A stretch of DNA of 64,000 bases from Flavobacteriia bacterium (GTDB lineage Bacteria; Bacteroidota; Bacteroidia; Flavobacteriales_D; Crocinitomicaceae): the NCBI GenBank assembly GCA_016183815.1, contig JACPDW010000018.1:62001-126000 (forward strand), written 5' to 3'. Below are positions 1-64,000 of this stretch, piece after piece (the first letter of the stretch is position 1; each line of letters starts with the position of its first letter). The notes beneath the pieces were generated by a model, which did not search any database, was not told the DNA's origin, and was given only the letters and a program-made list of their open reading frames with translations. The position numbers and the translations under genes are program-made.

Positions 1-1143
1 CAACAAGATATTGATGAAACAGCCACTTTTATTGAATTGTATTCAGAACTTTTTGGTTTATATCCATTTGCTGATGAAAAGTACGGACATTGTATGGCCC
101 CTTTAGGAGGTGGAATGGAACACCAGACTATGACTACCCAAGGTTATTTTGAAAAATCATTGACTTCCCATGAATTGGCACATCAATGGTGGGGTGATCA
201 AGTAACCTGTCAATCGTGGGCTGATATTTGGGTAAATGAAGGTTTTGCTTCCTATTCAGAGTATTTAATGTTTGAACATTTGTATCCTGATGAAAAAGAG
301 CAAGATATGTTAAACAGACACGACTACATTATGTCTGAACCTAATGGAAGTATTTACGTTCTGGACAGTTTAAATGGAGGTAGAATTTTCAGTGGACGAC
401 TCACTTACGACAAAGGAGCAGCTTTTATTCATACTTTAAGATACATTATTAATAACGATGAATTGTTTTTTGAAGGGTTACGAAATTATCAACAAAGCTT
501 TAAAAACAAAACGGCATTAGGAATTGATGTACAAGCATCATTGGAAAGTGCGTCAGGAGTTGACTTGAGTGCTGCTTTTGAAGAGTGGTATTTTGGTGAG
601 GGATTTCCAACGTATAATGTGACTTGGAACTATGAAAACTACCGTTTACATTTGAAAGTGGAACAAAACGTTTCGGCTGGAAATATTACACCTTTGTTTA
701 CGACTCCTTTAGAGATAAAATGCAGAAAATCAAATTTTTCTGATACAATTATACGTATGGAATTACCTTCACAAACAACAATTTTTTCTCTTCCAACAGG
801 ATTTCCAATTACTACTGTACTCAATGTAGATCCGAACAATTGGATAGTAAATGGAACTGGAACCATACAAAAAGACGAGACATTTTTTGCAGAAACTTCA
901 ATTTTTGAGAATAACGAAGAAGGAATTATTATCTATCCAAATCCGACATCCGATTTAATATCAATTAAAGGATTGGAAAATAAAAAATGTAAATTTTCCT
1001 TAATTCAACCTGATGGAAAAACGATGAATATAGGAGCTTCAAATAGCATTGATTTGACATCTTATTCAGCAGGAATATATGTTCTTTTTATCGAAGAATT
1101 AGAGAGTAAAAAACAATACAGAAAAATTATTAAAAAGAAATAG
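1..1143 (+). CDS. M1 family zinc aminopeptidase with T9SS sorting domain (5' end outside window)
   Basis: Secreted zinc aminopeptidase that would trim N-terminal residues from peptides outside the cell. The reading frame is open from base 1, so the N-terminal part lies upstream of the window. Seen directly: the exopeptidase motif as GGGMEHQ at about 106-126, the zinc site HELAH at 169-183, and a downstream NEGFASYSE whose Glu would be the third zinc ligand. The last 70 or so residues carry a YPNP-type T9SS type A sorting domain ending in KKIIKKK-like basic residues, so export across the outer membrane by the type IX system is expected. The catalytic residues in view are intact. The fragment is followed by a mobile element, not by an operon partner. 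Confidence 0.93.
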   Translation, partial: QQDIDETATFIELYSELFGLYPFADEKYGHCMAPLGGGMEHQTMTTQGYFEKSLTSHELAHQWWGDQVTCQSWADIWVNEGFASYSEYLMFEHLYPDEKEQDMLNRHDYIMSEPNGSIYVLDSLNGGRIFSGRLTYDKGAAFIHTLRYIINNDELFFEGLRNYQQSFKNKTALGIDVQASLESASGVDLSAAFEEWYFGEGFPTYNVTWNYENYRLHLKVEQNVSAGNITPLFTTPLEIKCRKSNFSDTIIRMELPSQTTIFSLPTGFPITTVLNVDPNNWIVNGTGTIQKDETFFAETSIFENNEEGIIIYPNPTSDLISIKGLENKKCKFSLIQPDGKTMNIGASNSIDLTSYSAGIYVLFIEELESKKQYRKIIKKK

Positions 1144-1163
1144 ACAAGCTGTTTTTGTTTTTA

Positions 1164-1710
1164 CTGTATATGTCAGGGCAAACGCATACTTTTTTAAAAT
1201 TACCAAAACAAATTACCAAAAATCGATTTTCGGATAATAAAGTATCTACTAATTCTGTGTCAATTTAAAAGTTTAAACCCTTTGCTTTAGCTCAAAAAAA
1301 CTGCATACTAAGTGTTTATTCTCTTACTTTTTTATTCGCTTATTTTTTGTTTTTAAAGGTGCTCATGAGAAAAGTTCATTGCCAAAAAAGTAAGCAAAAA
1401 GTCTAGTCCTATTTGTTCCTCAAAACTTTCATTCATTGCAAATCGATAATTTTCTACCGATAGCTATCGGCAGAGCTTGCAGCTAATAGCATATACAATT
1501 ATTAATAAGTCCAAAATTTTAAAATATGCTGATACAATATGAAAATAGACAATTTTTAATTGGTCTATCTTGAATATGTAATCGGTATCATTTTCAGTTT
1601 TTCATAACAAAAAGGGACAAAATTACGATCCAAAACTAATTTTAGTGATAAAATTAACTTAATTTCATCTCCAAAAATTTAAAAGTGTGAGTTTGCCCTG
1701 CTGTATATGT
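1164..1710. mobile_element. 527-bp non-autonomous insertion element (MITE-like) with 10-bp target duplication
   Basis: The gap between the aminopeptidase and the next ATPase gene holds no ORF but has transposon geometry. A left terminus CAGGGCAAAC (1174-1183) is matched by the inverted right terminus GTTTGCCCTG (1691-1700), and similarity continues inward through an A/T-rich block. Immediately outside both ends is the identical direct repeat CTGTATATGT (1164-1173 and 1701-1710), as expected for a target-site duplication. The interior contains a perfect 14-bp palindrome (1457-1470) and poly-A/T tracts but no transposase. Ends starting CAGGG with 8-10 bp duplications resemble the ISAs1 group; that family assignment is inference. 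Confidence 0.75.
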
Positions 1711-1977
1711 TTTTCTATTACTTTGAGGATTTTTTTCTATTTTTATAAACCTTTTTGAAAATGAAATTTAAAGAATTTATTTAGAAAAGTAAAAATCAAA
1801 TACATTTTAATTTTCACAAATATCAATTTTTTATTGAAATATGTTGACTAATTACAAAACACAAACCGTAAATAATATATTTATATTGCGGATTTAAACG
1901 TAAAATATATAAATAAAATAGTTATAAAATGTATAAATATTTATTTTAAATTACAGTAAAACATAAAAAACATATTA

Positions 1978-1993
1978 TAATTTTGTATTTTTG
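1978..1993 (+). promoter_or_regulatory. Overlapping -7 boxes for the DUF4143 ATPase gene
   Basis: Two successive matches to the Bacteroidota -7 consensus TAnnTTTG: TAATTTTG at 1978-1985 and TATTTTTG at 1986-1993, about 60-75 bases before the ATG. No convincing -33 TTTG is present. The region is so A/T-rich that chance matches are possible. Confidence 0.4.
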
Positions 1994-2053
1994 TAAAAAA
2001 TAATTAAATTATTTTAATTATTGTTTGACTAATATTTAAAATTAAGTCATGTT

Positions 2054-3244
2054 ATGCAAAGTGAAAAATTCAAAAGAAGGGTAATTTCTGAGAATTTAGA
2101 TGTAAAAAAAGAAAAAATGATTAAAAGAAATCTCAGCGAAATCATTTCTAAAAAACTAAATGACAATAAAATTATTGTAATTCTTGGAGCAAGACAGGTT
2201 GGTAAAACCACATTGTTAGAAAGTTTAACAAAAAAATACAAAAAGGTTTTACATTTTAATGGAGATGATTCTGATACAAGAAGCATACTTTCTGAAGCTA
2301 ATAGCACGAAATTAAAATATTTGATTGGAAATGCTGATTGTGTTTTCATAGATGAAGCTCAAAGAATTGAAAACGTTGGATTGACTTTGAAAATCATTCA
2401 TGATAATCGATTTAAATGTAAAGTTTTTGCTTCAGGATCTTCTGCTTTTGAAATAGCCAATAAATTTAATGAACCGTTAACAGGTAGAAAATGGGAATAT
2501 CAGCTTTATCCCTTTTCTTTTGAAGAGATGGTAAAACACACAAACTTTAATGAGGAATCAAGAAATTTATCTCATCGTTTAGTATTTGGATATTACCCAG
2601 ACGTTGTAAACAATCCAAGTAATGAAAGGGAGATTTTAGAACAAATAGCAAATAGTTATCTTTACAAAGATATTTTAAATTGGGAGCGAATTAAAAAACC
2701 AAATCAATTAGATAAATTGATTAAAGCCCTTGCTTTTCAAGTAGGTAATTTAGTATCGTATAATGAATTAGGGCAAATTTCTGGTTTAAACAACGAAACT
2801 GTTGAACATTATATTAATTTGTTAGAAAAAGCATTTGTTGTGTTTCGCTTGGGTACTTACAATAGAAACTTAAGAAATGAATTAAAAAAAACAAGAAAAA
2901 TTTATTTTTATGATAATGGTATAAGAAATGCTATCATAAAACAATACATGCCTATCGAACTTCGTAATGATATCGGACAACTTTGGGAAAACTTCATTAT
3001 ATCAGAAAGAATAAAACACAACCAATCTAATCAACATTTTTGTAATACTTATTTTTGGCGAAATTTAGCAAAACAAGAAATCGATTATATTGAAGAATGG
3101 GGAGGGAAAATAGATGCTTTTGAGTTTAAATGGCAAAGTAAAAATGAAAATATTAAATTCCCAAATATGTTTTTAGAAAACTATAAACCTAATAAAACAA
3201 AATTAATCACTAAAGATAATTTTCATGAATTTATTTGTCCGTAA
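2054..3244 (+). CDS. AAA ATPase, DUF4143 (ATP-binding protein) family
   Basis: P-loop ATPase of the widespread AAA_14/DUF4143 group, whose biological role is not settled. Walker A is GARQVGKT at residues 45-52 and Walker B is VFIDEA with D100/E101. The TGRKWEY...PFSFEEM element around residues 143-159 opens the DUF4143 region, and the C-terminal part carries a nuclease-like EIDYIEEW stretch typical of this family. Translation may start at the ATG here or at the in-frame ATG at 2117 (residue 22), which fits the usual family N-terminus better. The gene stands alone between an insertion element and a convergent gene. A second member of the same family lies at 54130-55320, with similar bases around its promoter. 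Confidence 0.85.
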   Translation: MQSEKFKRRVISENLDVKKEKMIKRNLSEIISKKLNDNKIIVILGARQVGKTTLLESLTKKYKKVLHFNGDDSDTRSILSEANSTKLKYLIGNADCVFIDEAQRIENVGLTLKIIHDNRFKCKVFASGSSAFEIANKFNEPLTGRKWEYQLYPFSFEEMVKHTNFNEESRNLSHRLVFGYYPDVVNNPSNEREILEQIANSYLYKDILNWERIKKPNQLDKLIKALAFQVGNLVSYNELGQISGLNNETVEHYINLLEKAFVVFRLGTYNRNLRNELKKTRKIYFYDNGIRNAIIKQYMPIELRNDIGQLWENFIISERIKHNQSNQHFCNTYFWRNLAKQEIDYIEEWGGKIDAFEFKWQSKNENIKFPNMFLENYKPNKTKLITKDNFHEFICP

Positions 3245-3305
3245 TATTTATTAAAATAATGAATATAAACGAATTATGAAAATCACATTTATTTTTGCTA
3301 TTTTT

Positions 3306-6300
3306 TTAAAACTCAGCTTTGATTATTTTTTTTGTTAAAACATCGTGATTTGTTTCAATATTTAAAATGTACAATCCATCAGGATAATCGTTTAAATTAA
3401 TTGTTGCATCCGCATGGTTTTTATCGGCATTCATTTCTTTAGTTAAAATTACTTTCCCATCTAAATTCATCAATTTAAGCGTAGCTTTATAATTAATCTC
3501 GCCTCCGAAATCAACATAAAATTCTCCATTTGACGGATTTGGATAAACATTAAAATTATCTAAAGAATTATTTTCTTTGGTGGATAAACTCTCTAAACCA
3601 ACTGAAAAATTATAGCGATAATATCTACCAAAATCCCCAGGGAAATTTTCATAGACCAAAGTGGATCCAACTTTACGTACCCTAAAACTACCAGCACTTT
3701 CCCCTTCATACTGATTTGATGCCCAAAAGGAAATACCATCGTGATCACTGTCTTCTAAAATAATACTATAACAACCTGGCTCAAGATTAAAAGTATCTTT
3801 ATATTGAGTGGAATTTTGAAGACTTGTACGTTCAAACACTATATCTCCATTGTCTTTTATCAATTTATAGGAATTTTCATTGGCTTTATTATTCGTTGTG
3901 AACCAAATAAAAAATGGATCATTTATCATTTCAGGTGAATCAAATTGGGTAGTTTTTTTATTGTTTGGTACATATTCATCTGTTGTATTATTAACTGAAA
4001 TAATTTCAGCTGTAAACGTATGTGAACCACTTAATGAATACCACCAATTTAAATCGTTTATTGGAATTTCAACAATTTCTTTTTGTAAAAAGGATAAATT
4101 TCCAGTCCATGAAAAATCAATTGTTCTCGATTGCTCAACAAATATTCTTATAACACAGCTAGTTAAAGTATTTAAACCAGTATTTTGAATCATCACTTTT
4201 GGATAGGAACAACTAGGATTAAATTTTTTATAGTATTCGTAATTGTTTGGATTTAAAATATCTAAAACACTTGCGTCATTTTGAAAATTTGCATTAGAAT
4301 AAGAGATTAAATCCATTGCCACAACATAGTTTCCATTGGCTTGATCAGGATCATTTGCTGGAACATTCTCAATGTCATAATCAATAGTAACTGTTTGTCC
4401 CGGTGCAACATAAGGTGTTAATTCATGTTCAATATCCTTTACCATATCACCAGGACACCAGCCTTCTCTAGCATAAGGCCACGTACCTCCTTGACCAATA
4501 TTTGGATTGTCACCACATTCAGTTTCTTGCCATATTTCCCATTCGAAACGAGGTGTTCCATTGATAGAAATAGAATGTGTTTTTGAATCCCATTCACAAC
4601 AGTTTACGCTCCCATTATGACCATGTCCTGTGAATCTTGTTTTGATTTTAAACATATCTGAGGTATCGGCTAATTGAATACTTTTTGCACTTAAAACGGT
4701 ATTATTATCCATTTCACCATATTGATAAGATCGATGTTCTTCCCATATTGCCTGTCTTCGATGTACATCTCTTGGTGGAATACCTTCTATAAAAGCAAAT
4801 TTAACATCGATTAATTCTTGTGTATTATGTGCTTCAAAATCTACATTATTTTTTAAATAGTGCTGATAATCAGAAACATCATAGATGTAGGTAAATCCAT
4901 TTGCACCTAAATCAAATCCAATCCCATAAGGTGTGATATATCTACCAATTTCGACATTGTTTACAATTTCAAAAGGTTTATTGTAATAAAAAATATCGTT
5001 GTTTGTTAGTGATGAAGTTGTATTGAATGAAGTTTGACTAAGCAATAGGTTATTCATATCATACACATCTTCAGTGCCTGCTAAAACACCAACAAAAGCA
5101 TTACTAATTTTAAAATGTCTATGTTCAGTTTGATATTCAAAAACAACATTTGGTTCTTTTTTTAAATATGAAAAATGAGGACTTTCAACCAATTCTCCTA
5201 AAACATCTCCCATTCCTAAAGAAATTTTTGGATGAATTTGAGAATCTGTTTGAATAACCAAAGGATATTCATCAAAAGTTATCATTTTGTATTCAGAAGG
5301 CATTAAAAGATAATGATTGTCTGTTAAATCTGCTGCAAATTGAGTATTGTCAAAATCGTAATACATTAATAAATTTGACCAAAAAGGATTTAAATTATCT
5401 ATTTTTTTTGTGTAATTCGCCAAAATATCCTCTTGTGATAAAGCGATATTATACAACTGAAATTCATCTAATTTTCCTTTCCATCTATATTCATGATTGA
5501 TATTTGAACCTAATACAATTCTGTGAATTTCACCTATTGGAATATTTTTACCTGTACCACTGTGCCACAAAACACCATTTTTATAAATATTCATATTTCC
5601 AGAAGTAGCATTTTTGACAAAAGCCCAATGATTCCAATTGTCATCAATTTCAGTTGTAGTCATGCTTTTGTCAATTCTATCGTACGAAGTACTTTGACCT
5701 GCATCAAAATACATTCTGTTATCACTCCAAGGAAAATGAATATTGATTAGACGATTGTTTAAGGTATCATACGCCTCAAGAATCGAAGTGTTAGTTCCAG
5801 CAGAGCCAGTACCTTTTGACCAAAAACAAAAAGTAAATTGATTTCCTAAGTCAAAATCCGACAACTCATTTAAAGCATAAGAATTGCCGTTAAAATTCAT
5901 TACTCCATTTTTATTTTGATAAAATATAGAGCTATTATTTGTGCTTGCTTCGTTTTGAAAAAGAATATTGTTGTTGTGTTCATTTCCATCTTGATAAGAG
6001 AATTCAATGATAAGATTGTCAGAGCCATTCCAATAATAAGGTTGGTAAAACAAAAATTTATTTTCTCCGTAAATCAATTCATTTTGACTTGAACCCATTG
6101 CATGAGATGCATTATACACTTCAGTAAATCCCTCTTTTTCATAAGAAAGTAATTCAGTGAGCAAAGTATTTTTAATTTTGATTTTAGGATGCCATAAAGT
6201 TCCGTCTCCAACTATTTGTTCGACATACAAATAAAGTGCTTGAAGATCTCCTGGAAGAATTCCTGCATTTGTCAGTTCTGTCGCAGTAATAAGCATTTGA

Positions 6301-6779
6301 TAAGTTGACCCTAAACTGTTTAAATGAAATGGAGCTGTAGAAATTAAATTTGTTTCATTTAAAGAAAAAGTAGTTAATGCATCTAAACTTCTATTTTTTT
6401 CAAAAACAGTGTAAGTGTCTTTTTGTGAATAAGGAGCAGGGTTGTAATCAATTTCATCAGGCGACAAATAATTCGATATAAACAATTTACCATTTTGAAT
6501 TATGGAATCATATACATTAGTATGCTCAAAAATTTTGGAATAAGCCAAATAATCCCATTCACCACAATTGTATTGATCCCATGGAGTAAGTGGGCTACAT
6601 TTTAGATTGTAATACATCAACACTTTTTCAAAACGTTTTGTGTTTAATGATGCAGGAAAATCAAATTTTGCTCTACGTGTTTGTATTGAATCATAAGTAA
6701 ATGTTTGCACCCAAGTTGTGTCTTGAGCATTGAAAAACAAGCAATTAAACAATGAAATTAAAATAAATAGTCTAAACAT
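3306..6779 (-). CDS. Secreted PNGase F-like glycosylasparaginase with inserted LamG domain and T9SS tail
   Basis: Probable exported peptide-N-glycosidase F homologue that would release N-glycans from glycoproteins. A signal peptide (about residues 1-19) leads into a PNGase F-like N half with C-G-E-W-D at 72-76; D76 matches the catalytic Asp60 of Elizabethkingia PNGase F. About residues 285-465 form a LamG/concanavalin-like domain inserted before the family continues with EIGRYITPYG (near 610), NCCEWD (near 725, whose Glu matches Glu206) and REGWCPG (near 772). A T9SS type A sorting domain (YPNP near 1085) ends the protein. At 1157 residues it is far longer than the roughly 310-residue mature PNGase F. 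Alignment to PNGase F is by recall, so activity is inferred. Confidence 0.82.
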   Translation of the reverse strand: MFRLFILISLFNCLFFNAQDTTWVQTFTYDSIQTRRAKFDFPASLNTKRFEKVLMYYNLKCSPLTPWDQYNCGEWDYLAYSKIFEHTNVYDSIIQNGKLFISNYLSPDEIDYNPAPYSQKDTYTVFEKNRSLDALTTFSLNETNLISTAPFHLNSLGSTYQMLITATELTNAGILPGDLQALYLYVEQIVGDGTLWHPKIKIKNTLLTELLSYEKEGFTEVYNASHAMGSSQNELIYGENKFLFYQPYYWNGSDNLIIEFSYQDGNEHNNNILFQNEASTNNSSIFYQNKNGVMNFNGNSYALNELSDFDLGNQFTFCFWSKGTGSAGTNTSILEAYDTLNNRLINIHFPWSDNRMYFDAGQSTSYDRIDKSMTTTEIDDNWNHWAFVKNATSGNMNIYKNGVLWHSGTGKNIPIGEIHRIVLGSNINHEYRWKGKLDEFQLYNIALSQEDILANYTKKIDNLNPFWSNLLMYYDFDNTQFAADLTDNHYLLMPSEYKMITFDEYPLVIQTDSQIHPKISLGMGDVLGELVESPHFSYLKKEPNVVFEYQTEHRHFKISNAFVGVLAGTEDVYDMNNLLLSQTSFNTTSSLTNNDIFYYNKPFEIVNNVEIGRYITPYGIGFDLGANGFTYIYDVSDYQHYLKNNVDFEAHNTQELIDVKFAFIEGIPPRDVHRRQAIWEEHRSYQYGEMDNNTVLSAKSIQLADTSDMFKIKTRFTGHGHNGSVNCCEWDSKTHSISINGTPRFEWEIWQETECGDNPNIGQGGTWPYAREGWCPGDMVKDIEHELTPYVAPGQTVTIDYDIENVPANDPDQANGNYVVAMDLISYSNANFQNDASVLDILNPNNYEYYKKFNPSCSYPKVMIQNTGLNTLTSCVIRIFVEQSRTIDFSWTGNLSFLQKEIVEIPINDLNWWYSLSGSHTFTAEIISVNNTTDEYVPNNKKTTQFDSPEMINDPFFIWFTTNNKANENSYKLIKDNGDIVFERTSLQNSTQYKDTFNLEPGCYSIILEDSDHDGISFWASNQYEGESAGSFRVRKVGSTLVYENFPGDFGRYYRYNFSVGLESLSTKENNSLDNFNVYPNPSNGEFYVDFGGEINYKATLKLMNLDGKVILTKEMNADKNHADATINLNDYPDGLYILNIETNHDVLTKKIIKAEF

Positions 6780-6796
6780 AAAAATCGGTTTAGTTA

Positions 6797-6804
6797 CAAA
6801 ATTA
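6797..6804 (-). promoter_or_regulatory. -7 box of the PNGase F-like gene
   Basis: Minus-strand TAATTTTG matches TAnnTTTG and lies about 18 bases before the ATG, giving a very short leader. No clear -33 TTTG at the standard spacing. Confidence 0.45.
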
Positions 6805-6883
6805 AATCAATTTTTATGTATTAATTTTAATTATTGGTTAAAATGTGTGATATTATTGAATTCTTAAGGGAATTGTTTTTTGC

Positions 6884-6983
6884 AAAAAAGATGTTGAGAT
6901 GAACCTAAAAAACTTGTTAAAACTATGAAAAAATTTGACCACATAAATCTCAACATCTCTATATCCAAGTGGTCTATGGAAAT
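6884..6983 (-). ncRNA. Candidate small RNA of about 100 nt with terminator and pseudoknot-capable stems
   Basis: No ORF. On the minus strand a TAnnTTTG box (6990-6997) is followed about 100 bases later by a 12-bp perfect inverted repeat, AGATGTTGAGAT (6889-6900 against 6947-6958, plus-strand coordinates), with a run of six T (minus strand) at 6884-6889, as in an intrinsic terminator. A second stem, GACCAC/GTGGTC (6937-6942 with 6969-6974), interleaves with the first, so the two could form an H-type pseudoknot or alternate. The segment lies in the divergent space between the PNGase F-like gene and rimP. It could be a free small RNA or the leader of the PNGase F-like gene; no known RNA family is recognised. 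Confidence 0.4.
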
Positions 6984-6989
6984 AGTTTG

Positions 6990-6997
6990 CAAATGTA
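6990..6997 (-). promoter_or_regulatory. -7 box for the candidate small RNA
   Basis: Minus-strand TACATTTG matches TAnnTTTG, about 7 bases upstream of the inferred RNA start. No -33 box at the preferred spacing. Confidence 0.35.
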
Positions 6998-7152
6998 ATA
7001 AATAAAACTAAATCGTTGTAGTATTCATTACTTTTTTATTTAACGAAGTTTTATAACATTTATTTTGTAAACTATTGTTTTTTATTTTTTAATTCAAAAT
7101 CGTCTATATTTTTTTAAAAATAATTTGGGATTTAAAAAATTCTTACAAAAAG

Positions 7153-7183
7153 TGTGTGATTTTTATAAAAATCACTATCTTTG
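7153..7183 (+). promoter_or_regulatory. Promoter of the rimP-nusA-infB region
   Basis: A clear -7 TATCTTTG at 7176-7183 with TGTG at 7153-7156, a 3-of-4 match to the -33 TTTG at a spacing of 19 bases. It rules out a TTG start at 7181 for rimP, because that codon would lie inside the promoter. Confidence 0.65.
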
Positions 7184-7207
7184 CAAAGAATTTTATGGTT
7201 AATACGT

Positions 7208-7230
7208 AAAAGGGGATGTGTCCCCTTTTT
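7208..7230 (+). terminator. Terminator-like hairpin in the rimP leader (possible attenuator)
   Basis: AAAAGGGGA, a TGTG loop, then TCCCCTTTTT form a 9-bp stem followed by T residues, placed between the promoter and the rimP ATG at 7238. A stem of this kind only 8 bases before the first codon would either terminate transcription early or occlude translation initiation. The regulatory role is inference. Confidence 0.55.
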
Positions 7231-7237
7231 TAATTTA

Positions 7238-7723
7238 ATGATTACAAAAGAATTAATAAATGAATTGGCAATGCAAAGGATAAACGAAAGGTATCCTGAT
7301 GTGTATATTGTTGATATTCAGATAAGTTCTAAAAATGAAATTCAGGTTGAATTGGATAAAAAAGAAGGTTATATATCTATAGAAGAATGTGTTGGGGTTT
7401 CGAGAAATATTGAACATAATATTGATCGAGAAAAGCACGATTTTGAACTTCAAGTGAGTTCAGCTGGGTTAGATAGTGGGTTTAAGCACCCGTTTCAATT
7501 TATCAAACATATTGGGAAAGTTGTCAATGTGATAAAAAAAGATTCGCAAATTTTGGAAGGAAAATTGTGTAAAGTTGATGATTTAACAATTCAATTAGAA
7601 ATTGAAAAAACGCTTAAACAAAATAAGAAAAAAGTTAAAGAGGTAGAACAAATAGTATTACCTTTTGATGAAATAAAAACGTGTAAATTAGTGATATCAT
7701 TTAAATCTAATAAAAATGAATAG
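7238..7723 (+). CDS. rimP: Ribosome maturation factor RimP
   Basis: Assists maturation of the 30S ribosomal subunit. The 161-residue product begins MITKELINELAMQR and shows the family's N-terminal alpha/beta domain with the HDFELQVSSAGLD motif (the usual YxLEVSSPGxD), followed by a short SH3-like C-terminal domain. An upstream TTG in the same frame at 7181 is rejected because it overlaps the -7 box. The end overlaps the nusA start by 8 bases, the classical rimP-nusA coupling. The leader hairpin at 7208-7230 suggests regulation of the whole operon. Confidence 0.93.
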   Translation: MITKELINELAMQRINERYPDVYIVDIQISSKNEIQVELDKKEGYISIEECVGVSRNIEHNIDREKHDFELQVSSAGLDSGFKHPFQFIKHIGKVVNVIKKDSQILEGKLCKVDDLTIQLEIEKTLKQNKKKVKEVEQIVLPFDEIKTCKLVISFKSNKNE

Positions 7724-8951
7724 TACAGAATTGGTTGAATCCTTTTTGGAGTTTAAAGAGTTAAAAAACATTGATAAACAAACAATGCAACATGTGTTAG
7801 AAGATGTTTTTCGTTCGATGTTAAAGAAAAAATTTAATACAGACAAACATATTGATGTCATTGTAAATATTGAAAAAGGTGATGTTCAAATTCTTTTAAA
7901 TAAAGAAATTGTTGACGATGGAGAAGTGGAAGATTCAAGTACTGAGATTGCATATTCAGACGCAGTTAAAATTGAACCTGATTTTGAAATTGGTGAAGAT
8001 TTATCTGAAGAATTTAAGTTTGCTGATTTTGGAAGAAGAAACATTCTTTCTTTACGTCAGAACCTTATATCCAAAGTATTAGAGTTAGAAAAAGACAATA
8101 TTTATAAAAAATACAAAGAAAGAATTGGAGAAATTGTTACTGGAGAAGTATATCAAGTTTGGAAAAAAGAAATTTTGGTTAGAGACGATGAGGGTAACGA
8201 ATTGATTTTACCAAAATCTGAACAAATACCCTCTGATTATTTTAAGAAAGGCGAAAGTATTCGTGCAGTTGTAGCTAAAGTTGACATGAGAAATTCTACT
8301 CCTGTGATAATATTATCGAGAACTGCTCCAGAATTTTTAGAGAGATTATTTGAATTAGAGGTTCCTGAAGTTTTTGATGGATTAATTACAATAAAAAGAA
8401 TTGTAAGAGAACCAGGTGAAAGAGCTAAAGTTGCTGTGGAGTCTTATGATGATCGTATTGACCCAGTAGGTGCTTGTGTAGGTATGAAAGGATCTCGAAT
8501 TCATGGAATTGTAAGAGAGTTGAGAAACGAAAATATTGATGTTATCAATTTTACTAACAATCCAAGTTTATTGATACAGAGAGCATTATCTCCAGCTAAA
8601 ATCACAAATATTGATATTTTAGAAGAGGAAAAAAGAGCTAAAGTTCACCTAAAGCCAGATCAAGTATCTCTTGCAATTGGTAAAGGAGGTAACAATATCA
8701 AACTAGCATCAAAATTAACAGGATATGAAATCGATGTTTATAGAGATGGTGAAGTAGATATTGAAGACGTTGACTTAGATGATTTTGCTGATGAAATCGA
8801 TGGTTGGATTATTGATGAATTGAAAGCAATTGGTTGTGATACTGCAAAATCTGTTTTAGATTTAACTGTTGAAGATTTAGTGAGTAGAACTGATTTAGAA
8901 GAAGAAACTATTCAAGAAGTTTGTAAGATATTACGAGCAGAATTTGAATAA
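7716..8951 (+). CDS. nusA: Transcription termination/antitermination factor NusA
   Basis: RNA polymerase-associated elongation factor that modulates pausing, termination and antitermination. The 411-residue product has the N-terminal polymerase-binding domain, an S1 RNA-binding domain at about residues 137-190, and tandem KH domains (about 240-340) including the GMKGSRI and IGKGGNNI loops. A short acidic helix-hairpin-helix-like tail follows. The length is normal for Bacteroidota, which lack the long C-terminal repeats of E. coli NusA. It lies between rimP (8-base overlap) and infB (117-base gap) in the conserved order. Confidence 0.96.
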   Translation: MNSTELVESFLEFKELKNIDKQTMQHVLEDVFRSMLKKKFNTDKHIDVIVNIEKGDVQILLNKEIVDDGEVEDSSTEIAYSDAVKIEPDFEIGEDLSEEFKFADFGRRNILSLRQNLISKVLELEKDNIYKKYKERIGEIVTGEVYQVWKKEILVRDDEGNELILPKSEQIPSDYFKKGESIRAVVAKVDMRNSTPVIILSRTAPEFLERLFELEVPEVFDGLITIKRIVREPGERAKVAVESYDDRIDPVGACVGMKGSRIHGIVRELRNENIDVINFTNNPSLLIQRALSPAKITNIDILEEEKRAKVHLKPDQVSLAIGKGGNNIKLASKLTGYEIDVYRDGEVDIEDVDLDDFADEIDGWIIDELKAIGCDTAKSVLDLTVEDLVSRTDLEEETIQEVCKILRAEFE

Positions 8952-9068
8952 AATGTATTAATTATATTGTTATTTAAGTGGATTGAATAACTTAATAAAA
9001 CTATAATTCGATGAAAATTGTTAACTTCGTGCAATCTTTCATTTAATTGATAGTTGAGAGAAAAAATT

Positions 9069-11918
9069 ATGACCGGAAAAACGCATAGATTAGGAAAAGT
9101 AGCTAGTGAATTGAATGTTGGAATTCATACTTTGGTTGAATTTTTGGAAGTTAATGGTATTAAATTAGATTGGACTCCCAATACCAAATTAGAAGAAGAT
9201 CATTATGAATTACTTCGAAATAAGTTTTCCGACGATTTAAAAGTTAAAGAACAATCTAAACTGTCCTCTTTTTCAAAAGAAAAAAGAGAAACGGTTTCTT
9301 TAAAAGACATTAAACAAGATCAAAAATCTGAAAAAGAAATTGAAGAAGAGGAGGAAGATCTTGATATAAATATTGATCAATTAAAAAGTAATACTCCTAT
9401 CAATACCAATTTTTCTTCTCCAGAAAAACAAGAAGTTGTTGAAGAAAAAGAAACCATAACAGAACAAATCACTAAAGAAATTGAAGAAAATGAAGAAATT
9501 TCCTCTAAAATTTCTAACGATGGTGAAGGTCAGCTTCAAGTATTAGGTAAAATTGATTTAGATAAAATAAACACGAAAACAAGACCTGATAAAAAAAGTA
9601 AAGAAGAAAATAAAAAAGAGCGAGAAGAAGCATCGAAAGAATTAAGTAAAAAAATTGCTCAACAGAAGATAGACGACCAAAAACAAAAAGATTTAGAACA
9701 ACAACAGAAAAAAGACAAAGAACAAGAAAAAGAAGTACCACGTGAAATTGAAACTATTCGAGTGGCTCGTCAAACTTTATCTGGACCAACAGTATTAGGA
9801 AAAATAGAACTTCCTGTAGAAAAAACTCCAGAAAAATTATCTCATGCTGAGCAACGTAAAAAACGTAAAAGAATTAAAAAAATAGACCCTAACAAAACGG
9901 TCACTCCTGCACCAGCACAAGCAAACACGAATACAAACACGAATACAAACACTCAAAATAAACCAGGTAAAAATTTTGCAAAAAATGCACCTCGAACATT
10001 TGACAAACCTGAGATTTCAGAAAAGGACATTGAAAAAGAACTAAAAGAAACTTTAGCTAGGATTTCAAATACTGGAAACAAATCTAAAGGTTCGAAAAAT
10101 AGAAGAGCAAAAAGAGACTTGTTTGCTCAAAGACGAGAACAAGAAATGATAGAACAGGAATTGCAAGAGAAAGTTCTTAAAATTACTGAATTTGTTACCG
10201 TTTCTGAACTTGCAAATATGATGAATGTCTCTCCAACACAAGTCATTTCTGCATGTATGACTTTAGGGATATTTGCATCAATTAATCAACGTTTGGATGC
10301 TGAAACAATACAAATTGTTGCTGATGAATTTGGTTTTGAAACAGAATTTGTTAGTGCAGACGTTCAAGATGCTATCCCAGTTGTTGAAGATAAAGAAGAA
10401 GATTTAATTTCTAGACCACCTATTATTACGGTGATGGGGCATGTTGACCATGGAAAAACATCTTTATTAGATAAAATACGTAATGCCGATGTAACGAGTG
10501 GTGAAGCAGGAGGGATTACTCAACATATTGGAGCATATTCAGTTACTCTTAAAGATGGCAGAAAAATGACTTTCCTTGATACTCCAGGTCACGAAGCTTT
10601 TACAGCGATGCGCGCCAGAGGTGCTCAAGTAACTGACGTTGCCATTATTTTAGTTGCTGCAGACGACGATGTGATGCCACAAACAAAAGAAGCCATTTCT
10701 CATGCTCAAGCAGCTGATGTGCCAATGGTATTTGCAATAAATAAAATTGATAAAGACGGAGCTAATCCAGATAAAATTCGTGAACAACTTTCTGCAATGA
10801 ACATATTGGTCGAAGAATGGGGTGGTAAATATCAATGTCAAGAAATATCAGCTAAAAAAGGTCTTCATATTGATGAGTTATTGGAAAAAGTTTTACTTGA
10901 AGCTGAACTTTTAAATCTCAAAGCAAATCCGAATAAAAATGCTTATGGTACTGTAATTGAATCTACTTTAGACAAAGGAAAAGGTTATGTAACCAATATT
11001 TTAGTCGAAGCGGGCACTTTAAAAATTGGAGATATTGTTATAGTTGGAAGATATTATGGAAAAGTAAGAGCGATGCATAACGAACATAGTGCAATTGTAA
11101 AAACAGCAGGACCTTCTTTCCCAGTATCAATATTAGGTATAAGTGGAGCTCCAAGTGCAGGTGATAAGTTTCATGTACTTGATGATGAAAGAGAGGCCAG
11201 AGCAATCGCTACTAAAAGAGAACAATTGTTTAGAGAACAAGGGCTTAGAACAACTAAACATATTACACTTGATGAAATTGGAAGAAGATTGGCTATTGGC
11301 GACTTTAAAGAGCTTAATTTGATCATAAAAGGTGATGTTGATGGATCCATTGAAGCCCTTTCTGACTCATTGCTGAATTTATCGACAGAGCAAATTGCCG
11401 TTCGTATCGTACATAAAGGAGTTGGTGCAATCTCCGAAGCAGATGTTAATTTAGCTTCTGCCTCTGATGCGATAATCGTCGGATTCCAAGTTAGACCAAC
11501 AACTGGTGCTAAAAAAATAGCTGAACAAGAGCAAATTGATATTAGATTATATTCAATTATTTACAAAGCCATTGAAGAAATTAAATCTGCAATGGAAGGT
11601 ATGCTTTCACCTGATATTAAAGAAGAAATCATTGGTTCAACAGAAGTGCGTGAAACATTTGATATCACTAAAGTTGGAACAATTGCAGGATGTTTTGTTT
11701 TAGATGGGATTATTAAAAGAAATTCCAAAATACGTGTTATTCGTGACGGAATAGTTGTCCATACAGGTACTTTAGGGTCATTAAAACGTTTCAAAGATGA
11801 CCAAAAAGAAGTTAAAAAAGGTTATGAATGCGGGTTGAATATTAACAAATATAACGATATTCAAATTGGTGACATTATTGAGGCATTTGAAGAAGTGGAA
11901 GTAGCTAGAAAACTTTAA
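9069..11918 (+). CDS. infB: Translation initiation factor IF-2
   Basis: GTPase that positions initiator fMet-tRNA on the 30S subunit and promotes subunit joining. The ATG at 9069 ([11 protein letters not shown]) is preferred to an in-frame TTG 15 bases upstream. Domain order: a first IF2_N helix bundle (about 1-50), a long Lys/Glu-rich linker (about 55-355) containing an Asn-Thr dipeptide tract, a second IF2_N domain (about 360-430), then the G domain with GHVDHGKT at about 457-464, DTPGHE, NKID and SAKKG, and the beta-barrel C-terminal domains. The 949-residue length is typical of the phylum. It follows nusA and precedes tatC by 13 bases. Confidence 0.97.
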
Positions 11919-11931
11919 ATTATAGATATTT

Positions 11932-12717
11932 ATGAGTGATTCTAAAGAAATGTCTTTTTTAGACCATTTAGAAGAATTACGTTGGAGATTAGTTCGCTCG
12001 GCTATTGCAATTTTAGTCTTTTCATTAGGAATTTGGTTTTATCAAGAATGGATTATGGATAATATATTTTTGTCCATGAAAAAACCTGAATTTATTTCAT
12101 TTCGTGTTTTATGTAGATTTTTTAATATATGTATTGAAGAAATACCTTTAAAAATGCAAAGTACCACGATGGCTGGTCAGTTTTCTTATGCTTTATGGAT
12201 GAGCATTATAGGTGGTTTCATTTTAGCATTTCCTTTTATTTTTTACCAAATTTGGTCTTTTGTCAAACCTGGATTAAAATTTAAAGAGAAGAAAGTAGTT
12301 AAAGGGATTGTATTTTACGTTTCTATACTTTTTTTTATTGGAATATTATTTGGATATTTCATTGTTGCTCCTCTTTGTGTACAATTTTTTGGTACTTATC
12401 AAATTTCAAAATCAGTTGAAAATATTTTCACAGTTAGTTCGTATATGAGCACTATTATCTCCACTGTTTTTTATTCAGGAATTTTATTTTTATTACCAAT
12501 TGTTGCGTATATATTCTCAAAATTAGGAATAATTACACCAAATTTTTTAAGGAAATATAGAAAACACGCTATTGTTGCTATACTTATTATCTCTGCAATC
12601 ATCACTCCTCCCGACTTAATAAGTCAAATTATTGTGTCTATTCCTATTATATTATTGTATGAATTAAGTATTTTTGTTACTGTGTTTGTTGAAAAAAAAA
12701 GAGTAACAACGAAGTAA
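11932..12717 (+). CDS. tatC: Sec-independent (twin-arginine) translocase subunit TatC
   Basis: Inner-membrane receptor of the Tat system, which recognises twin-arginine signal peptides and exports folded proteins. The 261-residue sequence starts with the diagnostic cytoplasmic motif FLDHLEELRWRL and contains about six hydrophobic helices with the family's SALI/PF..YQIWSFVKPGL region. It lies 13 bases after infB and 7 bases before the DUF5686 gene, so it is probably cotranscribed. No tatA or tatB is in the window. Confidence 0.94.
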   Translation: MSDSKEMSFLDHLEELRWRLVRSAIAILVFSLGIWFYQEWIMDNIFLSMKKPEFISFRVLCRFFNICIEEIPLKMQSTTMAGQFSYALWMSIIGGFILAFPFIFYQIWSFVKPGLKFKEKKVVKGIVFYVSILFFIGILFGYFIVAPLCVQFFGTYQISKSVENIFTVSSYMSTIISTVFYSGILFLLPIVAYIFSKLGIITPNFLRKYRKHAIVAILIISAIITPPDLISQIIVSIPIILLYELSIFVTVFVEKKRVTTK

Positions 12718-12724
12718 CTATTTA

Positions 12725-15187
12725 ATGATAAAACTGCTTTTTAAATCTTTTATTTTTTTACTGTTTTGTGGTATTTCTTTCTCACAACAGACTAAAATAT
12801 ATGGAAAAATTACAGATGCAGTTACGGGGGAAGTACTTCCATTTGTAAAAATAAGATTTTTCGATTCTAAAATTGGAACGTTATCAGATTCATTAGGAAG
12901 GTATTCATTAGAAACTTATTATGCAACAGATAGTATTTCTTTTACTTTTAATGGTTATTTACCCATAACAAAAAAAATAATTAAAGATAAAGTTCAGGAA
13001 ATTAATATACAATTAAATACTTTGACTTCTGAAATAGAAGAAGTAATTGTAAGACCACCAGATGAATTCCCCTCAACAATTTTACACAAAAAAGTTGTTC
13101 GGAATAAAAAAATCAATAACAAAGAAAAATTATTGGCTTTTGAATATGAATTGTATAATAAAGTACAACTTGATTTAAATAATATTGGTGAAAAATTTAC
13201 TCAACGTTCATTGGTTAAACGTTTAGATGTAATAATGGATTTTTTAGATTCTGCGGATAATGGAAAAAATTATCTACCTCTTTTACTTTCAGAATCATTA
13301 TCAAATTTCTATTTTAAAAAAGATCCAACGAAAAAGAAAGAGGTTATTGAAGCATCTAAAATTAGTGGTTTAGAAAATATACAACTCAATCAATTAATTG
13401 GAGATATGTATCTTGATGTGAATATATATGAAAATTACATTGATTTATTTCAAAGAGCTTTTGTGAGTCCAGCTGCAAATTTTGCTAGAAATTATTATAA
13501 GTTTTATTTAGAAGATTCCATGTTTATTGATAAGTATTGGTGTTATAAACTTAGATTTGTTCCCAAAAGAAGTGGAGACATGACTTTTGAAGGTCAAATG
13601 TGGATTCATGATACTACTTATGCAATTAAATCTATCAAAGCAAACATTTCGCCTTGGGCAAATATTAATTTAGTAAACGACCTATATTTTGAACAAGAGT
13701 ACATTCAAGTTGAATCTGAAGTCTGGATGATGACTAAAGAAAAAATGATTGTAGATATGAATGTAAGTAGAAATTCAAAACTTTATGGAGTTTTTGCACG
13801 AAAAACATCTTCACGAAAGAATTATATTATCAATCAGTTAAGAGATGAGGAGTTTTATAAGTCAGATAATACAGTAGATTATGCCGATAGTTCAATGTTG
13901 AGAAGTAAAATGTATTGGCAAGAACACCGTCACGAACCTTTAAGTATTCAAGAGGAAGGAATTAATAAAATGATAGACTCATTAGAAAAAACACCATTAT
14001 TTAATACCATTAAAAAATCTATTTATCTTGCTGGAACAGGTTATGTTCAAATAAAAAAACTCGAATTGGGAAATTTTTTTAATATGTTTAGTTACAATCC
14101 TGTCGAGCATTTTAGATTGAGTTTAGCTTTACGTACTTCAAATAAATTTTCAAGAAGAATTGAATTGGGTGGAAGAATTGCTTATGGTTTTGGAGATGAA
14201 ATTTTTAAATATTCTACTTCAATAAGATATAACGTTACTCCAAAAAAAAGAGGAATGTTGATTGGATATTACAATTATGATATTGAACAAATTGGACAAT
14301 CACCTACAGCTGCATCAATAGGTTCTACTTTTAATACTTTATTTAGAACAGGTCCACTTGATAAATTAACTTTTGTAAAAAAAACAGGAATTAGTTTTGA
14401 AAAAGATGTTAAAAAAGACTTGATTTTATACAGTGGTTTAGAATGGAAAGAATACGTCCCTTTAGGAATTGCAACCTACCAAAAATTAGATAATGATGGG
14501 AATTTATTAGATATTTCTAAAGTTCAAACTGCGGAAATAATTGCTCGTATTCGATGGACTAAAGATGAAGAATTTTTATCAGGAGCTTTTGATCGTAGTT
14601 CATTACGTTCTAAATATCCTATTTTTTCACTACAAGGAATTTTTGGTATTAAAGGGGTTTTTGGTAGTGATTATTCTTATCAAAAATTAGAGTTTCAAAT
14701 TGAACAAAACCGAAATATTGGGGTATTTGGACGATTAAGATATCAATTAACTGGTGGATATATTTTTGGAAGTATTGCCTATCCTTTTTTAAAAGTACAT
14801 GAAGGAAGTCAATCGTATTGGTTGTTTACCAACTCCTTTAACAAATTGAATTTTTTTGAATTTATTTCGGATAGATATGTTGGAGTTCACATAGAACAAC
14901 ATTGGGAAGGATTATTTTTTGATCGTATTCCTTTAATTAAAAAATTACAATGGAGACTGATTACAACTGGAAGAATGACTTTAGGTGAAATCAGTTCTAG
15001 ACACGAAAAAGAAATGATATTACCTTCATTTACAAAACGTTTTAAAGGAATACCATACGCAGAAGCATCCGTTGGGATTGAAAATATCTTTAAGGTTGGT
15101 CGTATAGATTTGTTTTGGCGTTTAACTCATTTAGATCCTGGAATGAACCCAATTGGTGTTCGAGCAAGATTTAGTTTTAACTTTTAA
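12725..15187 (+). CDS. DUF5686 outer-membrane protein with carboxypeptidase-like regulatory domain
   Basis: Outer-membrane beta-barrel protein of unsettled function. A signal peptide ends near FSQQ (residue 21). Residues 25-100 form a CarboxypepD_reg-like beta-sandwich ([17 protein letters not shown]...), a module commonly placed in front of SusC/TonB-type barrels. The long remainder shows alternating hydrophobic beta strands, repeated aromatic residues and a C-terminal Phe, and it ends in RARFSFNF, a barrel-like close. There is no TonB plug domain, so it is not a standard TonB-dependent receptor. It is immediately upstream of lptB (5 bases), which places it in an envelope-biogenesis context. 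Confidence 0.82.
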
Positions 15188-15192
15188 CACTG

Positions 15193-15921
15193 ATGAAATT
15201 ACATACTCATGAAATAAAAAAAACTTACAAAGGAAGACCTGTAGTAAAAGGTGTTACTGTAGAAGTTAATCAAGGCGAAATAATTGGATTGTTAGGTCCA
15301 AATGGTGCCGGTAAAACTACTTCTTTTTATATGATAGTCGGTTTAGTTCAGCCAGATGAAGGAACGGTTTTTTTAGATAATACTGATATTACCTCATTTC
15401 CTATGTATAAAAGGGCTCAAATGGGAATTGGTTATCTACCTCAAGAAATTTCTGTATTTAGAAAACTTAGTGTTGAAGACAATATCATGGCAATTTTAGA
15501 GTTACAAAATCTTACAAAGATTGAAAGGGAAGAAAAGTTAGAAAAACTTATTGACGAATTTAGTTTAAATCATGTAAGAAAAAATTTAGGAAATCGATTA
15601 TCTGGAGGTGAAAAAAGGCGAACTGAAATTGCAAGAGCATTAGCAACAGATCCAAAATTTGTTTTACTTGACGAACCTTTTGCTGGCGTTGACCCAATTG
15701 CGGTTGAAGATATTCAAAGTATTGTAGCTGACCTTAAAAAAAGAAATATTGGAATATTAATCACCGATCATAATGTACAAGAAACATTAAGTATAACAGA
15801 TAGAGCATATTTACTATTTGAAGGTGCTATATTAAAATCAGGAACTGCTGAAGAATTAGCCAACGATGAAATGGTTAGAAAAGTTTATTTAGGGAAGAAT
15901 TTTGAGTTAAGAAAAAAATAA
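15193..15921 (+). CDS. lptB: Lipopolysaccharide export ABC transporter ATPase LptB
   Basis: ATPase that powers extraction of LPS from the inner membrane by the LptBFG complex. The 242-residue single-domain protein has Walker A GPNGAGKT (35-42), the LptB-type [17 protein letters not shown]-loop region, signature LSGGE (near 137) and Walker [12 protein letters not shown] (near 157). The LPQE.S.FRKL region and the spacing are characteristic of LptB rather than of other ABC ATPases. It is last in the apparent infB-tatC-DUF5686-lptB run and is followed by a hairpin terminator at 16001-16030. Confidence 0.93.
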
Positions 15922-16000
15922 TTGGCTTAGCATTTCAAGTATTTTAAATATTTTAATAAAGTATTCTGATTTTAAATTGCTACGATTTGTAGCAAAATAT

Positions 16001-16030
16001 AAAAAGCCTCGAACTAATTCGAGACTTTTT
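16001..16030. terminator. Bidirectional intrinsic terminator after lptB
   Basis: AAAAAG, then CTCGAA pairing with TTCGAG (one C/A mismatch below), then CTTTTT: a stem flanked by A5 and T5, so it can act on both strands. On the plus strand it ends the lptB transcript; on the minus strand it would end the candidate small RNA. A second short hairpin (TTGCTAC/GTAGCAA, 15977-15995) lies beside it. Confidence 0.7.
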
Positions 16031-16093
16031 ATGAACCCTGTACTACTATGAAAAATATTCAAACTTGCTTTGTAGCCGTTTTGAATTTACCTA
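16001..16093 (-). ncRNA. Candidate small RNA of about 95 nt
   Basis: A minus-strand TATCTTTG box at 16100-16107 precedes about 95 bases without an ORF that end in the hairpin and T-run at 16001-16030. This promoter-to-terminator spacing is what a free small RNA would show. Against it: there is no good -33 box, and the terminator may simply serve lptB. No known RNA family is recognised. Confidence 0.4.
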
Positions 16094-16099
16094 ACAATA

Positions 16100-16107
16100 C
16101 AAAGATA
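16100..16107 (-). promoter_or_regulatory. -7 box in the lptB/LuxE-like spacer
   Basis: Minus-strand TATCTTTG, an exact TAnnTTTG match located downstream of the LuxE-like gene end, so it cannot serve that gene. It would drive the candidate RNA ending at 16001. Confidence 0.45.
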
Positions 16108-16201
16108 AGAAGACAATTTAATTATATTACGTAAAGTTGATATTCGTTCAGATTTATTAAATAATCGGTGGGATAAAAACTATATTTAATTAAAAAAGTT
16201 G

Positions 16202-17176
16202 TCATAATTTATCAAAATACAATAAATTACATCCCCGTAATTCACTACTATCCATTCTTCCAAGAACTTGAAATTTGTCATTAATTTTTTTTCCTAAATC
16301 TTCTGTTTCGATAAATGAACACGAATATAAATTAGCTAAGTCGATAACATTTATTGCACCTGTTTTGCGTTCCTCTAAAAAATGAAAAGGATCATTTACA
16401 TCTCTTATTAATACTCTTTTCCATGGTGGTGAAATAAAAAATTCATCTTCAAAACTATACGATTGTGACAATATCTCCGTCATGCCATATTCGGAAGCAA
16501 TACATTTTGTTTGAAAATGTTTTTTTAAAAATGAATGTAAAGCTGATTTTGACATTTCTTTTCGTCTGCCTTTCATTCCTCCTGTTTCTATGATAAAAAC
16601 TTTAGAAAAATCGGGTTTTTTAATAGCTAAATCAAGTAAAGCATAGCTAACACCAAACAAAATAATTTTTTTTTCTGTTGAAGAAATCTCTTTAATTCTA
16701 TCAATTAATAATGAGGAATCATTCATATAAAATCCTGAATATCTTTGATTACTTAATGAAATCAAATGATTAACCATATAAACCAAACTTGACTGTCCTT
16801 GTTCAACATAGTTTGGAAGCAAAGCAAAAATAAAATGTTCTTCAGGGTTACCAATACATTTACGGTAATGGGTTTCAAAAGATTTAATATACAAAGACTT
16901 TTTGTAAACTTGATGTTTACTTCTAATCGAATTTTTTGTACCACTACTAATAAATTCCACTTCAAAAGAATTTTTTGTATTTACAAGATGTGACTTAAAA
17001 AAAGAAATTGGTAAAAATGGAATTTCATCTAATGAAGTGGGTGTTTTTTTGTTTATTAAATCGACATACTTTCTGTATATTTCGCAATTATTGTATTGAA
17101 AATCAAATATTTCTAAGGCTAAGGGTTCGAAATTCGACTCTTTAACTGAAAATATTTTTTTCTCTAATGAATTCAT
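16202..17176 (-). CDS. LuxE-like acyl-protein synthetase / adenylate-forming enzyme
   Basis: Member of the LuxE group, related to acyl-protein synthetases and phenylacetate-CoA ligase-like adenylate-forming enzymes, which activate a fatty acid or other acid as an acyl-adenylate. In the 324 residues one sees the family's PFLPISFFKSH near residues 55-65, the Ser/Thr-Gly phosphate-binding stretch FISSGTKNS (about 82-90), and SEYGMTE (near 230), the adenylate-binding signature. There is no luxAB, luxC or luxD nearby, so a light-emission role is not suggested. The gene overlaps the upstream histidine kinase by 4 bases and is probably cotranscribed with it. The substrate is unknown. Confidence 0.72.
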   Translation of the reverse strand: MNSLEKKIFSVKESNFEPLALEIFDFQYNNCEIYRKYVDLINKKTPTSLDEIPFLPISFFKSHLVNTKNSFEVEFISSGTKNSIRSKHQVYKKSLYIKSFETHYRKCIGNPEEHFIFALLPNYVEQGQSSLVYMVNHLISLSNQRYSGFYMNDSSLLIDRIKEISSTEKKIILFGVSYALLDLAIKKPDFSKVFIIETGGMKGRRKEMSKSALHSFLKKHFQTKCIASEYGMTEILSQSYSFEDEFFISPPWKRVLIRDVNDPFHFLEERKTGAINVIDLANLYSCSFIETEDLGKKINDKFQVLGRMDSSELRGCNLLYFDKL

Positions 17177-18513
17177 AAAGGAAAACTAATTATAAACGTG
17201 GTTCCTTTTCCAAACTGACTTTTAACTTGTATTTGTCCGCCGTGTTGTTCAATAATTAATTTTACATAAAACAAACCCAAACCAAAACCTTTGACATTAT
17301 GAAGATTTCCAGTAGGAACTCTATAAAATTTATCAAAAATCAAGGATAGATTTTCTTTTTTAATTCCTATTCCATTATCGATAACTTCAATAGTGATAAA
17401 ATTTTTAGTATTTTTTGTATGGATTACAATATGTGGTGTGTGTTCACAATATTTACAAGCATTATCAATTAAATTGAAAAACAAATTAGATAAGTGGACT
17501 TCATCCGCATTAATTGTAAATTTATCAGCTGCTAAATTTAATATCAAACTACCTTTTTTCTCAAATTGGTTAAAATCAAAACTTTCTTTAACGTCAAATA
17601 AAAGTTGATGAATATCCACTGATGATTTTTTTAATTGAAGGGATTCTTTATCTAATTTAGCAACATTTAACACTCGTTCAACTTGATTTTCAAGTCTTTT
17701 ATTTTCCTTAAAGATAATTCCAGCATATTTTTTTAATTTTTCAGGGTCATTACTATAATCACCTTTCATTAACATATCACTCGACAAAGCAATAGTTGAA
17801 ATGGGTGTTTTTAATTCATGTGTCATATTGTTAATAAAATCTGTTTTAACTTCTGAAAGTCTTTTTTGTTTTAAAATCACATTTATTGTAAAAATAAAAT
17901 ATACAAAAACAAAGAAAATAATGACAAACATAAAAATCCATGGAGAAACATTTTGTTGAATTTCATCAATTGAAGAATTTTTTATATTCGGAAAAAAAAC
18001 AGTGAAATAATGTCCATCTTTTTTCCAAGTTAATTTTGGTGAAGTTATTCCGCTTTTTTCTTTATTTATCGGGTTATAAAGCGAGTCTTTTGTGAAACGA
18101 ATTAAATTACCAAACACAATACTATCAGTAAAACAATCGTAAATTCCATATTGAAAATCTTGTAAAATATTTTGTTTGTAAAACTCCCTTTTTAAAAGGG
18201 TTTCCAAATAATACGGATGCAGTTCTTCGTTTATATCAACAGAAAAATAGTTGCTTCTAATTTGTTTAACGGCTCCATACAAATCCGAACTATCCGATTT
18301 ATTTATAGCAATTTCTTCTAATACATTTCGTAAAGAAATATGTACCAATTCATTAAAATGTTTTAAATCTAATGAATCTTCTTTTTCTTGAATCTCAACT
18401 TTAATTCGTTGTGTTTGAATGGAGTTTTGTATCCAAAGATACTGAACAATCATAATACTTACAAAAGACAAAATACCTAAAATGATTACTGCAGTTATCG
18501 TTTTTCGATGCAT
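17173..18513 (-). CDS. Sensor histidine kinase (HisKA/HATPase), no adjacent regulator
   Basis: Inner-membrane two-component sensor of 446 residues. A first membrane helix (about 5-27) and a second (near 195-215) bracket a roughly 165-residue periplasmic sensor region. The dimerisation box HELKTP gives the phospho-acceptor His near residue 231. The ATP-binding lobe shows the N box NLIDNACKY, G1 DNGIGI and G2 GFGLGLFYV. No response regulator is encoded next to it; instead it overlaps a LuxE-like gene by 4 bases. A -7 box TAACTTTG lies at 18534-18541. The sensed signal cannot be told from the sequence. Confidence 0.9.
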   Translation of the reverse strand: MHRKTITAVIILGILSFVSIMIVQYLWIQNSIQTQRIKVEIQEKEDSLDLKHFNELVHISLRNVLEEIAINKSDSSDLYGAVKQIRSNYFSVDINEELHPYYLETLLKREFYKQNILQDFQYGIYDCFTDSIVFGNLIRFTKDSLYNPINKEKSGITSPKLTWKKDGHYFTVFFPNIKNSSIDEIQQNVSPWIFMFVIIFFVFVYFIFTINVILKQKRLSEVKTDFINNMTHELKTPISTIALSSDMLMKGDYSNDPEKLKKYAGIIFKENKRLENQVERVLNVAKLDKESLQLKKSSVDIHQLLFDVKESFDFNQFEKKGSLILNLAADKFTINADEVHLSNLFFNLIDNACKYCEHTPHIVIHTKNTKNFITIEVIDNGIGIKKENLSLIFDKFYRVPTGNLHNVKGFGLGLFYVKLIIEQHGGQIQVKSQFGKGTTFIISFPL

Positions 18514-18533
18514 TTTATAAGAGTTTTAAGAAA

Positions 18534-18541
18534 CAAAGTTA
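18534..18541 (-). promoter_or_regulatory. -7 box of the histidine kinase operon
   Basis: Minus-strand TAACTTTG, an exact consensus match 21 bases before the kinase ATG. Confidence 0.5.
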
Positions 18542-18570
18542 AATAAAGTCAAAGCATTTTTAACATTTTG

Positions 18571-18578
18571 TATCTTTA
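18571..18578 (+). promoter_or_regulatory. Probable -7 box of hldD
   Basis: TATCTTTA, one mismatch from TAnnTTTG, 23 bases before the ATG. It is divergent from the kinase promoter 30 bases away. Confidence 0.4.
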
Positions 18579-18600
18579 CCAAAATTTCTAATTAGATATA

Positions 18601-19566
18601 ATGATACTTTTAACAGGAGCAGCAGGATTTATAGGAAGTGTGATGTTGCAAAATTTAAATACTGAAAATCAGGAAGATATAGTAATTTTAGACAACTTTT
18701 CTTCTTCGATTAAAAACAAAAATTTTGCAAATAAAAAATTTCAAATTCAAGTAGAAAGAACTGAATTGGATACTTTTTTGGATAAAAACAAAACAAAAAT
18801 TTCATTTGTACTACATATTGGAGCAAGAACAGATACAACAGAATTTGATTCAAAAGTTTTTGATAAATTAAATGTTCAACCTAGTAAACTTTTATGGAAT
18901 TTTTGTGTTGAACAACAAATACCAATGATTTATGCCAGCTCAGCAGCCACTTATGGAATGGGGGAATGGGGTTATGCTGACAGTCATGAGTTAATCCCTA
19001 AACTTAAAGCTCTTAATCCTTATGGTGAATCAAAACACGAATTTGATTGTTGGGTTTTAAAACAAAGTAAAACTCCACCTTTTTGGGCAGGATTAAAGTT
19101 TTTTAATGTTTATGGCCCGAATGAATACCATAAAGGAAGAATGGCTTCGGTGATTTTTCATGCCTTTCATCAAATTAAAAACAATGGGAAAGTTAAGTTG
19201 TTTCGTTCACACAATCCTGATTTTATGGACGGTTGTCAAAAAAGAGACTTTGTATATGTGAAAGACGTTGTAAATGTTATTTCTTTTTTGATGAAAGGAA
19301 AAGCTCCTTCTGGAATTTATAATTTAGGTTCAGGAAAAGCAAGAACTTTTAATGACCTTGTCAACTCAATATTTTCTACTTTAAAGCTTGAATCATCTAT
19401 AGAATACATTGATACTCCGTTAGATATTCGTGATAAGTATCAATATTTTACAGAAGCGAAAATGGAAAAATTAATTCAAGCTGGATATACAAATTCATTT
19501 TACAGTTTAGAAGAAGGTGTAAATGATTATGTATCCAATTATTTGTTAAAAAATGAGTTTTACTAA
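18601..19566 (+). CDS. hldD: ADP-L-glycero-D-manno-heptose 6-epimerase
   Basis: Last step in making the heptose precursor of the LPS inner core. The 321-residue extended short-chain dehydrogenase has the NAD(P)-binding GAAGFIGS at residues 6-13, SSAATYG in the middle, and the catalytic Y141-x-x-x-K145 inside NPYGESK. The FFNVYGPNEYHKGRMASV segment is characteristic of HldD/RfaD rather than of UDP-glucose 4-epimerases. The gene overlaps the next ORF by 14 bases. Other heptose genes (hldE, gmhA, gmhB) are not in the window, although a WaaE-like glycosyltransferase lies at 25067. Confidence 0.92.
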   Translation: MILLTGAAGFIGSVMLQNLNTENQEDIVILDNFSSSIKNKNFANKKFQIQVERTELDTFLDKNKTKISFVLHIGARTDTTEFDSKVFDKLNVQPSKLLWNFCVEQQIPMIYASSAATYGMGEWGYADSHELIPKLKALNPYGESKHEFDCWVLKQSKTPPFWAGLKFFNVYGPNEYHKGRMASVIFHAFHQIKNNGKVKLFRSHNPDFMDGCQKRDFVYVKDVVNVISFLMKGKAPSGIYNLGSGKARTFNDLVNSIFSTLKLESSIEYIDTPLDIRDKYQYFTEAKMEKLIQAGYTNSFYSLEEGVNDYVSNYLLKNEFY

Positions 19567-20245
19567 TAGAATTCTATTTTTACTTTGTTTTTTTGTTTTT
19601 ATAGGCATTGTTTTAAGCTCTTCTTATAAGGTTGTTAAAAAATTCCATTCTAAACAATTAAATAATGAGATCGACACCAGTTTTTATGTCAGAGAATTAA
19701 ACAATGAGTTGGCTGGTGGGAATTACAGAAAAGGAGGAATTATTTTTCAACCAATTATTAATCAAGATACTTTAGGTTTTGTTGTTTATTTTTCCGAATC
19801 GAAAAGTGGAAAATGTGCATTGGAATTCAGAAAAATAAATTATAAATGCTCTCACAGAGTAGCTATGTTTTGGTTATCTAAAATTATTCCTGAAATTAAA
19901 AAAAGTTATACTCTCGATTCCTTAAAATCTATTTATTTAGGACGTTTAATTTCCAATGGTGATTTAGCTATTCAAGTTACTAAACAATACCGAAAAAGAT
20001 TTGGTAAATCAAATGTGATTGCTAAATACTCCACTGTTTTTGATTTTTTTTTGACTTCACAAATTGCAATTGATTTTAATCGTTTATTAAATCCTTATGA
20101 GCTAAAAGTAAAAAAAATCACGGCAGAAAAAATCTTTTTTGGCAGTCAATCAGAATGTAAACGATATTCCATAATTGAAAGTGATTCAACACAAATGCCT
20201 TTAAAAATATTAGATGGCATGGTATATATCAATGTGTCAAAATAA
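19553..20245 (+). CDS. Membrane-anchored protein of unknown function
   Basis: Not recognised. The 230-residue product begins with one hydrophobic helix (residues about 7-27), so it is probably a single-pass inner-membrane or exported protein, with the rest soluble. The body has no catalytic motif that can be named; two Cys-containing stretches (GKCALEF and YKCSHR, both near residues 88-103) are the only conspicuous features. It starts inside the last 14 bases of hldD, so it is translationally coupled and may act in LPS or envelope assembly. That role is inferred from position only. Confidence 0.65.
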   Translation: MSFTNRILFLLCFFVFIGIVLSSSYKVVKKFHSKQLNNEIDTSFYVRELNNELAGGNYRKGGIIFQPIINQDTLGFVVYFSESKSGKCALEFRKINYKCSHRVAMFWLSKIIPEIKKSYTLDSLKSIYLGRLISNGDLAIQVTKQYRKRFGKSNVIAKYSTVFDFFLTSQIAIDFNRLLNPYELKVKKITAEKIFFGSQSECKRYSIIESDSTQMPLKILDGMVYINVSK

Positions 20246-20290
20246 AAAAGTGAATAGCGAAAAAAATCATCACCTACAAAAAATATTAAG

Positions 20291-20298
20291 TAAATTTG
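20291..20298 (+). promoter_or_regulatory. -7 box of accA
   Basis: TAAATTTG, an exact TAnnTTTG match 28 bases before the preferred accA ATG. An upstream in-frame start at 20296 would lie inside this box, which supports the later start. Confidence 0.5.
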
Positions 20299-20325
20299 TG
20301 CTTTGTTTCATTAAATTTAAATTTT

Positions 20326-21282
20326 ATGTCAACATACTTAGATTTCGAAACTCCTATTAAAGAATTGGAAGATAAAATTCAGCAAGCTAAAAATATTGGA
20401 GAAGAAACCAAGGTGGAAATGAAGGATAAAATTGCTGAGTTAGAAAAAAAATTAAACGAAAAAACAAAGGAAATTTTTAAAGGTCTAACTCCATGGCAAA
20501 GAGTTCAAATGTCAAGACATCCTGACAGACCCTATACTTTGGCTTATATCAATGCTATAACCAACAATACTTTTCAGGAATACCATGGAGATAGAAATGT
20601 AAAAGACGACAAAGCCATGGTGGGTGGTTTTGGTTTAGTAAAGGATAAGACTGTGATGTTTATTGGTCAGCAAAAGGGTATAAATACCAAAATGCGTCAA
20701 TATCGAAATTTTGGAATGCCAAATCCAGAAGGATATAGAAAGGCCTTGCGATTAATGAAATTAGCTGAAAAATTTAATAAACCAATCGTTACTTTTATCG
20801 ATACTCCAGGTGCTTTTTGTGGACTTGAAGCTGAAGAAAGAGGTCAAGGAGAAGCGATTGCACGAAATATCTACGAAATGATGCGTTTAAAAGTGCCTGT
20901 CATTTGTATTATTATTGGAGAAGGAGCATCTGGTGGTGCTTTGGGTATTGGAGTGGGTGATAAAGTGGTTATGCTTGAAAACACTTGGTATTCTGTAATT
21001 TCTCCTGAATCTTGTTCTTCTATTCTTTGGCGTTCTTGGGATTTCAAAGAAAAAGCAGCAGATGCTTTAAAACTTACTTCTGAAGATATGAAAAAAAATC
21101 AATTGGTCGATGATGTTTTAAAAGAACCAATTAATGGAGCCCATAGAAACCACGAAGAAATGTTCGAAACAGTTAAAGAATATATATCAAAATCAATCGA
21201 AAGTTTAGAAAAAATCCAACAAGATAAACGAATTAGTCAGAGAATTGACAAGTTTTGTTCAATGGGTGTTTGGAATGAGTAA
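20326..21282 (+). CDS. accA: Acetyl-CoA carboxylase carboxyltransferase subunit alpha
   Basis: Catalyses, with AccD, transfer of the carboxyl group from biotin to acetyl-CoA to give malonyl-CoA for fatty acid synthesis. The 318-residue protein begins [18 protein letters not shown], has the N-terminal helical region, and shows the family hallmarks [46 protein letters not shown] and [16 protein letters not shown] start 30 bases upstream would fall in the promoter. It converges with the dehydratase-like gene of the adjacent lipid-type operon, separated by only 26 bases. Confidence 0.96.
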
Positions 21283-21308
21283 AATTTCATTTAAACATTG
21301 TTTAGATT

Positions 21309-21686
21309 TTACTTTATCAAATTGTAAATCAAACTTAGTTTTGTGAAATTGGTTTCTTGATTCTTTATTAAGGCGTTTAAACGTATAATTTCAGTATTTT
21401 GTTCTTTTATTTCAATTTCCACTTGAATAGAATTATCGATATTAGGATTTAAAACAGCTAAAAATTTACAACTTGGCATTGATTTTAATTGTACCTCACA
21501 ATTTATTGCTTTTTCAACTAATTCTTTTAAAATTTCCATTTGAACAACTCCAGGTGTAACAGGTTTATTGGGAAAATGTCCTGAGAAAATTTTATGCTTG
21601 GAATCTATAGTTAGTATAAAATGATGTGTATTCTCTTTAAAATCATGAGAAGTAATAGTATAAAAACTATTCAAAAAAAGTGACAT
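21309..21686 (-). CDS. FabZ/hot-dog-type 3-hydroxyacyl-ACP dehydratase-like protein
   Basis: Small (125 residues) hot-dog fold protein. The motif GHFPNKPVTPGVVQME (from residue 36) carries the FabZ active-site His (H37) and, 14 residues later, E51 in the position of the catalytic Glu. It would dehydrate a beta-hydroxyacyl-ACP. It is shorter than and divergent from housekeeping FabZ, as are the stand-alone dehydratases of flexirubin and aryl-polyene clusters. It is the last gene of a four-gene operon, one base after the LolA-like gene. Confidence 0.75.
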   Translation of the reverse strand: MSLFLNSFYTITSHDFKENTHHFILTIDSKHKIFSGHFPNKPVTPGVVQMEILKELVEKAINCEVQLKSMPSCKFLAVLNPNIDNSIQVEIEIKEQNTEIIRLNALIKNQETNFTKLSLIYNLIK

Positions 21687-21687
21687 A

Positions 21688-22320
21688 TTAAAACTGTTTA
21701 AAAATATTTTTAGGCAAACTTACATTAACTTTAGGATTAAAAAAAACATAAATAACTTTATTATTTTCATTTTCAACAAAAACTAATTTTTCACACAAGT
21801 AATTTTCTTTATTAAAATAACACTCTAAACGCTGTAAATTATTCTTCATTTGCTTATTTTTAGGTGTACACAATAATTTAAACTGATTTTTATTGCTTTC
21901 ATACACTATATTAAATAATTTTTCATCTAAAAAATTTCCAGAAAGTAAAGAGAGCATCATTTCATGAATTTTTTTTCCAATTTGCTTTTGATTAGGACTT
22001 TTTATTTCTTTTCCATTCTCCATCATTTTTAATTCGTGATTACAAAAAAGAAATACATTTTTACCAGGATTATTCATTTCCCACCTAATCATATCTTTTT
22101 GTTGGTAATATAATTTCCCTTTTCCTTTTTCAACTTCATTTAAAATGGAAAGGTGTTTACTTTCTTCCACCTCAACTTCCAAAGTTTTCATTTCTGAAGT
22201 GAATTTTTTCATTTCTTGTTTGAAAGTTTTTGTATCTTTCAATGGAACAAAACTTTGAGATAAACTTGTAAAACTCAAAAAAACAAATAAAAAAACAAAT
22301 AAAAAAACTAATGGTTTCAT
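21688..22320 (-). CDS. LolA-like outer-membrane lipoprotein carrier homologue
   Basis: Periplasmic lipid-binding protein of the LolA fold, 210 residues with an N-terminal signal peptide (about 1-22). Visible family traits are the early GKGKLYYQQKDMIRWEMNNPG strand region, where LolA proteins show a similar yYk.p.rfRWe pattern, and a late NPKVNVSLPKNIF ending. In aryl-polyene and flexirubin clusters such LolA-like genes are thought to carry the pigment lipid to the outer membrane. The signal peptide contains a tandem Phe-Val-Phe-Leu repeat (DNA unit of 12 bases, 22277-22308). Close packing (2-base gap to the upstream gene) supports an operon. Confidence 0.72.
   Translation of the reverse strand: MKPLVFLFVFLFVFLSFTSLSQSFVPLKDTKTFKQEMKKFTSEMKTLEVEVEESKHLSILNEVEKGKGKLYYQQKDMIRWEMNNPGKNVFLFCNHELKMMENGKEIKSPNQKQIGKKIHEMMLSLLSGNFLDEKLFNIVYESNKNQFKLLCTPKNKQMKNNLQRLECYFNKENYLCEKLVFVENENNKVIYVFFNPKVNVSLPKNIFKQF
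22277..22308. repeat. 12-bp tandem repeat in the LolA-like signal peptide
   Basis: About 2.7 copies of the unit AAAAAAACAAAT in frame, encoding repeated Phe-Val-Phe-Leu in the hydrophobic core of the signal peptide. Copy changes would lengthen or shorten the core by four residues without a frameshift. Confidence 0.7.
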
Positions 22321-22322
22321 CT

Positions 22323-23075
22323 TTAAGAATTGATTTCTGATAAATTAGCAAATTTATTGCCAACTTTTTTTTGTTTTTGAATAAATTGTTCGATTAAAGG
22401 TAAATTTTCTTCAATAGTGTCGTGAAAAAGAATAATTTCTCCTCCATTTAATTGTTTATTTAATCTTTTAGCTAAAAAATCAGGCTCTTTTTTTGTATCA
22501 AAAGTTCTAAATGACCATCCTATACTTTTTAATTTTAAATCATTTAAAACTTTTCCAAATCTTGGATTACTAATGCCTACTGGAACTCTAAATAATTCAT
22601 TTTTTTTCCCTAAAATTGTTTCAAGTAACTTTTTAGTTTTTAAAATGTCTTCTTTTAATTTAGATGTAGAAAAAGTCGCGATAAAATTTGAATGACTATA
22701 AGTGTGATTTCCAATACTATGACCATTAAAATCAATTTCTTTAACTAGTTCTGGATATTTCTCCACCTTTTCACCGATTACAAAAAAACTTGCCTTTACT
22801 CCTTCTTGTTTTAAAATTTGTAAAAGTTTTGGTGTAACAATAGGGTGAGGACCATCGTCAAAAGTTAAGTAAAGGTAATTTTTAGATAGAGAACTGATTG
22901 ACTTAAAAAAATAATTAAATTTCAAATTAAATACTCCGACTGTCAATATCGTTAAGTAAATAATTAATACAAATAATAGAAGATAAATAAATTCAAAATT
23001 TGAAGTTAAAAAATAAAACAATGTCAATATTAACATTGATAAAAACGCAATTAATGTGTTGATTTTATGTTTCAT
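22323..23075 (-). CDS. Membrane-anchored polysaccharide deacetylase family protein (NodB fold)
   Basis: Carbohydrate esterase family 4 protein of 250 residues. Two hydrophobic helices (about 7-25 and 28-50) precede a NodB domain with the metal/catalytic motif TFDDGPHP (D73, D74) and a downstream GHSIGNHTYSHS, the second metal-binding HxxxH motif. Further motifs FRVPVGISNPR and ILFHDT complete the fold. Polysaccharide deacetylase genes recur in flexirubin-type clusters, which fits the neighbours here: it overlaps the ketosynthase-like gene by 4 bases and is 2 bases from the LolA-like gene. The true substrate is unknown. Confidence 0.82.
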   Translation of the reverse strand: MKHKINTLIAFLSMLILTLFYFLTSNFEFIYLLLFVLIIYLTILTVGVFNLKFNYFFKSISSLSKNYLYLTFDDGPHPIVTPKLLQILKQEGVKASFFVIGEKVEKYPELVKEIDFNGHSIGNHTYSHSNFIATFSTSKLKEDILKTKKLLETILGKKNELFRVPVGISNPRFGKVLNDLKLKSIGWSFRTFDTKKEPDFLAKRLNKQLNGGEIILFHDTIEENLPLIEQFIQKQKKVGNKFANLSEINS

Positions 23076-24007
23076 TGTTTTAATAAAGTCAAAGCAAATG
23101 AATTATTTAATAAGTGATTGTAAATCAAAACCGATTTTATATTTGAATTTAATTCTATTTTGTTGATTGCTAAATGTAAAGCGAAAAGAGCGTTTGAATA
23201 ATGGAAGCCAGAAAAGTTAGAATAACACAAACTGTGATTAAAAGACTCAATAATTTTCTCATCTTCAAGATGTTTTGATGAATGAAGGAGGAGATCGATT
23301 TCCTCTATTTTTAAGTCGTTTTTAGTTAAAAAATCGTTCAAACAAGAACTGACATTATTTTTATCATGATGGGTTTTTACATCAATGAGTTTTGCTTTAT
23401 ATCTACTGTCTTCTTTTGGACCTAAACATATGAAACCAGCAGAATAAGTGAAAGGTAAATTCGAATGAGATATAACAGTATCTAATTCATCTAAAAAAGG
23501 AATGGTTTCATCTGCGGAACCGACTAACACATTTTTTTTATTTTCATTAACGCACAACATAGCATCTATCAAGGCATTTTCAAGGGATAAACTGTTTTGA
23601 GTATGCGTCATATTGTACGAATGATTTTTCAAAAAAAGCGAGATTTGTCCACCAATGGTATTGTGAGTAGATTGAATAAAAGCTGTAGGTGAAACAGATA
23701 CATTACTTTTCAATGAACTATGAATATTCTGTAAAAACTTTTCGGTATCTTGTAAACAACCTAAACTGGTTCCAACTATAATTGAATCAAAATCTTCCTC
23801 AGTTTCATTTTTACAAGAAATTGCAGCACAAAGAGCATTTTTTAAAATAGGACTCAATCTTCTTAAAGAAGCAGGAGGTAAAAATTGGCTGTATTCAATA
23901 GTCGGATAATTATTAATATCTTCAACTGGAATAATTTCCTCAGACCAATTTTTATTTTGAAAACTATTTTGTACAGATATAAGTGAGCTAGCTTTGATAT
24001 AATACAT
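23072..24007 (-). CDS. Beta-ketoacyl synthase-like protein lacking the catalytic cysteine
   Basis: Thiolase-fold protein resembling the ketosynthase N-terminal family used in aryl-polyene and flexirubin clusters. Recognisable parts are LPPASLRRLSP near residue 43, IIVGTSLGC, SPTAFIQSTHNTIGGQIS, and NALIDAMLCV followed by VLVGSADE. In the segment where active ketosynthases have the Cys nucleophile (TACSSS) this protein reads THTQNSLSLENA, so the Cys is absent. It is therefore better seen as a chain-length-factor-like or scaffold subunit than as a condensing enzyme. It is first in the operon, with a -7 box only 8 bases before its ATG. Confidence 0.7.
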   Translation of the reverse strand: MYYIKASSLISVQNSFQNKNWSEEIIPVEDINNYPTIEYSQFLPPASLRRLSPILKNALCAAISCKNETEEDFDSIIVGTSLGCLQDTEKFLQNIHSSLKSNVSVSPTAFIQSTHNTIGGQISLFLKNHSYNMTHTQNSLSLENALIDAMLCVNENKKNVLVGSADETIPFLDELDTVISHSNLPFTYSAGFICLGPKEDSRYKAKLIDVKTHHDKNNVSSCLNDFLTKNDLKIEEIDLLLHSSKHLEDEKIIESFNHSLCYSNFSGFHYSNALFALHLAINKIELNSNIKSVLIYNHLLNNSFALTLLKQ

Positions 24008-24014
24008 GAGAGTA

Positions 24015-24043
24015 CAAAATTAAAAAATCATTTGAATAACAAA
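24015..24043 (-). promoter_or_regulatory. Promoter of the ketosynthase-like operon
   Basis: Minus-strand TAATTTTG (24015-24022) with TTTG (24040-24043) 17 bases upstream. The transcript would start at or next to the ATG (24007), that is, nearly leaderless. Confidence 0.5.
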
Positions 24044-24064
24044 GAGTAGAATAGATATTGTTTA

Positions 24065-25057
24065 TCAATTGAAGTCAAAAAGGCCTGTTAACTTTTCAAT
24101 TTCTTCCAAAGTTTCAAGTACCTCAGGTAAAGAGTGCGAAGTGAGTAATTTAATCTTATGTTCTTTAAAGTGAGCTAAACCTTTAAAATAATTTCCGTAA
24201 TGGCGTTTCATTTCATCTATTCCTACACGTTCACCTTTCCATTCAATACTCTTCAATAAATGTTCTTTTACAACTTCAATTCTCTCTTGTAATGAGGGTT
24301 TTGATAAAACTTCATTCGTTGAGAAATAATGTTTACAATCTTTAAAAAACCAAGGATTTCCTATACTCGCCCTACCAATCATTATTCCATCTACTCCATA
24401 AATATTTTTGTATTGTAAAGCTTTTTGTGGTGAGTCAATATCTCCATTTCCAAATACAGGAATATGCATTCTTGGGTTGTTTTTTACCTCTCCAATCAAA
24501 GTCCAATCGGCTTCTCCTTTGTACATTTGTTTTCTAGTTCGACCGTGTATAGAAATGGCAGAAATTCCTATATCTTGTAGTCTTTCAGCGGTATCGACAA
24601 TTGTTTTATTTTGTTCATCCCAACCTAATCTTGTTTTTACTGTAACAGGTAATGAAGTGCTTTTGACAATTTCTTCGGTCATTTTTACCATTTTTGGAAT
24701 ATCTAACAAAATACCAGCTCCAGCTCCTTTACATGCGACCTTTTTTACGGGACAACCATAATTTATATCGATGATATCAGGATGAGCTGTTTCAGCAATT
24801 TTCACTGCTTGAATCATGCTATCTATTTCAGATCCAAATATTTGAATACCAATAGGGCGTTCATTATCAAATAAATCTAATTTTTTTTTGCTTTTACTTG
24901 CTTCTCTAATTAAACCTTCAGACGAAATAAATTCAGTAAACAATAAATCTGCTCCCATTTTTTTGCATAAAGCTCTAAAAGGCGGATCACTCACATCCTC
25001 CATAGGTGCTAATAACAATGGAAAATCATTTAATTCAATTTTACCGATTTTTACCAT
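24065..25057 (-). CDS. dusB: tRNA-dihydrouridine synthase DusB
   Basis: FMN enzyme that reduces specific uridines in tRNA to dihydrouridine. The 330-residue sequence has the FMN-binding opening LLAPMEDVSDPPFR, the substrate loop NYGCPVKKVACKGAGAG with the catalytic Cys, KTRLGWD, SIHGRTRKQ, PVFGNGDI and MIGRASIGNPW. These are the DusB pattern. The gene lies 9 bases downstream of a family 2 glycosyltransferase and is probably transcribed with it from the large minus-strand run. Confidence 0.94.
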   Translation of the reverse strand: MVKIGKIELNDFPLLLAPMEDVSDPPFRALCKKMGADLLFTEFISSEGLIREASKSKKKLDLFDNERPIGIQIFGSEIDSMIQAVKIAETAHPDIIDINYGCPVKKVACKGAGAGILLDIPKMVKMTEEIVKSTSLPVTVKTRLGWDEQNKTIVDTAERLQDIGISAISIHGRTRKQMYKGEADWTLIGEVKNNPRMHIPVFGNGDIDSPQKALQYKNIYGVDGIMIGRASIGNPWFFKDCKHYFSTNEVLSKPSLQERIEVVKEHLLKSIEWKGERVGIDEMKRHYGNYFKGLAHFKEHKIKLLTSHSLPEVLETLEEIEKLTGLFDFN

Positions 25058-25066
25058 TATTTTAAA

Positions 25067-25834
25067 TTATTTTATTTGATTTATTTTCCATAATTTACTT
25101 AATTTCTTATATTTTAGGTATGTAGCATAAGCAGAGATTCTACAAATAGTAAAACCAGTTGCACCATCTAAAAATCCCAGTTTGATGAAATAATCTTTTA
25201 TAAATTTAATAATTGGACTAAAAACAGTAATAATTAAAGTAGCTTTTTTACCTCTTTTAAATTGAGCATTGGACAGAATTGTTGTGAAATATTCAACTTG
25301 TTTGTAATGGTCTTGTCTAGTATAATAACTGTAATGTAAAATATCTCCTTTTAGATGAATGGTTTTATCAGAAGAATCATATAATTCAAATTTGTCATGA
25401 GGATTATCACCTCCCCATTTTCCTTTTCTCGAATCCCATAATCTAAGTTTTGTATCAGGATACCAACCACAATGTTTTACCCATTTTCCACAGTAATTGG
25501 TTAAACGATTCATTGAATAAGCGTTTGCATTCCAATTTTTTTTCACTTTTAAGATTTCATTTTTGAGTGTTTCATCTAAAGCTTCATCTGCATCGAGTGA
25601 TAAGACGTGAGGAAATGTTGCTTGTGTGATAGCCCAATTTTTTTGTTCAATATGACCTTCAAAACTATGTTCGATAAATTTAACTTTATATTTTTCACAA
25701 ATTTCTTTTGTTTTATCTTTTGAAAAAGAATCAACTACAACAATTTCATCGACAATTCCCTGTACTGACAATAAACATCGTTCTATGTTACGTTCTTCAT
25801 TAAAAGTAATGATAACAGCAGAAACAGGAGTCAT
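25067..25834 (-). CDS. Family 2 glycosyltransferase, WaaE/KdtX-like
   Basis: GT2 fold glycosyltransferase of 255 residues, similar to LPS-core transferases of the WaaE/KdtX group. Visible: VIITFNEERNIERCL at the N-terminus, VVVDSFSKDKT (nucleotide site), SLDADEAL with the metal-binding D81-x-D83, and WNANAYSMNRLTNYCGKWVKHCGWYPD, the signature segment of this subgroup. A C-terminal amphipathic/hydrophobic stretch suggests membrane association. It is 1 base from DUF4837 and 9 bases from dusB, so it is operonic. The acceptor sugar is not predictable. Confidence 0.88.
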   Translation of the reverse strand: MTPVSAVIITFNEERNIERCLLSVQGIVDEIVVVDSFSKDKTKEICEKYKVKFIEHSFEGHIEQKNWAITQATFPHVLSLDADEALDETLKNEILKVKKNWNANAYSMNRLTNYCGKWVKHCGWYPDTKLRLWDSRKGKWGGDNPHDKFELYDSSDKTIHLKGDILHYSYYTRQDHYKQVEYFTTILSNAQFKRGKKATLIITVFSPIIKFIKDYFIKLGFLDGATGFTICRISAYATYLKYKKLSKLWKINQIK

Positions 25835-25835
25835 T

Positions 25836-26888
25836 TTATAAAGAAATACTTTTTAAAACAGCTTGAACTTTTCTTAATGGGTAAGTCCAAGAAACGGTTG
25901 GTGGAGCATCAACATATCCACTCACACATACCATTTTATTGTTTTTATTCAAAAAATGAAATGACCAGAAAGCACCTCCTGTTTTAAAATCACCCTTTCC
26001 CAAAAATTGAAACATTCCCCTCATTTCTTTGCCTAAAAGAGAAGACTGCATATTCCACATCGTATTTATTTCAGGGTAAACAAGAGGATGATATTGGGTT
26101 CCCATATACACACCTTTTACATCATGGGGAACATTGTATTTAAGCATAGTATCTCTTGCTTGCAACAAGTTTTTAAGTTCAAATTGAGTGGAATCGGAGA
26201 AAGGATACTGATAAATTAAAAGACCAGATTGAGTAAAACTTGCCGATTGACCAAAACCACGATCAAATTCTATTGGTTTACTATCCAAAGGAAACTCAAT
26301 CCTAAAAAAATTGTCTCTTTTACTCACAATTTTAGATCCATTAGGTAAAACTAAAGCAAAACCAAAGTTTTTTTTAATCGAACTTAATATTTGATTGTTT
26401 GTCTCTTCTTTGTAACGCAAAGCCAATCTTTTCCATTCCATATCATCGAATAATTGATGTACTTTATTTAAGTTGTGTTTACAAATGTCTAACAATTCAT
26501 TGTAATTTTTAGCAACAATTTTAATAAGTAATTGTGATTCAGCATAAGTGTCGACTTCTTTGATTATTTCTGATTCGTCACACTTTGGGTCAATGGATAA
26601 GATTAACAAATTCCTCCATTGTTTGTGTCCTTTTTTAAATTCTTGAGTGGTTCTTTGCTTGATTTCAAAAGTAGCTACATCAGGGAAATAAGGTAAAATA
26701 AATTGAGTAAGTTGACTGTCTAATTCTTTTTTTATTTCAGATTCCCAAATAGCTTGATCACAAACTACCATTATTTCACCCACTTTTCCTGTGGCAGAAA
26801 GTCCGAACTGTTTTTTGGATAATTTTTCAGTACAGGAGTAAAAAAATAAGAGTATAAACAAATGGAAAAAAAATACTGTTTTAGGCAT
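25836..26888 (-). CDS. DUF4837 family lipoprotein
   Basis: Bacteroidota-specific family of unknown function. The signal peptide ends in FFYSC with Cys at residue 19, a lipobox, so it is a predicted lipoprotein of 350 residues. The body matches the DUF4837 pattern: a GKVGEIMVVCDQAIWES opening, KGHKQWRNLLIL in the middle, and a closing GGAFWSFHFLN...GYVDAPP region. It sits 28 bases after the TPR gene and 1 base before the glycosyltransferase gene. No catalytic motif is apparent. Confidence 0.85.
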   Translation of the reverse strand: MPKTVFFFHLFILLFFYSCTEKLSKKQFGLSATGKVGEIMVVCDQAIWESEIKKELDSQLTQFILPYFPDVATFEIKQRTTQEFKKGHKQWRNLLILSIDPKCDESEIIKEVDTYAESQLLIKIVAKNYNELLDICKHNLNKVHQLFDDMEWKRLALRYKEETNNQILSSIKKNFGFALVLPNGSKIVSKRDNFFRIEFPLDSKPIEFDRGFGQSASFTQSGLLIYQYPFSDSTQFELKNLLQARDTMLKYNVPHDVKGVYMGTQYHPLVYPEINTMWNMQSSLLGKEMRGMFQFLGKGDFKTGGAFWSFHFLNKNNKMVCVSGYVDAPPTVSWTYPLRKVQAVLKSISL

Positions 26889-26916
26889 TTTAAACTATTT
26901 GTTGTAAAAATACTAA

Positions 26917-27534
26917 TTATTTTATCAATCGTAATCCACTCAACACAGATTCATTTGTTGGTTGAATAATCAAAGCCCTAATAAAATATGCTTTTGATGT
27001 TTCAAAGTTACCTAAAAAATAATGAGTCCAACCCAACATGTGTAATGCATCAAAATCACTTGGATAAACAGCAATAACATGAGTAAAGTATTTTTTTGCT
27101 AAACTATATTTTTTGTGATAATAATTGTATAATCCTACTCTATAATTAGCAGTTGAATTTTTTGAATCAATTTTTAAAATATTCATATAACATTGATTTA
27201 AAGCACTGTAATTTTCAACGGCTAATAAAGGTTGAACCATAGCCCAATAGGCCTCTGTTGATTTTGGCTTGAGCAAGGTAGCTTTTTTATAATATTGAAT
27301 CGAACTGCTGTATTTTTTCATACGATAATGTAACCAAGCTAATCGATAATTAATTTCGTAATTTTTGTCAGAATAATAACTTAAAATTGTTTCGCTAGCT
27401 TTTTCAAGTAATCCTAATTGTTCTTCGTGATAACTTTTAATAAATGCTTCTTTTACATCATTATTAATTTGTGAATGTATTTCAAATAAAAAGAGTAGAA
27501 AAAGTAGAGTTGAAAGATATTTTAAAAATGCCAT
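26917..27534 (-). CDS. Exported TPR protein
   Basis: A 205-residue protein with a signal peptide (about 1-20, ending EIHSQ) and four to five tetratricopeptide-like helical pairs, for example INYRLAWLHYRMKKYSSSIQYYKKATLLKP and FDALHMLGWTHYFLGNFETSKAYF-type repeats (shown here in parts). TPR arrays bind other proteins, so a periplasmic adaptor role is likely. It overlaps the upstream TPR/beta-barrel gene by 13 bases and is the last gene of the PqqD/ATP-grasp/decarboxylase operon. Confidence 0.85.
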   Translation of the reverse strand: MAFLKYLSTLLFLLFLFEIHSQINNDVKEAFIKSYHEEQLGLLEKASETILSYYSDKNYEINYRLAWLHYRMKKYSSSIQYYKKATLLKPKSTEAYWAMVQPLLAVENYSALNQCYMNILKIDSKNSTANYRVGLYNYYHKKYSLAKKYFTHVIAVYPSDFDALHMLGWTHYFLGNFETSKAYFIRALIIQPTNESVLSGLRLIK

Positions 27535-28847
27535 TTTAAAGTTAAATTTAGTATATTATTTGAATAAGAAGTAGTTTTAAAAGTAGTTTTATTATTGTTT
27601 ATTACATTAACATCAAATGCTCTTATTTGATAGCGATAACTTGGAATTATACTTAACTTTTTTAATCTAAAAAGTAAATCAAACCCAACATTAGTTTTTA
27701 TTGGATCTGCTGTATTAAATGTTAAAATTCCATTGTCTAAATTTACATTTTGCATTTCTCCAGACATAAACACTGATTCAAGCCAAATATTTTTATATAA
27801 TTGAATACCAAGTATTTGATGCATTATTGGTTCAACAGTTCCTCTTCCTTTAGAAAGAATATACAGCATGGTTTTTCCATAAAACCTCATTCCTCCAAAA
27901 GGATAATAGGACAAACCTAGACTTAATTGAATATGAGGAACTGAAAATAACTGTGCGTAAGATAACGCAAAAATAGGTTGAATAGTTTTACCTACTTTTT
28001 CTGTTCTAAGTGAAAATAAATAAGCATTATATTTAAAAAGTGTATCGGTAAAATAAGGTGCTTTAATTACTTGTCCAGAACTATTTGTTATGGGTTTATG
28101 ATTTACAAGATCAGATACAGAATTATAAAAATAGGCAAGACCAGTACTCATTTTCCAGTTTCTTTTCCCTAAATGGGAATAGACTAAATTAAACTGTAGA
28201 TTATTATTTTTTTCATCAAAAACATAGCGTGCTGCATCAACTTGACCTATCAATTTTGACGACGATAAAAAATATGAACTTTGAAAATCTAACAACCCTT
28301 TTTTTCCTAAATGAGATCTCAACGATAAATCAACAATTTCCAATTTGGCTTGCAAAGAACTTTCTGATGCACTTTTAGGTTTTGTTATGTAGTTTTTATC
28401 TTCATTTTCACTGATGTTTTTGTTGTTTAAGTGACCATAATTCATTGAAACATAATCTAATTTTTTATCTGAAATAGACAGTTTTTGTTTTAATAGAGAT
28501 GAAAATTCTTTACTTAATTTGTAAGCATTAATTGTTTGTCCAGTTTCCAAATAACAATAATATAGATATTCCATGGCAATTTCATCGCTGGGATTCATTT
28601 CCAAAAGTGCTTTAAAATGTGGAATACATTGAATATATTTTTTTAATTCAAAATTTGAATAGGCCATTCTATATCGCAAGTAATAAAAATCTATGTCATT
28701 TTTAAGTGCTTTTTTTCCCGTTTTAATGACTTTTTTATGTTGATTTGATATAAATTGATAATAAGTTAAACTATCGTAATATGTTTTGTTTTGAGTAAAT
28801 ACCCAAAAAGACATAAAAAAACACAGTAAAAAAGTTAAAACTCGCAT
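27522..28847 (-). CDS. TPR plus outer-membrane beta-barrel protein
   Basis: Two-part envelope protein of 441 residues. A signal peptide (about 1-18) and two or three TPR-like repeats (about 25-125) come first. From about residue 165 to the end there are alternating hydrophobic/polar beta strands with abundant Tyr, Ser and Leu, finishing in NILNLTLKWHF with a terminal Phe, the usual sign of an outer-membrane beta-barrel. It overlaps the urea channel-M23 gene by 13 bases upstream and the TPR gene by 13 bases downstream, so the three proteins are probably made together. Confidence 0.78.
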   Translation of the reverse strand: MRVLTFLLCFFMSFWVFTQNKTYYDSLTYYQFISNQHKKVIKTGKKALKNDIDFYYLRYRMAYSNFELKKYIQCIPHFKALLEMNPSDEIAMEYLYYCYLETGQTINAYKLSKEFSSLLKQKLSISDKKLDYVSMNYGHLNNKNISENEDKNYITKPKSASESSLQAKLEIVDLSLRSHLGKKGLLDFQSSYFLSSSKLIGQVDAARYVFDEKNNNLQFNLVYSHLGKRNWKMSTGLAYFYNSVSDLVNHKPITNSSGQVIKAPYFTDTLFKYNAYLFSLRTEKVGKTIQPIFALSYAQLFSVPHIQLSLGLSYYPFGGMRFYGKTMLYILSKGRGTVEPIMHQILGIQLYKNIWLESVFMSGEMQNVNLDNGILTFNTADPIKTNVGFDLLFRLKKLSIIPSYRYQIRAFDVNVINNNKTTFKTTSYSNNILNLTLKWHF

Positions 28848-31006
28848 AAAAATTTTGTTTGATTGTCAATTTCAAATGTTGTTAATTGTTTATTAACAAA
28901 GGTTAAAGCATATTGTTTGTCAGTCTTATTTCTTCCAAAAAATTGCATGTTTACTTTGGATTGTATTTGAAAATCTGTTGGTTCATGTTCGTTATTTATT
29001 TCTACAAAAATAGATTTATAGCTAATTTTAGTGAACAAATAAAATGGAGCAATAATATCTTGAATAAATTTAACTACCTTATTTGAAAAATAATGCAATG
29101 GAATTTGATCTTCTACCTCTAAATTGGAATAAACACCTAAAATAACTCTATTACAAGCCAAATAAAAATCAAACAATAAAGATTTTTTATCTCCCTCAAA
29201 ATCAATGAAATAAAACAACGTTCCATCGTTCACGAAATAGGCAAATGATTTGCTTTTTGGACAATAAATGTAACTTGTATTCCAAGCATTAGTAAGTATT
29301 TCCCATTCGTATTGATTTCCATCTAAAGAGGTTAATTTTATTTTTTTCCCTGGATGAAATTGAAAAGTTTGGCTTAATACCTCATCAGGTTTTACGGCTT
29401 GTATCACTGAATTTTCTTTAGGAACTTCAAAATATTTTAAAGATAATTTAGTTTTTATATTCTCAACTTTTTCTTTTTCAATGAAATAGGCAAGAGGGTA
29501 ATGTAATGTTGTCCAACCAATCATTGGATTAAGTTGAATTTGAAAGTGTATATGTGGCTCAGGTGATCTTCCTGAGTTTCCACAGGTAGCTAAAAGAGTA
29601 CCTTTTGTTACAAAATCTCCGATTTGTACTTTAAACGAATCCTTTTTAATGTGACTAATTTGAGAATATAAACCATTTAAATGATTTATAACGATAGTAT
29701 TACCCCAATTATTCTCAACATCTACTTCTCCAATTGGGTTGTCTTCGATGGTGTTTTCTAAAAAATACACATAACCATCTGCGGGTGCTAAAACTGGTTT
29801 GTTATAACAATAAAAATCTTTTAATGAAGCTCCATTATTTTGATAGGTTTTTTCTTCAAAATCAACAATAGAAAAATCAAGGGCATGTTTATATTCGTTT
29901 AAATGGGTGATTTTTCCATCGTAACCTTGGGTAACTTTCCATTCTCCCCAAAAAGGCAAAGAAAATTTAAAAAAATGAGCATTTTTAAATCGATTTAAAG
30001 AAGAAACATATTTATAAATGGTCTTTTCTGCTGAATAATATTGAATACTAACTATATGTAAATATTTGTGTATTGCTCTATGGTTAAGCAAAAACATTGT
30101 TAATACTACACAAACAGTAAAAGAAAAGGTAAAGGCATTGAGCTGAAATACTAATAAAATTTTATTGAAAAACAAGTACAACAATAGTAACACTGGAACC
30201 ATAATTATTACCAGTAAATATGTCCATTTGTTAGGAATGAGGTAAAAACCACCCAAAGCAATTGCCATAAAAATATAGTTTGCACCAGTGAGATTTACAT
30301 TTAAATCATTCACATTTGCTCCAATTAAATTATAAAAAATAAAGGCAACAAATAATCCAATTAAGGTTAAAGTAAACGTAATACGAGAAAAATAGATTAA
30401 TCCAATGGAAATTAAAACTCCAGCAAAGATAGTTGGTTGAAAAAATACACTTCCTAAAGTTTTTAAATATACTTCGATAGCTTTAGGTAATTGAAGAAAA
30501 TCCATCGAATGGGCTACTTGATAAAAAAAATCAGATTGGTTTGTTTCTTGAAAAGTTTCTAATAGTGTCATTTCATTGATTTCCAAATCAGGCAATGTTC
30601 TGATTCCCAATGAAACAATCCAAAAAGTGAATAAGAAAGGTAAAGAAACCATTGGAGCATTGTATTTTGCTAACATAGTTGATATCCAAACTGTATTGAT
30701 TAACAATAAAACCATGGAGGAAACACAAACTAAAACAAATACAGAATTGATTTCATATAATCTTACCAATGAAATTGATAACAGAACAGCATTAAAGCCA
30801 TATACTCCATCTTTAATCCATTCTTTATTTAAACCTATTAATAAGGATAAAGCATTGATTGCAATAACAAATAGAATACTTATAATAGCACTAATTGGAT
30901 AAAAAAAACAAACTACAAGTAAAAAGATAGCCAATACTTTATTTGTCGAGAAAAAAATCTGAGCATAACTGTTTAAAGTACTATCAATCCAAAATTTGAG
31001 TTGCAT
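28835..31006 (-). CDS. Urea transporter (UT family) fused to M23 metallopeptidase
   Basis: Fusion protein of 723 residues. Residues about 1-310 are strongly hydrophobic, with 9-10 helices and UT-family segments (ALSLLIGLNKEWIKDGVYGFNAVLL in parts, and LTGANYIF...GGFYLIP), so this is a urea-type channel. Residues about 355-520 form an M23 (LytM-like) domain with the zinc motif HALD (near 372) and HIHF (near 484), plus the canonical GNSGRSPEPH, so it looks catalytically complete. About 200 further residues of unknown fold follow. Such fusions exist in Bacteroidota but their substrate is not established. It starts 6 bases after the decarboxylase gene. Confidence 0.82.
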   Translation of the reverse strand: MQLKFWIDSTLNSYAQIFFSTNKVLAIFLLVVCFFYPISAIISILFVIAINALSLLIGLNKEWIKDGVYGFNAVLLSISLVRLYEINSVFVLVCVSSMVLLLINTVWISTMLAKYNAPMVSLPFLFTFWIVSLGIRTLPDLEINEMTLLETFQETNQSDFFYQVAHSMDFLQLPKAIEVYLKTLGSVFFQPTIFAGVLISIGLIYFSRITFTLTLIGLFVAFIFYNLIGANVNDLNVNLTGANYIFMAIALGGFYLIPNKWTYLLVIIMVPVLLLLYLFFNKILLVFQLNAFTFSFTVCVVLTMFLLNHRAIHKYLHIVSIQYYSAEKTIYKYVSSLNRFKNAHFFKFSLPFWGEWKVTQGYDGKITHLNEYKHALDFSIVDFEEKTYQNNGASLKDFYCYNKPVLAPADGYVYFLENTIEDNPIGEVDVENNWGNTIVINHLNGLYSQISHIKKDSFKVQIGDFVTKGTLLATCGNSGRSPEPHIHFQIQLNPMIGWTTLHYPLAYFIEKEKVENIKTKLSLKYFEVPKENSVIQAVKPDEVLSQTFQFHPGKKIKLTSLDGNQYEWEILTNAWNTSYIYCPKSKSFAYFVNDGTLFYFIDFEGDKKSLLFDFYLACNRVILGVYSNLEVEDQIPLHYFSNKVVKFIQDIIAPFYLFTKISYKSIFVEINNEHEPTDFQIQSKVNMQFFGRNKTDKQYALTFVNKQLTTFEIDNQTKFLCEF

Positions 31007-31012
31007 TCTTTA

Positions 31013-32374
31013 TTATAAATTTATAGATTTTAAATGTTTTGGCATTTTCTCCATTTGATTTATTGTGTCTAATGTTTCATTTTCTCTAATAATATGAGTT
31101 TTACCGTCCATATCGATCAAAACAACTTTTGGTCGCATAGTTATAAATTGCATCCACTGTGTCATATTGTAAGCTCCTACACGATGAACAACCACATTAT
31201 CACCTCTGTTTAACAATGGTAAAGTGACCGATTCTCTTACGCAATCAATATTCATACAAAGTGGACCGTAAACCACCATATCTTCAACATGATGTGAAAA
31301 CTCTTGAGCTGGACTAATTTTATGATTATACCAAAAAGCAGTAAATAAAATATTAACACCAAAATCCATTACAATTGATCTTCTTCCGTCGCTTAATCGT
31401 TTGATTGCAATTACACTTCCCAATAAATGTGCAGCATCGTCAATCATAGCCCTTCCTGTTTCCAAGATTAAAGTGGGTAAATTTTCTTGTTTAAATCCAA
31501 AATTCAATAAAGTTGAGGTAATCGCTTCTGCATAATCATCTACAGATGGAATTATATCTGAACCTTGTAAATAGGATCCTTTTAATGTATTAGCTGAAGC
31601 AAATCCACCACCTAAATCTAAATAGCTGATTGTTTTTTCATATCTTAATTGAATATTCATGGCTAAATCAGAAAGTTTCCAAGCTGCAACAGAGTATGCG
31701 TTTGCGGATAACATATATGTGCCGATGTGACAATGTAAACCAACCAATTCCATCAATTCAGGATGAGACATAATTTTATTAATCGCATTCCAAGCTTGTC
31801 CATTTTCGTAATTAAAACCAAATCTATCCCACATTGGATAAATTCCAGTGTCCATGTTTACTCGAATGGCAACCCTAGCTTTCTTTTTTTTGTTTTCTAA
31901 TAATTCAACCAAAAGATATAATTCATCTAAGTGATCAATATGAATTAGAGATTCATTGTCCACTGCAATAGAAAGGTCTTCAATAGATTTATCTGGACCG
32001 TTAAAAATAATTTTTTTCCCTGGTACACCATTTTGTATTGCTTTTTGATATTCATACATGGAAACCACTTCAGCCCAGCTGCCTTCTTGATGAAAAATAT
32101 TACATACAGCGTTGAGGTAATTGGTTTTATAACTCCAAGCAAATTGTACTTTTGGATATCTTGTTTTAAAAGCTCTTACTGCTTCGTGATAGGTTTTTCT
32201 AATTTGTCTTTCTGAAATAACAAAAACAGGAGAACCATAATCGGCAATTAATTTTTTAACAGGAACTCCTTCAATTGCAGTAACTGGAGCGTATTCTGTT
32301 TTAGTACCAAATTTATTCATTGTACCTGTATTCAATTTTTGAATATAAGGTCTTTCATAAGATTTTTTTGACAT
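31013..32374 (-). CDS. PLP-dependent fold-type III decarboxylase (diaminopimelate/ornithine/arginine decarboxylase family)
   Basis: Enzyme of the alanine-racemase-fold decarboxylase family, 453 residues. Visible: the PLP lysine K83 in FAWSYKTN, GLHCHIGT, a glycine-rich phosphate loop LDLGGGFAS, ETGRAMI where diaminopimelate decarboxylase has EPGRA, and a C-terminal GAYNMTQWMQF. The usual CESGD substrate motif is replaced by CMNIDCV, so the substrate probably differs from diaminopimelate. A separate lysA elsewhere cannot be excluded. The gene lies between an ATP-grasp gene (33-base gap) and the urea channel-M23 gene, which points to a specialised pathway rather than lysine synthesis. Confidence 0.85.
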   Translation of the reverse strand: MSKKSYERPYIQKLNTGTMNKFGTKTEYAPVTAIEGVPVKKLIADYGSPVFVISERQIRKTYHEAVRAFKTRYPKVQFAWSYKTNYLNAVCNIFHQEGSWAEVVSMYEYQKAIQNGVPGKKIIFNGPDKSIEDLSIAVDNESLIHIDHLDELYLLVELLENKKKKARVAIRVNMDTGIYPMWDRFGFNYENGQAWNAINKIMSHPELMELVGLHCHIGTYMLSANAYSVAAWKLSDLAMNIQLRYEKTISYLDLGGGFASANTLKGSYLQGSDIIPSVDDYAEAITSTLLNFGFKQENLPTLILETGRAMIDDAAHLLGSVIAIKRLSDGRRSIVMDFGVNILFTAFWYNHKISPAQEFSHHVEDMVVYGPLCMNIDCVRESVTLPLLNRGDNVVVHRVGAYNMTQWMQFITMRPKVVLIDMDGKTHIIRENETLDTINQMEKMPKHLKSINL

Positions 32375-32407
32375 AATTTTTAAATTAAACGGTTCATATT
32401 TTAAAAG

Positions 32408-33457
32408 TTACAATTCACCAAAAGTGGATATTTTTTCAAATTCTGATAAGGAAACGATTTGGTCGTAAGCATATCTAATAAACAGTTTACCTGATTCATA
32501 GGATTCAAATGCTTTAACATCTATTCCTAAAGCCATTTTTAATAAGGCCTCTGGGTGATTTTGACCACAGCCGACAGAAAGATAAACCCATGCGGGGAAA
32601 CGAGGATTCATTTCTAACAAATAGTATTCTCCTTTATTAGATTTGATGAATTCCAATTCACAACCACCTCTCCATTTAGAATTGGCAATAACTCTGTTTG
32701 CAATTTCAATTAATTGATTGTCTTCTAATGATACTCCAGCCCATGCTTTTCCCTTATCGGTAATATACAATTTTCTCATTGGAATCGCCCCAATACATTT
32801 TCCTTTTCCGTCACCAATAGCTGTTACATTTACCTCGTTACCAGAAACAAACTCTTGAATGATAATAGGATAACCCCATTTTGCACTAATTTTGTTGACG
32901 TAACTTACCGCTTGTTCTGGAGTTGAAGCAATTGAAGCATCATAATATTTACCTTTGACAACAAGTGGGTAAGTGAATTTGTCTTCCAACTGGTAAATTT
33001 CGGAAGGAGAAAAAATCATTTTTGCAAACGGCACTTTCACATCATTTTTTTCTCCAAATTCAAATAAAACTGATTTATGACGACTTTCAAACTGCTCTAA
33101 TTCAGGTAAAAAAGTAGCTATTTGATAATCTTTTTTAAGTGTCGGTGAAAGTTTAATAAAATTGTGTAATTCTGCATCAAAATTGGGAATAATACAGTCT
33201 AGTTTTTCTATTGAATGAATGTATTGTATTCTCTCTAATAAACTAGAAGTACCAGCAGAAGGCATTGGAATTTGATAGGTTTTATCAACCAAATCATGCA
33301 TATATATTCCAGGTTCAAGTGTTTCATAACTTAAGCCAATAATCCGAACATCAAAATATTCACTATCTTTTAGTGCTCTAATAACTGGAATACCAGGTCC
33401 GGGACTGTCAATATTATTTAAGCCAGTTACACCAACTACTACCTTTTTTTTACTCAT
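32408..33457 (-). CDS. ATP-grasp carboxylate-amine ligase, CarB-like
   Basis: ATP-grasp enzyme of 349 residues that would form an amide or peptide bond through an acyl-phosphate. The N-terminal pre-ATP-grasp domain opens with VVVGVTGLNNIDSPGPGIP. The ATP-binding part contains FTYPLVVKGKYYDAS, a QEFVSGNEVNVTAIG lid region, and the Mg/ATP site GCELEFIKSN...YLLEMNPRFPAW. The layout resembles carbamoyl-phosphate-synthase-like ATP-grasps found in biosynthetic operons. The start overlaps the end of the PqqD-like gene by 8 bases and the end is 33 bases from the decarboxylase gene. Substrates are unknown. Confidence 0.85.
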   Translation of the reverse strand: MSKKKVVVGVTGLNNIDSPGPGIPVIRALKDSEYFDVRIIGLSYETLEPGIYMHDLVDKTYQIPMPSAGTSSLLERIQYIHSIEKLDCIIPNFDAELHNFIKLSPTLKKDYQIATFLPELEQFESRHKSVLFEFGEKNDVKVPFAKMIFSPSEIYQLEDKFTYPLVVKGKYYDASIASTPEQAVSYVNKISAKWGYPIIIQEFVSGNEVNVTAIGDGKGKCIGAIPMRKLYITDKGKAWAGVSLEDNQLIEIANRVIANSKWRGGCELEFIKSNKGEYYLLEMNPRFPAWVYLSVGCGQNHPEALLKMALGIDVKAFESYESGKLFIRYAYDQIVSLSEFEKISTFGEL

Positions 33458-33701
33458 TTTCGTCTAACATTAATTGATAACTTTTTAACATCGCAAAGAA
33501 ATCCGATAAATCCTTATCTGCATTCACTTTATCCACATTAAAATGTAGGACAATTTGACTTATGATTTCCTCTTTGGATTTTTTTTGTTTTAATAAATCA
33601 ATAATAAACTTCCCAACTTCATTTGTTGAAAATGAATCACCAGTTGATGGATTAAATATAAACCCTGTATCACTGATTGCTAAATTTTTATTTACGTACA
33701 T
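33450..33701 (-). CDS. PqqD-like small protein
   Basis: An 83-residue protein of the PqqD family: an N-terminal beta hairpin (ISDTGFIFNPSTGDSFSTNEVG) followed by a winged-helix region (IIDLLKQKKSKEEIISQI). PqqD-type domains bind precursor peptides for radical-SAM or other modifying enzymes. No radical SAM gene is present here; an ATP-grasp gene follows with an 8-base overlap. The ATG at 33701 is preferred; the longer reading starts with TTG at 33719. This is first in the operon. The upstream 200 bases show no clear TAnnTTTG promoter. Confidence 0.75.
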   Translation of the reverse strand: MYVNKNLAISDTGFIFNPSTGDSFSTNEVGKFIIDLLKQKKSKEEIISQIVLHFNVDKVNADKDLSDFFAMLKSYQLMLDENE

Positions 33702-33931
33702 AAGTAAACTTTTTAACAAACATACGTAAAAAAAAAGAAAAGGTTAAACTATGTATAGGTAAATAGATAAAAAGTATCGGTAATTGTTTAAATCATCGGT
33801 TTAATTTTGCAATTTATGTCTAAAATTTGTGGAGTAATTTAGAAAAATGCTTAATCGATAAATAAGATTACAATTTTTAAAATTAAACAACTTTTTGATG
33901 CTTATTGATACTTGAAATCGAGAGTCAATTA
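33702..33931. other. Gene-free spacer between PqqD-like operon and FAD reductase
   Basis: A 230-base A/T-rich spacer between two minus-strand genes. It must contain the promoter of the PqqD-like operon, but no exact TAnnTTTG box, hairpin terminator or ORF was found. Confidence 0.5.
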
Positions 33932-35068
33932 TTAAATTCCAATCAATTTCTTTCTTAAAGTTTTTGCAATATTTTTTGGGTATCTTTTTTCACCACTAAA
34001 AATGTCTGTCATTGCTTCACAAAATTTTTCACCGTATTTTTTAATTAAAATGTTTCTAATTTTAACTTGATTATAAAATAAGTTGGCTAAATATTCAGCG
34101 GATTTAAATTCTTGTACAATATTGTCGTTTAACTTTTGAGTATAAATTTTATGAATATTTTCCTTATCCAATTGCCCTTCGATGATTGATTCTGCTGCAA
34201 TTTGACCACTTAAAAGTGCATTAGAAATACCTTCAGCTGTTATTGGGTCTGGTAAACCAGCAGCATCTCCTGTTAGTAGTACCCTGTTTTTCATAAAACC
34301 ATCCGTTCTTGAAGAGATTGGAATCTGAAAACCATGTAACTGTTCACTTTTTATTTGTTTGATTTCCAAATAATTAACATAAGATTTTAAGTGTAATTTC
34401 AAATCTAATTTATCTCTTTTTGAAGAAAATAATCCTAATGAAAGGTGGTTTTTTTTAGGAAAAGACCAAGCATATCCTTGAGAAATAAAATCTATATCAA
34501 ATCTAACAGTTTTTGAAAGTCTTTGCCATTCTTCCTCACCAACTTCAATTTCATACTCTAAGGCAGGGATAAGTTTTCGAGTGTCTTTTGTCCACCCTGA
34601 TATTTTAGCAACAGTACTGTAAACACCATCAGCTGCAATAACATATTTGGAATTAAAAATTGATTTATCTGTTTGTATTTCAGCATAATCGTTTTTACAA
34701 TCAACTGAAATTACTTTTTGTTCTGTAAAAATTTCAGCACCAGAATTCTTTGCTTCGTTTACTAAAAAATGGTCAAAATCATCTCTCATTACCATTGAAA
34801 TTACTGGAAAATCTCTTTTAGATTTAAGATGAATATCCTGCCCATAAAAAAACAAATCTACTTCGTTAAACTCTTTTTTTACAACGGATTCAATATCAAA
34901 GGGCAACATTTTTCGTCCCCTCCAAACCAAACCACCACCACAAGTTTTGTATCTTGGTAAGTTTTCTTTTTCTAAAACGGCTACTTTTAAACCATTTTTA
35001 GCTAAATAATATGCTGCCATTGAACCAGATGGTCCAGAACCAACAACAATTACGTCATATAAAATCAT
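33932..35068 (-). CDS. FAD-dependent oxidoreductase, geranylgeranyl reductase family
   Basis: Flavoprotein of 378 residues with the dinucleotide-binding GSGPSG at residues 10-15, the KTCGGGLVWRG segment typical of geranylgeranyl reductases, and the second FAD motif VLLTGDAAGLPDPITAEG-type region near residue 270. Such enzymes reduce isoprenoid double bonds or hydroxylate lipid-like substrates; in Bacteroidota the exact substrate is usually unknown. It lies 37 bases after the cystathionine beta-synthase gene on the same strand. Confidence 0.85.
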   Translation of the reverse strand: MILYDVIVVGSGPSGSMAAYYLAKNGLKVAVLEKENLPRYKTCGGGLVWRGRKMLPFDIESVVKKEFNEVDLFFYGQDIHLKSKRDFPVISMVMRDDFDHFLVNEAKNSGAEIFTEQKVISVDCKNDYAEIQTDKSIFNSKYVIAADGVYSTVAKISGWTKDTRKLIPALEYEIEVGEEEWQRLSKTVRFDIDFISQGYAWSFPKKNHLSLGLFSSKRDKLDLKLHLKSYVNYLEIKQIKSEQLHGFQIPISSRTDGFMKNRVLLTGDAAGLPDPITAEGISNALLSGQIAAESIIEGQLDKENIHKIYTQKLNDNIVQEFKSAEYLANLFYNQVKIRNILIKKYGEKFCEAMTDIFSGEKRYPKNIAKTLRKKLIGI

Positions 35069-35105
35069 TTATAACTAAATTTTGTGAGTATAATTTTCAA
35101 TAAAA

Positions 35106-36467
35106 TTAAGCTATTGATGCAATCACATCATGTCTTGTAATGATATGAAATGTTTTATCATCTCTCTCTACTATTACAGCAGGTGTTTCTTTATTAATCA
35201 ATTTTGAAATTTCTTCAATACGAGTATTTTCATTCACAATTGGAAAGGGTTTTTGCATTATACTTGAAATAGGAGCGTTTAATTTTGTTTGATCATCCAC
35301 CAAGAGTTGAAAAGTATGAGTGTCGTCTAACGAACCAACAAATTTACCATCACGTAAAACAGGTATTTGTGAGATTGAGTATTTTCTCATTTTAGCAATA
35401 GCATGAGAAACTAATTCTTCTGCAAAAACGGATACTAAAGGTTCATCTTGATGTTTAAGCACCAAATCTTTTGCTGTTGTATGTTCTTCTACTAAAAATC
35501 CCCTTTCACGCATCCAATCGTCGTTAAAGATTTTTCCGACATATCTAGATCCATGGTCATGAAATAAAACGACAACAACATCGTCAGGTTTTAATTCATC
35601 TTTAAGTTGAATTATTCCTTTAATAGCAGCACCAGCGGAGTTTCCAACAAAAATCCCTTCTTCTCTTGCTAATTTTCTGGTATAAACAGCTGCGTCTTTA
35701 TCTGTTACCTTTTCAAAACGATCAATTAAATCAAAATCTACATTTTTAGGTAAAATATCTTCTCCAATACCTTCAGTGATGTAGGGATATATTTCATTTT
35801 CATCAAAAATTCCAGTTTCTTTATATTTTTTAAAAACAGAACCGTAAGTGTCTATTCCCCATATTTTTATATTCGGATTTCTTTCTTTCAGATATTTTGC
35901 TACTCCAGAAATTGTTCCTCCTGTTCCGACTCCAACAACAAAATGGGTAATTTTACCATCAGTTTGTTCCCAAATTTCTGGTCCAGTTGATTCATAATGG
36001 GCTTGTCTATTTGAAAGATTGTCGTATTGATTTACGTACCAAGAATTTGGTGTTTCTTTTGCTAATCTTCTTGATACTGAATAATAGGAACGTGGGTCGT
36101 TAGGTTCAACAGCTGTAGGACAAACGACTACTTCAGCACCAACTGCTCTTAAGATATCCATTTTTTCTTTCGATTGCTTGTCATTTAAAACACAAATTAA
36201 TTTGTATCCTTTAATAATACACGCCAGAGCAAGTCCCATACCTGTATTTCCAGATGTGCCTTCAATTACTGTTCCTCCAGGTTTAAGTAAGCCGGATTTT
36301 TCAGCATCGTCAATCATTTTAACGGCCATTCTATCTTTAACAGAATTGCCAGGATTTGTTGTTTCAATTTTTGCTAAAATGGTGGCCTTAATGCCGTTGG
36401 TCAATTTGTTTAACCTAACAATTGGGGTGTTTCCAATGGTTTCTAATATATTGTTATAGATTTTCAT
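35106..36467 (-). CDS. Cystathionine beta-synthase (PLP synthase plus CBS pair)
   Basis: Condenses serine and homocysteine to cystathionine (or acts as a cysteine synthase). The 453-residue protein has the PLP lysine K44 in NPGNSVKDR, the phosphate loop GTSGNTGMGLA and VGVGTGGTISGVAKYLK, followed at about residues 335-453 by two CBS domains, an adenosyl-ligand sensor module. There is no N-terminal haem domain, as is usual in bacteria. The start at 36467 (MKIYNNILETIGNTP) is chosen because an in-frame start at 36488 would fall in the promoter box at 36486-36493. Confidence 0.92.
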   Translation of the reverse strand: MKIYNNILETIGNTPIVRLNKLTNGIKATILAKIETTNPGNSVKDRMAVKMIDDAEKSGLLKPGGTVIEGTSGNTGMGLALACIIKGYKLICVLNDKQSKEKMDILRAVGAEVVVCPTAVEPNDPRSYYSVSRRLAKETPNSWYVNQYDNLSNRQAHYESTGPEIWEQTDGKITHFVVGVGTGGTISGVAKYLKERNPNIKIWGIDTYGSVFKKYKETGIFDENEIYPYITEGIGEDILPKNVDFDLIDRFEKVTDKDAAVYTRKLAREEGIFVGNSAGAAIKGIIQLKDELKPDDVVVVLFHDHGSRYVGKIFNDDWMRERGFLVEEHTTAKDLVLKHQDEPLVSVFAEELVSHAIAKMRKYSISQIPVLRDGKFVGSLDDTHTFQLLVDDQTKLNAPISSIMQKPFPIVNENTRIEEISKLINKETPAVIVERDDKTFHIITRHDVIASIA

Positions 36468-36485
36468 ATATTTTTTTATTGTATG

Positions 36486-36493
36486 CAAAGATA
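36486..36493 (-). promoter_or_regulatory. -7 box of the cystathionine beta-synthase gene
   Basis: Minus-strand TATCTTTG, the most common -7 form in this phylum, 19 bases before the chosen ATG. Confidence 0.6.
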
Positions 36494-36534
36494 AATCAAT
36501 TTATAAAATAATAGGATTACAATTGGTATTTATG

Positions 36535-37539
36535 TCAAATTCTAATTCCTAATCCCATTTCTATCCAATTATGAACAATTCTTATCCTTGATTCGCTTAT
36601 TGGGATACTGTTAAATTCAAGAGAATATATAAAATTAACAAAAAAATGATCTGCATTATAACCCAATTGACTTTTAAAATTAAAATAAGTAGGAAAATTA
36701 AATTTTGTTCTTTCACCTATTGTTCTTTGATAAAATCGTTGGTATTGTAGTCCTGCTCCAGCGTGAATCAAAGGTGTGAAATGTAATTTATTTTTTACAA
36801 ATTGATAAGCGAATCCCATCGAAAATATTGTACTAATAAAATTTCCATAAGAAAATTGATTGGTTGATGGATAGTGTTCAATGAGTGGAAACGGAACCAT
36901 ATTTGTGTCTCCTTCAATTCTTTGATAACGTTCACTAACAAAAAGAAGAAAAGAACCTGCACTTTTTTTTTGTCTTTCTGACTGAGCAAAAGCAGCATTT
37001 AAAGAAAATTTTTTATTAAAATTTAAGCCAAAATTTATACCAGCTTCAAAAATTCTTAAATTATCTAATTTTGGGTATTCTGAACTGTCTTTATGCCATT
37101 TAGGATAATGTTTCTGTGGTTCAAAAAGATAAAAACCTAAATAATCTCTATAAAATAAAGTCCATAATAATGTTCTTCCCTGAATGTTTAAATTGATGTT
37201 TCTCGATTTAGTATTTCCATACTTGTTTTTATAATTATCAGAAGTTGGAATCTTTACAGCAAAAGAAATAAAAACTTTTTTAATTTTCATTGATAAACCC
37301 ACCACTCTTGGCATAGCAGGTTTCCATGTGAAAGAGTTGGCATCATTAACTAAACGTCCACTTACATTAAACCAAACACTTGGCAGAACAAACCTCGGTC
37401 TGATCATAAAATTTTGCTTAAATACATGAATATTTTCAGGAACTTGTTCTTCTTTTGATTTTTTTTTATCTTTATTATCTTGAGAAAAAAAATGTGAGAA
37501 TAAAAATAAGGTTATACCAATAAAAATAAAAATTCTCAT
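36535..37539 (-). CDS. DUF4421 family outer-membrane protein
   Basis: Predicted outer-membrane beta-barrel of 334 residues with a signal peptide (about 1-20) and a short Lys-rich stretch just after it. The alternating strand pattern, aromatic residues and last residues GLGIRI fit the DUF4421 family, whose function is unknown. Its start overlaps the gldA stop region by 4 bases, so it is co-translated with the gliding ATPase, which may hint at an envelope role linked to motility or transport. That link is inferred from position. Confidence 0.72.
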   Translation of the reverse strand: MRIFIFIGITLFLFSHFFSQDNKDKKKSKEEQVPENIHVFKQNFMIRPRFVLPSVWFNVSGRLVNDANSFTWKPAMPRVVGLSMKIKKVFISFAVKIPTSDNYKNKYGNTKSRNINLNIQGRTLLWTLFYRDYLGFYLFEPQKHYPKWHKDSSEYPKLDNLRIFEAGINFGLNFNKKFSLNAAFAQSERQKKSAGSFLLFVSERYQRIEGDTNMVPFPLIEHYPSTNQFSYGNFISTIFSMGFAYQFVKNKLHFTPLIHAGAGLQYQRFYQRTIGERTKFNFPTYFNFKSQLGYNADHFFVNFIYSLEFNSIPISESRIRIVHNWIEMGLGIRI

Positions 37540-38438
37540 TTTGTTAATTCTTTAAACACTTCTTCCAGATTTTTCTCTTCTTTTCGGATAGTTAGAATTA
37601 ACAGATTATTTTCTTGTGCAAACTGTGCGATGACTTTTCTCATATCTAAATCGGATTCAGATTGTAAAAGCCAAGCTTTTTCGTTAATGGATTCAATTTT
37701 ACTTAATGAAGTAAGTTTTTTGAGTATTGATTTTGACACATTTTGTTCAAATTCAACATATACTACTTGTGTTTGTTGTTCTTTTTGTAGATTTTCAGGT
37801 GAATCGTCAGCTACAATATTTCCATTTTTAATGATGATAACTCTATCACAAATCGCTTTGACTTCTTGTAAAATGTGAGTAGATAATAATACGGTTTTTT
37901 CTTTACCAATTTGACGGATCAATTCTCTAATTTCAACCAACTGATTTGGATCTAAACCCGATGTCGGCTCATCTAAAATTAATACTTCTGGATCGTGGAT
38001 AATGGCTTGAGCTAAACCCACTCTTTGTCTGTATCCTTTAGACAGTTGCCCGATTGTTTTATTTTGTTCTTTGCTTAAGCCCACTTGCTCAATCATAAAA
38101 CTTACTCTTTCTTTTAAGTTTTTAATTTTGTAAATACGACCTACAAATTCTAAGTATTCTCTGACATACATGTCCAAATAAAGTGGATTGTTTTCAGGTA
38201 AATAACCAATAAGTTTTCGAGTTTCTAAGTTGTCCACATCAACAATTAAATTACAAACTTTTATTTCGCCTGAAGTAGCTGGAATAAAACCAGTTATCAT
38301 TTTCATTGTGCTTGATTTACCAGCGCCATTTGGACCTAAAAAAGCAACAATTTCTCCTTTTTTAATCGAAAAAGATACATCATGCACCGCTGCTTGACTT
38401 CCATAATATTTGGTTAAATGTGAAACCTCTATTGACAT
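37536..38438 (-). CDS. gldA: Gliding motility ABC transporter ATPase GldA
   Basis: ATP-binding subunit of the GldA-GldF-GldG transporter associated with gliding in Flavobacteria. The 300-residue protein has Walker A GPNGAGKSS (35-43), an LPENNPLYLDMYVREYLEF Q-loop region characteristic of GldA, signature LSKGYRQR, and Walker B LILDEPTSGLDPNQ. GldF and GldG are not encoded here, as is common when gldA is separate. A -7 box TATCTTTG lies at 38460-38467. Generic ABC-2 ATPases are the alternative; the GldA call rests on length and the Q-loop region. Confidence 0.85.
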   Translation of the reverse strand: MSIEVSHLTKYYGSQAAVHDVSFSIKKGEIVAFLGPNGAGKSSTMKMITGFIPATSGEIKVCNLIVDVDNLETRKLIGYLPENNPLYLDMYVREYLEFVGRIYKIKNLKERVSFMIEQVGLSKEQNKTIGQLSKGYRQRVGLAQAIIHDPEVLILDEPTSGLDPNQLVEIRELIRQIGKEKTVLLSTHILQEVKAICDRVIIIKNGNIVADDSPENLQKEQQTQVVYVEFEQNVSKSILKKLTSLSKIESINEKAWLLQSESDLDMRKVIAQFAQENNLLILTIRKEEKNLEEVFKELTK

Positions 38439-38459
38439 AATTTTAACTCAAAAGAAATA

Positions 38460-38467
38460 CAAAGATA
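38460..38467 (-). promoter_or_regulatory. -7 box of gldA
   Basis: Minus-strand TATCTTTG, exact consensus, 22 bases before the gldA ATG. Confidence 0.55.
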
Positions 38468-38518
38468 GGGTTTTCTTGTGAATATTCCACGAGTGTTTTC
38501 AATTAACCCAAATAATGC

Positions 38519-38532
38519 CCCGATATTTCGGG
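38519..38532. repeat. Short CCCGA/TCGGG palindrome in the gldA/RmlD spacer
   Basis: CCCGA, TATT loop, TCGGG in the 284-base gap 38439-38722, which otherwise holds only the gldA promoter. No T-run follows, so it is not a standard terminator. Similar CCGA/TCGG palindromes occur at 1457-1470 and 49054-49069. Confidence 0.5.
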
Positions 38533-38722
38533 ACGTAATCGATAAAGTGCTTGTAATCAATCCACTAAAAAAGGATAGAAACAATTACTAAATAGGGATT
38601 TCTTAGATTTACCGTTCAATTCAGTTTAAATAAACCTCTATCACCATTGTTAATGAGGAATTTAGATTTTTGAATTAACGAGGAGAATTGGGTTTTGCAA
38701 CTGTCTTTTTTTTTGAAAAAAA

Positions 38723-39619
38723 TCAATATTTCTCAAAATTAAACATACCCAAAGTATCTTTTAAAGGAGTTGGTTTGTAAGCTATTTCTTTTTTTATTTT
38801 ATCTAAGATAAATCCTGTTTTTGGCGGACGAAGGGCTGGTTGATTTAAACTTTTTGAATCACATTCTTTTAATAAATTTAGGTCTAAATGATAAAATTGT
38901 GCAATTTTTACAGCAAGCTCATACATCGACAAAAATTCTTCTCCTGAAACGTGAAATATTCCTTTAGAAGATTTTTTTGCTAATTCTAAACACGCCCAAG
39001 CCAAGTCTTCAGCCCATGTTGGCATTCTATATTGGTCATTAACCACGTTAATTGTTTTTTGATTTTTTAATGAATTATAAACCCATAAAACGATATTTGA
39101 ACGTGAATAATTAAAGGCTTGTCCATATACAATAATTGTTCGAGTAATCGCCCAGTTGGTATAGGAGGATTGTAATACTAAATTTTCAGCACTTACTTTT
39201 GATTGGGCGTAAACACTTAATGGATTTACTTCATCTTCTTCTTTGTAAGGACCATTTTTGCCATCAAAAACAAAATCTGTCGATAATAAGTTGAAATGGG
39301 TATGAAATCGTTTACATGTTTCGAAAAGATAATGACTTGCAGTAACATTACTTTCTATACATTCTTGTGGGTTTATTTCACAATAATCAACATTAGTGAT
39401 AGCAGCAGTGTGAATAAGATGAGTAGGGTAGAAGGAGTCAAAAATTTTATTGATTTCAAGTGGATTGGTAATGTCCATCGAAACATATTTTTGTAAAGGG
39501 CAATTGGGATTTCTATTTTCTCCTTTTGATGTGGCTAAATAAGTAAGTTGATTTTTCTCGCAAAGTTTAACTAATTTTTGTCCTAGTAATCCATTGGAAC
39601 CTGTAATTAATATCCTCAT
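38723..39619 (-). CDS. RmlD-like NAD-dependent sugar-nucleotide reductase/epimerase
   Basis: Extended short-chain dehydrogenase of the dTDP-4-dehydrorhamnose reductase (RmlD) superfamily, 298 residues. Visible: GSNGLLGQKL at residues 7-16, LIHTAAITNVDYCEINP, LSTDFVFDG, and the active-site Y-x-x-x-K in YAQSK (near 128). No rmlA, rmlB or rmlC genes are in the window, so the exact substrate (dTDP-rhamnose precursor or another nucleotide sugar) is open. It overlaps the K+ channel gene by 4 bases and is the last gene of a PspC-channel-RmlD operon. Confidence 0.8.
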   Translation of the reverse strand: MRILITGSNGLLGQKLVKLCEKNQLTYLATSKGENRNPNCPLQKYVSMDITNPLEINKIFDSFYPTHLIHTAAITNVDYCEINPQECIESNVTASHYLFETCKRFHTHFNLLSTDFVFDGKNGPYKEEDEVNPLSVYAQSKVSAENLVLQSSYTNWAITRTIIVYGQAFNYSRSNIVLWVYNSLKNQKTINVVNDQYRMPTWAEDLAWACLELAKKSSKGIFHVSGEEFLSMYELAVKIAQFYHLDLNLLKECDSKSLNQPALRPPKTGFILDKIKKEIAYKPTPLKDTLGMFNFEKY

Positions 39620-40644
39620 ACTTTTTGTTTATGTAAAAACATTTCGTTAAACGCTTTTATTTGTTGTTGATTTCCTAATACAAATAATTTGGAGTTTTTA
39701 ACAACAATTGTTTCCCAATCAGGATTTATTATATATGAACCATCTGGACTTTTATACCCAATTATTGTAACACCTGTCAGTTTTTTCGATTCTAACTCTT
39801 TAATACTTTTGTTTTGAAACTCACTGGGTAGTTCATTAAATGAAATAGATTCAATATTAACGCCTTCAATGCCTTGAGCTTTAATGTTGTCCATAAATTC
39901 CATTACATCAGGACTAGTGATAATACTTGCCATGTGAGCACCACCAATTACATCTGGCATGATGACATGATTGGCACCTCCTAATTTAAGTTTGCTTACC
40001 GCATGTTGATTTGATGCTCTTGCAATAATTGGAATATCTTTTCTTAGTTCTCTAGCAGCTAAAACAACGTATAAATTGTCTGAATCTTTTGGTAAACAGG
40101 TTATAATTGCTCTAGCTTTGTTTATAAAAGAAGATTCAATGGTTTCGTCTTGAGTAGCATCACCTGTTAAAAATAAAAAAGTTTTTGAAATTATTGATTT
40201 TTCAATGATTTCTTGTTTATTTTCTATGACCAAAATTGGAATTTTTTGAAGATTTAAATCTTCAGCAACTTGTTTTCCAACCCTTCCATAGCCACAAATT
40301 ATAACATGATTTTCCATAATATTCAAACGTTTATTAAATCTATATTCAATGAGTGTTTTTTTGTATTCTCCACCTACAATAAAACGAGTAATGGAAGTCA
40401 AAGCAAACGCAAAGGTACCAAAACTAAAAAAAATGAGAAACATTGTAAATACTCTTCCATACTCGCTTAATTGATTTACCTCTGTAAAACCTACTGTAGT
40501 AGTTGTTATTACAGACATATAAAGAGAATCAAGGAAATTCCAACCTTCGATTTTCATATATCCAACTGTGCCTATTCCTAATCCAATTAATATTAAGCTA
40601 ATAAAATAAAATACACGACCAAACAATTGAAAATCTTTCCACAT
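39616..40644 (-). CDS. K+ channel with TrkA/RCK domains
   Basis: Two-helix potassium channel fused to cytoplasmic regulator domains. The pore selectivity filter TTTTVGFTE lies at about residues 47-55, between two membrane helices. It is followed by an RCK_N Rossmann domain (HVIICGYGRVGKQ) and an RCK_C/TrkA-C domain at the end. Translation probably starts at the ATG at 40644, whose A is shared with the upstream PspC stop (TAATG), rather than 12 bases earlier. Ligand-gated K+ conduction is expected for this architecture. Confidence 0.9.
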   Translation of the reverse strand: MWKDFQLFGRVFYFISLILIGLGIGTVGYMKIEGWNFLDSLYMSVITTTTVGFTEVNQLSEYGRVFTMFLIFFSFGTFAFALTSITRFIVGGEYKKTLIEYRFNKRLNIMENHVIICGYGRVGKQVAEDLNLQKIPILVIENKQEIIEKSIISKTFLFLTGDATQDETIESSFINKARAIITCLPKDSDNLYVVLAARELRKDIPIIARASNQHAVSKLKLGGANHVIMPDVIGGAHMASIITSPDVMEFMDNIKAQGIEGVNIESISFNELPSEFQNKSIKELESKKLTGVTIIGYKSPDGSYIINPDWETIVVKNSKLFVLGNQQQIKAFNEMFLHKQKV

Positions 40645-40883
40645 TATAACTCCCAAATGGTATTTCGAGGTTTTCTTTTTTGCAGTTTGAAGTAATGTTT
40701 ATGTTCTAAAATCCAAGCCATTCCTAAATAAACAAAAAGTGGAGTGCCGAAAGTTAAAAAAGAAGCGTAAATGAAACCCAATTTAACCTTTGATGGATTT
40801 ATTCCTAATTTTCGAGCCCACCAAGTGCATACTCCATAAGACCTCATCTCAAAGAAAAAAACTATTTTTTGTATTGTCCTCAT
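40644..40883 (-). CDS. PspC-domain small membrane protein
   Basis: A 79-residue protein with the PspC fold pattern: SYGVC...ARKLGINPSKVKLGFIYASF, then a hydrophobic helix and a basic C-terminus. PspC domains act in envelope-stress sensing. It is first in the operon ahead of the K+ channel, with stop and start codons overlapping as TAATG. A weak -7 box (TAATTTTA on the minus strand) lies upstream. Confidence 0.75.
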   Translation of the reverse strand: MRTIQKIVFFFEMRSYGVCTWWARKLGINPSKVKLGFIYASFLTFGTPLFVYLGMAWILEHKHYFKLQKRKPRNTIWEL

Positions 40884-40911
40884 AGAATTTGTATAAAATT
40901 AATGCTTTTCA

Positions 40912-42378
40912 TCAATATAAAACCATAGCGTTCATAAATTGTTCAATTTTATTCATCATTGCTTCATTTGAACAAGAATAATTATTGAAAATTATTGAAA
41001 AAGCTAATTTTTTTCCACTTATTGTCTCGACATATCCTGCATAAGATTTAACCTTGTTTAATGTCCCACTTTTTGCATGAATTTTTCCCTCTGCTATTTG
41101 ACCTTTACATACACTATTTAAAGTGCCTGATACACCAGTTATTGGTAAACTTTCATAAAAAATAGTGGAATTTATAGACTTATGCATGTATTCTAATAAT
41201 GAACAAAAAATAGAAGTGTTGATTGCATTAGTTCTTGATAAACCACTGCCGTCTTTGATGTAAAATCCACTTGTATTGAAATGATTAGACCAAAATCGTT
41301 TAATATATTTGATTCCACTATCTGTATCTCCAAACCCCGTTTTTTCTTTTGCAATCCAGAGGACGAGTTGTTCCGCAAATAAATTAACACTTCTCATATT
41401 TGTCCAATGAACAATTTGTTTTACTCCTCTACCTTTATGTTGATAAAGAGGGAAAAGAACCGCATATCTTTTTGAAGCTTGGACTAAATTCATATTTCTT
41501 GCTCCTTTACTTTCTCCATAAACAAAGATGCCTTTTTCAATTAATGCTTTCTTAAAAGCATCTGCAAACTGTTGTTCGGGATCGGGAAGACTACCTCTGA
41601 CCATAAATGAACTGGAATTTTTAGGTAAATAACCACTTGAAAAACGGTCATACGAAAATGGTGCACCATAGATATATGAGTCGTCACCTTTAATGTTTGC
41701 TGAATAAATGTACGAATTAAAATTAAGTTGAGGGATTTCAGGGAATGTCTTAATCAATACTGCTTTTTCGCCAATTTTGGCAGGAACATTAAAAAAACAA
41801 CGCAACACATTATCAAAAATCGGTAAACCACAAGGCGCTGTACCATAATAATTTCCTAAATCTCCCCAATTCCATCCATCTGGAGCTCCAAAATAGGAAA
41901 AATCACTACCGTCACCAATAATTGAACCGTTTATTTTCCTTAAACCCATTGCATATAATGTGTCAACCCAATTTTGTAAAAATTGATATTCCTCTCCGTT
42001 TTTATTGAAATATTTACTTCCTAATGAAGCATCTCCAGACCCTCTAATCCAAATATTTCCATTTAATACACCACTTTCATCAATCTTATTTTCAGAATAT
42101 AAGGTTGTATTGGGAATGTAATTTTCACCTAAAATTTCTAAAGCAGAAGCAGTAGCAAAAAGTTTGGTTGTTGATGCAGCAGACATAGATATTTGTTCTT
42201 GATGAGTACAAACATTATTTCCTGTAGATAAATCTCTTACACAAATAGAAAAAGTTGCATTTTTTAGTGAAGAATCGTTAATTAACTTGTTTTTTGCTTC
42301 TTCTAATTCTTCTGTTTGCGTATAGACGTTTGAAATTATAAACAAAGAAAAGAATATATTGTATATTTGTGCATTCAT
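40912..42378 (-). CDS. dacB: D-alanyl-D-alanine carboxypeptidase/endopeptidase (PBP4 family)
   Basis: Periplasmic class C penicillin-binding protein that trims or cleaves peptidoglycan cross-links. Start at 42378 (MNAQIYN...) gives a clear signal peptide ending near VYTQ; a longer in-frame start 57 bases upstream would overlap asnB. Catalytic S69-x-x-K72 is in SMSAASTTK, the SxN-type motif lies in DGSGLSRTN, and KSGT is near residue 436. The large insertion between SxxK and SxN is normal for PBP4. It is divergent from asnB, with only 22 bases between the two starts. Confidence 0.92.
   Translation of the reverse strand: MNAQIYNIFFSLFIISNVYTQTEELEEAKNKLINDSSLKNATFSICVRDLSTGNNVCTHQEQISMSAASTTKLFATASALEILGENYIPNTTLYSENKIDESGVLNGNIWIRGSGDASLGSKYFNKNGEEYQFLQNWVDTLYAMGLRKINGSIIGDGSDFSYFGAPDGWNWGDLGNYYGTAPCGLPIFDNVLRCFFNVPAKIGEKAVLIKTFPEIPQLNFNSYIYSANIKGDDSYIYGAPFSYDRFSSGYLPKNSSSFMVRGSLPDPEQQFADAFKKALIEKGIFVYGESKGARNMNLVQASKRYAVLFPLYQHKGRGVKQIVHWTNMRSVNLFAEQLVLWIAKEKTGFGDTDSGIKYIKRFWSNHFNTSGFYIKDGSGLSRTNAINTSIFCSLLEYMHKSINSTIFYESLPITGVSGTLNSVCKGQIAEGKIHAKSGTLNKVKSYAGYVETISGKKLAFSIIFNNYSCSNEAMMNKIEQFMNAMVLY
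42362..42369 (+). promoter_or_regulatory. -7 box of asnB inside the dacB start region
   Basis: TATATTTG, an exact TAnnTTTG match 32 bases before the asnB GTG. It overlaps the first codons of divergent dacB, so the two genes share a very short control region. Confidence 0.5.
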
Positions 42379-42400
42379 AAATTTAAATAAGTAATTTACT

Positions 42401-44269
42401 GTGTGTGGAATAATTGGTCTAAAACTACATAGCAAAACTACATCAAAATTCCATTTTGAACAAATGGAAATTGCATTAAGTAAACAAAATCACCGTGGAC
42501 CAGACAATAAAAGTATCTATCAGACTGAAAAAATTGTGTTTGGACACAATCGTTTGGCAATAATAGATACTCAAAATAGATCTAATCAGCCGTTTACAGA
42601 TAAAGATAAAAGATATGTATTGGTTTTTAACGGTGAAATTTATAATTTTAAAGAATTAAAGTTAGATTTAGAAAAAAAGGGAATAATTTTTGAAACTTCT
42701 TCCGATACAGAGGTTTTATTTCATTTACTTATTCAACAACAATCTTCCTGTTTAGAACTTCTTAGGGGTTGTTTTGCATTTGCTTTTTATGATACGAAAA
42801 CAGATTATTTACTTTTAGCAAGAGACAGAATGGGTATTAATCCATTACTTTATTCATTCAACGATGACGGAATTTTGTTTTCATCTGAAAACACAACTTT
42901 TTCATGTTTTTCTTATCCTTTAAGTATTTCTCTTCAAAGTTTAAATTATTATTTTAAATATACCTATATTCCTGCTCCTTATACAATTTATAATGAAGTA
43001 AAAAAACTTTTACCAGGTCATTATTTGGAAATGAAAGGACAGGAAGTTAAACTTCAAAATTATTGGAGTCCAAAAGCAGATCAACCCTTTTCTGGAACTT
43101 ACCAAACCGCTATAAGGGAATTGCAGAACAAAGTGAGGTTTGCTGTACATTCTCAACTGGAATCAGATGTGCCCATTGGAACTTTTTTAAGTGGTGGAGT
43201 GGATAGTTCAATTGTTTCTGCTTTAGTTAAAGAAGTTAAAAGTGATTTACATACATTTTCTGTTACTTTTGGACAGAATAAAGCTTACGACGAAAGTGTT
43301 TTTTCTCAAAAAGTTGCAAAACATATCTCCTCACAACATCATATTGTTGCTTTAAACCAAAATGATTTTAAAAATGCATTTTTTTCTATTTTAGACTCTT
43401 TTGATGAACCTTTTGCGGATTCTTCAGCAATTGCTATGTGGTTTTTATCACGCGAGACTGCTAAAGAAGTCAAAGTTAGTTTATCTGGAGATGGGGCTGA
43501 TGAAATGTTTGGTGGGTATAATAAACATCAAGCGTACCTTAAACAACAAAAATGGAGTAATTGGAAAGTGAATCTTTTTGCTCATGGAAACAAAGTTTTT
43601 CAAAAAGTGGCAGGAAAATCACTACAAAAACATGCGTATCAATTGCAACGATTTGCACATTTAAATCGTTTGTCTTGGCCTCAAAATTATTGGTATCTCG
43701 CGGCAAATATTGGAGATAATATTAAAGAAAAACTGCTTCTTCATTTAGACCATACAGAAGAATATTTTTTGAATTTTGAAAACAATTTGAACAACTTCTT
43801 ATTAAAAGATCAGTTGTTTGTTTTACCCAACGATATGCTCAAAAAAGTTGATTTAATGAGTATGCGTCATAGTTTAGAAGTAAGAACTCCTTTTATGGAT
43901 AAAGATTTAGTGAAATTCGCCAATTCATTGCCTGAAAATTGGAAAATACAAAATAAAAGTGGTAAATATATTTTAAAAGAAAGTTTTAAAGATTTGTTGC
44001 CAAATGAAATTTTTGCGAGAAAAAAACAAGGTTTTGAAGTGCCTTTTGCTACTTGGATTAAATCTTTTTGGAATGAATTGATTCCAGAAAAATGGTTTCA
44101 ACAAGACTTTATACAAGCTCAAGGATTGTTTCATTTTACTTATGTGCAGGAGTTGAAAAATCATTTTTTTCAAAAGCAAGTGAATACAGAAAGGGTAATG
44201 TGGGCTTATATTGTTTTTCAATATTGGTATGAAAAAAATGAACTTAATCTTTCCAAATTTAAAAATTAA
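42401..44269 (+). CDS. asnB: Asparagine synthase (glutamine-hydrolysing)
   Basis: Makes asparagine from aspartate using glutamine as nitrogen donor. The start is GTG at 42401, which puts the nucleophile Cys at residue 2 (after Met removal the N-terminal Cys) as required of class II amidotransferases. The N-terminal half shows NHRGPD, FNGEIYN and the SSDTEV region; the synthetase half has the PP-loop SGGVDSS (about 263-269), SGDGADEMFGGY and MRHSLEVRTPFMD. At 622 residues it is full length. Homologues also act in capsule or O-antigen sugar amidation, but the core pathway is the simplest reading. Confidence 0.93.
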   Translation: MCGIIGLKLHSKTTSKFHFEQMEIALSKQNHRGPDNKSIYQTEKIVFGHNRLAIIDTQNRSNQPFTDKDKRYVLVFNGEIYNFKELKLDLEKKGIIFETSSDTEVLFHLLIQQQSSCLELLRGCFAFAFYDTKTDYLLLARDRMGINPLLYSFNDDGILFSSENTTFSCFSYPLSISLQSLNYYFKYTYIPAPYTIYNEVKKLLPGHYLEMKGQEVKLQNYWSPKADQPFSGTYQTAIRELQNKVRFAVHSQLESDVPIGTFLSGGVDSSIVSALVKEVKSDLHTFSVTFGQNKAYDESVFSQKVAKHISSQHHIVALNQNDFKNAFFSILDSFDEPFADSSAIAMWFLSRETAKEVKVSLSGDGADEMFGGYNKHQAYLKQQKWSNWKVNLFAHGNKVFQKVAGKSLQKHAYQLQRFAHLNRLSWPQNYWYLAANIGDNIKEKLLLHLDHTEEYFLNFENNLNNFLLKDQLFVLPNDMLKKVDLMSMRHSLEVRTPFMDKDLVKFANSLPENWKIQNKSGKYILKESFKDLLPNEIFARKKQGFEVPFATWIKSFWNELIPEKWFQQDFIQAQGLFHFTYVQELKNHFFQKQVNTERVMWAYIVFQYWYEKNELNLSKFKN

Positions 44270-44271
44270 AA

Positions 44272-45168
44272 ATGTATAGTTATTTAAATTTTATTCACTC
44301 TAAATGGAATAAGTTGTTGATTTACAATAATATATTTATAAATATAAATTTGATAATAGTTGTCTTCTTTATTTTTTATTGCCCTTTTTTCTTTTCACAA
44401 GAAAAAACAATTAAAAATAATGTGACTCTTTTTTTTGATTATAACACAAATGCACCTAACTCAATAAACAATACTCATTATGAAGATTATTACGTCGATT
44501 TAAAATCATATAAAAATTATAGGGCTGCCTATGGTGCAGGAATAGGGTGGGGGCTTTCTTTCAAAAGAATTATTCATCCCAATATACTCCTTTATCTTAG
44601 CCCTTCATATCATAAAGGTTTTAACAGTCATGTTGTATATCATAAAACAGATAGTACTGAAAAAAATGGATACATTCAAAGCAAACAAATTTTGCTTAAC
44701 CCTGGTATTCAATTACAGGTTCCTATTCAACGTTTTTATGTAATAATGCAATGCGGAGTAATTATTCCTATCAAAGTTAATTCCACTTATAAAGAAGAAG
44801 ATTCGTTTATGGAAACAAAATTGGAATGGAATTATTCTTACAATTTTAACGCTGGATTCCAAGGAGGCATTGGTATTAATGTTCCAATTATTAGAAATCT
44901 TTATCTTGGAATCTTATTACATGGAAAATTGTGCTCATTTACTTTAAAAGATGCTCATTTAGAGCGTTTTGATCAGAACGGAGTTTCTTTGATTAACGAT
45001 TTAGATGAATACGATAAACATTATATATATCATGAAGATTTAAATAATTTTTCTAATAATAATTTAATGAATTCAAAATATGATGTTAAGCTAGCTAAAG
45101 ATGAATTGACAAAAAGTCATTCTTTTAGTAGTTTAGGAATCCAATTTTCAATTTCTTATGAATTTTAA
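44272..45168 (+). CDS. Predicted outer-membrane beta-barrel protein
   Basis: Not recognised as a named family. A long hydrophobic stretch (about residues 20-43, ending FFFSQ) would act as a signal peptide; the true start may be one of the in-frame codons nearer to it. The rest is rich in alternating beta strands with Tyr, Phe and Gly and ends in FSISYEF, a barrel-like C-terminus with a terminal Phe. It starts 2 bases after asnB and overlaps the next gene by 11 bases, so the three are probably cotranscribed. Confidence 0.65.
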   Translation: MYSYLNFIHSKWNKLLIYNNIFININLIIVVFFIFYCPFFFSQEKTIKNNVTLFFDYNTNAPNSINNTHYEDYYVDLKSYKNYRAAYGAGIGWGLSFKRIIHPNILLYLSPSYHKGFNSHVVYHKTDSTEKNGYIQSKQILLNPGIQLQVPIQRFYVIMQCGVIIPIKVNSTYKEEDSFMETKLEWNYSYNFNAGFQGGIGINVPIIRNLYLGILLHGKLCSFTLKDAHLERFDQNGVSLINDLDEYDKHYIYHEDLNNFSNNNLMNSKYDVKLAKDELTKSHSFSSLGIQFSISYEF

Positions 45169-46222
45169 AGGGAAATTTGAGTGGATTTTATTTCAAAAAA
45201 ATCTCTTTTTTAGCTGTTTATTTTTGTTAAACATAATTACTATTAATTCACAAAATTGGGAACAGTATATAGAAAATGTGCCACGAAAATTATTAGTTTA
45301 TGGACCAGATACCGTTCATGCTAGAGGAATATTTTGTGCTAACAATAAACTTTTTACAGCCAATTCAAATGGTCATGTGTATGAATTTGATTTGAAAAAG
45401 AATAAAACAAAACAATGGACTGTTGAACCATTTGTAGAATTAAGAGACATTCATATCCATCAAGATCAAATTCATTTTATGCAATCCAATGACTCCTGTG
45501 TTGCAGGTAGTATTAAAAAGAAATATAAAAACAAAGAAATTATTTTCACTCAACCAATTCAAACTTTTTTGGATGGCTTTGATTTTTTGTATTCAGGAAG
45601 AGGAATCATGTTAGGCGATCCTGTTGATGGAAAATTTCAATTTTATCTAAAAGAAAAAGACAGTTTAAATTGGAAAAAAATTGAATCGGATAATTTAAAA
45701 ATTGAAAAAGGAGAAGCGGCTTTTGCTGCAAGTGGTTCTTGTATTCAAATTTTAGACGACTCGACTTTTTATTTTATTTCAGGCGGAAAAAACTCCAATT
45801 TATTTACAAGTTTTGATAATGCTTCGACATGGAAAAAATATAAATTACCTTTTAAATCTTCTGAAAGTTCAGGTGCCTTTTCATTTGTTTTTTGGAATAA
45901 AAAGGAAGGAATTGTTGTTGGTGGCGATTATTTGAATCCTCAAAATGGGAAAGATTGTTGTTTTTTAACAAATGATGGAGGTAAAACATGGAAAGAACCT
46001 ATCAAAGGGCTTGGAGGTTATCGATCATGTGTAATCAAAGTTGATGATTGTTTATATGCTTGTGGAACAAATGGAATAGATGTCTCAAACGATAATGGTA
46101 TGCATTGGTATTTAGTTGATAAAAGCAATAGCTTTTCATTGTGTTTTGATGAAAAATTTGTTTATGCTACTACAATAAATGGGAAGATTCTACAATTAAA
46201 AAGATGGAAAAACATAAAATAG
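45158..46222 (+). CDS. Exported BNR/YCF48-like beta-propeller protein
   Basis: A 354-residue secreted protein with an N-terminal signal peptide (about 12-32). It carries sialidase-type Asp-box or YCF48-like repeats: FTSFDNASTWKKYKLP, FLTNDGGKTWKEPIKG and VSNDNGMHWYLVD each follow the S/T-x-D-x-G-x-T/H-W pattern, giving a predicted six- or seven-bladed propeller. Such proteins in Bacteroidota are often annotated as oxidoreductases, but no redox site is visible. It overlaps the upstream barrel gene by 11 bases. Confidence 0.75.
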   Translation: MNFKGKFEWILFQKNLFFSCLFLLNIITINSQNWEQYIENVPRKLLVYGPDTVHARGIFCANNKLFTANSNGHVYEFDLKKNKTKQWTVEPFVELRDIHIHQDQIHFMQSNDSCVAGSIKKKYKNKEIIFTQPIQTFLDGFDFLYSGRGIMLGDPVDGKFQFYLKEKDSLNWKKIESDNLKIEKGEAAFAASGSCIQILDDSTFYFISGGKNSNLFTSFDNASTWKKYKLPFKSSESSGAFSFVFWNKKEGIVVGGDYLNPQNGKDCCFLTNDGGKTWKEPIKGLGGYRSCVIKVDDCLYACGTNGIDVSNDNGMHWYLVDKSNSFSLCFDEKFVYATTINGKILQLKRWKNIK

Positions 46223-46428
46223 TTATTGTAAGGAAAACACAAAACATTTCATTATTCTTATTTTAAAACTCACCATCAATGTCAACAATTTTTTTCTCCA
46301 TTTTTTTTCTGTTTCTTTAATTCTCTATTATTTAACTATAAATCATTGATATTATTATTGTTAAATATATTTTAAATGTCGAATGTGAGTTATATGTTTT
46401 AAAAAAAAATATTTTTTTGAAAAAAAAG

Positions 46429-46459
46429 TTTGCATATTTAAATTTTAGTTGTAACTTTG
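46429..46459 (+). promoter_or_regulatory. Strong promoter upstream of a leader RNA
   Basis: Near-ideal Bacteroidota promoter: -33 TTTG (46429-46432), 19-base spacer, -7 TAACTTTG (46452-46459). This is the best consensus match in the window. It is followed by about 100 bases of untranslated RNA ending in a strong terminator. Confidence 0.7.
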
Positions 46460-46464
46460 CAGTA

Positions 46465-46564
46465 CAATTACAATTATTCATAGGTTGTTTTTGGGTTTTA
46501 TAGTTTTAGCATGGTTTAAAAAAGAGAAAAGTAAATCCAATTGGTGTACTTTTCTCTTTTTTTT
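46465..46564 (+). ncRNA. Candidate small RNA or attenuated leader before the gamma carbonic anhydrase gene
   Basis: From the promoter at 46429-46459 to a 13-bp terminator stem (46521-46533 with 46547-46559) and T-run there is no ORF. The terminator loop contains the palindrome CCAATTGG. Transcription would stop about 30 bases before the ATG at 46593 unless read through, so this is either an independent small RNA or a leader that attenuates the carbonic anhydrase-ung genes. No known riboswitch core is recognised. Bases 46223-46428 before it hold nothing recognisable. Confidence 0.5.
46521..46564 (+). terminator. Intrinsic terminator in the leader
   Basis: AAAGAGAAAAGTA pairs perfectly with TACTTTTCTCTTT across a 13-base loop, followed by T5. 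It is located ahead of, not after, a coding region, which makes attenuation plausible. Confidence 0.7.
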
Positions 46565-46592
46565 TACACAAAATTTCCAACTTTATTAAACA

Positions 46593-47135
46593 ATGGCATT
46601 AATTAAGTCTTGCAAAGGAATAAGTCCACAATTTGGCGATAATTGTTGGTTTGCAGAAAATGCAACAATTATTGGAGATGTTAAAATGGGCAACGAATGT
46701 TCAGTTTGGTTCTCAGCAGTTGTTCGTGGAGATGTAAATTCTATTCGTTTTGGTAATAGAGTTAACATTCAAGATGGTGCGGTTGTACACTGTACTTTTC
46801 AAAATCTCTCACAAAATCAACCAGGAAGTAAAACAGTTTTGGGCAATAATGTTTCGGTTGGACACAATGCGATTATTCATGGCTGTACTATCGAAGATAA
46901 TGTATTGATTGGCATGGGTGCAATAGTAATGGACGATTGTTATATTGAATCAAACTGCATTTTAGCAGCAGGTGCTGTTTTGCTCGAAGGGATAAAAATG
47001 GAATCGTGGAGTGTTTACGCAGGAGTTCCTGCAAAAAAAGTGAAAACTTTAAGTAAAGAATTATTTAAAGGAGAGGTTGAACGAATTGCACATAATTATC
47101 TTATTTATTCATCATGGTTTAAGGAAGAAAAATAA
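46593..47135 (+). CDS. Gamma-class carbonic anhydrase family protein
   Basis: Left-handed beta-helix protein with hexapeptide repeats (for example IIGDVKMGNECSVWF and VSVGHNAIIHGCTI). Zinc-ligand histidines H66, H91 and H96 fit the gamma-carbonic anhydrase pattern, though many such YrdA/PaaY-type proteins have little or no measurable activity. At 180 residues it is typical in length. The stop codon shares a base with the ung ATG (TAATG), so it is translationally coupled with ung. A candidate leader with a terminator lies upstream. Confidence 0.88.
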   Translation: MALIKSCKGISPQFGDNCWFAENATIIGDVKMGNECSVWFSAVVRGDVNSIRFGNRVNIQDGAVVHCTFQNLSQNQPGSKTVLGNNVSVGHNAIIHGCTIEDNVLIGMGAIVMDDCYIESNCILAAGAVLLEGIKMESWSVYAGVPAKKVKTLSKELFKGEVERIAHNYLIYSSWFKEEK

Positions 47136-47827
47136 TGGACGTTCAAATTGAAAGTTCATGGAAAGAAATACTTGATGAAGAATTTGATAAAGAGTATTTC
47201 AAAAATCTAATCAATTTTTTAAAAGAAGAAAAAAAACATCAAATTATTTATCCAAAAGGTAAACAAATTTTTGCCGCCTTTGATTTTTGCCCATTTGATG
47301 AGGTTAAAGTGGTGTTGTTAGGTCAAGATCCATACCATGGTTTAAGACAAGCTCATGGTTTAAGTTTTTCTGTACCTTATGGAATAAAACCACCGCCCTC
47401 TTTACAAAACATTTTTAAAGAGTTGAGAAGTGACTTAAATTTCCCAATTCCTAAGCATGGTAATTTACAGGATTGGGCGAAACAGGGAGTTTTATTATTA
47501 AATGCTACTTTAACAGTTAGAGCAAATGAAGCAGGTTCTCATCAAAACAAAGGTTGGGAGCTGTTTACAGATGAAGTTATTCGTAAAATTTCAGTACACA
47601 AAAAAAATGTAGTTTTTTTATTGTGGGGGGCATACGCACAAAAAAAAGAAGGATTAATTGATTCCAAAAATCATTTGATTTTAAAAGCGGCTCATCCTTC
47701 GCCATTGGCAAGAGGTGCTTTTTTTGGATCCAAACCATTTTCACAATGCAATGAATATCTTAAAAAAATGAGTATTAAGGAGATAAATTGGAACTTATAT
47801 AGAGTTGATGAAAATTTATTTGATTAA
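47135..47827 (+). CDS. ung: Uracil-DNA glycosylase
   Basis: Removes uracil from DNA at the start of base excision repair. The 230-residue protein has the catalytic water-activating motif GQDPYH (63-68, D65) and the DNA-intercalation motif AHPSPL (near 193), plus the uracil-specificity Phe/Asn region. The last residues read VDENLFD. A degraded second copy of this 3' end lies 2.3 kb downstream (50150-50195), so the present 3' end may have arrived with the accessory DNA that follows. Confidence 0.96.
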   Translation: MDVQIESSWKEILDEEFDKEYFKNLINFLKEEKKHQIIYPKGKQIFAAFDFCPFDEVKVVLLGQDPYHGLRQAHGLSFSVPYGIKPPPSLQNIFKELRSDLNFPIPKHGNLQDWAKQGVLLLNATLTVRANEAGSHQNKGWELFTDEVIRKISVHKKNVVFLLWGAYAQKKEGLIDSKNHLILKAAHPSPLARGAFFGSKPFSQCNEYLKKMSIKEINWNLYRVDENLFD

Positions 47828-47867
47828 AAATTATTCTGTTGTTGTGTCAATTCAGTTTCGATACATT

Positions 47868-47897
47868 CCGCAGGATTACAATTCCAGCGGAGCTTGG
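47868..47897 (+). repeat. Hairpin repeat, copy 1
   Basis: CCGCAGGATT, a short loop, then TTCCAGCGG followed by AGCTTGG. It is one of six copies of a dispersed hairpin repeat; this one lies 40 bases after ung. Confidence 0.7.
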
Positions 47898-47961
47898 GGT
47901 ATCTTTCTTCTATAAATTTGGTCAAATTTTTATCTGATTCCTTTAATTAACTTATTTTATG

Positions 47962-47969
47962 TACATTTG
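47962..47969 (+). promoter_or_regulatory. Probable -7 box upstream of the orphan gene at 48148
   Basis: TACATTTG, an exact TAnnTTTG match. Transcription from it would carry hairpin repeat copy 2 in the 5' leader of the orphan gene. The 320-base gap 47828-48147 also holds hairpin repeat copies 1 and 2 and no ORF. Confidence 0.4.
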
Positions 47970-48028
47970 GACTAAGAAATTTAGAATGAATATAAAATGG
48001 ATTTATCGCAAGAATTTAAGACTACATT

Positions 48029-48058
48029 CCGCAGGATTACAAATCCAGCGGAGCTTGG
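48029..48058 (+). repeat. Hairpin repeat, copy 2
   Basis: CCGCAGGATT, ACA loop, AATCCAGCGG then AGCTTGG. A 10-bp stem with one A-A mismatch; same orientation as copy 1. Confidence 0.75.
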
Positions 48059-48147
48059 AAGAGCTTGGTTTATTATTGTATAAATTCCAGTAATTTTTGA
48101 AAATTAGTTTGAGTGAAGTAACTTGCAAGAAATTTAAACGGTAAACA

Positions 48148-48906
48148 ATGGAATTAAAAGAAATTCATAAACAATGTCATGAAATCTTTAAAAAGGGTTT
48201 TTTTGAATTATACAGTGATGATGATGAAACAGAAGAGTTCATTGGAATGTCTAAGGCTTGCAAAATCTATGACAAACTTACTGAAGCAGAAGACGAGAAT
48301 ATTTTACGTCACGATTGTATTGGTGAAAATTTTAACCAACTGATTCTTCGAGTTGATGTTGAGTGGTTTGGGGGCTATACACCACAAAGCAACAATCTCG
48401 ATTATTATTTTTTTAATTACTTCTTACTTTTATATTTATTTGTAGAAAGGGTGGACCTAATTTTTCATGTCATCAATGCAGATGGAAAATCAAAACTCTT
48501 TAATGATTATAGACATCATAATTTCCCAACTCTACTAAAAATAAATAAGTGGTCGAACTTCATTAAACATCCAAAGGAATTTTTATTTACACACTGGCCC
48601 AAATTTTACATTAAGGGACTAACAAGTTTCGATTTGAAGGATTCTGATGTTAAAATTGATACAAATTTCATCATGGACCATTATATGAGTGAACAAAAGC
48701 CACGACCAATGATTCTTGAAAATAACACAAACGTTTATGTTGAAATTCCAAATTTGGCTGAAATAACTAAGGATTTTTGTAATGAAATGAATAAATTTTT
48801 TGACTTCATTTGCTCAAATCAAGTTGTGGCTGATTTCTTAAAAAAGAAGTCAACAGTAGAACACTATTTTGAAAACCAAGATTTTGATTTTCATGAATCA
48901 GAGTAA
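48148..48906 (+). CDS. Orphan protein of unknown function in the ung accessory insert
   Basis: A 252-residue, cytosolic-looking protein without signal peptide or membrane helix. No family is recognised. It is acidic and rich in aromatic residues (Tyr, Phe, Trp). Notable stretches are an early EFIGMSKACKIYDKL, a central hydrophobic YFFNYFLLLYLFVERVDLIF and a His-containing DYRHHNFPTL. It is flanked on both sides by hairpin repeats, which marks it as part of the transferred cargo between ung and pepP. Confidence 0.55.
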   Translation: MELKEIHKQCHEIFKKGFFELYSDDDETEEFIGMSKACKIYDKLTEAEDENILRHDCIGENFNQLILRVDVEWFGGYTPQSNNLDYYFFNYFLLLYLFVERVDLIFHVINADGKSKLFNDYRHHNFPTLLKINKWSNFIKHPKEFLFTHWPKFYIKGLTSFDLKDSDVKIDTNFIMDHYMSEQKPRPMILENNTNVYVEIPNLAEITKDFCNEMNKFFDFICSNQVVADFLKKKSTVEHYFENQDFDFHESE

Positions 48907-48953
48907 GTTATAACCAAGATAATGGACAAATGAAAAAATGATTTTAAATTTAC

Positions 48954-48983
48954 CCCAGCTCCGCTGGATTTGTAATCCTGCGG
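48954..48983 (-). repeat. Hairpin repeat, copy 3 (inverted)
   Basis: CCCCAGCT, then CCGCTGGATT, TGT loop, AATCCTGCGG: the reverse complement of copy 2 with small changes. It lies just after the orphan gene, so copies 2 and 3 bracket that gene in opposite orientation. Confidence 0.75.
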
Positions 48984-49053
48984 TTGTAAAATATGTACTT
49001 CAAACTACAAACTCCTAGGTTCAATAACCTAGCAAAAAACCCCGCTACCTCAT

Positions 49054-49069
49054 TCCCGAAACTTCGGGA
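49054..49069. repeat. CCCGAA/TTCGGG palindrome
   Basis: TCCCGAA, AC, TTCGGGA: a 7-bp stem with a 2-base loop, downstream of the toxin gene. Without a T-run it is not a usual terminator. It belongs with the similar short palindromes at 1457 and 38519. Confidence 0.5.
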
Positions 49070-49100
49070 TTATCGTGTGCTTATAAACTATAAGAAAAGC

Positions 49101-49361
49101 CTAAGAATAATGACCTTTAAGCGAATGTATTAGTAATTTATCATCAACAATTTCATAGATAATTCTATGCTCTTTATTGATTCTACGAGACCAAAGACCA
49201 GAAAGACTGTATTTTAGTACTTCTGGTTTTCCAACTCCTTCAAAAGGCTTTATCTGAATGGCTTCAATGAGTTGAGTAATTTTTTTGATAATGGATTTGT
49301 TTCCTGTTTTTACCCAAAAATTCAAATCTTCTTTGGCATCAGGTAAGAATATTACTTGCAT
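49101..49361 (-). CDS. Type II toxin, Txe/YoeB family
   Basis: An 86-residue mRNA interferase-type toxin. GVGKPEVLK, LWSRRINKEHR and the C-terminal GHYS are the YoeB signature; E47, R66 and H84 correspond to E. coli YoeB Glu46, Arg65 and His83, so the active site looks intact. It would cleave mRNA at the ribosome when freed from its antitoxin. It overlaps the antitoxin gene by 10 bases. The pair lies in the accessory insert between ung and pepP. Confidence 0.9.
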   Translation of the reverse strand: MQVIFLPDAKEDLNFWVKTGNKSIIKKITQLIEAIQIKPFEGVGKPEVLKYSLSGLWSRRINKEHRIIYEIVDDKLLIHSLKGHYS

Positions 49362-49573
49362 AAATTTTTAAGTTCGTCCATTGTCATTACAGTTCCTTTT
49401 CCTGCTTTATAATCTTTTCTGCTTTTTTCTATTTTAGCAACAAACTCTGGATTATAAGGTGTTTCTATTGGACTAACTTCAAATTTCATTTTTAGAGCCT
49501 TTACAAAAGCAATTAAAGCGTTTGTTTGCTCACTGTTAACGGTTTGAATTGTAAATAAATTTTGTGCTTTCAT
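49352..49573 (-). CDS. Antitoxin of the YoeB-type pair
   Basis: A 73-residue antitoxin, upstream of and overlapping the YoeB-like toxin. The C-terminal half (YNPEFVAKIEKSRKDYKAG, then MTMDELKNLC) is the part that would bind the toxin, while the N-terminus forms the dimer/DNA-contact region. It is related to the antitoxin at 60036-60263, which shares the EFVxxIEKSxK core. Similar DUF2683-type antitoxins are common in Bacteroidota. Confidence 0.8.
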   Translation of the reverse strand: MKAQNLFTIQTVNSEQTNALIAFVKALKMKFEVSPIETPYNPEFVAKIEKSRKDYKAGKGTVMTMDELKNLCK

Positions 49574-49585
49574 GATTTCTATGTC

Positions 49586-49920
49586 TTAAAGTGCAGCAAC
49601 ATTTTTAAATTTTGCAGCCTTAATTAAATTATCTATTGTGTACAAGATATGAATTTTATCTTCGTTAGGTAATTGCTCAATATTTTCTAATCGTTGTACA
49701 TTTTTTTTATCTAAAACCATTTTATCAGATTTTCCTAGTAAATAATCTAAACTAACTCCAATTGCATCTCTAATTTTGAAGCCACATCAATCGATGTTTT
49801 AATTTCTTCACGCTCATATCTTCCAATAATGGGTGCAGATGTTCCAATTTTTTTTGCTAAATCATCTTGAGACAATTTTAATTGTTTTCTCAACATGCTA
49901 ATTCTTTCTCCAAAAGGCAT
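49586..49920 (-). pseudogene. XRE-type HTH regulator broken by one frameshift
   Basis: A helix-turn-helix regulator that can be read end to end only with a one-base correction near 49768-49772. Before it: MPFGERISMLRKQLKLSQDDLAKKIGTS, a classic HTH_3. After the shift, on the same strand: DAIGVSLDYLLGKSDKM and on to KFKNVAAL and a stop at 49586-49588. The shift removes the helical C-terminal half (about 65 residues). It lies immediately upstream of the antitoxin-toxin pair and probably once regulated it. A sequencing error is the alternative. Confidence 0.75.
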
Positions 49921-50072
49921 AATAAAGTGCTTTAAATACCCTATAAACAAATGTTTTTGCAAATATAAGACACTTTTTGGTAATATAAAAATAAAATAGA
50001 TTGCTATTTATTGAAACCTATTCATTACAATTGTCACCAAATAGTGTATTAATTATTTTTCAACACCCGTTT

Positions 50073-50101
50073 CGCAGGATTACAAATCCAGCGGAGCTTG
50101 G
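50073..50101 (+). repeat. Hairpin repeat, copy 4
   Basis: CGCAGGATT, ACA, AATCCAGCGG then AGCTTGG, matching copy 2 except at the first base. It lies 50 bases before the ung tail copy, at the distal end of the insert. Confidence 0.75.
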
Positions 50102-50149
50102 AGTGTGGTAGCGGGAAAATTGAGGTTTTGCACTACTTCTCGCCCCAGC

Positions 50150-50195
50150 GTAAGGATTAATTGGAATTTATATAGAGTTGGTGAAAATTTATTTT
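50150..50195 (+). pseudogene. Degraded copy of the ung 3' end
   Basis: About 45 bases match the last codons of ung (47777-47827): TTGGAATTTATATAGAGTTG and GTGAAAATTTATTT align with few changes, still reading VGENLF and then a TGA stop (the resident gene reads VDENLFD). The pepP stop codon (50189-50191, minus strand) falls inside this copy. That suggests ung and pepP once converged here with overlapping ends, and that the 2.3 kb between is inserted DNA. Confidence 0.8.
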
Positions 50196-51484
50196 GAATT
50201 CATCCAATCTTCTATTTCATCAGCTTCAATAGGAATATTTTTCATTAAATTTTTTACTTTGCCCTTATCAGTAACAAGTAAATTGTCTTCTAAACGAATT
50301 CCTAAATTTTCTTCTGGGATATAAATTCCTGGTTCAACAGTAAAAACCATACCTCCTTTAATTGGCTTGTTCCATAAACCAACGTCGTGTGTATCTAAAC
50401 CTATAAAATGTGATGTGCCGTGCATAAAATATTTTTTATATGCAGGCCAATCAGGTTTTTGATTTTTAATATCTGTTTTATCAATTAACTTGAGTTTTAA
50501 CAATTCGTTTTCCATGATTTTCCCAACTTCTTTATGATAGTCCACCATCATTGTGCCGGGTTGAAGTAATTTTTCAGCTTCTTTTTTAACATGAAGTACT
50601 GCGTTGTACACTTCTTTTTGTCTTTTTGTAAATCGACCGTTTACAGGCACACATCGGGTTAAATCCGACGAATAGTTTGCATATTCAGCAGCCACATCAA
50701 GCAAAATAACTTCTCCGTCTTTACATAACTGATTATTTTCAATATAATGTAAAACACAGGCGTTTTTACCTGAGGCAATGATTGGAGTGTAAGCAAATCC
50801 TTTTGAACGATTACGAATAAATTCATGAATCAGTTCGGCTTCAATTTCATATTCCCACACATTGGGTTTAATAAATTTTAATAATCTTTCAAAGCCTTTT
50901 TGAGTGATATTACAAGCTGTTTGCATTAAATCTAATTCAATTTTCTCTTTTATAGAGCGGATTTCATGTAAAAGTGGAGCACTTTTATGAGATTGATGAG
51001 CAGGGTATTGAATTTTTAATTTTTTTATAAAACGATCTTCTCTAGTTTCATTTTCAGTATTGGCTCTGAGGTGTTCGTTGGTATTTAAATAAACCCCTTC
51101 CGACTCAGCCATCAGTGTTTTAAAAATGCTTTCAAATTGATTTAACCAATAGACAGTTTTTATCCCAGAAACTTCAAAAGCTTTTTCTTTAGTTAATTTT
51201 TCACCTTCCCAAATAGCAATTTGTTCGTTTGTTTCTTTTAAAAAGAGAATTTCTTTGTGATTTTCATTAGTACAATCGGGAAATAAAACCAATATACTTT
51301 CTTCTTGATCTACACCAGATAAATAAAAAATATCACGATGTTGTTGAAAAGGCATCGTACTGTCTGCACTTGTGGTTATGATGTCGTTTGAATTAAAAAC
51401 AGCTACACAATTTTTTTTCATTTTTGAAACAAATTTTTTTCTGTTTTTGACAAATAATTCGTTTGGAATAGGTAAATATTTCAT
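50189..51484 (-). CDS. pepP: Xaa-Pro aminopeptidase (aminopeptidase P)
   Basis: M24 metallopeptidase that removes an N-terminal residue preceding proline. The 431-residue protein has an N-terminal creatinase-like domain followed by the pita-bread catalytic domain. Metal ligands are visible in LLDVAAEY...SDLTR (two Asp), HGTSHFIGLDTHD (His), VEPGIY (Glu) and IRLEDN (Glu). It converges with the ung-side insert; its stop lies in the displaced ung tail. Confidence 0.93.
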   Translation of the reverse strand: MKYLPIPNELFVKNRKKFVSKMKKNCVAVFNSNDIITTSADSTMPFQQHRDIFYLSGVDQEESILVLFPDCTNENHKEILFLKETNEQIAIWEGEKLTKEKAFEVSGIKTVYWLNQFESIFKTLMAESEGVYLNTNEHLRANTENETREDRFIKKLKIQYPAHQSHKSAPLLHEIRSIKEKIELDLMQTACNITQKGFERLLKFIKPNVWEYEIEAELIHEFIRNRSKGFAYTPIIASGKNACVLHYIENNQLCKDGEVILLDVAAEYANYSSDLTRCVPVNGRFTKRQKEVYNAVLHVKKEAEKLLQPGTMMVDYHKEVGKIMENELLKLKLIDKTDIKNQKPDWPAYKKYFMHGTSHFIGLDTHDVGLWNKPIKGGMVFTVEPGIYIPEENLGIRLEDNLLVTDKGKVKNLMKNIPIEADEIEDWMNSK

Positions 51485-51562
51485 TGAAGGAATTTTTTTT
51501 GAATAATAAATAATTTTTAAAACTGTAAATTTAAAAGAAAATAAAGATTTAAATGAAATTTT

Positions 51563-52009
51563 TTAGATTCTTTTCAATTCAAAAAAGTTTTTGAGTATCG
51601 AACGACACTCTTTTTCCATAAGGCCGTTTTGAACTAATGTTTTGGGATGATACAATTCTTGTTTAAATCTCCCTGCACCTCTTTTTTCATCTCTACAAGC
51701 AAATATTACTTTTTGTATTTGAGACCAATACAATGCACCAGCACACATCACGCAAGGTTCTAAGGTGACATATAACGTACAAGTATTGAGGTATTTTGCT
51801 CCCAAAAAGTTAAAAGCAGCTGTTAAAACTTGAATTTCAGCATGAGCGGTTACGTCGTTTAAACATTCTGTAAGGTTATGTGCTCTTGCAATAATTTGTT
51901 GATTACAAACTACTACAGCTCCAACGGGTATTTCTCCTTTTTCAAATGCTTTTTCGGCCTCATGATAGGCCTGTTTCATAAAATATTCGTCTGAAAAAGG
52001 AACAAGCAT
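51563..52009 (-). CDS. tadA: tRNA-specific adenosine deaminase TadA
   Basis: Converts adenosine to inosine at the wobble position of tRNA-Arg. The zinc deaminase motif is H56-A-E58 with PCVMC (C86, C89), and the length (148 residues) is normal. It lies 2 bases downstream of a porin-type gene and is probably cotranscribed with it. Guanine deaminase-like homologues are the alternative, but the HAEIQVL and PCVMCAGAL pattern favours TadA. Confidence 0.9.
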   Translation of the reverse strand: MLVPFSDEYFMKQAYHEAEKAFEKGEIPVGAVVVCNQQIIARAHNLTECLNDVTAHAEIQVLTAAFNFLGAKYLNTCTLYVTLEPCVMCAGALYWSQIQKVIFACRDEKRGAGRFKQELYHPKTLVQNGLMEKECRSILKNFFELKRI

Positions 52010-52011
52010 AT

Positions 52012-52653
52012 TTACAGATGATAATAAACTCCAAACAGCAATCCCATTGAATTGTTTTTTAATGTACTTGTTGATGATGGATCATTTATCGCATTTAGTA
52101 ATCCAAAATATTCTCTAAAATATACTTCAGCGGTAAATTTATTTAAAAACACATAGGATGCACCTAGCTCACCATTTAAACCAGCATCAATTCTATTCAC
52201 ATCGTCAGAAATACTTTCGCTAGTACCGTTTAACTCAGCATTTGCATGTGTCATAAAAGCAAAAGTGCCTCCAAGTCCTGCAAATACTTTAACTGGACCA
52301 ATAGGATGTTCATAATAAGCTATAATGGGTAGATTTATATAATTGAATTTAAATTTACCTGAAAAACTAAAGCCGAAATAGGACACACTATATTTAGAAC
52401 CTTTGTTTTCATACAATAATGATGCTTTTATACCTAAAAATGGAAGTAATTTCATTTTCGCTGAAAAGCCTCCTGTATAAGAAATTTTTGAATCAAATGT
52501 CTCAAAGGAAGAATTGCTTGTTCTTATTTTTGTAAGAGTAAGACCATTAATTAAACCAACTTGTAACTTAGGAGCTTCAACAACAGGGGTTTCTTGAGCA
52601 AACAAGTGTAAGAATATTAAGCAAAATAATAAGGAAAATATATTCTTTTTCAT
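52012..52653 (-). CDS. Porin-family outer-membrane beta-barrel protein
   Basis: A 213-residue protein with a signal peptide (about 1-19, ending LFAQE) and a small outer-membrane barrel of the PorT/OmpA-like beta-barrel type: GLINGLTLTKIRTSNSS at the start, repeated amphipathic strands, and a closing LLFGVYYHL. Function is unknown beyond the outer membrane location. A -7 box TACATTTG lies at 52675-52682. tadA follows 2 bases downstream. Confidence 0.75.
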   Translation of the reverse strand: MKKNIFSLLFCLIFLHLFAQETPVVEAPKLQVGLINGLTLTKIRTSNSSFETFDSKISYTGGFSAKMKLLPFLGIKASLLYENKGSKYSVSYFGFSFSGKFKFNYINLPIIAYYEHPIGPVKVFAGLGGTFAFMTHANAELNGTSESISDDVNRIDAGLNGELGASYVFLNKFTAEVYFREYFGLLNAINDPSSTSTLKNNSMGLLFGVYYHL

Positions 52654-52674
52654 AATAAAAATTTTAGATTAATG

Positions 52675-52682
52675 CAAATGTA
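52675..52682 (-). promoter_or_regulatory. -7 box of the porin-tadA pair
   Basis: Minus-strand TACATTTG, exact TAnnTTTG, 22 bases before the porin-family ATG. Confidence 0.5.
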
Positions 52683-52754
52683 ATCAATTAAAATTATTCT
52701 TGCCTTTTTAATTTTTTTTTTTTAATTTTAGGAAACACTTTATAACAAAACCAA

Positions 52755-53924
52755 ATGAAAATTAAAGAAGATTTCCTTCATTGGCTATGGAGAAACAAAA
52801 GAATTCCAATTCAAAAACTTCAGCTTACTAACGGTCAAGTTATTGAGATACAAAATTTTGGTATTTATAATAAAGCTCAAGGACCTGATTTTTCGTCCTC
52901 CGTTATTAAATTAAATGGATTATTATTAATAGGAAATGTGGAAATGCATGTGTTGTCTTCCGATTGGTACGCTCATTTTCATCACCTTGATAAAGCGTAT
53001 GATAATGTAATTCTTCATGTGGTCTGGAAAATGGATAAAAAAGTATTTATTCAAGACAAAGAGGTCTTATGTTTGGAATTACACCATATCATTTCAGACA
53101 ATGATCTTTTATTATCAAGGTTTTTTAAAGACAATCAACCTCCTTATTGTAAATTATTTATAAATTCTGTTTCAAAAGAAAAAATTCTACTACAAAAAGA
53201 AAGAGCAATGAAAAAAAGATTGGAAAGGAAATCTTTCGAAAATCAAGTATTGTATGAAAAATTAAATAGAAATTGGTATCAATTTATCTACGAGAAATAT
53301 GCTGCTGTTTTAGGTGCGAAAACAAACCAAATACCTTTTATTGAATTATGTAAACGTTTGCCCATTGAAATTGTTTTGAAAGAAAATGACAAAAATAAAT
53401 TCCTTTTATTTTATGGAGTATCAGCTTTAATTAACAAAATTAATGTGTCCACAAATGAGTTAAAAGAATGGGAATATTTAAAATTTAAATACAAACTTAA
53501 TGAAATGAAAGAAGAAAGTTGGCATAAAAAAGGTGCTTTTCCAAAGGGATTTCCAGAAAAAAAAATAGAAAAATTTATTCAACTTTGTTCAAAAAATTCG
53601 TTTTTTGATATTTCGTGTTTTAAAGAACTAAAATGTCCAAAATTTTTACCAAAAACTCAATTTAATTTAATTCAAATAAATGTTTTTTCATATATTTTAT
53701 ATTGGATTGGTGAAAAAATGAAAAATACTGAGTACCAGAAACAAGCAATAAATTTGTTAATGAATGCAAAGCCAGAGCACAATTTTATTATAAAAAAATG
53801 GAAATCTGTACAACAAACAAATCTAAATGCTTACGATTCACAAGCTTGGATTGAAATTCATAATGAGTTTTGTTTAAAAAAGCAATGTTTAAATTGTGAA
53901 ATTGGCAAGGAAATTTTTAAATAA
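52755..53924 (+). CDS. DUF2851 family protein
   Basis: A 389-residue Bacteroidota protein of unknown function. Family hallmarks are the opening EDFLHWLWRNKRI, the conserved KAQGPDFSSSVIKLNGL followed by GNVEMHVLSSDWYAH, and the HHLDKAYDNVILHVVW segment. The acidic/His-rich N half looks like an enzymatic fold, but no reaction is known. The C-terminus contains two Cys near CLNCEIG. It stands alone between the tadA-porin pair and the AAA ATPase. Confidence 0.85.
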   Translation: MKIKEDFLHWLWRNKRIPIQKLQLTNGQVIEIQNFGIYNKAQGPDFSSSVIKLNGLLLIGNVEMHVLSSDWYAHFHHLDKAYDNVILHVVWKMDKKVFIQDKEVLCLELHHIISDNDLLLSRFFKDNQPPYCKLFINSVSKEKILLQKERAMKKRLERKSFENQVLYEKLNRNWYQFIYEKYAAVLGAKTNQIPFIELCKRLPIEIVLKENDKNKFLLFYGVSALINKINVSTNELKEWEYLKFKYKLNEMKEESWHKKGAFPKGFPEKKIEKFIQLCSKNSFFDISCFKELKCPKFLPKTQFNLIQINVFSYILYWIGEKMKNTEYQKQAINLLMNAKPEHNFIIKKWKSVQQTNLNAYDSQAWIEIHNEFCLKKQCLNCEIGKEIFK

Positions 53925-53976
53925 TTTAATCTGTTCATTATCTATTCTTTATATATAATTAAACGATTGAAATATA

Positions 53977-54026
53977 AAAAATCCAAATCAATATTTGGTG
54001 TTAAATGATAAAAATCTAAATCAATA
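53977..54026 (+). repeat. Direct repeat upstream of the second DUF4143 ATPase
   Basis: AAATCCAAATCAATA and AAATCTAAATCAATA are repeated about 31 bases apart in the A/T-rich 205-base spacer 53925-54129. The spacing, near three helical turns, would suit a dimeric or cooperative DNA-binding regulator. Confidence 0.45.
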
Positions 54027-54093
54027 ATTTAAAATCGTAAATTATTAATAACATTTATTTTAATTATTGTTATCAATCATTAACATATTTTAC

Positions 54094-54101
54094 TAATTTT
54101 G
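54094..54101 (+). promoter_or_regulatory. -7 box of the second DUF4143 ATPase
   Basis: TAATTTTG, exact TAnnTTTG, 28 bases before the ATG. The flanking ACATATT and ATTGTTTGA resemble bases around the promoter of the ATPase gene at 2054. Confidence 0.5.
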
Positions 54102-54129
54102 TTATTATATATTAACAATAATTGTTTGA

Positions 54130-55320
54130 ATGGAAAATTTAATTCTAAAAAGTAGTCATAAAATTCAAGAAACTTCAATAGAATTTTCACGTTATTTATT
54201 GCCTGAAATCAATTGGAAAGATCGTTTAATTGCAATAAAAGGAGCTAGAGGTTCTGGAAAAACGACACTTTTGTTACAACGAGCAAAAAAACTTAAAAAA
54301 AACGGTGAGGTTTTATATGTTTCAATGGATGATTTATATTTTATGTCCAATAGTTTATATGATTTAACTACCTCTTTTTCCAATTATGGCGGAAAAATAT
54401 TGCTGTTAGATGAAGTGCATAAATACCCAAATTGGTCTAGAGAAATAAAATTAATTTACGATGATTTTCCAAAAATAAATGTTGTTTTCACTTCCTCTTC
54501 CATCTTAGAAATATACAAAGGTGAGTCTGATTTGAGTAGAAGAGCAATGACGTATAATTTGAAAGAATTGTCCTTTAGGGAATTTATTGAACTCAAAACA
54601 GGTATTAAATTTAAAACAATCAAATTCAATCAAATCCTAACAAACCATAGTACTTTAACGCCTGAAATAGTTGAAAAAATTAAACCGATTCCATTATTTA
54701 ATGAATTTTTGAAGATTGGTGCATATCCATATTTTAAGGAAAATGAAAATAATTATCACGAAAAGTTAAAACAAACAATTGATTTAATCCTAGATATTGA
54801 TTTAAATACGATTGAGAATTTGGATTATCAGATTATTTATAAATTTAAAAAATTGCTGTTCATGATTTCCAAAAGTGTTCCATTCACCCCCAATATCACA
54901 AAATTAAGTGAGCAAATTGGCGTATCGAGACCAACGCTTATTCATGGATTAAATTTATTAGAAAAAGCAGGTTTAATCATTCAATTAAGTAAAGCGGATA
55001 AAGGAATAGGAATTTTAACTAAACCTGATAAAATCTTCCTCCACAACACCAATATTTCTTATGCTATGGCAAATGAAAACAATAATAATGGAAGTGCTCG
55101 AGAAACTTTTTTTGTAAGTCAACTTTTAGGAATAAAAGCAATTAAACTAGCTGATAAAACAGATTTCTGTATTGATAATAAATATTTTTTTGAAATAGGA
55201 GGTAAAAATAAAGGGAATAAACAACTTGTAGGTCTTGAAAACGCTTTTATCGTTAAAGACAACATTGAATTTGGTTTTGGGCATATTATACCATTGTGGT
55301 TGTTTGGATTTTTGTACTGA
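54130..55320 (+). CDS. AAA ATPase, DUF4143-like, second copy in window
   Basis: P-loop ATPase of 396 residues, same length and overall plan as the gene at 2054 but only distantly similar in sequence. Walker A is GARGSGKT at residues 38-45 and Walker B LLLDEVHKY near 95. It ends with the family's C-terminal nuclease-like region (FEIGGKNKGNKQ). Function of the family is not settled; some members occur near defence and toxin-antitoxin genes. A hairpin terminator follows at 55345-55383. Confidence 0.83.
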   Translation: MENLILKSSHKIQETSIEFSRYLLPEINWKDRLIAIKGARGSGKTTLLLQRAKKLKKNGEVLYVSMDDLYFMSNSLYDLTTSFSNYGGKILLLDEVHKYPNWSREIKLIYDDFPKINVVFTSSSILEIYKGESDLSRRAMTYNLKELSFREFIELKTGIKFKTIKFNQILTNHSTLTPEIVEKIKPIPLFNEFLKIGAYPYFKENENNYHEKLKQTIDLILDIDLNTIENLDYQIIYKFKKLLFMISKSVPFTPNITKLSEQIGVSRPTLIHGLNLLEKAGLIIQLSKADKGIGILTKPDKIFLHNTNISYAMANENNNNGSARETFFVSQLLGIKAIKLADKTDFCIDNKYFFEIGGKNKGNKQLVGLENAFIVKDNIEFGFGHIIPLWLFGFLY

Positions 55321-55344
55321 AAATTGATAAAAACAGATAAAAAA

Positions 55345-55383
55345 AAATGAATCATCCACATACATTTTCGGGATGATTCATTT
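55345..55383. terminator. Bidirectional terminator between ATPase and LipL32-like gene
   Basis: A 13-bp perfect stem, AAATGAATCATCC with GGATGATTCATTT, around a 13-base loop, preceded by an A-run and followed by T residues. It lies between two converging genes, so it can serve both. Confidence 0.75.
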
Positions 55384-55410
55384 ATGACATTTTTTATTTT
55401 CTATCAAAGA

Positions 55411-56106
55411 CTATTTGTTTAGTGCTTTCATAATCCCATCTAAATCAGATGAAATTGCAACACCTGGTAATTTTACTGGAGCTCCAACCTGAGCTAAAAA
55501 TCCTCCTTGAACTTCTCCTTTTTTATAAGTGGTAAATCCAACACGGTATAAACCAACTGTTAATGATTTCAACGGATCACTAGTCTCACTAAGTATTCTC
55601 ATTAACGAATTGTATTTACTTCCAGATGGTTGAGCAGGCATTTCTCCTGAATCGTCATTTGTTCCTAAAGAATTCCATTTTGCTGATTTTGCATTCATAA
55701 TATCTTCTTTTTTCACTATACCAGAAGCTTTTTCGAAAGTTATCCATGTGTCAAAAAAGTTTTTATTTTCACCCTCATTTCCAATATAATTAGGCGAAAC
55801 AAAATCTGTTCCTGTTGGTTTTGTTCCTTCAGGAATTGGAGATATCATTCTAATTCCTAATTCAGGTGCAACTGCTGGTATCCAAATGTATAAATAATAA
55901 AAATTTTTCCCATCTCTTACTTCATCAGGTGCTGAACCAGGTTTGATGTACCCAAAATAGGAAGATAAATCAGTGTATGGAACTCTAATTTCTTTTCCCA
56001 TTGCTGTTTTTTTGCCCATTTCTGCACCAAATTTATCTAGTTTTTGTGCATTTGTAAATCCTACTACTCCAAAAATAAGAAGTACATTTAATAAATTCTT
56101 TTTCAT
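55411..56106 (-). CDS. LipL32-family exported protein
   Basis: A 231-residue exported protein strikingly similar to LipL32, the major surface protein of pathogenic Leptospira. Shared segments recalled from LipL32 include SSYFGYIKPGSAPDEVRDG (LipL32: YYGYVKPGQAPDGLVDG), YYLYIWIPAV, GIRMISP, FFDTWITFEK and GLYRVGFTTYKKGEV. Unlike LipL32 it has a plain signal peptide (FTNAQ) with no lipobox Cys, and LipL32's Asp-rich calcium-binding stretch is absent. Its function in a Bacteroidota is unknown; surface or periplasmic location is expected. It has its own promoter (-7 box 56132-56139). Confidence 0.85.
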   Translation of the reverse strand: MKKNLLNVLLIFGVVGFTNAQKLDKFGAEMGKKTAMGKEIRVPYTDLSSYFGYIKPGSAPDEVRDGKNFYYLYIWIPAVAPELGIRMISPIPEGTKPTGTDFVSPNYIGNEGENKNFFDTWITFEKASGIVKKEDIMNAKSAKWNSLGTNDDSGEMPAQPSGSKYNSLMRILSETSDPLKSLTVGLYRVGFTTYKKGEVQGGFLAQVGAPVKLPGVAISSDLDGIMKALNK

Positions 56107-56131
56107 AATTTTATTTTTTAATTATTACGTA

Positions 56132-56139
56132 CAAATATA
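56132..56139 (-). promoter_or_regulatory. -7 box of the LipL32-like gene
   Basis: Minus-strand TATATTTG, exact TAnnTTTG, 26 bases before the ATG. Confidence 0.5.
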
Positions 56140-56257
56140 CTTACTAATTTCTAATTAATTTAATTTTAAATTTAAATCATTATTAACTTTTAAAGTCTAA
56201 ATGTAATTGCACTTCCTTAGATTAATCGAACTCGAAGCTTATAAAATTATTTTATTT

Positions 56258-56265
56258 TATCTTTG
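56258..56265 (+). promoter_or_regulatory. -7 box of ileS
   Basis: TATCTTTG, exact consensus, 19 bases before the ileS ATG. Confidence 0.6.
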
Positions 56266-56283
56266 CACTTCCAATATTAAATA

Positions 56284-59200
56284 ATGAGTAAAAAATACAA
56301 CGAATACAAAGGTTTAAACTTAACAGAGCTAGCTAAAAATGTGGCTGACAAATGGGAAACGGAACACACCTTTGAGCAATCCATAACCACGAGAGAGGGT
56401 AAGCCGTCTTTTGTTTTTTTTGAAGGGCCTCCCTCAGCGAATGGTTTGCCTGGTATTCATCACGTAATGGCTCGTGCCTTAAAAGATATTTTTTGTCGTT
56501 ATAAAACCTTACAAGGTTTTCAAGTCAATCGTAAAGCAGGTTGGGATACCCACGGTTTGCCTGTAGAATTAGGCGTTGAAAAAGAATTAGGAATCACCAA
56601 AGAAGACATCGGAACAAAAATTTCGGTGGACGAATACAATAAAGCGTGTAAAGAAGCCGTGATGCGTTACACCGATATTTGGAATGATTTAACCAAAAAA
56701 ATGGGTTATTGGGTAGATATGGAACATCCATACATTACCTACGACTCTAAATACATGGAATCAGTTTGGTGGCTTTTGGCACAATTGTACAACAAAAACT
56801 TGATATACAAAGGTTATACCATTCAACCGTATTCACCTGCAGCAGGTACAGGGCTATCCTCTCATGAGTTAAACCAACCAGGTTGTTATCGGGACGTGAA
56901 AGACACAACAGTGGTGGCACAGTTTAGAATGAGCGACAATCAGGTTTCCCCCTTTGGAGGGGGATTAAGGGGGAGGACAGAAGAAATTCATTTCCTCGCA
57001 TGGACGACAACTCCTTGGACCTTACCCGCAAACACTGCATTGTGTGTGGGTCCAAATATTGAATATGTGTTGGTAAGAACTTTTAATCAATATACTGGAC
57101 ATCCTTTGAAAGTAATTTTAGCTAGAAATTTAGTTGATTTTCAATTTGGCAAGGGTTTTGAAAATGCTATTGTTGAACACGCAAGTTTTGCAGAGTTGAA
57201 AGACTTAGAAGAAGGTAAATTAAAACTGTATTGTGATGAAGAAAAATTTTCTAATTATAAATTAGGAGACAAAATAATACCTTATTTTATTGAGGGGAAT
57301 TGTAAAGGCTCTGATTTAGTAGGTTTAACTTATGAACAACTTTTACCTTACACTTTACCTCATGAAAATGCAGATCAAGCATTTAGAGTGATTGCAGGTG
57401 ATTTCGTAACGACAGAAGATGGAACAGGAATCGTACACATTGCTCCAACTTTTGGTTCAGACGATGCGAAAGTGGCACAAGAAGCTGGTGTTCCTGCGAT
57501 GTTGGTCTTGAATGAAAATGGCGTTGCAGTTCCAATTGTAGATTTACAAGGGAAATATCGTCCTGAAATGGGAGAATTTGCTGGAATGTACGTTAAAAAC
57601 AAATATTACAAAGAGGGTGAAGCTCCTGAAAGATCGGTAGATGTGCAAATTGCGATTAAATTAAAAGAAGAAAACAAAGCTTTTAAGGTAGAGAAATACG
57701 AACACAGTTACCCACATTGTTGGAGAACAGATAAACCCGTTTTATATTATCCGTTGGATTCTTGGTTTATCAAAGTGACCGACAAAAAAGAGCGTTTGAT
57801 GGAATTGAACAAAACCATCAATTGGAAACCAGAATCTACTGGAACGGGTCGTTTTGGAAAATGGTTGGAAAATGTAAACGATTGGAACTTATCACGTTCA
57901 CGCTATTGGGGAATTCCGATTCCAATTTGGTCCACGGAAGAAGGAGACGAACGAATAATAATCGATTCTGCCAAAACCTTAAAAGAAGAATGTGAAAAAG
58001 CAGTAAAAGCTGGTTTGATGAAAGAAAATCCATTAGCTACTTTTGATGTTAACGATATTTCGGCTGAAAACTACGCTAAAATTGATTTTCATAAAAATTA
58101 TGTGGATAATATCATACTCGTTTCCTCTACTGGAAAAGCGATGAAACGAGAATCGGATTTAATTGATGTGTGGTTTGATTCGGGTGCGATGCCTTATGCA
58201 CAATGGCATTATCCATTTGAGAATAAAGAATTAATCGAAAATAGAACAGGTTATCCTGCCGATTACATTGCAGAAGGTGTCGATCAAACAAGAGGTTGGT
58301 TTTATACCTTACATACCATTTCAACTTTGATTTTTGACTCGGTTGCATATAAAAATGTGATTTCGAATGGTTTGGTTTTGGATAAAAACGGACAAAAAAT
58401 GTCGAAACGACTTGGAAATGCAGTGGATCCATTTACAACTTTGAAAAAATATGGTCCAGATGCTACTCGTTGGTACATGATTACAAATGCGCAACCTTGG
58501 GATAACTTAAAGTTTGATTTAGAAGGAATTACCGAAGTACAACGTAAGTTTTTTGGAACCTTATATAATACCTATTCGTTTTTTGCATTGTATGCTAACA
58601 TCGATGGTTTTGCGTATCAAGAAAAAAACATCGATTTAAATGAAAGACCAGAAATTGACCGTTGGATTTTATCGAAATTGAATAGTTTGACAGAAAACGT
58701 TCAAGAAGCATTTGAAACCTACGAACCAACAAAAGCTGGACGTTTGATTCAAGATTTTGTAACCGACCAATTATCAAACTGGTATGTGCGTTTATGTCGT
58801 CGTCGTTTTTGGAAAGGCGATTACACGGAAGATAAAATTTCTGCTTATCAAACGCTTTATACCTGTTTGGAAACGGTTTCTGTTTTATCGTCACCAATCG
58901 CACCATTTTTTATGGATCAATTGTTTAATGACTTAAATAAAGTTTCAAATCGTTTTACGGTTTCGTCAGTTCATTTAGCAGATTTTCCTAAAGTGAACAA
59001 AGAAATGATTGACCTAACTTTGGAAAAACAAATGGAAATTGCACAACAAGTTTCGTCTTTGGTTTTAGGTTTACGTAAAAAAGAACGTATTCGTGTGCGT
59101 CAACCTCTTCAAAAAATAATGGTTCCAACTTTGAGTTCAGAATTTTCAACAAATATCCAACACGTAGCTTCCCTTATTTTGGCTGAAGTTAATGTGAAAG

Positions 59201-59760
59201 AATTGGAAATTTTAGAAGAAGGAAACGGAATGTTGGTGAAAAGCATCAAACCAAATTTTAAAACCATTGGACCAAAATACGGAAAACAAATGAAAGCAAT
59301 TACAGCTTTAGTTCAAGGTTTTTCGCAAGAAGACATTGCTTCAGTTGAGAGTAAAAATGGTTGGATAGGAAACATCGACGGAGAGCAAATCAACTTAGAT
59401 GTGGCTGATTTCGAAATCGTTGCACAAGACATTCCAGGTTGGTTAGTTAGTTCAGAAAATGGAATTACGGTTGCGTTAGATGTGACCATTTCCGAAGATT
59501 TAAAACAAGAAGGAATTGCCCGAGAATTGATTAATCGTGTACAAAATTTACGTAAAGAGTCTGGCTTGGAAGTAAATGATAGAATTGTACTTACTCTTGA
59601 TTGTTCAACTGAAATCCAAGAAGCGATTGCGAAAAACCAAGATTACGTGCGTAATGAAGTTTTAGCAACAAGTATTACGTTTGGTTCTTTATCGGATGCT
59701 GCTTTGTTAGTTGATTTGGTAGAAGAAGGAGATGCAAAAATTGAGTTGATGAAGGGGTGA
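56284..59760 (+). CDS. ileS: Isoleucyl-tRNA synthetase with an in-frame palindromic insertion
   Basis: Charges tRNA-Ile with isoleucine and edits misactivated valine. The 1158-residue enzyme is of the long type common in Bacteroidota. Class I motifs are GLPGIHH (HIGH, about 54-60) and KMSKR (about 705-709). Within the editing (CP1) region, residues 221-231 (VSPFGGGLRGR) are an insertion encoded by a C/G-rich hairpin, just before the conserved TEEIHFLAWTTTPWTLP. The C-terminal codons are duplicated twice downstream (62585-62693 and 63500-63703). A TATCTTTG -7 box precedes the ATG by 19 bases. Confidence 0.96.
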   Translation: MSKKYNEYKGLNLTELAKNVADKWETEHTFEQSITTREGKPSFVFFEGPPSANGLPGIHHVMARALKDIFCRYKTLQGFQVNRKAGWDTHGLPVELGVEKELGITKEDIGTKISVDEYNKACKEAVMRYTDIWNDLTKKMGYWVDMEHPYITYDSKYMESVWWLLAQLYNKNLIYKGYTIQPYSPAAGTGLSSHELNQPGCYRDVKDTTVVAQFRMSDNQVSPFGGGLRGRTEEIHFLAWTTTPWTLPANTALCVGPNIEYVLVRTFNQYTGHPLKVILARNLVDFQFGKGFENAIVEHASFAELKDLEEGKLKLYCDEEKFSNYKLGDKIIPYFIEGNCKGSDLVGLTYEQLLPYTLPHENADQAFRVIAGDFVTTEDGTGIVHIAPTFGSDDAKVAQEAGVPAMLVLNENGVAVPIVDLQGKYRPEMGEFAGMYVKNKYYKEGEAPERSVDVQIAIKLKEENKAFKVEKYEHSYPHCWRTDKPVLYYPLDSWFIKVTDKKERLMELNKTINWKPESTGTGRFGKWLENVNDWNLSRSRYWGIPIPIWSTEEGDERIIIDSAKTLKEECEKAVKAGLMKENPLATFDVNDISAENYAKIDFHKNYVDNIILVSSTGKAMKRESDLIDVWFDSGAMPYAQWHYPFENKELIENRTGYPADYIAEGVDQTRGWFYTLHTISTLIFDSVAYKNVISNGLVLDKNGQKMSKRLGNAVDPFTTLKKYGPDATRWYMITNAQPWDNLKFDLEGITEVQRKFFGTLYNTYSFFALYANIDGFAYQEKNIDLNERPEIDRWILSKLNSLTENVQEAFETYEPTKAGRLIQDFVTDQLSNWYVRLCRRRFWKGDYTEDKISAYQTLYTCLETVSVLSSPIAPFFMDQLFNDLNKVSNRFTVSSVHLADFPKVNKEMIDLTLEKQMEIAQQVSSLVLGLRKKERIRVRQPLQKIMVPTLSSEFSTNIQHVASLILAEVNVKELEILEEGNGMLVKSIKPNFKTIGPKYGKQMKAITALVQGFSQEDIASVESKNGWIGNIDGEQINLDVADFEIVAQDIPGWLVSSENGITVALDVTISEDLKQEGIARELINRVQNLRKESGLEVNDRIVLTLDCSTEIQEAIAKNQDYVRNEVLATSITFGSLSDAALLVDLVEEGDAKIELMKG
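56944..56976 (+). repeat. G/C-rich palindromic insert inside ileS
   Basis: A 33-base in-frame insert starting GTTTCCCCC and containing CCCCCT, TTGG, AGGGGG (56948-56963) as a 6-bp hairpin, followed by GGGGGAGG. Composition is wildly unlike the A/T-rich surrounding codons. It adds 11 residues (VSPFGGGLRGR) to the editing domain without breaking the frame. Confidence 0.7.
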
Positions 59761-59776
59761 GAGGATTGGTAAAAGA

Positions 59777-60057
59777 TTATTTTTCATTGTAATGTCCTAA
59801 TGCAGAAATCACTTCGACACATACGGTATCATCAATAATTTCATAAATTAATCTATCTTTCTGATTTAATCTCCTTGACCATAAACCTGAAAAAGCAAAT
59901 TTTAGTTGCTCTGGTTTTCCTGTTCCTGAATTTGGGTGAATTTCAAGTTCTTTTAAAATGGTTTCAATTTTTTTGATAGTTGATATATTACAGACTTTTT
60001 ATGTTTTGCAATGTGTTGGATTGCAATTTCAGAAATTATAAGCCTAAACTTCCCCAT
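59777..60057 (-). pseudogene. YoeB-like toxin broken by one frameshift
   Basis: Second toxin, paralogous to that at 49101. A start ATG at 60057 overlaps the antitoxin end; frame 1 reads MGKFRLIISEIAIQHIAKHKKS, then a missing base near 59990-59992 shifts into the frame that continues with TIKKIETILKELE, GTGKPEQLKFAF, LWSRRL and GHYNEK. The reading totals 281 bases where 282 would be in frame. The Txe/YoeB residues Glu, Arg and His are present in the C-terminal part, although the intervening EHR is KDR. It is inactive as read, unless this is a sequencing error. Confidence 0.75.
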
Positions 60058-60263
60058 ATATCATAGGTATCAATCGTTTTATACTGACCGTCTTTAATTT
60101 GTTTTTTGGATTTTTCAATCATTTTAACAAATTCAGCGTCATAGATAGTTTTTTCTACAATAAATTCTATAGCACTACTTTCCTTAGAAGTAGAAATTAA
60201 TAAATCCAAGATTGCTTTACCCAATTTTGTTTTTTCGTTAATTTTTAAAGTAACAACTGACAT
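60036..60263 (-). CDS. Antitoxin partner of the broken YoeB-like toxin
   Basis: A 75-residue antitoxin, related to the one at 49352 (both share AEFVKMIEKSKK-type cores; here YDAEFVKMIEKSKK). Its reading frame is intact and ends 22 bases inside the toxin start, the usual coupling of such pairs. With the toxin broken, it may persist as an anti-addiction antitoxin or be decaying. It is the first cargo pair after ileS. Confidence 0.75.
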   Translation of the reverse strand: MSVVTLKINEKTKLGKAILDLLISTSKESSAIEFIVEKTIYDAEFVKMIEKSKKQIKDGQYKTIDTYDIWGSLGL

Positions 60264-60299
60264 TTCAATTAATTTTTAAGTAAAATTATGAAAATTTAT

Positions 60300-60404
60300 T
60301 CAATTTATCAAATTTTTCAACAAAGCCACCTCATCTTCCAAAACCTGAATTGTTTTTTCGTATTGTTGAATTAATTTTTCCGGTAGGTTGATGTGCTTAA
60401 ACAC
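60300..60404 (-). pseudogene. Remnant of a regulator C-terminus (coiled coil)
   Basis: A 34-residue reading frame just upstream of the antitoxin: INLPEKLIQQYEKTIQVLED and VALLKNLIN, with a leucine-rich heptad pattern. It resembles the C-terminal coiled coil of phage-type or XRE regulators but has no HTH upstream (a stop lies before it). A regulator adjacent to the toxin-antitoxin pair, as at 49586, may have been lost. Low certainty. Confidence 0.35.
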
Positions 60405-60436
60405 AAAATTATTTGTAATTTTATACTAAAAATCTG

Positions 60437-61198
60437 ATGGATGAATTTAACACACATCATGAAAAAGCATATAAGTTTTTAAAATTTAAGGATTTAGAGA
60501 AAATAATTACTTCTAAAAAAATTAGATTTTCCCAACCAAAAACATTTAATGATCCCTTAGATTGCAGTGTTTTATTAGGAAACTTAGATTGGAATAGATA
60601 TTCTCAAATGGGATTAAAATCTTTTAAGGAGGCAACTGTTAACACGTACAAACATTTTGATTCTTTTTATTTGACTTGTTTCTCAAAAGAGTATAATTCA
60701 GAATTAATGTGGGCACATTATGGCTTAAATAATACACAAGTTTGTTTTGAAATTGATTTTTCTGCAACTCCCTATTGTGGTAATCCTTCTTCTGTTACTT
60801 ATAAAGATTACAAAGATTTTTGTCTTTTTAGAGATTCTTTACATGAAATAGGAGCTCATGAAAAAGGTATATTTCTAGCGACAACAAAACTAAAGAACTG
60901 GGAGTACGAAAAAGAAGTCAGATTGATTTTTGATACAGAATTTAAAAAAGAATATGAAAATAATGGCTTCATTTTAAGTGAAGATAATAACCATATTTTT
61001 GTTAACTTTGATATTAATTCTATTTCCAAGATTATTTTTGGTGTAAATTCGGATGAAGTTGATGAAATGGTAATGATTGCTTTGACAAATTTTAATAAGA
61101 TGAATGTAAAGTTTGAAAAAATGATTATTGATCCGAGAGATTTAACTTTAAAATCAATGAGCTACTTTGAGTATATACTTGACAAACCATTTAAATAG
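60437..61198 (+). CDS. DUF2971 family protein
   Basis: A 253-residue protein with the DUF2971 layout: KAYKFLKFKDLEKIITSKKIRFSQPKTFNDPLD at the start (in parts), YLTCFSKEYNSELMWAHYG in the middle, and KEVRLIFD before the end. Function of the family is unknown; members often occur near phage-defence and restriction genes. It ends one base before the start of the GIY-YIG gene, so the two form an operon. Cargo of the ileS-side accessory region. Confidence 0.78.
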   Translation: MDEFNTHHEKAYKFLKFKDLEKIITSKKIRFSQPKTFNDPLDCSVLLGNLDWNRYSQMGLKSFKEATVNTYKHFDSFYLTCFSKEYNSELMWAHYGLNNTQVCFEIDFSATPYCGNPSSVTYKDYKDFCLFRDSLHEIGAHEKGIFLATTKLKNWEYEKEVRLIFDTEFKKEYENNGFILSEDNNHIFVNFDINSISKIIFGVNSDEVDEMVMIALTNFNKMNVKFEKMIIDPRDLTLKSMSYFEYILDKPFK

Positions 61199-61199
61199 T

Positions 61200-62456
61200 A
61201 TGAAACATTTTAAATTTGAAGTAAACCAAAAGGGATAGATTTTCAATTTCAAATTTGATAAAAATGGTTATCAAGGAAATGAAATTTACAATGTAATATC
61301 AATAAAAGACATTGAATTTTATTTGATAGATATTTTAGAAAATACAAATTTGGTTAACAATCCTTCAATAAATATTTTTGATATTCACAGCATTCGTATT
61401 GGATATTGGTCAAAGAAAGATGGTGATTATTGTGAAGTTGGTGATGAGATTTGCAATCTAAAGATTGAAACGCTAGGAACAAAATGGATTGAAATAAAAG
61501 CAAAAGAAACAGGAATTTTAAGAACATATTTTGAACGTGATGAAAAATTAATCGACGGGTGCAAAATTTTTGATATTGAATTAGCAGAATCAAAATTCAG
61601 ACTTTTTAACACTCCAATTTTTGAGATTGATAAGTTCAATAAATCTGAAATTTTAAAATGGAAAAGGGTTGGAGGAAACAATTATGATAATTCAATGTCA
61701 ATGTTTAATGGATTCCTATTGACCTTCATTGGGGATAAAAGATTGTTTTTCACTTTGAATAATAAAAATGGCTTGGACTTTTTGGTATTAAATTTCCCAA
61801 AAAAAGATTTTGATATAAAAAATGGAGATAAGTTTCAAATTTTACTTGAAAATGATGAGGTTTTGAATTTTATTTTTCAACAAAATTCAAATTTATTACA
61901 TAAGGATATTAACTACGGCAATATTTTAGAAAACAAAATTCAAATTCTATATTCAGATTTAATAAAACTGTCAAACCAGAAAGTGGAAAATTGGAAATTA
62001 ACATTTCAAACAGGTCAAGAAATTTCTGGAATAAGGCCCTTTAGAGAAGATCACGCTTATAAGACTTTTGATAAATTACAAGAAATGATTCAACTCCTTG
62101 CGAACGATTATTTGGTTGAAGTTAAAAAATTAAAAGAACACAAACCTTTATATGTGTACGATGAAATTGTAAACGAAAGCCTTACTCAAGAAATTTGTTA
62201 TTTATATTTAATGATTGACAAAACTAACGGTTTCCATAAAATAGGAATTTCTAATAAGCCAGAATATAGAGAAAAAACACTGCAAAGTGAAAAGCCTACA
62301 ATTGAATTAATTGCCTCAAAAAAATTTCCAAGCCGACAAATAGCATTAAGCATTGAAAAAGCACTTCATTTTACATTTCGAGATAAAAACATCAGAGGTG
62401 AATGGTTTAATTTATTGCAAAAAGACGTTCAAGAAATTATAGATACTTTAAATTAA
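61200..62456 (+). pseudogene. GIY-YIG (T5orf172-like) protein with lipoyl-like N-domain, interrupted by an early stop
   Basis: The natural start is the ATG at 61200, directly after the DUF2971 stop: MKHFKFEVNQKG, then an in-frame TAG at 61236-61238, after which the same frame stays open to 62456 (IFNFKFDKNGYQGNEIYNV...). No other good start exists; a TTG at 61323 is the only early alternative. After the stop come a biotinyl/lipoyl-like domain (GDEICNLKIET...KAKETGILR, with a Lys in the hybrid-loop region), a central region of unknown fold, and a C-terminal GIY-YIG/T5orf172 domain (CYLYLMID...HKIGISNKPEYRE...IRGEWFNL). Either a recent nonsense mutation or readthrough is implied. Confidence 0.7.
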
Positions 62457-62462
62457 TTACAA

Positions 62463-62520
62463 AACCCGCTCAGTGGATTTATCTTCGTTGAGAACGCTTC
62501 GCTAGGTTGTAATCCTGCTG
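62463..62520 (+). repeat. Hairpin repeat, copy 5, interrupted by a 27-base insert
   Basis: CCCGCTCAG, TGGATTT, then about 27 extra bases, then TGTAATCCTGCTG. It matches copy 6 except for the insert and a base deletion. It starts the second ileS tail unit. Confidence 0.6.
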
Positions 62521-62584
62521 TTTTATATTTTTTTACTTTAAGATTATATCTTGTAAATACCTATTCGCAATCAATAACTAGTAT

Positions 62585-62693
62585 AGACTCTGGTTTAGAT
62601 GTATAGCATAAAATTTTGCTAAGTGTTCAATGTTCTGATGAAATACAACAAGCCATCGCTAAAAACCAAGATTATATATGTAATTAATTTTAA
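62585..62693 (+). pseudogene. Degraded ileS 3' end, tail copy 2
   Basis: About 106 bases align with resident ileS 59558-59665: encoded SVQCSDEIQQAIAKNQDYIC is recognisable against TLDCSTEIQEAIAKNQDYVR, but stops (TAG, TAA) interrupt it. The core AAAAACCAAGATTA is identical to the resident gene. It is preceded by CCTATTCGCAATCAATA, also found before tail copy 3. Confidence 0.8.
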
Positions 62694-62822
62694 GTAAATT
62701 GTAATCAATAATGCCCAATCTTCCAAAGATTACATCAAGTGATAGTCTAAAGACAATAAACTACCAAACCTTAAATTTTTCATTAATTTTCAGCAGATTT
62801 TGTTTAATTGCCATTTTTAATG

Positions 62823-62830
62823 TAAATTTG
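62823..62830 (+). promoter_or_regulatory. -7 box of the third toxin-antitoxin pair
   Basis: TAAATTTG, exact TAnnTTTG, 17 bases before the antitoxin ATG. The 390-base gap 62457-62846 also contains hairpin repeat 5 and ileS tail copy 2. Confidence 0.5.
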
Positions 62831-62846
62831 TGTAAAATTTGAAAAC

Positions 62847-63053
62847 ATGAGGCTTTTATTAGATATTAATGACAATAAAGCAATTTATTTATTAGAAATC
62901 TTAAAAAGTTTACCTTTTGTAAAAACTAAACTTATTTCAAATGAAAAGGCAATTTTGATTGAAGATTTAAAGGAATCAATTAATGAATTAAATTTAATAA
63001 AAGAAGGTAAACTTAAAGGTATTTCTGCAAAGGATTTATTGGATGAGTTATGA
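62847..63053 (+). CDS. Antitoxin of the RelE/ParE-like pair
   Basis: A 68-residue antitoxin. The N-terminal part reads LLLDINDNKAIYLLEILKSLP; the C-terminal EGKLKGISAKDLLDEL is the typical toxin-binding tail. It overlaps the toxin by 11 bases. Located between two degraded ileS tails, so it arrived as separate cargo from the YoeB-like pairs. It has its own -7 box. Confidence 0.78.
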   Translation: MRLLLDINDNKAIYLLEILKSLPFVKTKLISNEKAILIEDLKESINELNLIKEGKLKGISAKDLLDEL

Positions 63054-63372
63054 AGTAATAGCTATCCCAAAATTTAGGAAAGAAATTAAAAGACTCTCTA
63101 AAAAGTATCCCTCTTTTAAACGAGACTTTTCTACTTTTATAGAGGAAATTACAGAAAATCCAATTCAAGGTACTCAACTTGGAAATAACTGTTATAAATT
63201 AAGGCTTTCGATTAAAAGTAAAGGAAAAGGTAAAAGTGCTGGTGCAAGAATTATAATAAATGTTGTTATTTCTAAATCAAAAGTTTATTTGCTTTCAATT
63301 TATGACAAATCTGAAAAAGAAAATCTTTCTAATAAAGAATTAAATGATTTACTTAGATTAATACAATCTTAG
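63043..63372 (+). CDS. RelE/ParE superfamily toxin
   Basis: A 109-residue toxin of the RelE/ParE fold: YEVIAIPKFRKEIKRLSKKYPS at the N-terminus, GTQLGNNCYKLRLSIKSKGKGKS in the centre and VYLLSIYDKSEKENLS near the end. It would inhibit translation or gyrase; which of the two cannot be told from the sequence. It overlaps the antitoxin by 11 bases and the frame is intact. Confidence 0.82.
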   Translation: MSYEVIAIPKFRKEIKRLSKKYPSFKRDFSTFIEEITENPIQGTQLGNNCYKLRLSIKSKGKGKSAGARIIINVVISKSKVYLLSIYDKSEKENLSNKELNDLLRLIQS

Positions 63373-63407
63373 TTTATTCTTTTTCGATAAAATATCCTTC
63401 CCGACTA

Positions 63408-63435
63408 CCCGCTCAGCTGGATTTGTAATCTTGCT
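63408..63435 (+). repeat. Hairpin repeat, copy 6
   Basis: CCCGCTCAGCTGGATTTG then TAATCTTGCTG: the core GGATTTGTAATC hairpin seen in copy 3, here in the same orientation as copy 5. Spacer 63373-63833 has no full gene; this repeat and ileS tail copy 3 fill most of it. Confidence 0.65.
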
Positions 63436-63499
63436 GTTTTAAATTGATACATCGAAATTCTATCTTGAAAAGACCTATTCGCAATCAATATTTTATAAT

Positions 63500-63703
63500 G
63501 ACTCTGGTTTAGAGGTAACGGATAAAATTGTGCTTTCTGTTCAATGTTCAGATGAAATCCAACAAGCTCTTGCGAAAAACCAAGATTACGTGTGTAATGA
63601 GGTGTTGGCAACTAGCATCACCTTTGGTTCTTTATCAGATGCTTCTTTGTTGCTTGATTTGGTGGAAGAAGGAGATGCAAAAATTGAGTTGGTGAAGGTG
63701 TGA
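63500..63703 (+). pseudogene. Displaced ileS 3' end, tail copy 3
   Basis: About 204 bases align with the last 203 bases of ileS, including its stop and a following GAGAGG. It reads on without a stop for 67 codons as SGLEVTDKIVLSVQCSDEIQ, then AKNQDYVCNEVLATSITFGS and DLVEEGDAKIELVKV, so most changes are silent or conservative. It resembles tail copy 2 more than the resident gene. It looks like a once-functional ileS end (perhaps the ancestral one), now separated from the rest of the gene. Confidence 0.85.
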
Positions 63704-63833
63704 GAGGTTTGTTGGGTTTACAGAAGCTGAATACACATGAAGGAATCGTGCGAAAACAAGGTGGATGATGAAAAAAATTCTCAAAAGAAAAAAATAGTTT
63801 AAATAAGTTTGTAAAAATTTGTATCTTTACATT

Positions 63834-64000
63834 ATGTTAAGTCCTAAACAAATAGCAATTATAAAATCTATTACAAGTAGGTTGAATCCCTTATTTGTTG
63901 GCGTTTATGGTTCTTATGCCAGAGGGGAAGAAAAGCCAGATAGTGATTTAGATGTTTTGATAGATGTCAGAAATAAGACCAATTTATTAGATTTAATAGA
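63834..64000 (+). CDS. MNT-type minimal nucleotidyltransferase (3' end outside window)
   Basis: First 55 residues of a nucleotidyltransferase antitoxin. The polymerase-beta motif G26-S27-Y-A-R-G with downstream SDLDVLI (D38, D40) is complete. Such MNT proteins pair with HEPN toxins (MntA/HepT-type systems), which they inactivate by adenylylation; the partner would lie beyond the window edge. A -7-like TATCTTTA is about 10 bases upstream. It would be the fourth toxin-antitoxin gene set in 16 kb. Confidence 0.8.
   Translation, partial: MLSPKQIAIIKSITSRLNPLFVGVYGSYARGEEKPDSDLDVLIDVRNKTNLLDLI

Follow-up and report, generated by a model that had tools for sequence, protein, structure and literature searches.

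Behind the body of ileS, towards and just past the end of the 64,000 nt stretch of DNA that we analysed (the window), five versions of the 3' end of this gene, one resident and four displaced, alternate with unrelated modules on a single contig (Table 1). Each displaced end is followed by a different two-gene module of toxin-antitoxin (TA) or TA-like type, and two further modules, associated with copies 4 and 5, follow the MNT/HepT pair outside the window. A first, sequence-only reading of this DNA had recognised several versions of the ileS end, in agreement with the self-comparison of the window (E-values of 1e-62, 3e-38 and 1e-11), in which the resident end matches copy 3 at 84% over 216 nt and its positions 59552-59668 match copy 2 at 73% over 117 nt. 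The two displaced copies that it counted are both real, but two of the total of four lie beyond the window end.

Table 1. Features of the ileS array and of the ung locus, in window coordinates.
Feature	Position	Strand	Evidence
Recurring part of resident ung 3' end	47782..47821	+	ung TIGR00628
YoeB toxin and DUF2683 antitoxin behind ung	49101..49573	-	PF06769, PF10884
Displaced ung end	50155..50194	+	92.5% over 40 nt
ileS, resident gene	56284..59760	+	TIGR00392, E 6.7e-297
Recurring part of resident ileS 3' end	59553..59768	+	direct repeat
YoeB-like toxin, frame-broken	59786..59998	-	tblastn with YoeB of window 49101-49361
DUF2683 antitoxin	60036..60263	-	PF10884, E 3.7e-12
DUF2971-like protein, candidate defence protein	60437..61198	+	PF11185, 19.4 bits (below cut-off of 22); PADLOC PDC-S31, E 1.4e-24
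GIY-YIG-like protein	61323..62456	+	PF13455, E 4.9e-10; PF10544, E 6.1e-8
REP-like palindrome, interrupted	62465..62530	+	
Flank common to copies 2 and 3 (copy 2 side), holds CCTATTCGCAATCAATA	62531..62580	+	
ileS copy 2, displaced and decayed	62581..62697	+	73% over 117 nt
Partner ORF of RelE-type toxin, antitoxin by position only	62847..63053	+	no Pfam match at E 0.01
RelE-type toxin	63043..63372	+	PF06296, E 6.1e-9
REP-like palindrome	63407..63441	+	
Flank common to copies 2 and 3 (copy 3 side)	63442..63495	+	
ileS copy 3, displaced, open frame	63496..63711	+	84% over 216 nt
MNT/HepT pair, start in window, runs to 64455	63834..64000	+	PF01909, PF01934 (locus L006)
ileS copy 4, displaced, past window end	window-equivalent 64557-64682		83% over 126 nt
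ileS copy 5, displaced, past window end	window-equivalent 65532-65627		83% over 96 nt

Copies 2 and 3 begin at the same base of ileS, with the same exact junction, and their common upstream flank, already noticed in the first reading, extends the likeness to 178 nt at 80% identity, including the right part of the palindrome and CCTATTCGCAATCAATA. Flank and tail start of copy 3 score 107 against the copy 2 region, the best of 300 shuffles reaching 21. Upstream of copies 4 and 5, whose starts are decayed, the sequence does not resemble the copy 3 flank (its score is equalled or exceeded in 42 and 24 of 300 shuffles, respectively), and a search behind the final pair revealed no sixth ileS end (210 of 300 shuffles). 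As first described, copy 3 is readable as protein (67 codons without a stop) and copy 2 is degraded, its match holding two stops and covering only query residues 12-45 of 78. The further claim that each event pushed the old end downstream, which would make copy 2 the youngest displaced end, does not hold: decay has gone much further in copy 2 than in copy 3, and a strict newest-first order therefore fails. The broken TA pair described next to ileS is indeed present and can be specified as a DUF2683 antitoxin with a YoeB-like toxin whose frame is broken, both encoded on the minus strand.

The ileS layout recurs in this genome at the genes for methylmalonyl-CoA mutase (repeat of 114 nt), mnmE (51 nt) and ung (40 nt), and probably also at arrays whose host gene has gone. 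Tail length varies from gene to gene and the units measure about 1-3 kb, the one at mnmE, which holds a TA-like pair, being about 1.4 kb long; resident ileS, mutase, mnmE and ung are all open through to their own stops. For the mutase, a sister species with an intact gene (G004) allowed a pre-insertion comparison: DNA past the displaced end is 79% identical over 218 nt (E 2e-48) to the DNA behind the intact mutase, and the DNA behind the resident end has no match to the downstream DNA of G004 (best E 0.028). At the level of sequence comparison this shows the G004 mutase locus to be the pre-insertion site. A second joint without long homology, after which native DNA resumes, was found at the mutase only; short likenesses visible by eye in the mutase and junction alignments may be candidates for the 3-10 bp microhomology that such capture would leave at the joint.

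The hairpin reported before copies 2 and 3 is there, but it is a REP-like palindrome found elsewhere too (a search up to E 1 gave 21 matches, of which the weakest are chance); since about 16 of 20 loci inspected visually carry it, it was discarded as a mark of the array. REPs stand upstream of copies 2 and 3 and of the mnmE and ung tails, and a palindrome pair surrounds a Y1_Tnp gene (PF01797, E 3.3e-5), as might be expected if a REP/Y1 transposase had moved the TA modules, leaving palindromes at their far ends and gene ends as by-products. This seems very unlikely to us, given that the mutase junction lacks a REP, that REPs also occur at places without displaced ends and that the presence of a matching gene end at the opposite side would go unexplained.

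If the gene end had been duplicated locally, for instance as a very long target-site duplication at TA insertion, no import at all would be required. Such duplication is rejected for the mutase (8 synonymous and 1 nonsynonymous; 0 of 3000 simulations) and for mnmE (3 synonymous, 0 nonsynonymous; P 0.004), and the old and new ends of each of these genes are thus shown to have had separate coding histories. The test does not reject it for ileS copy 3 (P 0.15), for VGEY, the fifth pair (P 0.27), and for ung (P 0.97), and the ileS changes are similarly mixed on the resident branch (6 nonsynonymous, 4 synonymous) and the copy 3 branch (8 and 7), with 7 unassigned. Over the five end pairs, 34 of 56 differences fall on third codon positions (p 2.5e-5 against one third; p 0.07 against one half, the expectation under local duplication). 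Usual target-site duplications are far shorter than 40-216 nt, which also counts against a local origin, and we consider it improbable. The idea of the sequence-only reading that incoming DNA carried its own ileS end, with divergence as in local tandem duplication named as evidence to the contrary, is accordingly best borne out at the sister loci, through the mutase pre-insertion site and the mutase and mnmE tests, and less so at ileS itself.

The main rival is an origin of the repeats as integrase-made att sites: the tails would be attachment-site repeats of elements that each supplied a new gene end, and the integrases would have been lost or have acted from elsewhere, leaving tandem CIME-like remnants. 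Insertion of elements at the 3' ends of genes is well established. The shared start base and common flank of copies 2 and 3 favour such an origin, a site-specific recombinase being the simpler source of an exact junction. Published parallels, as far as the excerpted reports go, point the same way: SGI1-type islands occupy the 3' end of trmE (PMC8409611), that is mnmE, also a host gene here, and in CIME accretion and tandem ssrA islands repeats of the gene 3' end separate tandem units, some of them integrase-free (PMC3146451). However, SGI1, an integrative mobilizable element, is large, unlike the small mnmE insert, and the ssrA islands are large, with 20-bp repeats and a serine recombinase in 16, whereas the repeats here are coding ends of 96-216 nt without a recombinase. 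No integrase was found in or near the array with the PF00589 profile, in line with the first reading; of seven matches in the genome one is on the array contig, about 73 kb away. The units are short for such elements, and several host genes with differing repeat lengths would each need a separate recombinase. We regard an integrase-made origin as possible but rather doubtful. An integron cassette array would be marked by attC sites and IntI; the repeats noticed between the units here are gene ends and REPs. The ileS end had no match among plasmids or phages, and none of 29 pattern stretches on viral contigs was confirmed; one viral contig with an exact 18-mer was dismissed, sharing otherwise only chance words with the array. 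The RelE-type region gave four plasmid matches at 66-70% and no phage match.

The sequence-only reading had proposed a search for duplicated ileS 3' ends in other flavobacterial genomes and for an empty ileS site. Neither was found: displaced ileS ends occur in none of 239 other genomes of the family (24 of which gave no ileS end whatever), and there was no empty site among 20 related species, across which (species, not strains) the gene behind ileS varies. Within loci L059-L165, the right neighbour of the array is not found behind ileS in any relative, and the search with array right neighbours and modules gave one weak HepT match. The two ileS matches in genome G080 come from long frames of 1203 and 1153 aa, each on its own contig, and not from a displaced end. 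In a sister species other than G004, one displaced 3' end was seen (L336 in G001). Displaced ends amount to 4 of 855 ORFs here versus 1 of 995 in relatives, a difference that is not significant (Fisher, P 0.14) and comes from samples that were not blind, C25, C16 and C13 being known to hold cases before counting. One survey covered 115 loci and 1176 ORFs, with 13 3' rows near a stop and 4 5' rows near a start; rows of the 5' type number three on C16 and one each in G002 and G001. Left out of the counts were a pair of paralogous genes (L160), whole-gene duplications judged by eye (L078, L101, L157), L104 (67% over 245 nt), an Rhs-like repeat judged by eye (L065), a small ORF (L059), a 29-nt match and eight 5' rows on C16 (several in a T9SS array), one whole-gene row of G002, a 929-aa gene at C16:300506 where the repeat covers a gene end and the start of the next gene, the adhesin row at 74471 and the REP row of C40.

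The TA pairs behind essential genes appear to have come in with a new copy of the terminal part of the host gene attached, and we give about even chances to homology-anchored capture from the DNA of a related bacterium as the origin of the modules at ileS and the other genes. The DNA entering from a relative would have held the 3' portion of a conserved gene and, behind it, a TA pair. On one side an ordinary homologous crossover with the resident gene would yield a working foreign end; on the other, the joint would fall within the last 40-200 nt of the gene, through illegitimate recombination or else because a circle with a trimmed gene end had formed from the incoming DNA, and the native end would be stranded downstream of the TA pair. 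At ileS such events would have been repeated, and with two tails present further units might enter through tail-to-tail recombination, which would explain why copies 2 and 3 have their junction in common. Once in place, the TA pairs may be kept by addiction. We infer the uptake route, the nature of the second joint, the exchange between tails, the role of addiction and the sharing of the mutase route by ileS. Set against capture are the one exact junction that copies 2 and 3 share, the greater decay of copy 2, the tests at ileS copy 3, VGEY and ung, the p of 0.07 for third positions, the loss of host DNA usual in HFIR, of which no sign was noted here, and the searches, which found no donor and no empty ileS site.

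Precedents published for this kind of entry count in favour of capture, within the excerpts of the reports used here. In E. coli, entry by one-end homology leaves stranded or duplicated gene ends, and HFIR is usually accompanied by deletion of host DNA (PMC3240628); a single crossover of a trimmed circle places an insert before a partial gene-end copy (109-950 bp), albeit in a laboratory construct with lacZ and not a natural TA unit (PMC3240628). As in HFIR-type capture and the trimmed-circle crossover, one homologous side lies here in a gene left intact. HFIR has also been proposed for the orphan T6SS immunity arrays of Vibrio cholerae, which share entry at a conserved gene, a shifted 3' end pushed downstream, and stacking; the changed gene there is an effector, whereas here a housekeeping gene keeps its function and the cargo consists of TA pairs (PMC5361080). 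Minimal mobile elements of Neisseria, a comparable known system, place varied whole-gene cassettes behind a conserved gene by homologous recombination, but between two conserved flanking genes and, in the excerpt, with neither displaced ends nor stacking (PMC3082526).

The displaced-end layout bears on how TA pairs come to enter chromosomes in the absence of a mobile element, and suggests a possible route of spread for TA genes that lack mobile-element machinery of their own. Somewhat tentatively, we propose a recombinase-free mode of TA gain in this genus, in which TA pairs would travel as gene-end cassettes with the 3' end of the preceding gene as homology arm, the gene being restored, its old end stranded, and arrays stacking at favoured genes such as ileS. 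Stranded gene ends would then be scars that record TA entries; their silent sites make direction and donor distance readable, and since they can be counted in any genome, homology-anchored TA gain becomes directly testable, with a pre-insertion site already in hand for the mutase. An essential protein such as IleRS may thus end in residues of foreign origin.

The studied genome (3.24 Mb, 44 contigs) holds five ileS 3' ends within 6.1 kb of contig C25, whose positions 62001-126000 make up the window; the resident end is included, and each is followed by a module of cargo genes (see table). The sequence-only reading had counted three; the resident end and copies 2 and 3 are real, and two more, found by genome search, lie past the window. 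The DUF2971-like protein behind the resident end is under the Pfam cut-off and matches PDC-S31 in PADLOC. Behind copy 4, the family match of the DUF5615-like protein is limited to its first 41 residues; together with the DUF433 protein it presumably forms a toxin-antitoxin (TA) pair. The region of the RelE-type toxin has plasmid relatives from Empedobacter (three) and Aureibacter (one), with 66-70% over 27-28% of the query. In ileS itself (56944-56985), a GC-rich palindromic stretch, CCCCCTTTGGAGGGGGATTAAGGGGGAGG, is in frame (QVSPFGGGLRGRTEE) and by eye resembles an inserted repeat.

Displaced gene ends and associated modules (positions without contig name are window positions; C13, C16 and C17 are further contigs of the studied genome)
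Feature	Location	Strand	Extent and similarity	Associated genes
ileS	56284-59760	+	ORF identified by family match
Resident ileS 3' end, recurring part	59553-59768	+	direct repeat	followed by DUF2683 antitoxin and frame-broken YoeB-like toxin, DUF2971-like protein, GIY-YIG-like protein
ileS end copy 2, decayed	62581-62697	+	73% to resident end over 117 nt	followed by RelE-type toxin and partner without Pfam family
ileS end copy 3	63496-63711	+	84% to resident end over 216 nt	followed by MNT/HepT pair
ileS end copy 4	window-equivalent 64557-64682, past window		83% over 126 nt	followed by DUF433 protein and DUF5615-like protein
ileS end copy 5	window-equivalent 65532-65627, past window		83% over 96 nt	followed by YefM/YoeB pair
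ung end and displaced copy	47782-47821 and 50155-50194		40 nt, 92.5%
Mutase displaced end	C13	-	114 nt, 87%	lies behind NTase_sub_bind and Polbeta pair, i.e. MNT/HepT-like
mnmE displaced end	C16		51 nt, 92%	lies behind HTH protein and ParE-like toxin; REP at junction
C-terminal end EIGN(V/L)REKFVVE, no intact host gene	C16:193.7-195.8 kb		three copies	between small modules
Two end pairs, no intact host gene	C17			one around PF05016 toxin, other around AbiEi-like gene
VGEY-ending pair, no intact host gene	C13			around nucleotidyltransferase-like gene

Displaced ileS ends like these were seen in none of the other genomes surveyed. Among 240 genomes of the family, the studied one included, an ileS end was matched at E 0.001 in 216 and not in 24; the studied genome gave 5 matches, G080 gave 2 and the remaining 214 one each. 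In G080 both matches belong to long ileS frames, one on contig C188 and one on C210, reflecting either contamination or a genuine second ileS. The 38 genomes reached by way of GTDB loci (at least 13 also among the 240, judged by contig place) have a single end each. A second downstream end was absent in 79/79 GTDB loci with downstream DNA (up to 9 kb each, 601,607 bases in total; L094 of the 80 left out) and from the loci of 20 relatives, two of which gave short matches (20-25 nt, E 0.005 or weaker); these survey sets overlap. The duplicated ileS ends that the sequence-only reading proposed to seek elsewhere were thus not found in other family genomes, nor was an empty site among the relatives' loci; the gene following ileS differs among the 20 relatives and is of an AAA/TA-like or DUF4143 family in the two tested. 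AAA_21 or DUF4143 or, by eye, RhuM/ORF6N-like genes stand directly behind ileS in loci L066, L070, L072, L074 and L077, where a second ileS end is absent.

Copy 3 contains no stop and, as proposed earlier, still reads as protein; copy 2 has two stops and has lost its 3' half. If each entry had pushed the old end downstream, copy 2 would be the newest displaced end, yet it is more decayed than copy 3, so that a strict push-down order is at odds with the data. The simplest repair, we infer, would be the joint arrival of module 1, copy 2 and module 2 as a block, with copy 3 serving as the working ileS end up to that event.

Self-comparison of stretches of the studied genome revealed further displaced ends, belonging to methylmalonyl-CoA mutase (mutase), mnmE and ung. 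The ParE-like toxin at mnmE reaches 21.1 bits (cut-off 23), and a YoeB/DUF2683 pair, other ORFs and REP-like palindromes (REPs) lie between the ung ends. Second ends of mnmE and of mutase each occur in 1/15 genomes searched, the studied one; the displaced ung end is too short for this search. Arrays lacking an intact host gene (C16, C17, C13) show the same layout less certainly, module names given without a family call being assigned by eye. At C16:191000-200500 a T9SS-like C-terminal end plus terminator alternates with small modules, with no resident gene, and at C16:300506-313115 a cluster that is defence-like by eye (SIR2-like and HerA-like genes) lies between 95-nt repeats (81%).

Ends might also have been duplicated in place, leaving the stranded copy free to gather nonsynonymous changes. 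Simulation of this null rejected it for mutase (8 synonymous, 1 nonsynonymous; 0/3000 simulations) and mnmE (3 and 0; P 0.004), and did not for ileS copy 3 (15 and 17; P 0.15), the VGEY pair (4 and 3; P 0.27) or ung (1 and 4; P 0.97). Over five end pairs, third codon positions carry 34/56 differences, with p 2.5e-5 against 1/3 and p 0.07 against 1/2, the value closer to the local-duplication model. Between the resident ileS end and copy 3, dN is 0.11 and dS 0.47, and each of the two ends stands at dS of at least 0.87 from 15 relatives where computable (saturated in 6/15 for the resident end and 7/15 for copy 3). Polarised by six relatives, 6 nonsynonymous and 4 synonymous changes fall to the resident end and 8 and 7 to copy 3, with 7 unassigned. 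Import of an ileS end from a close relative would be compatible with these data, though unproven; the earlier claim that incoming DNA brought its own end is thus permitted at ileS itself, and it is at mutase and mnmE that local duplication fails.

For mutase, a relative of the same genus (G004) carries the intact gene followed by a short ORF with MTTLTLKINEK and a second small ORF; by eye the first resembles a DUF2683 antitoxin (without Pfam match at E 0.001) and the second a RelE/YafQ toxin. Downstream of the displaced mutase end, the DNA matches this region (79% over 218 nt, E 2e-48), whereas the best match of the DNA behind the resident end has E 0.028. Since only the DNA past the displaced end matches G004, it would be simplest to take that end as native and the resident end as having arrived with the MNT/HepT-like pair.

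Copies 2 and 3 start at an identical point within ileS and are preceded by common DNA, made up of a palindrome, some 50-60 nt of flank and CCTATTCGCAATCAATA, bearing out the shared hairpin repeat noted earlier. This palindrome belongs to a REP-like repeat present at many places in the genome; the flank part with CCTATTCGCAATCAATA occurs, by genome search, only before these two copies. Beyond the last module lies DNA related to the flank of copy 3 (score reached by 1/300 shuffles), and no such resemblance to that flank was seen ahead of copies 4 and 5 (42/300 and 24/300). The junction common to copies 2 and 3 speaks for the main rival explanation, that site-specific integration made the end repeats, for which PMC3146451 offers precedent, as does SGI1 integrating at trmE (PMC8409611); against it stand the missing integrase, the small size of the units and repeat lengths that differ between genes. 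REP-like palindromes, CCGCTGGATTTGTAATCC(T)GCGG, at 47873, 48034, 48966 and 50077 and in the retrieved loci L059, L060 and L065, cluster near TA and accessory genes; in L065 a Y1_Tnp gene sits between two of them.

Displaced ends and modules fit a model in which DNA homologous to the host at one end entered the genome. In E. coli, most of 60 clones carried a gene-end duplication of 109-950 bp, attributed to single crossover of a circle in which the gene end had been trimmed, and four were one-end-homology entries with an illegitimate second joint (HFIR) (PMC3240628); either process would leave the pattern observed here. HFIR has been proposed for T6SS immunity genes that occur in stacks, among them a case with a shifted effector-gene 3' end (PMC5361080), which is the closest published parallel that we found; among the records listed from an open-licence library, none described the capture of TA pairs together with displaced ends of housekeeping genes, weak evidence of absence.

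A single criterion was applied to all samples: a direct repeat at E 1e-6 in which one copy spans the stop codon of an ORF (100 aa or longer) and most of the other copy falls outside ORFs. It yielded four convincing host genes, ileS, ung, mnmE and mutase, in 1.10 Mb of the studied genome (855 ORFs), none in G002 (400 kb), G003 and G005 (200 kb each), and one case in G001, of the same genus (400 kb). The G001 case, at 2035-4067 of locus L336 (G001:C14), is a gene end reading NEKDxHFQxLA... that recurs in two additional copies, by eye with a SIR2-like gene nearby; in L334 (G001:C12), an AbiEi/AbiEii-like pair by eye (16875-19012) is flanked by 150-nt non-coding repeats (74%). Ten places hold PF05016 or PF01934 toxins. 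Three of these are associated with the displaced ends of known genes, namely ung, ileS and mutase, behind which they lie; another three are enclosed by direct repeats of other kinds, in one instance a REP pair, and the remaining four by none. At 4/855 ORFs against 1/995 in relatives (P 0.14, samples not blind), an excess in the studied genome is not established and, given the case in G001, displaced gene ends are not limited to one species.
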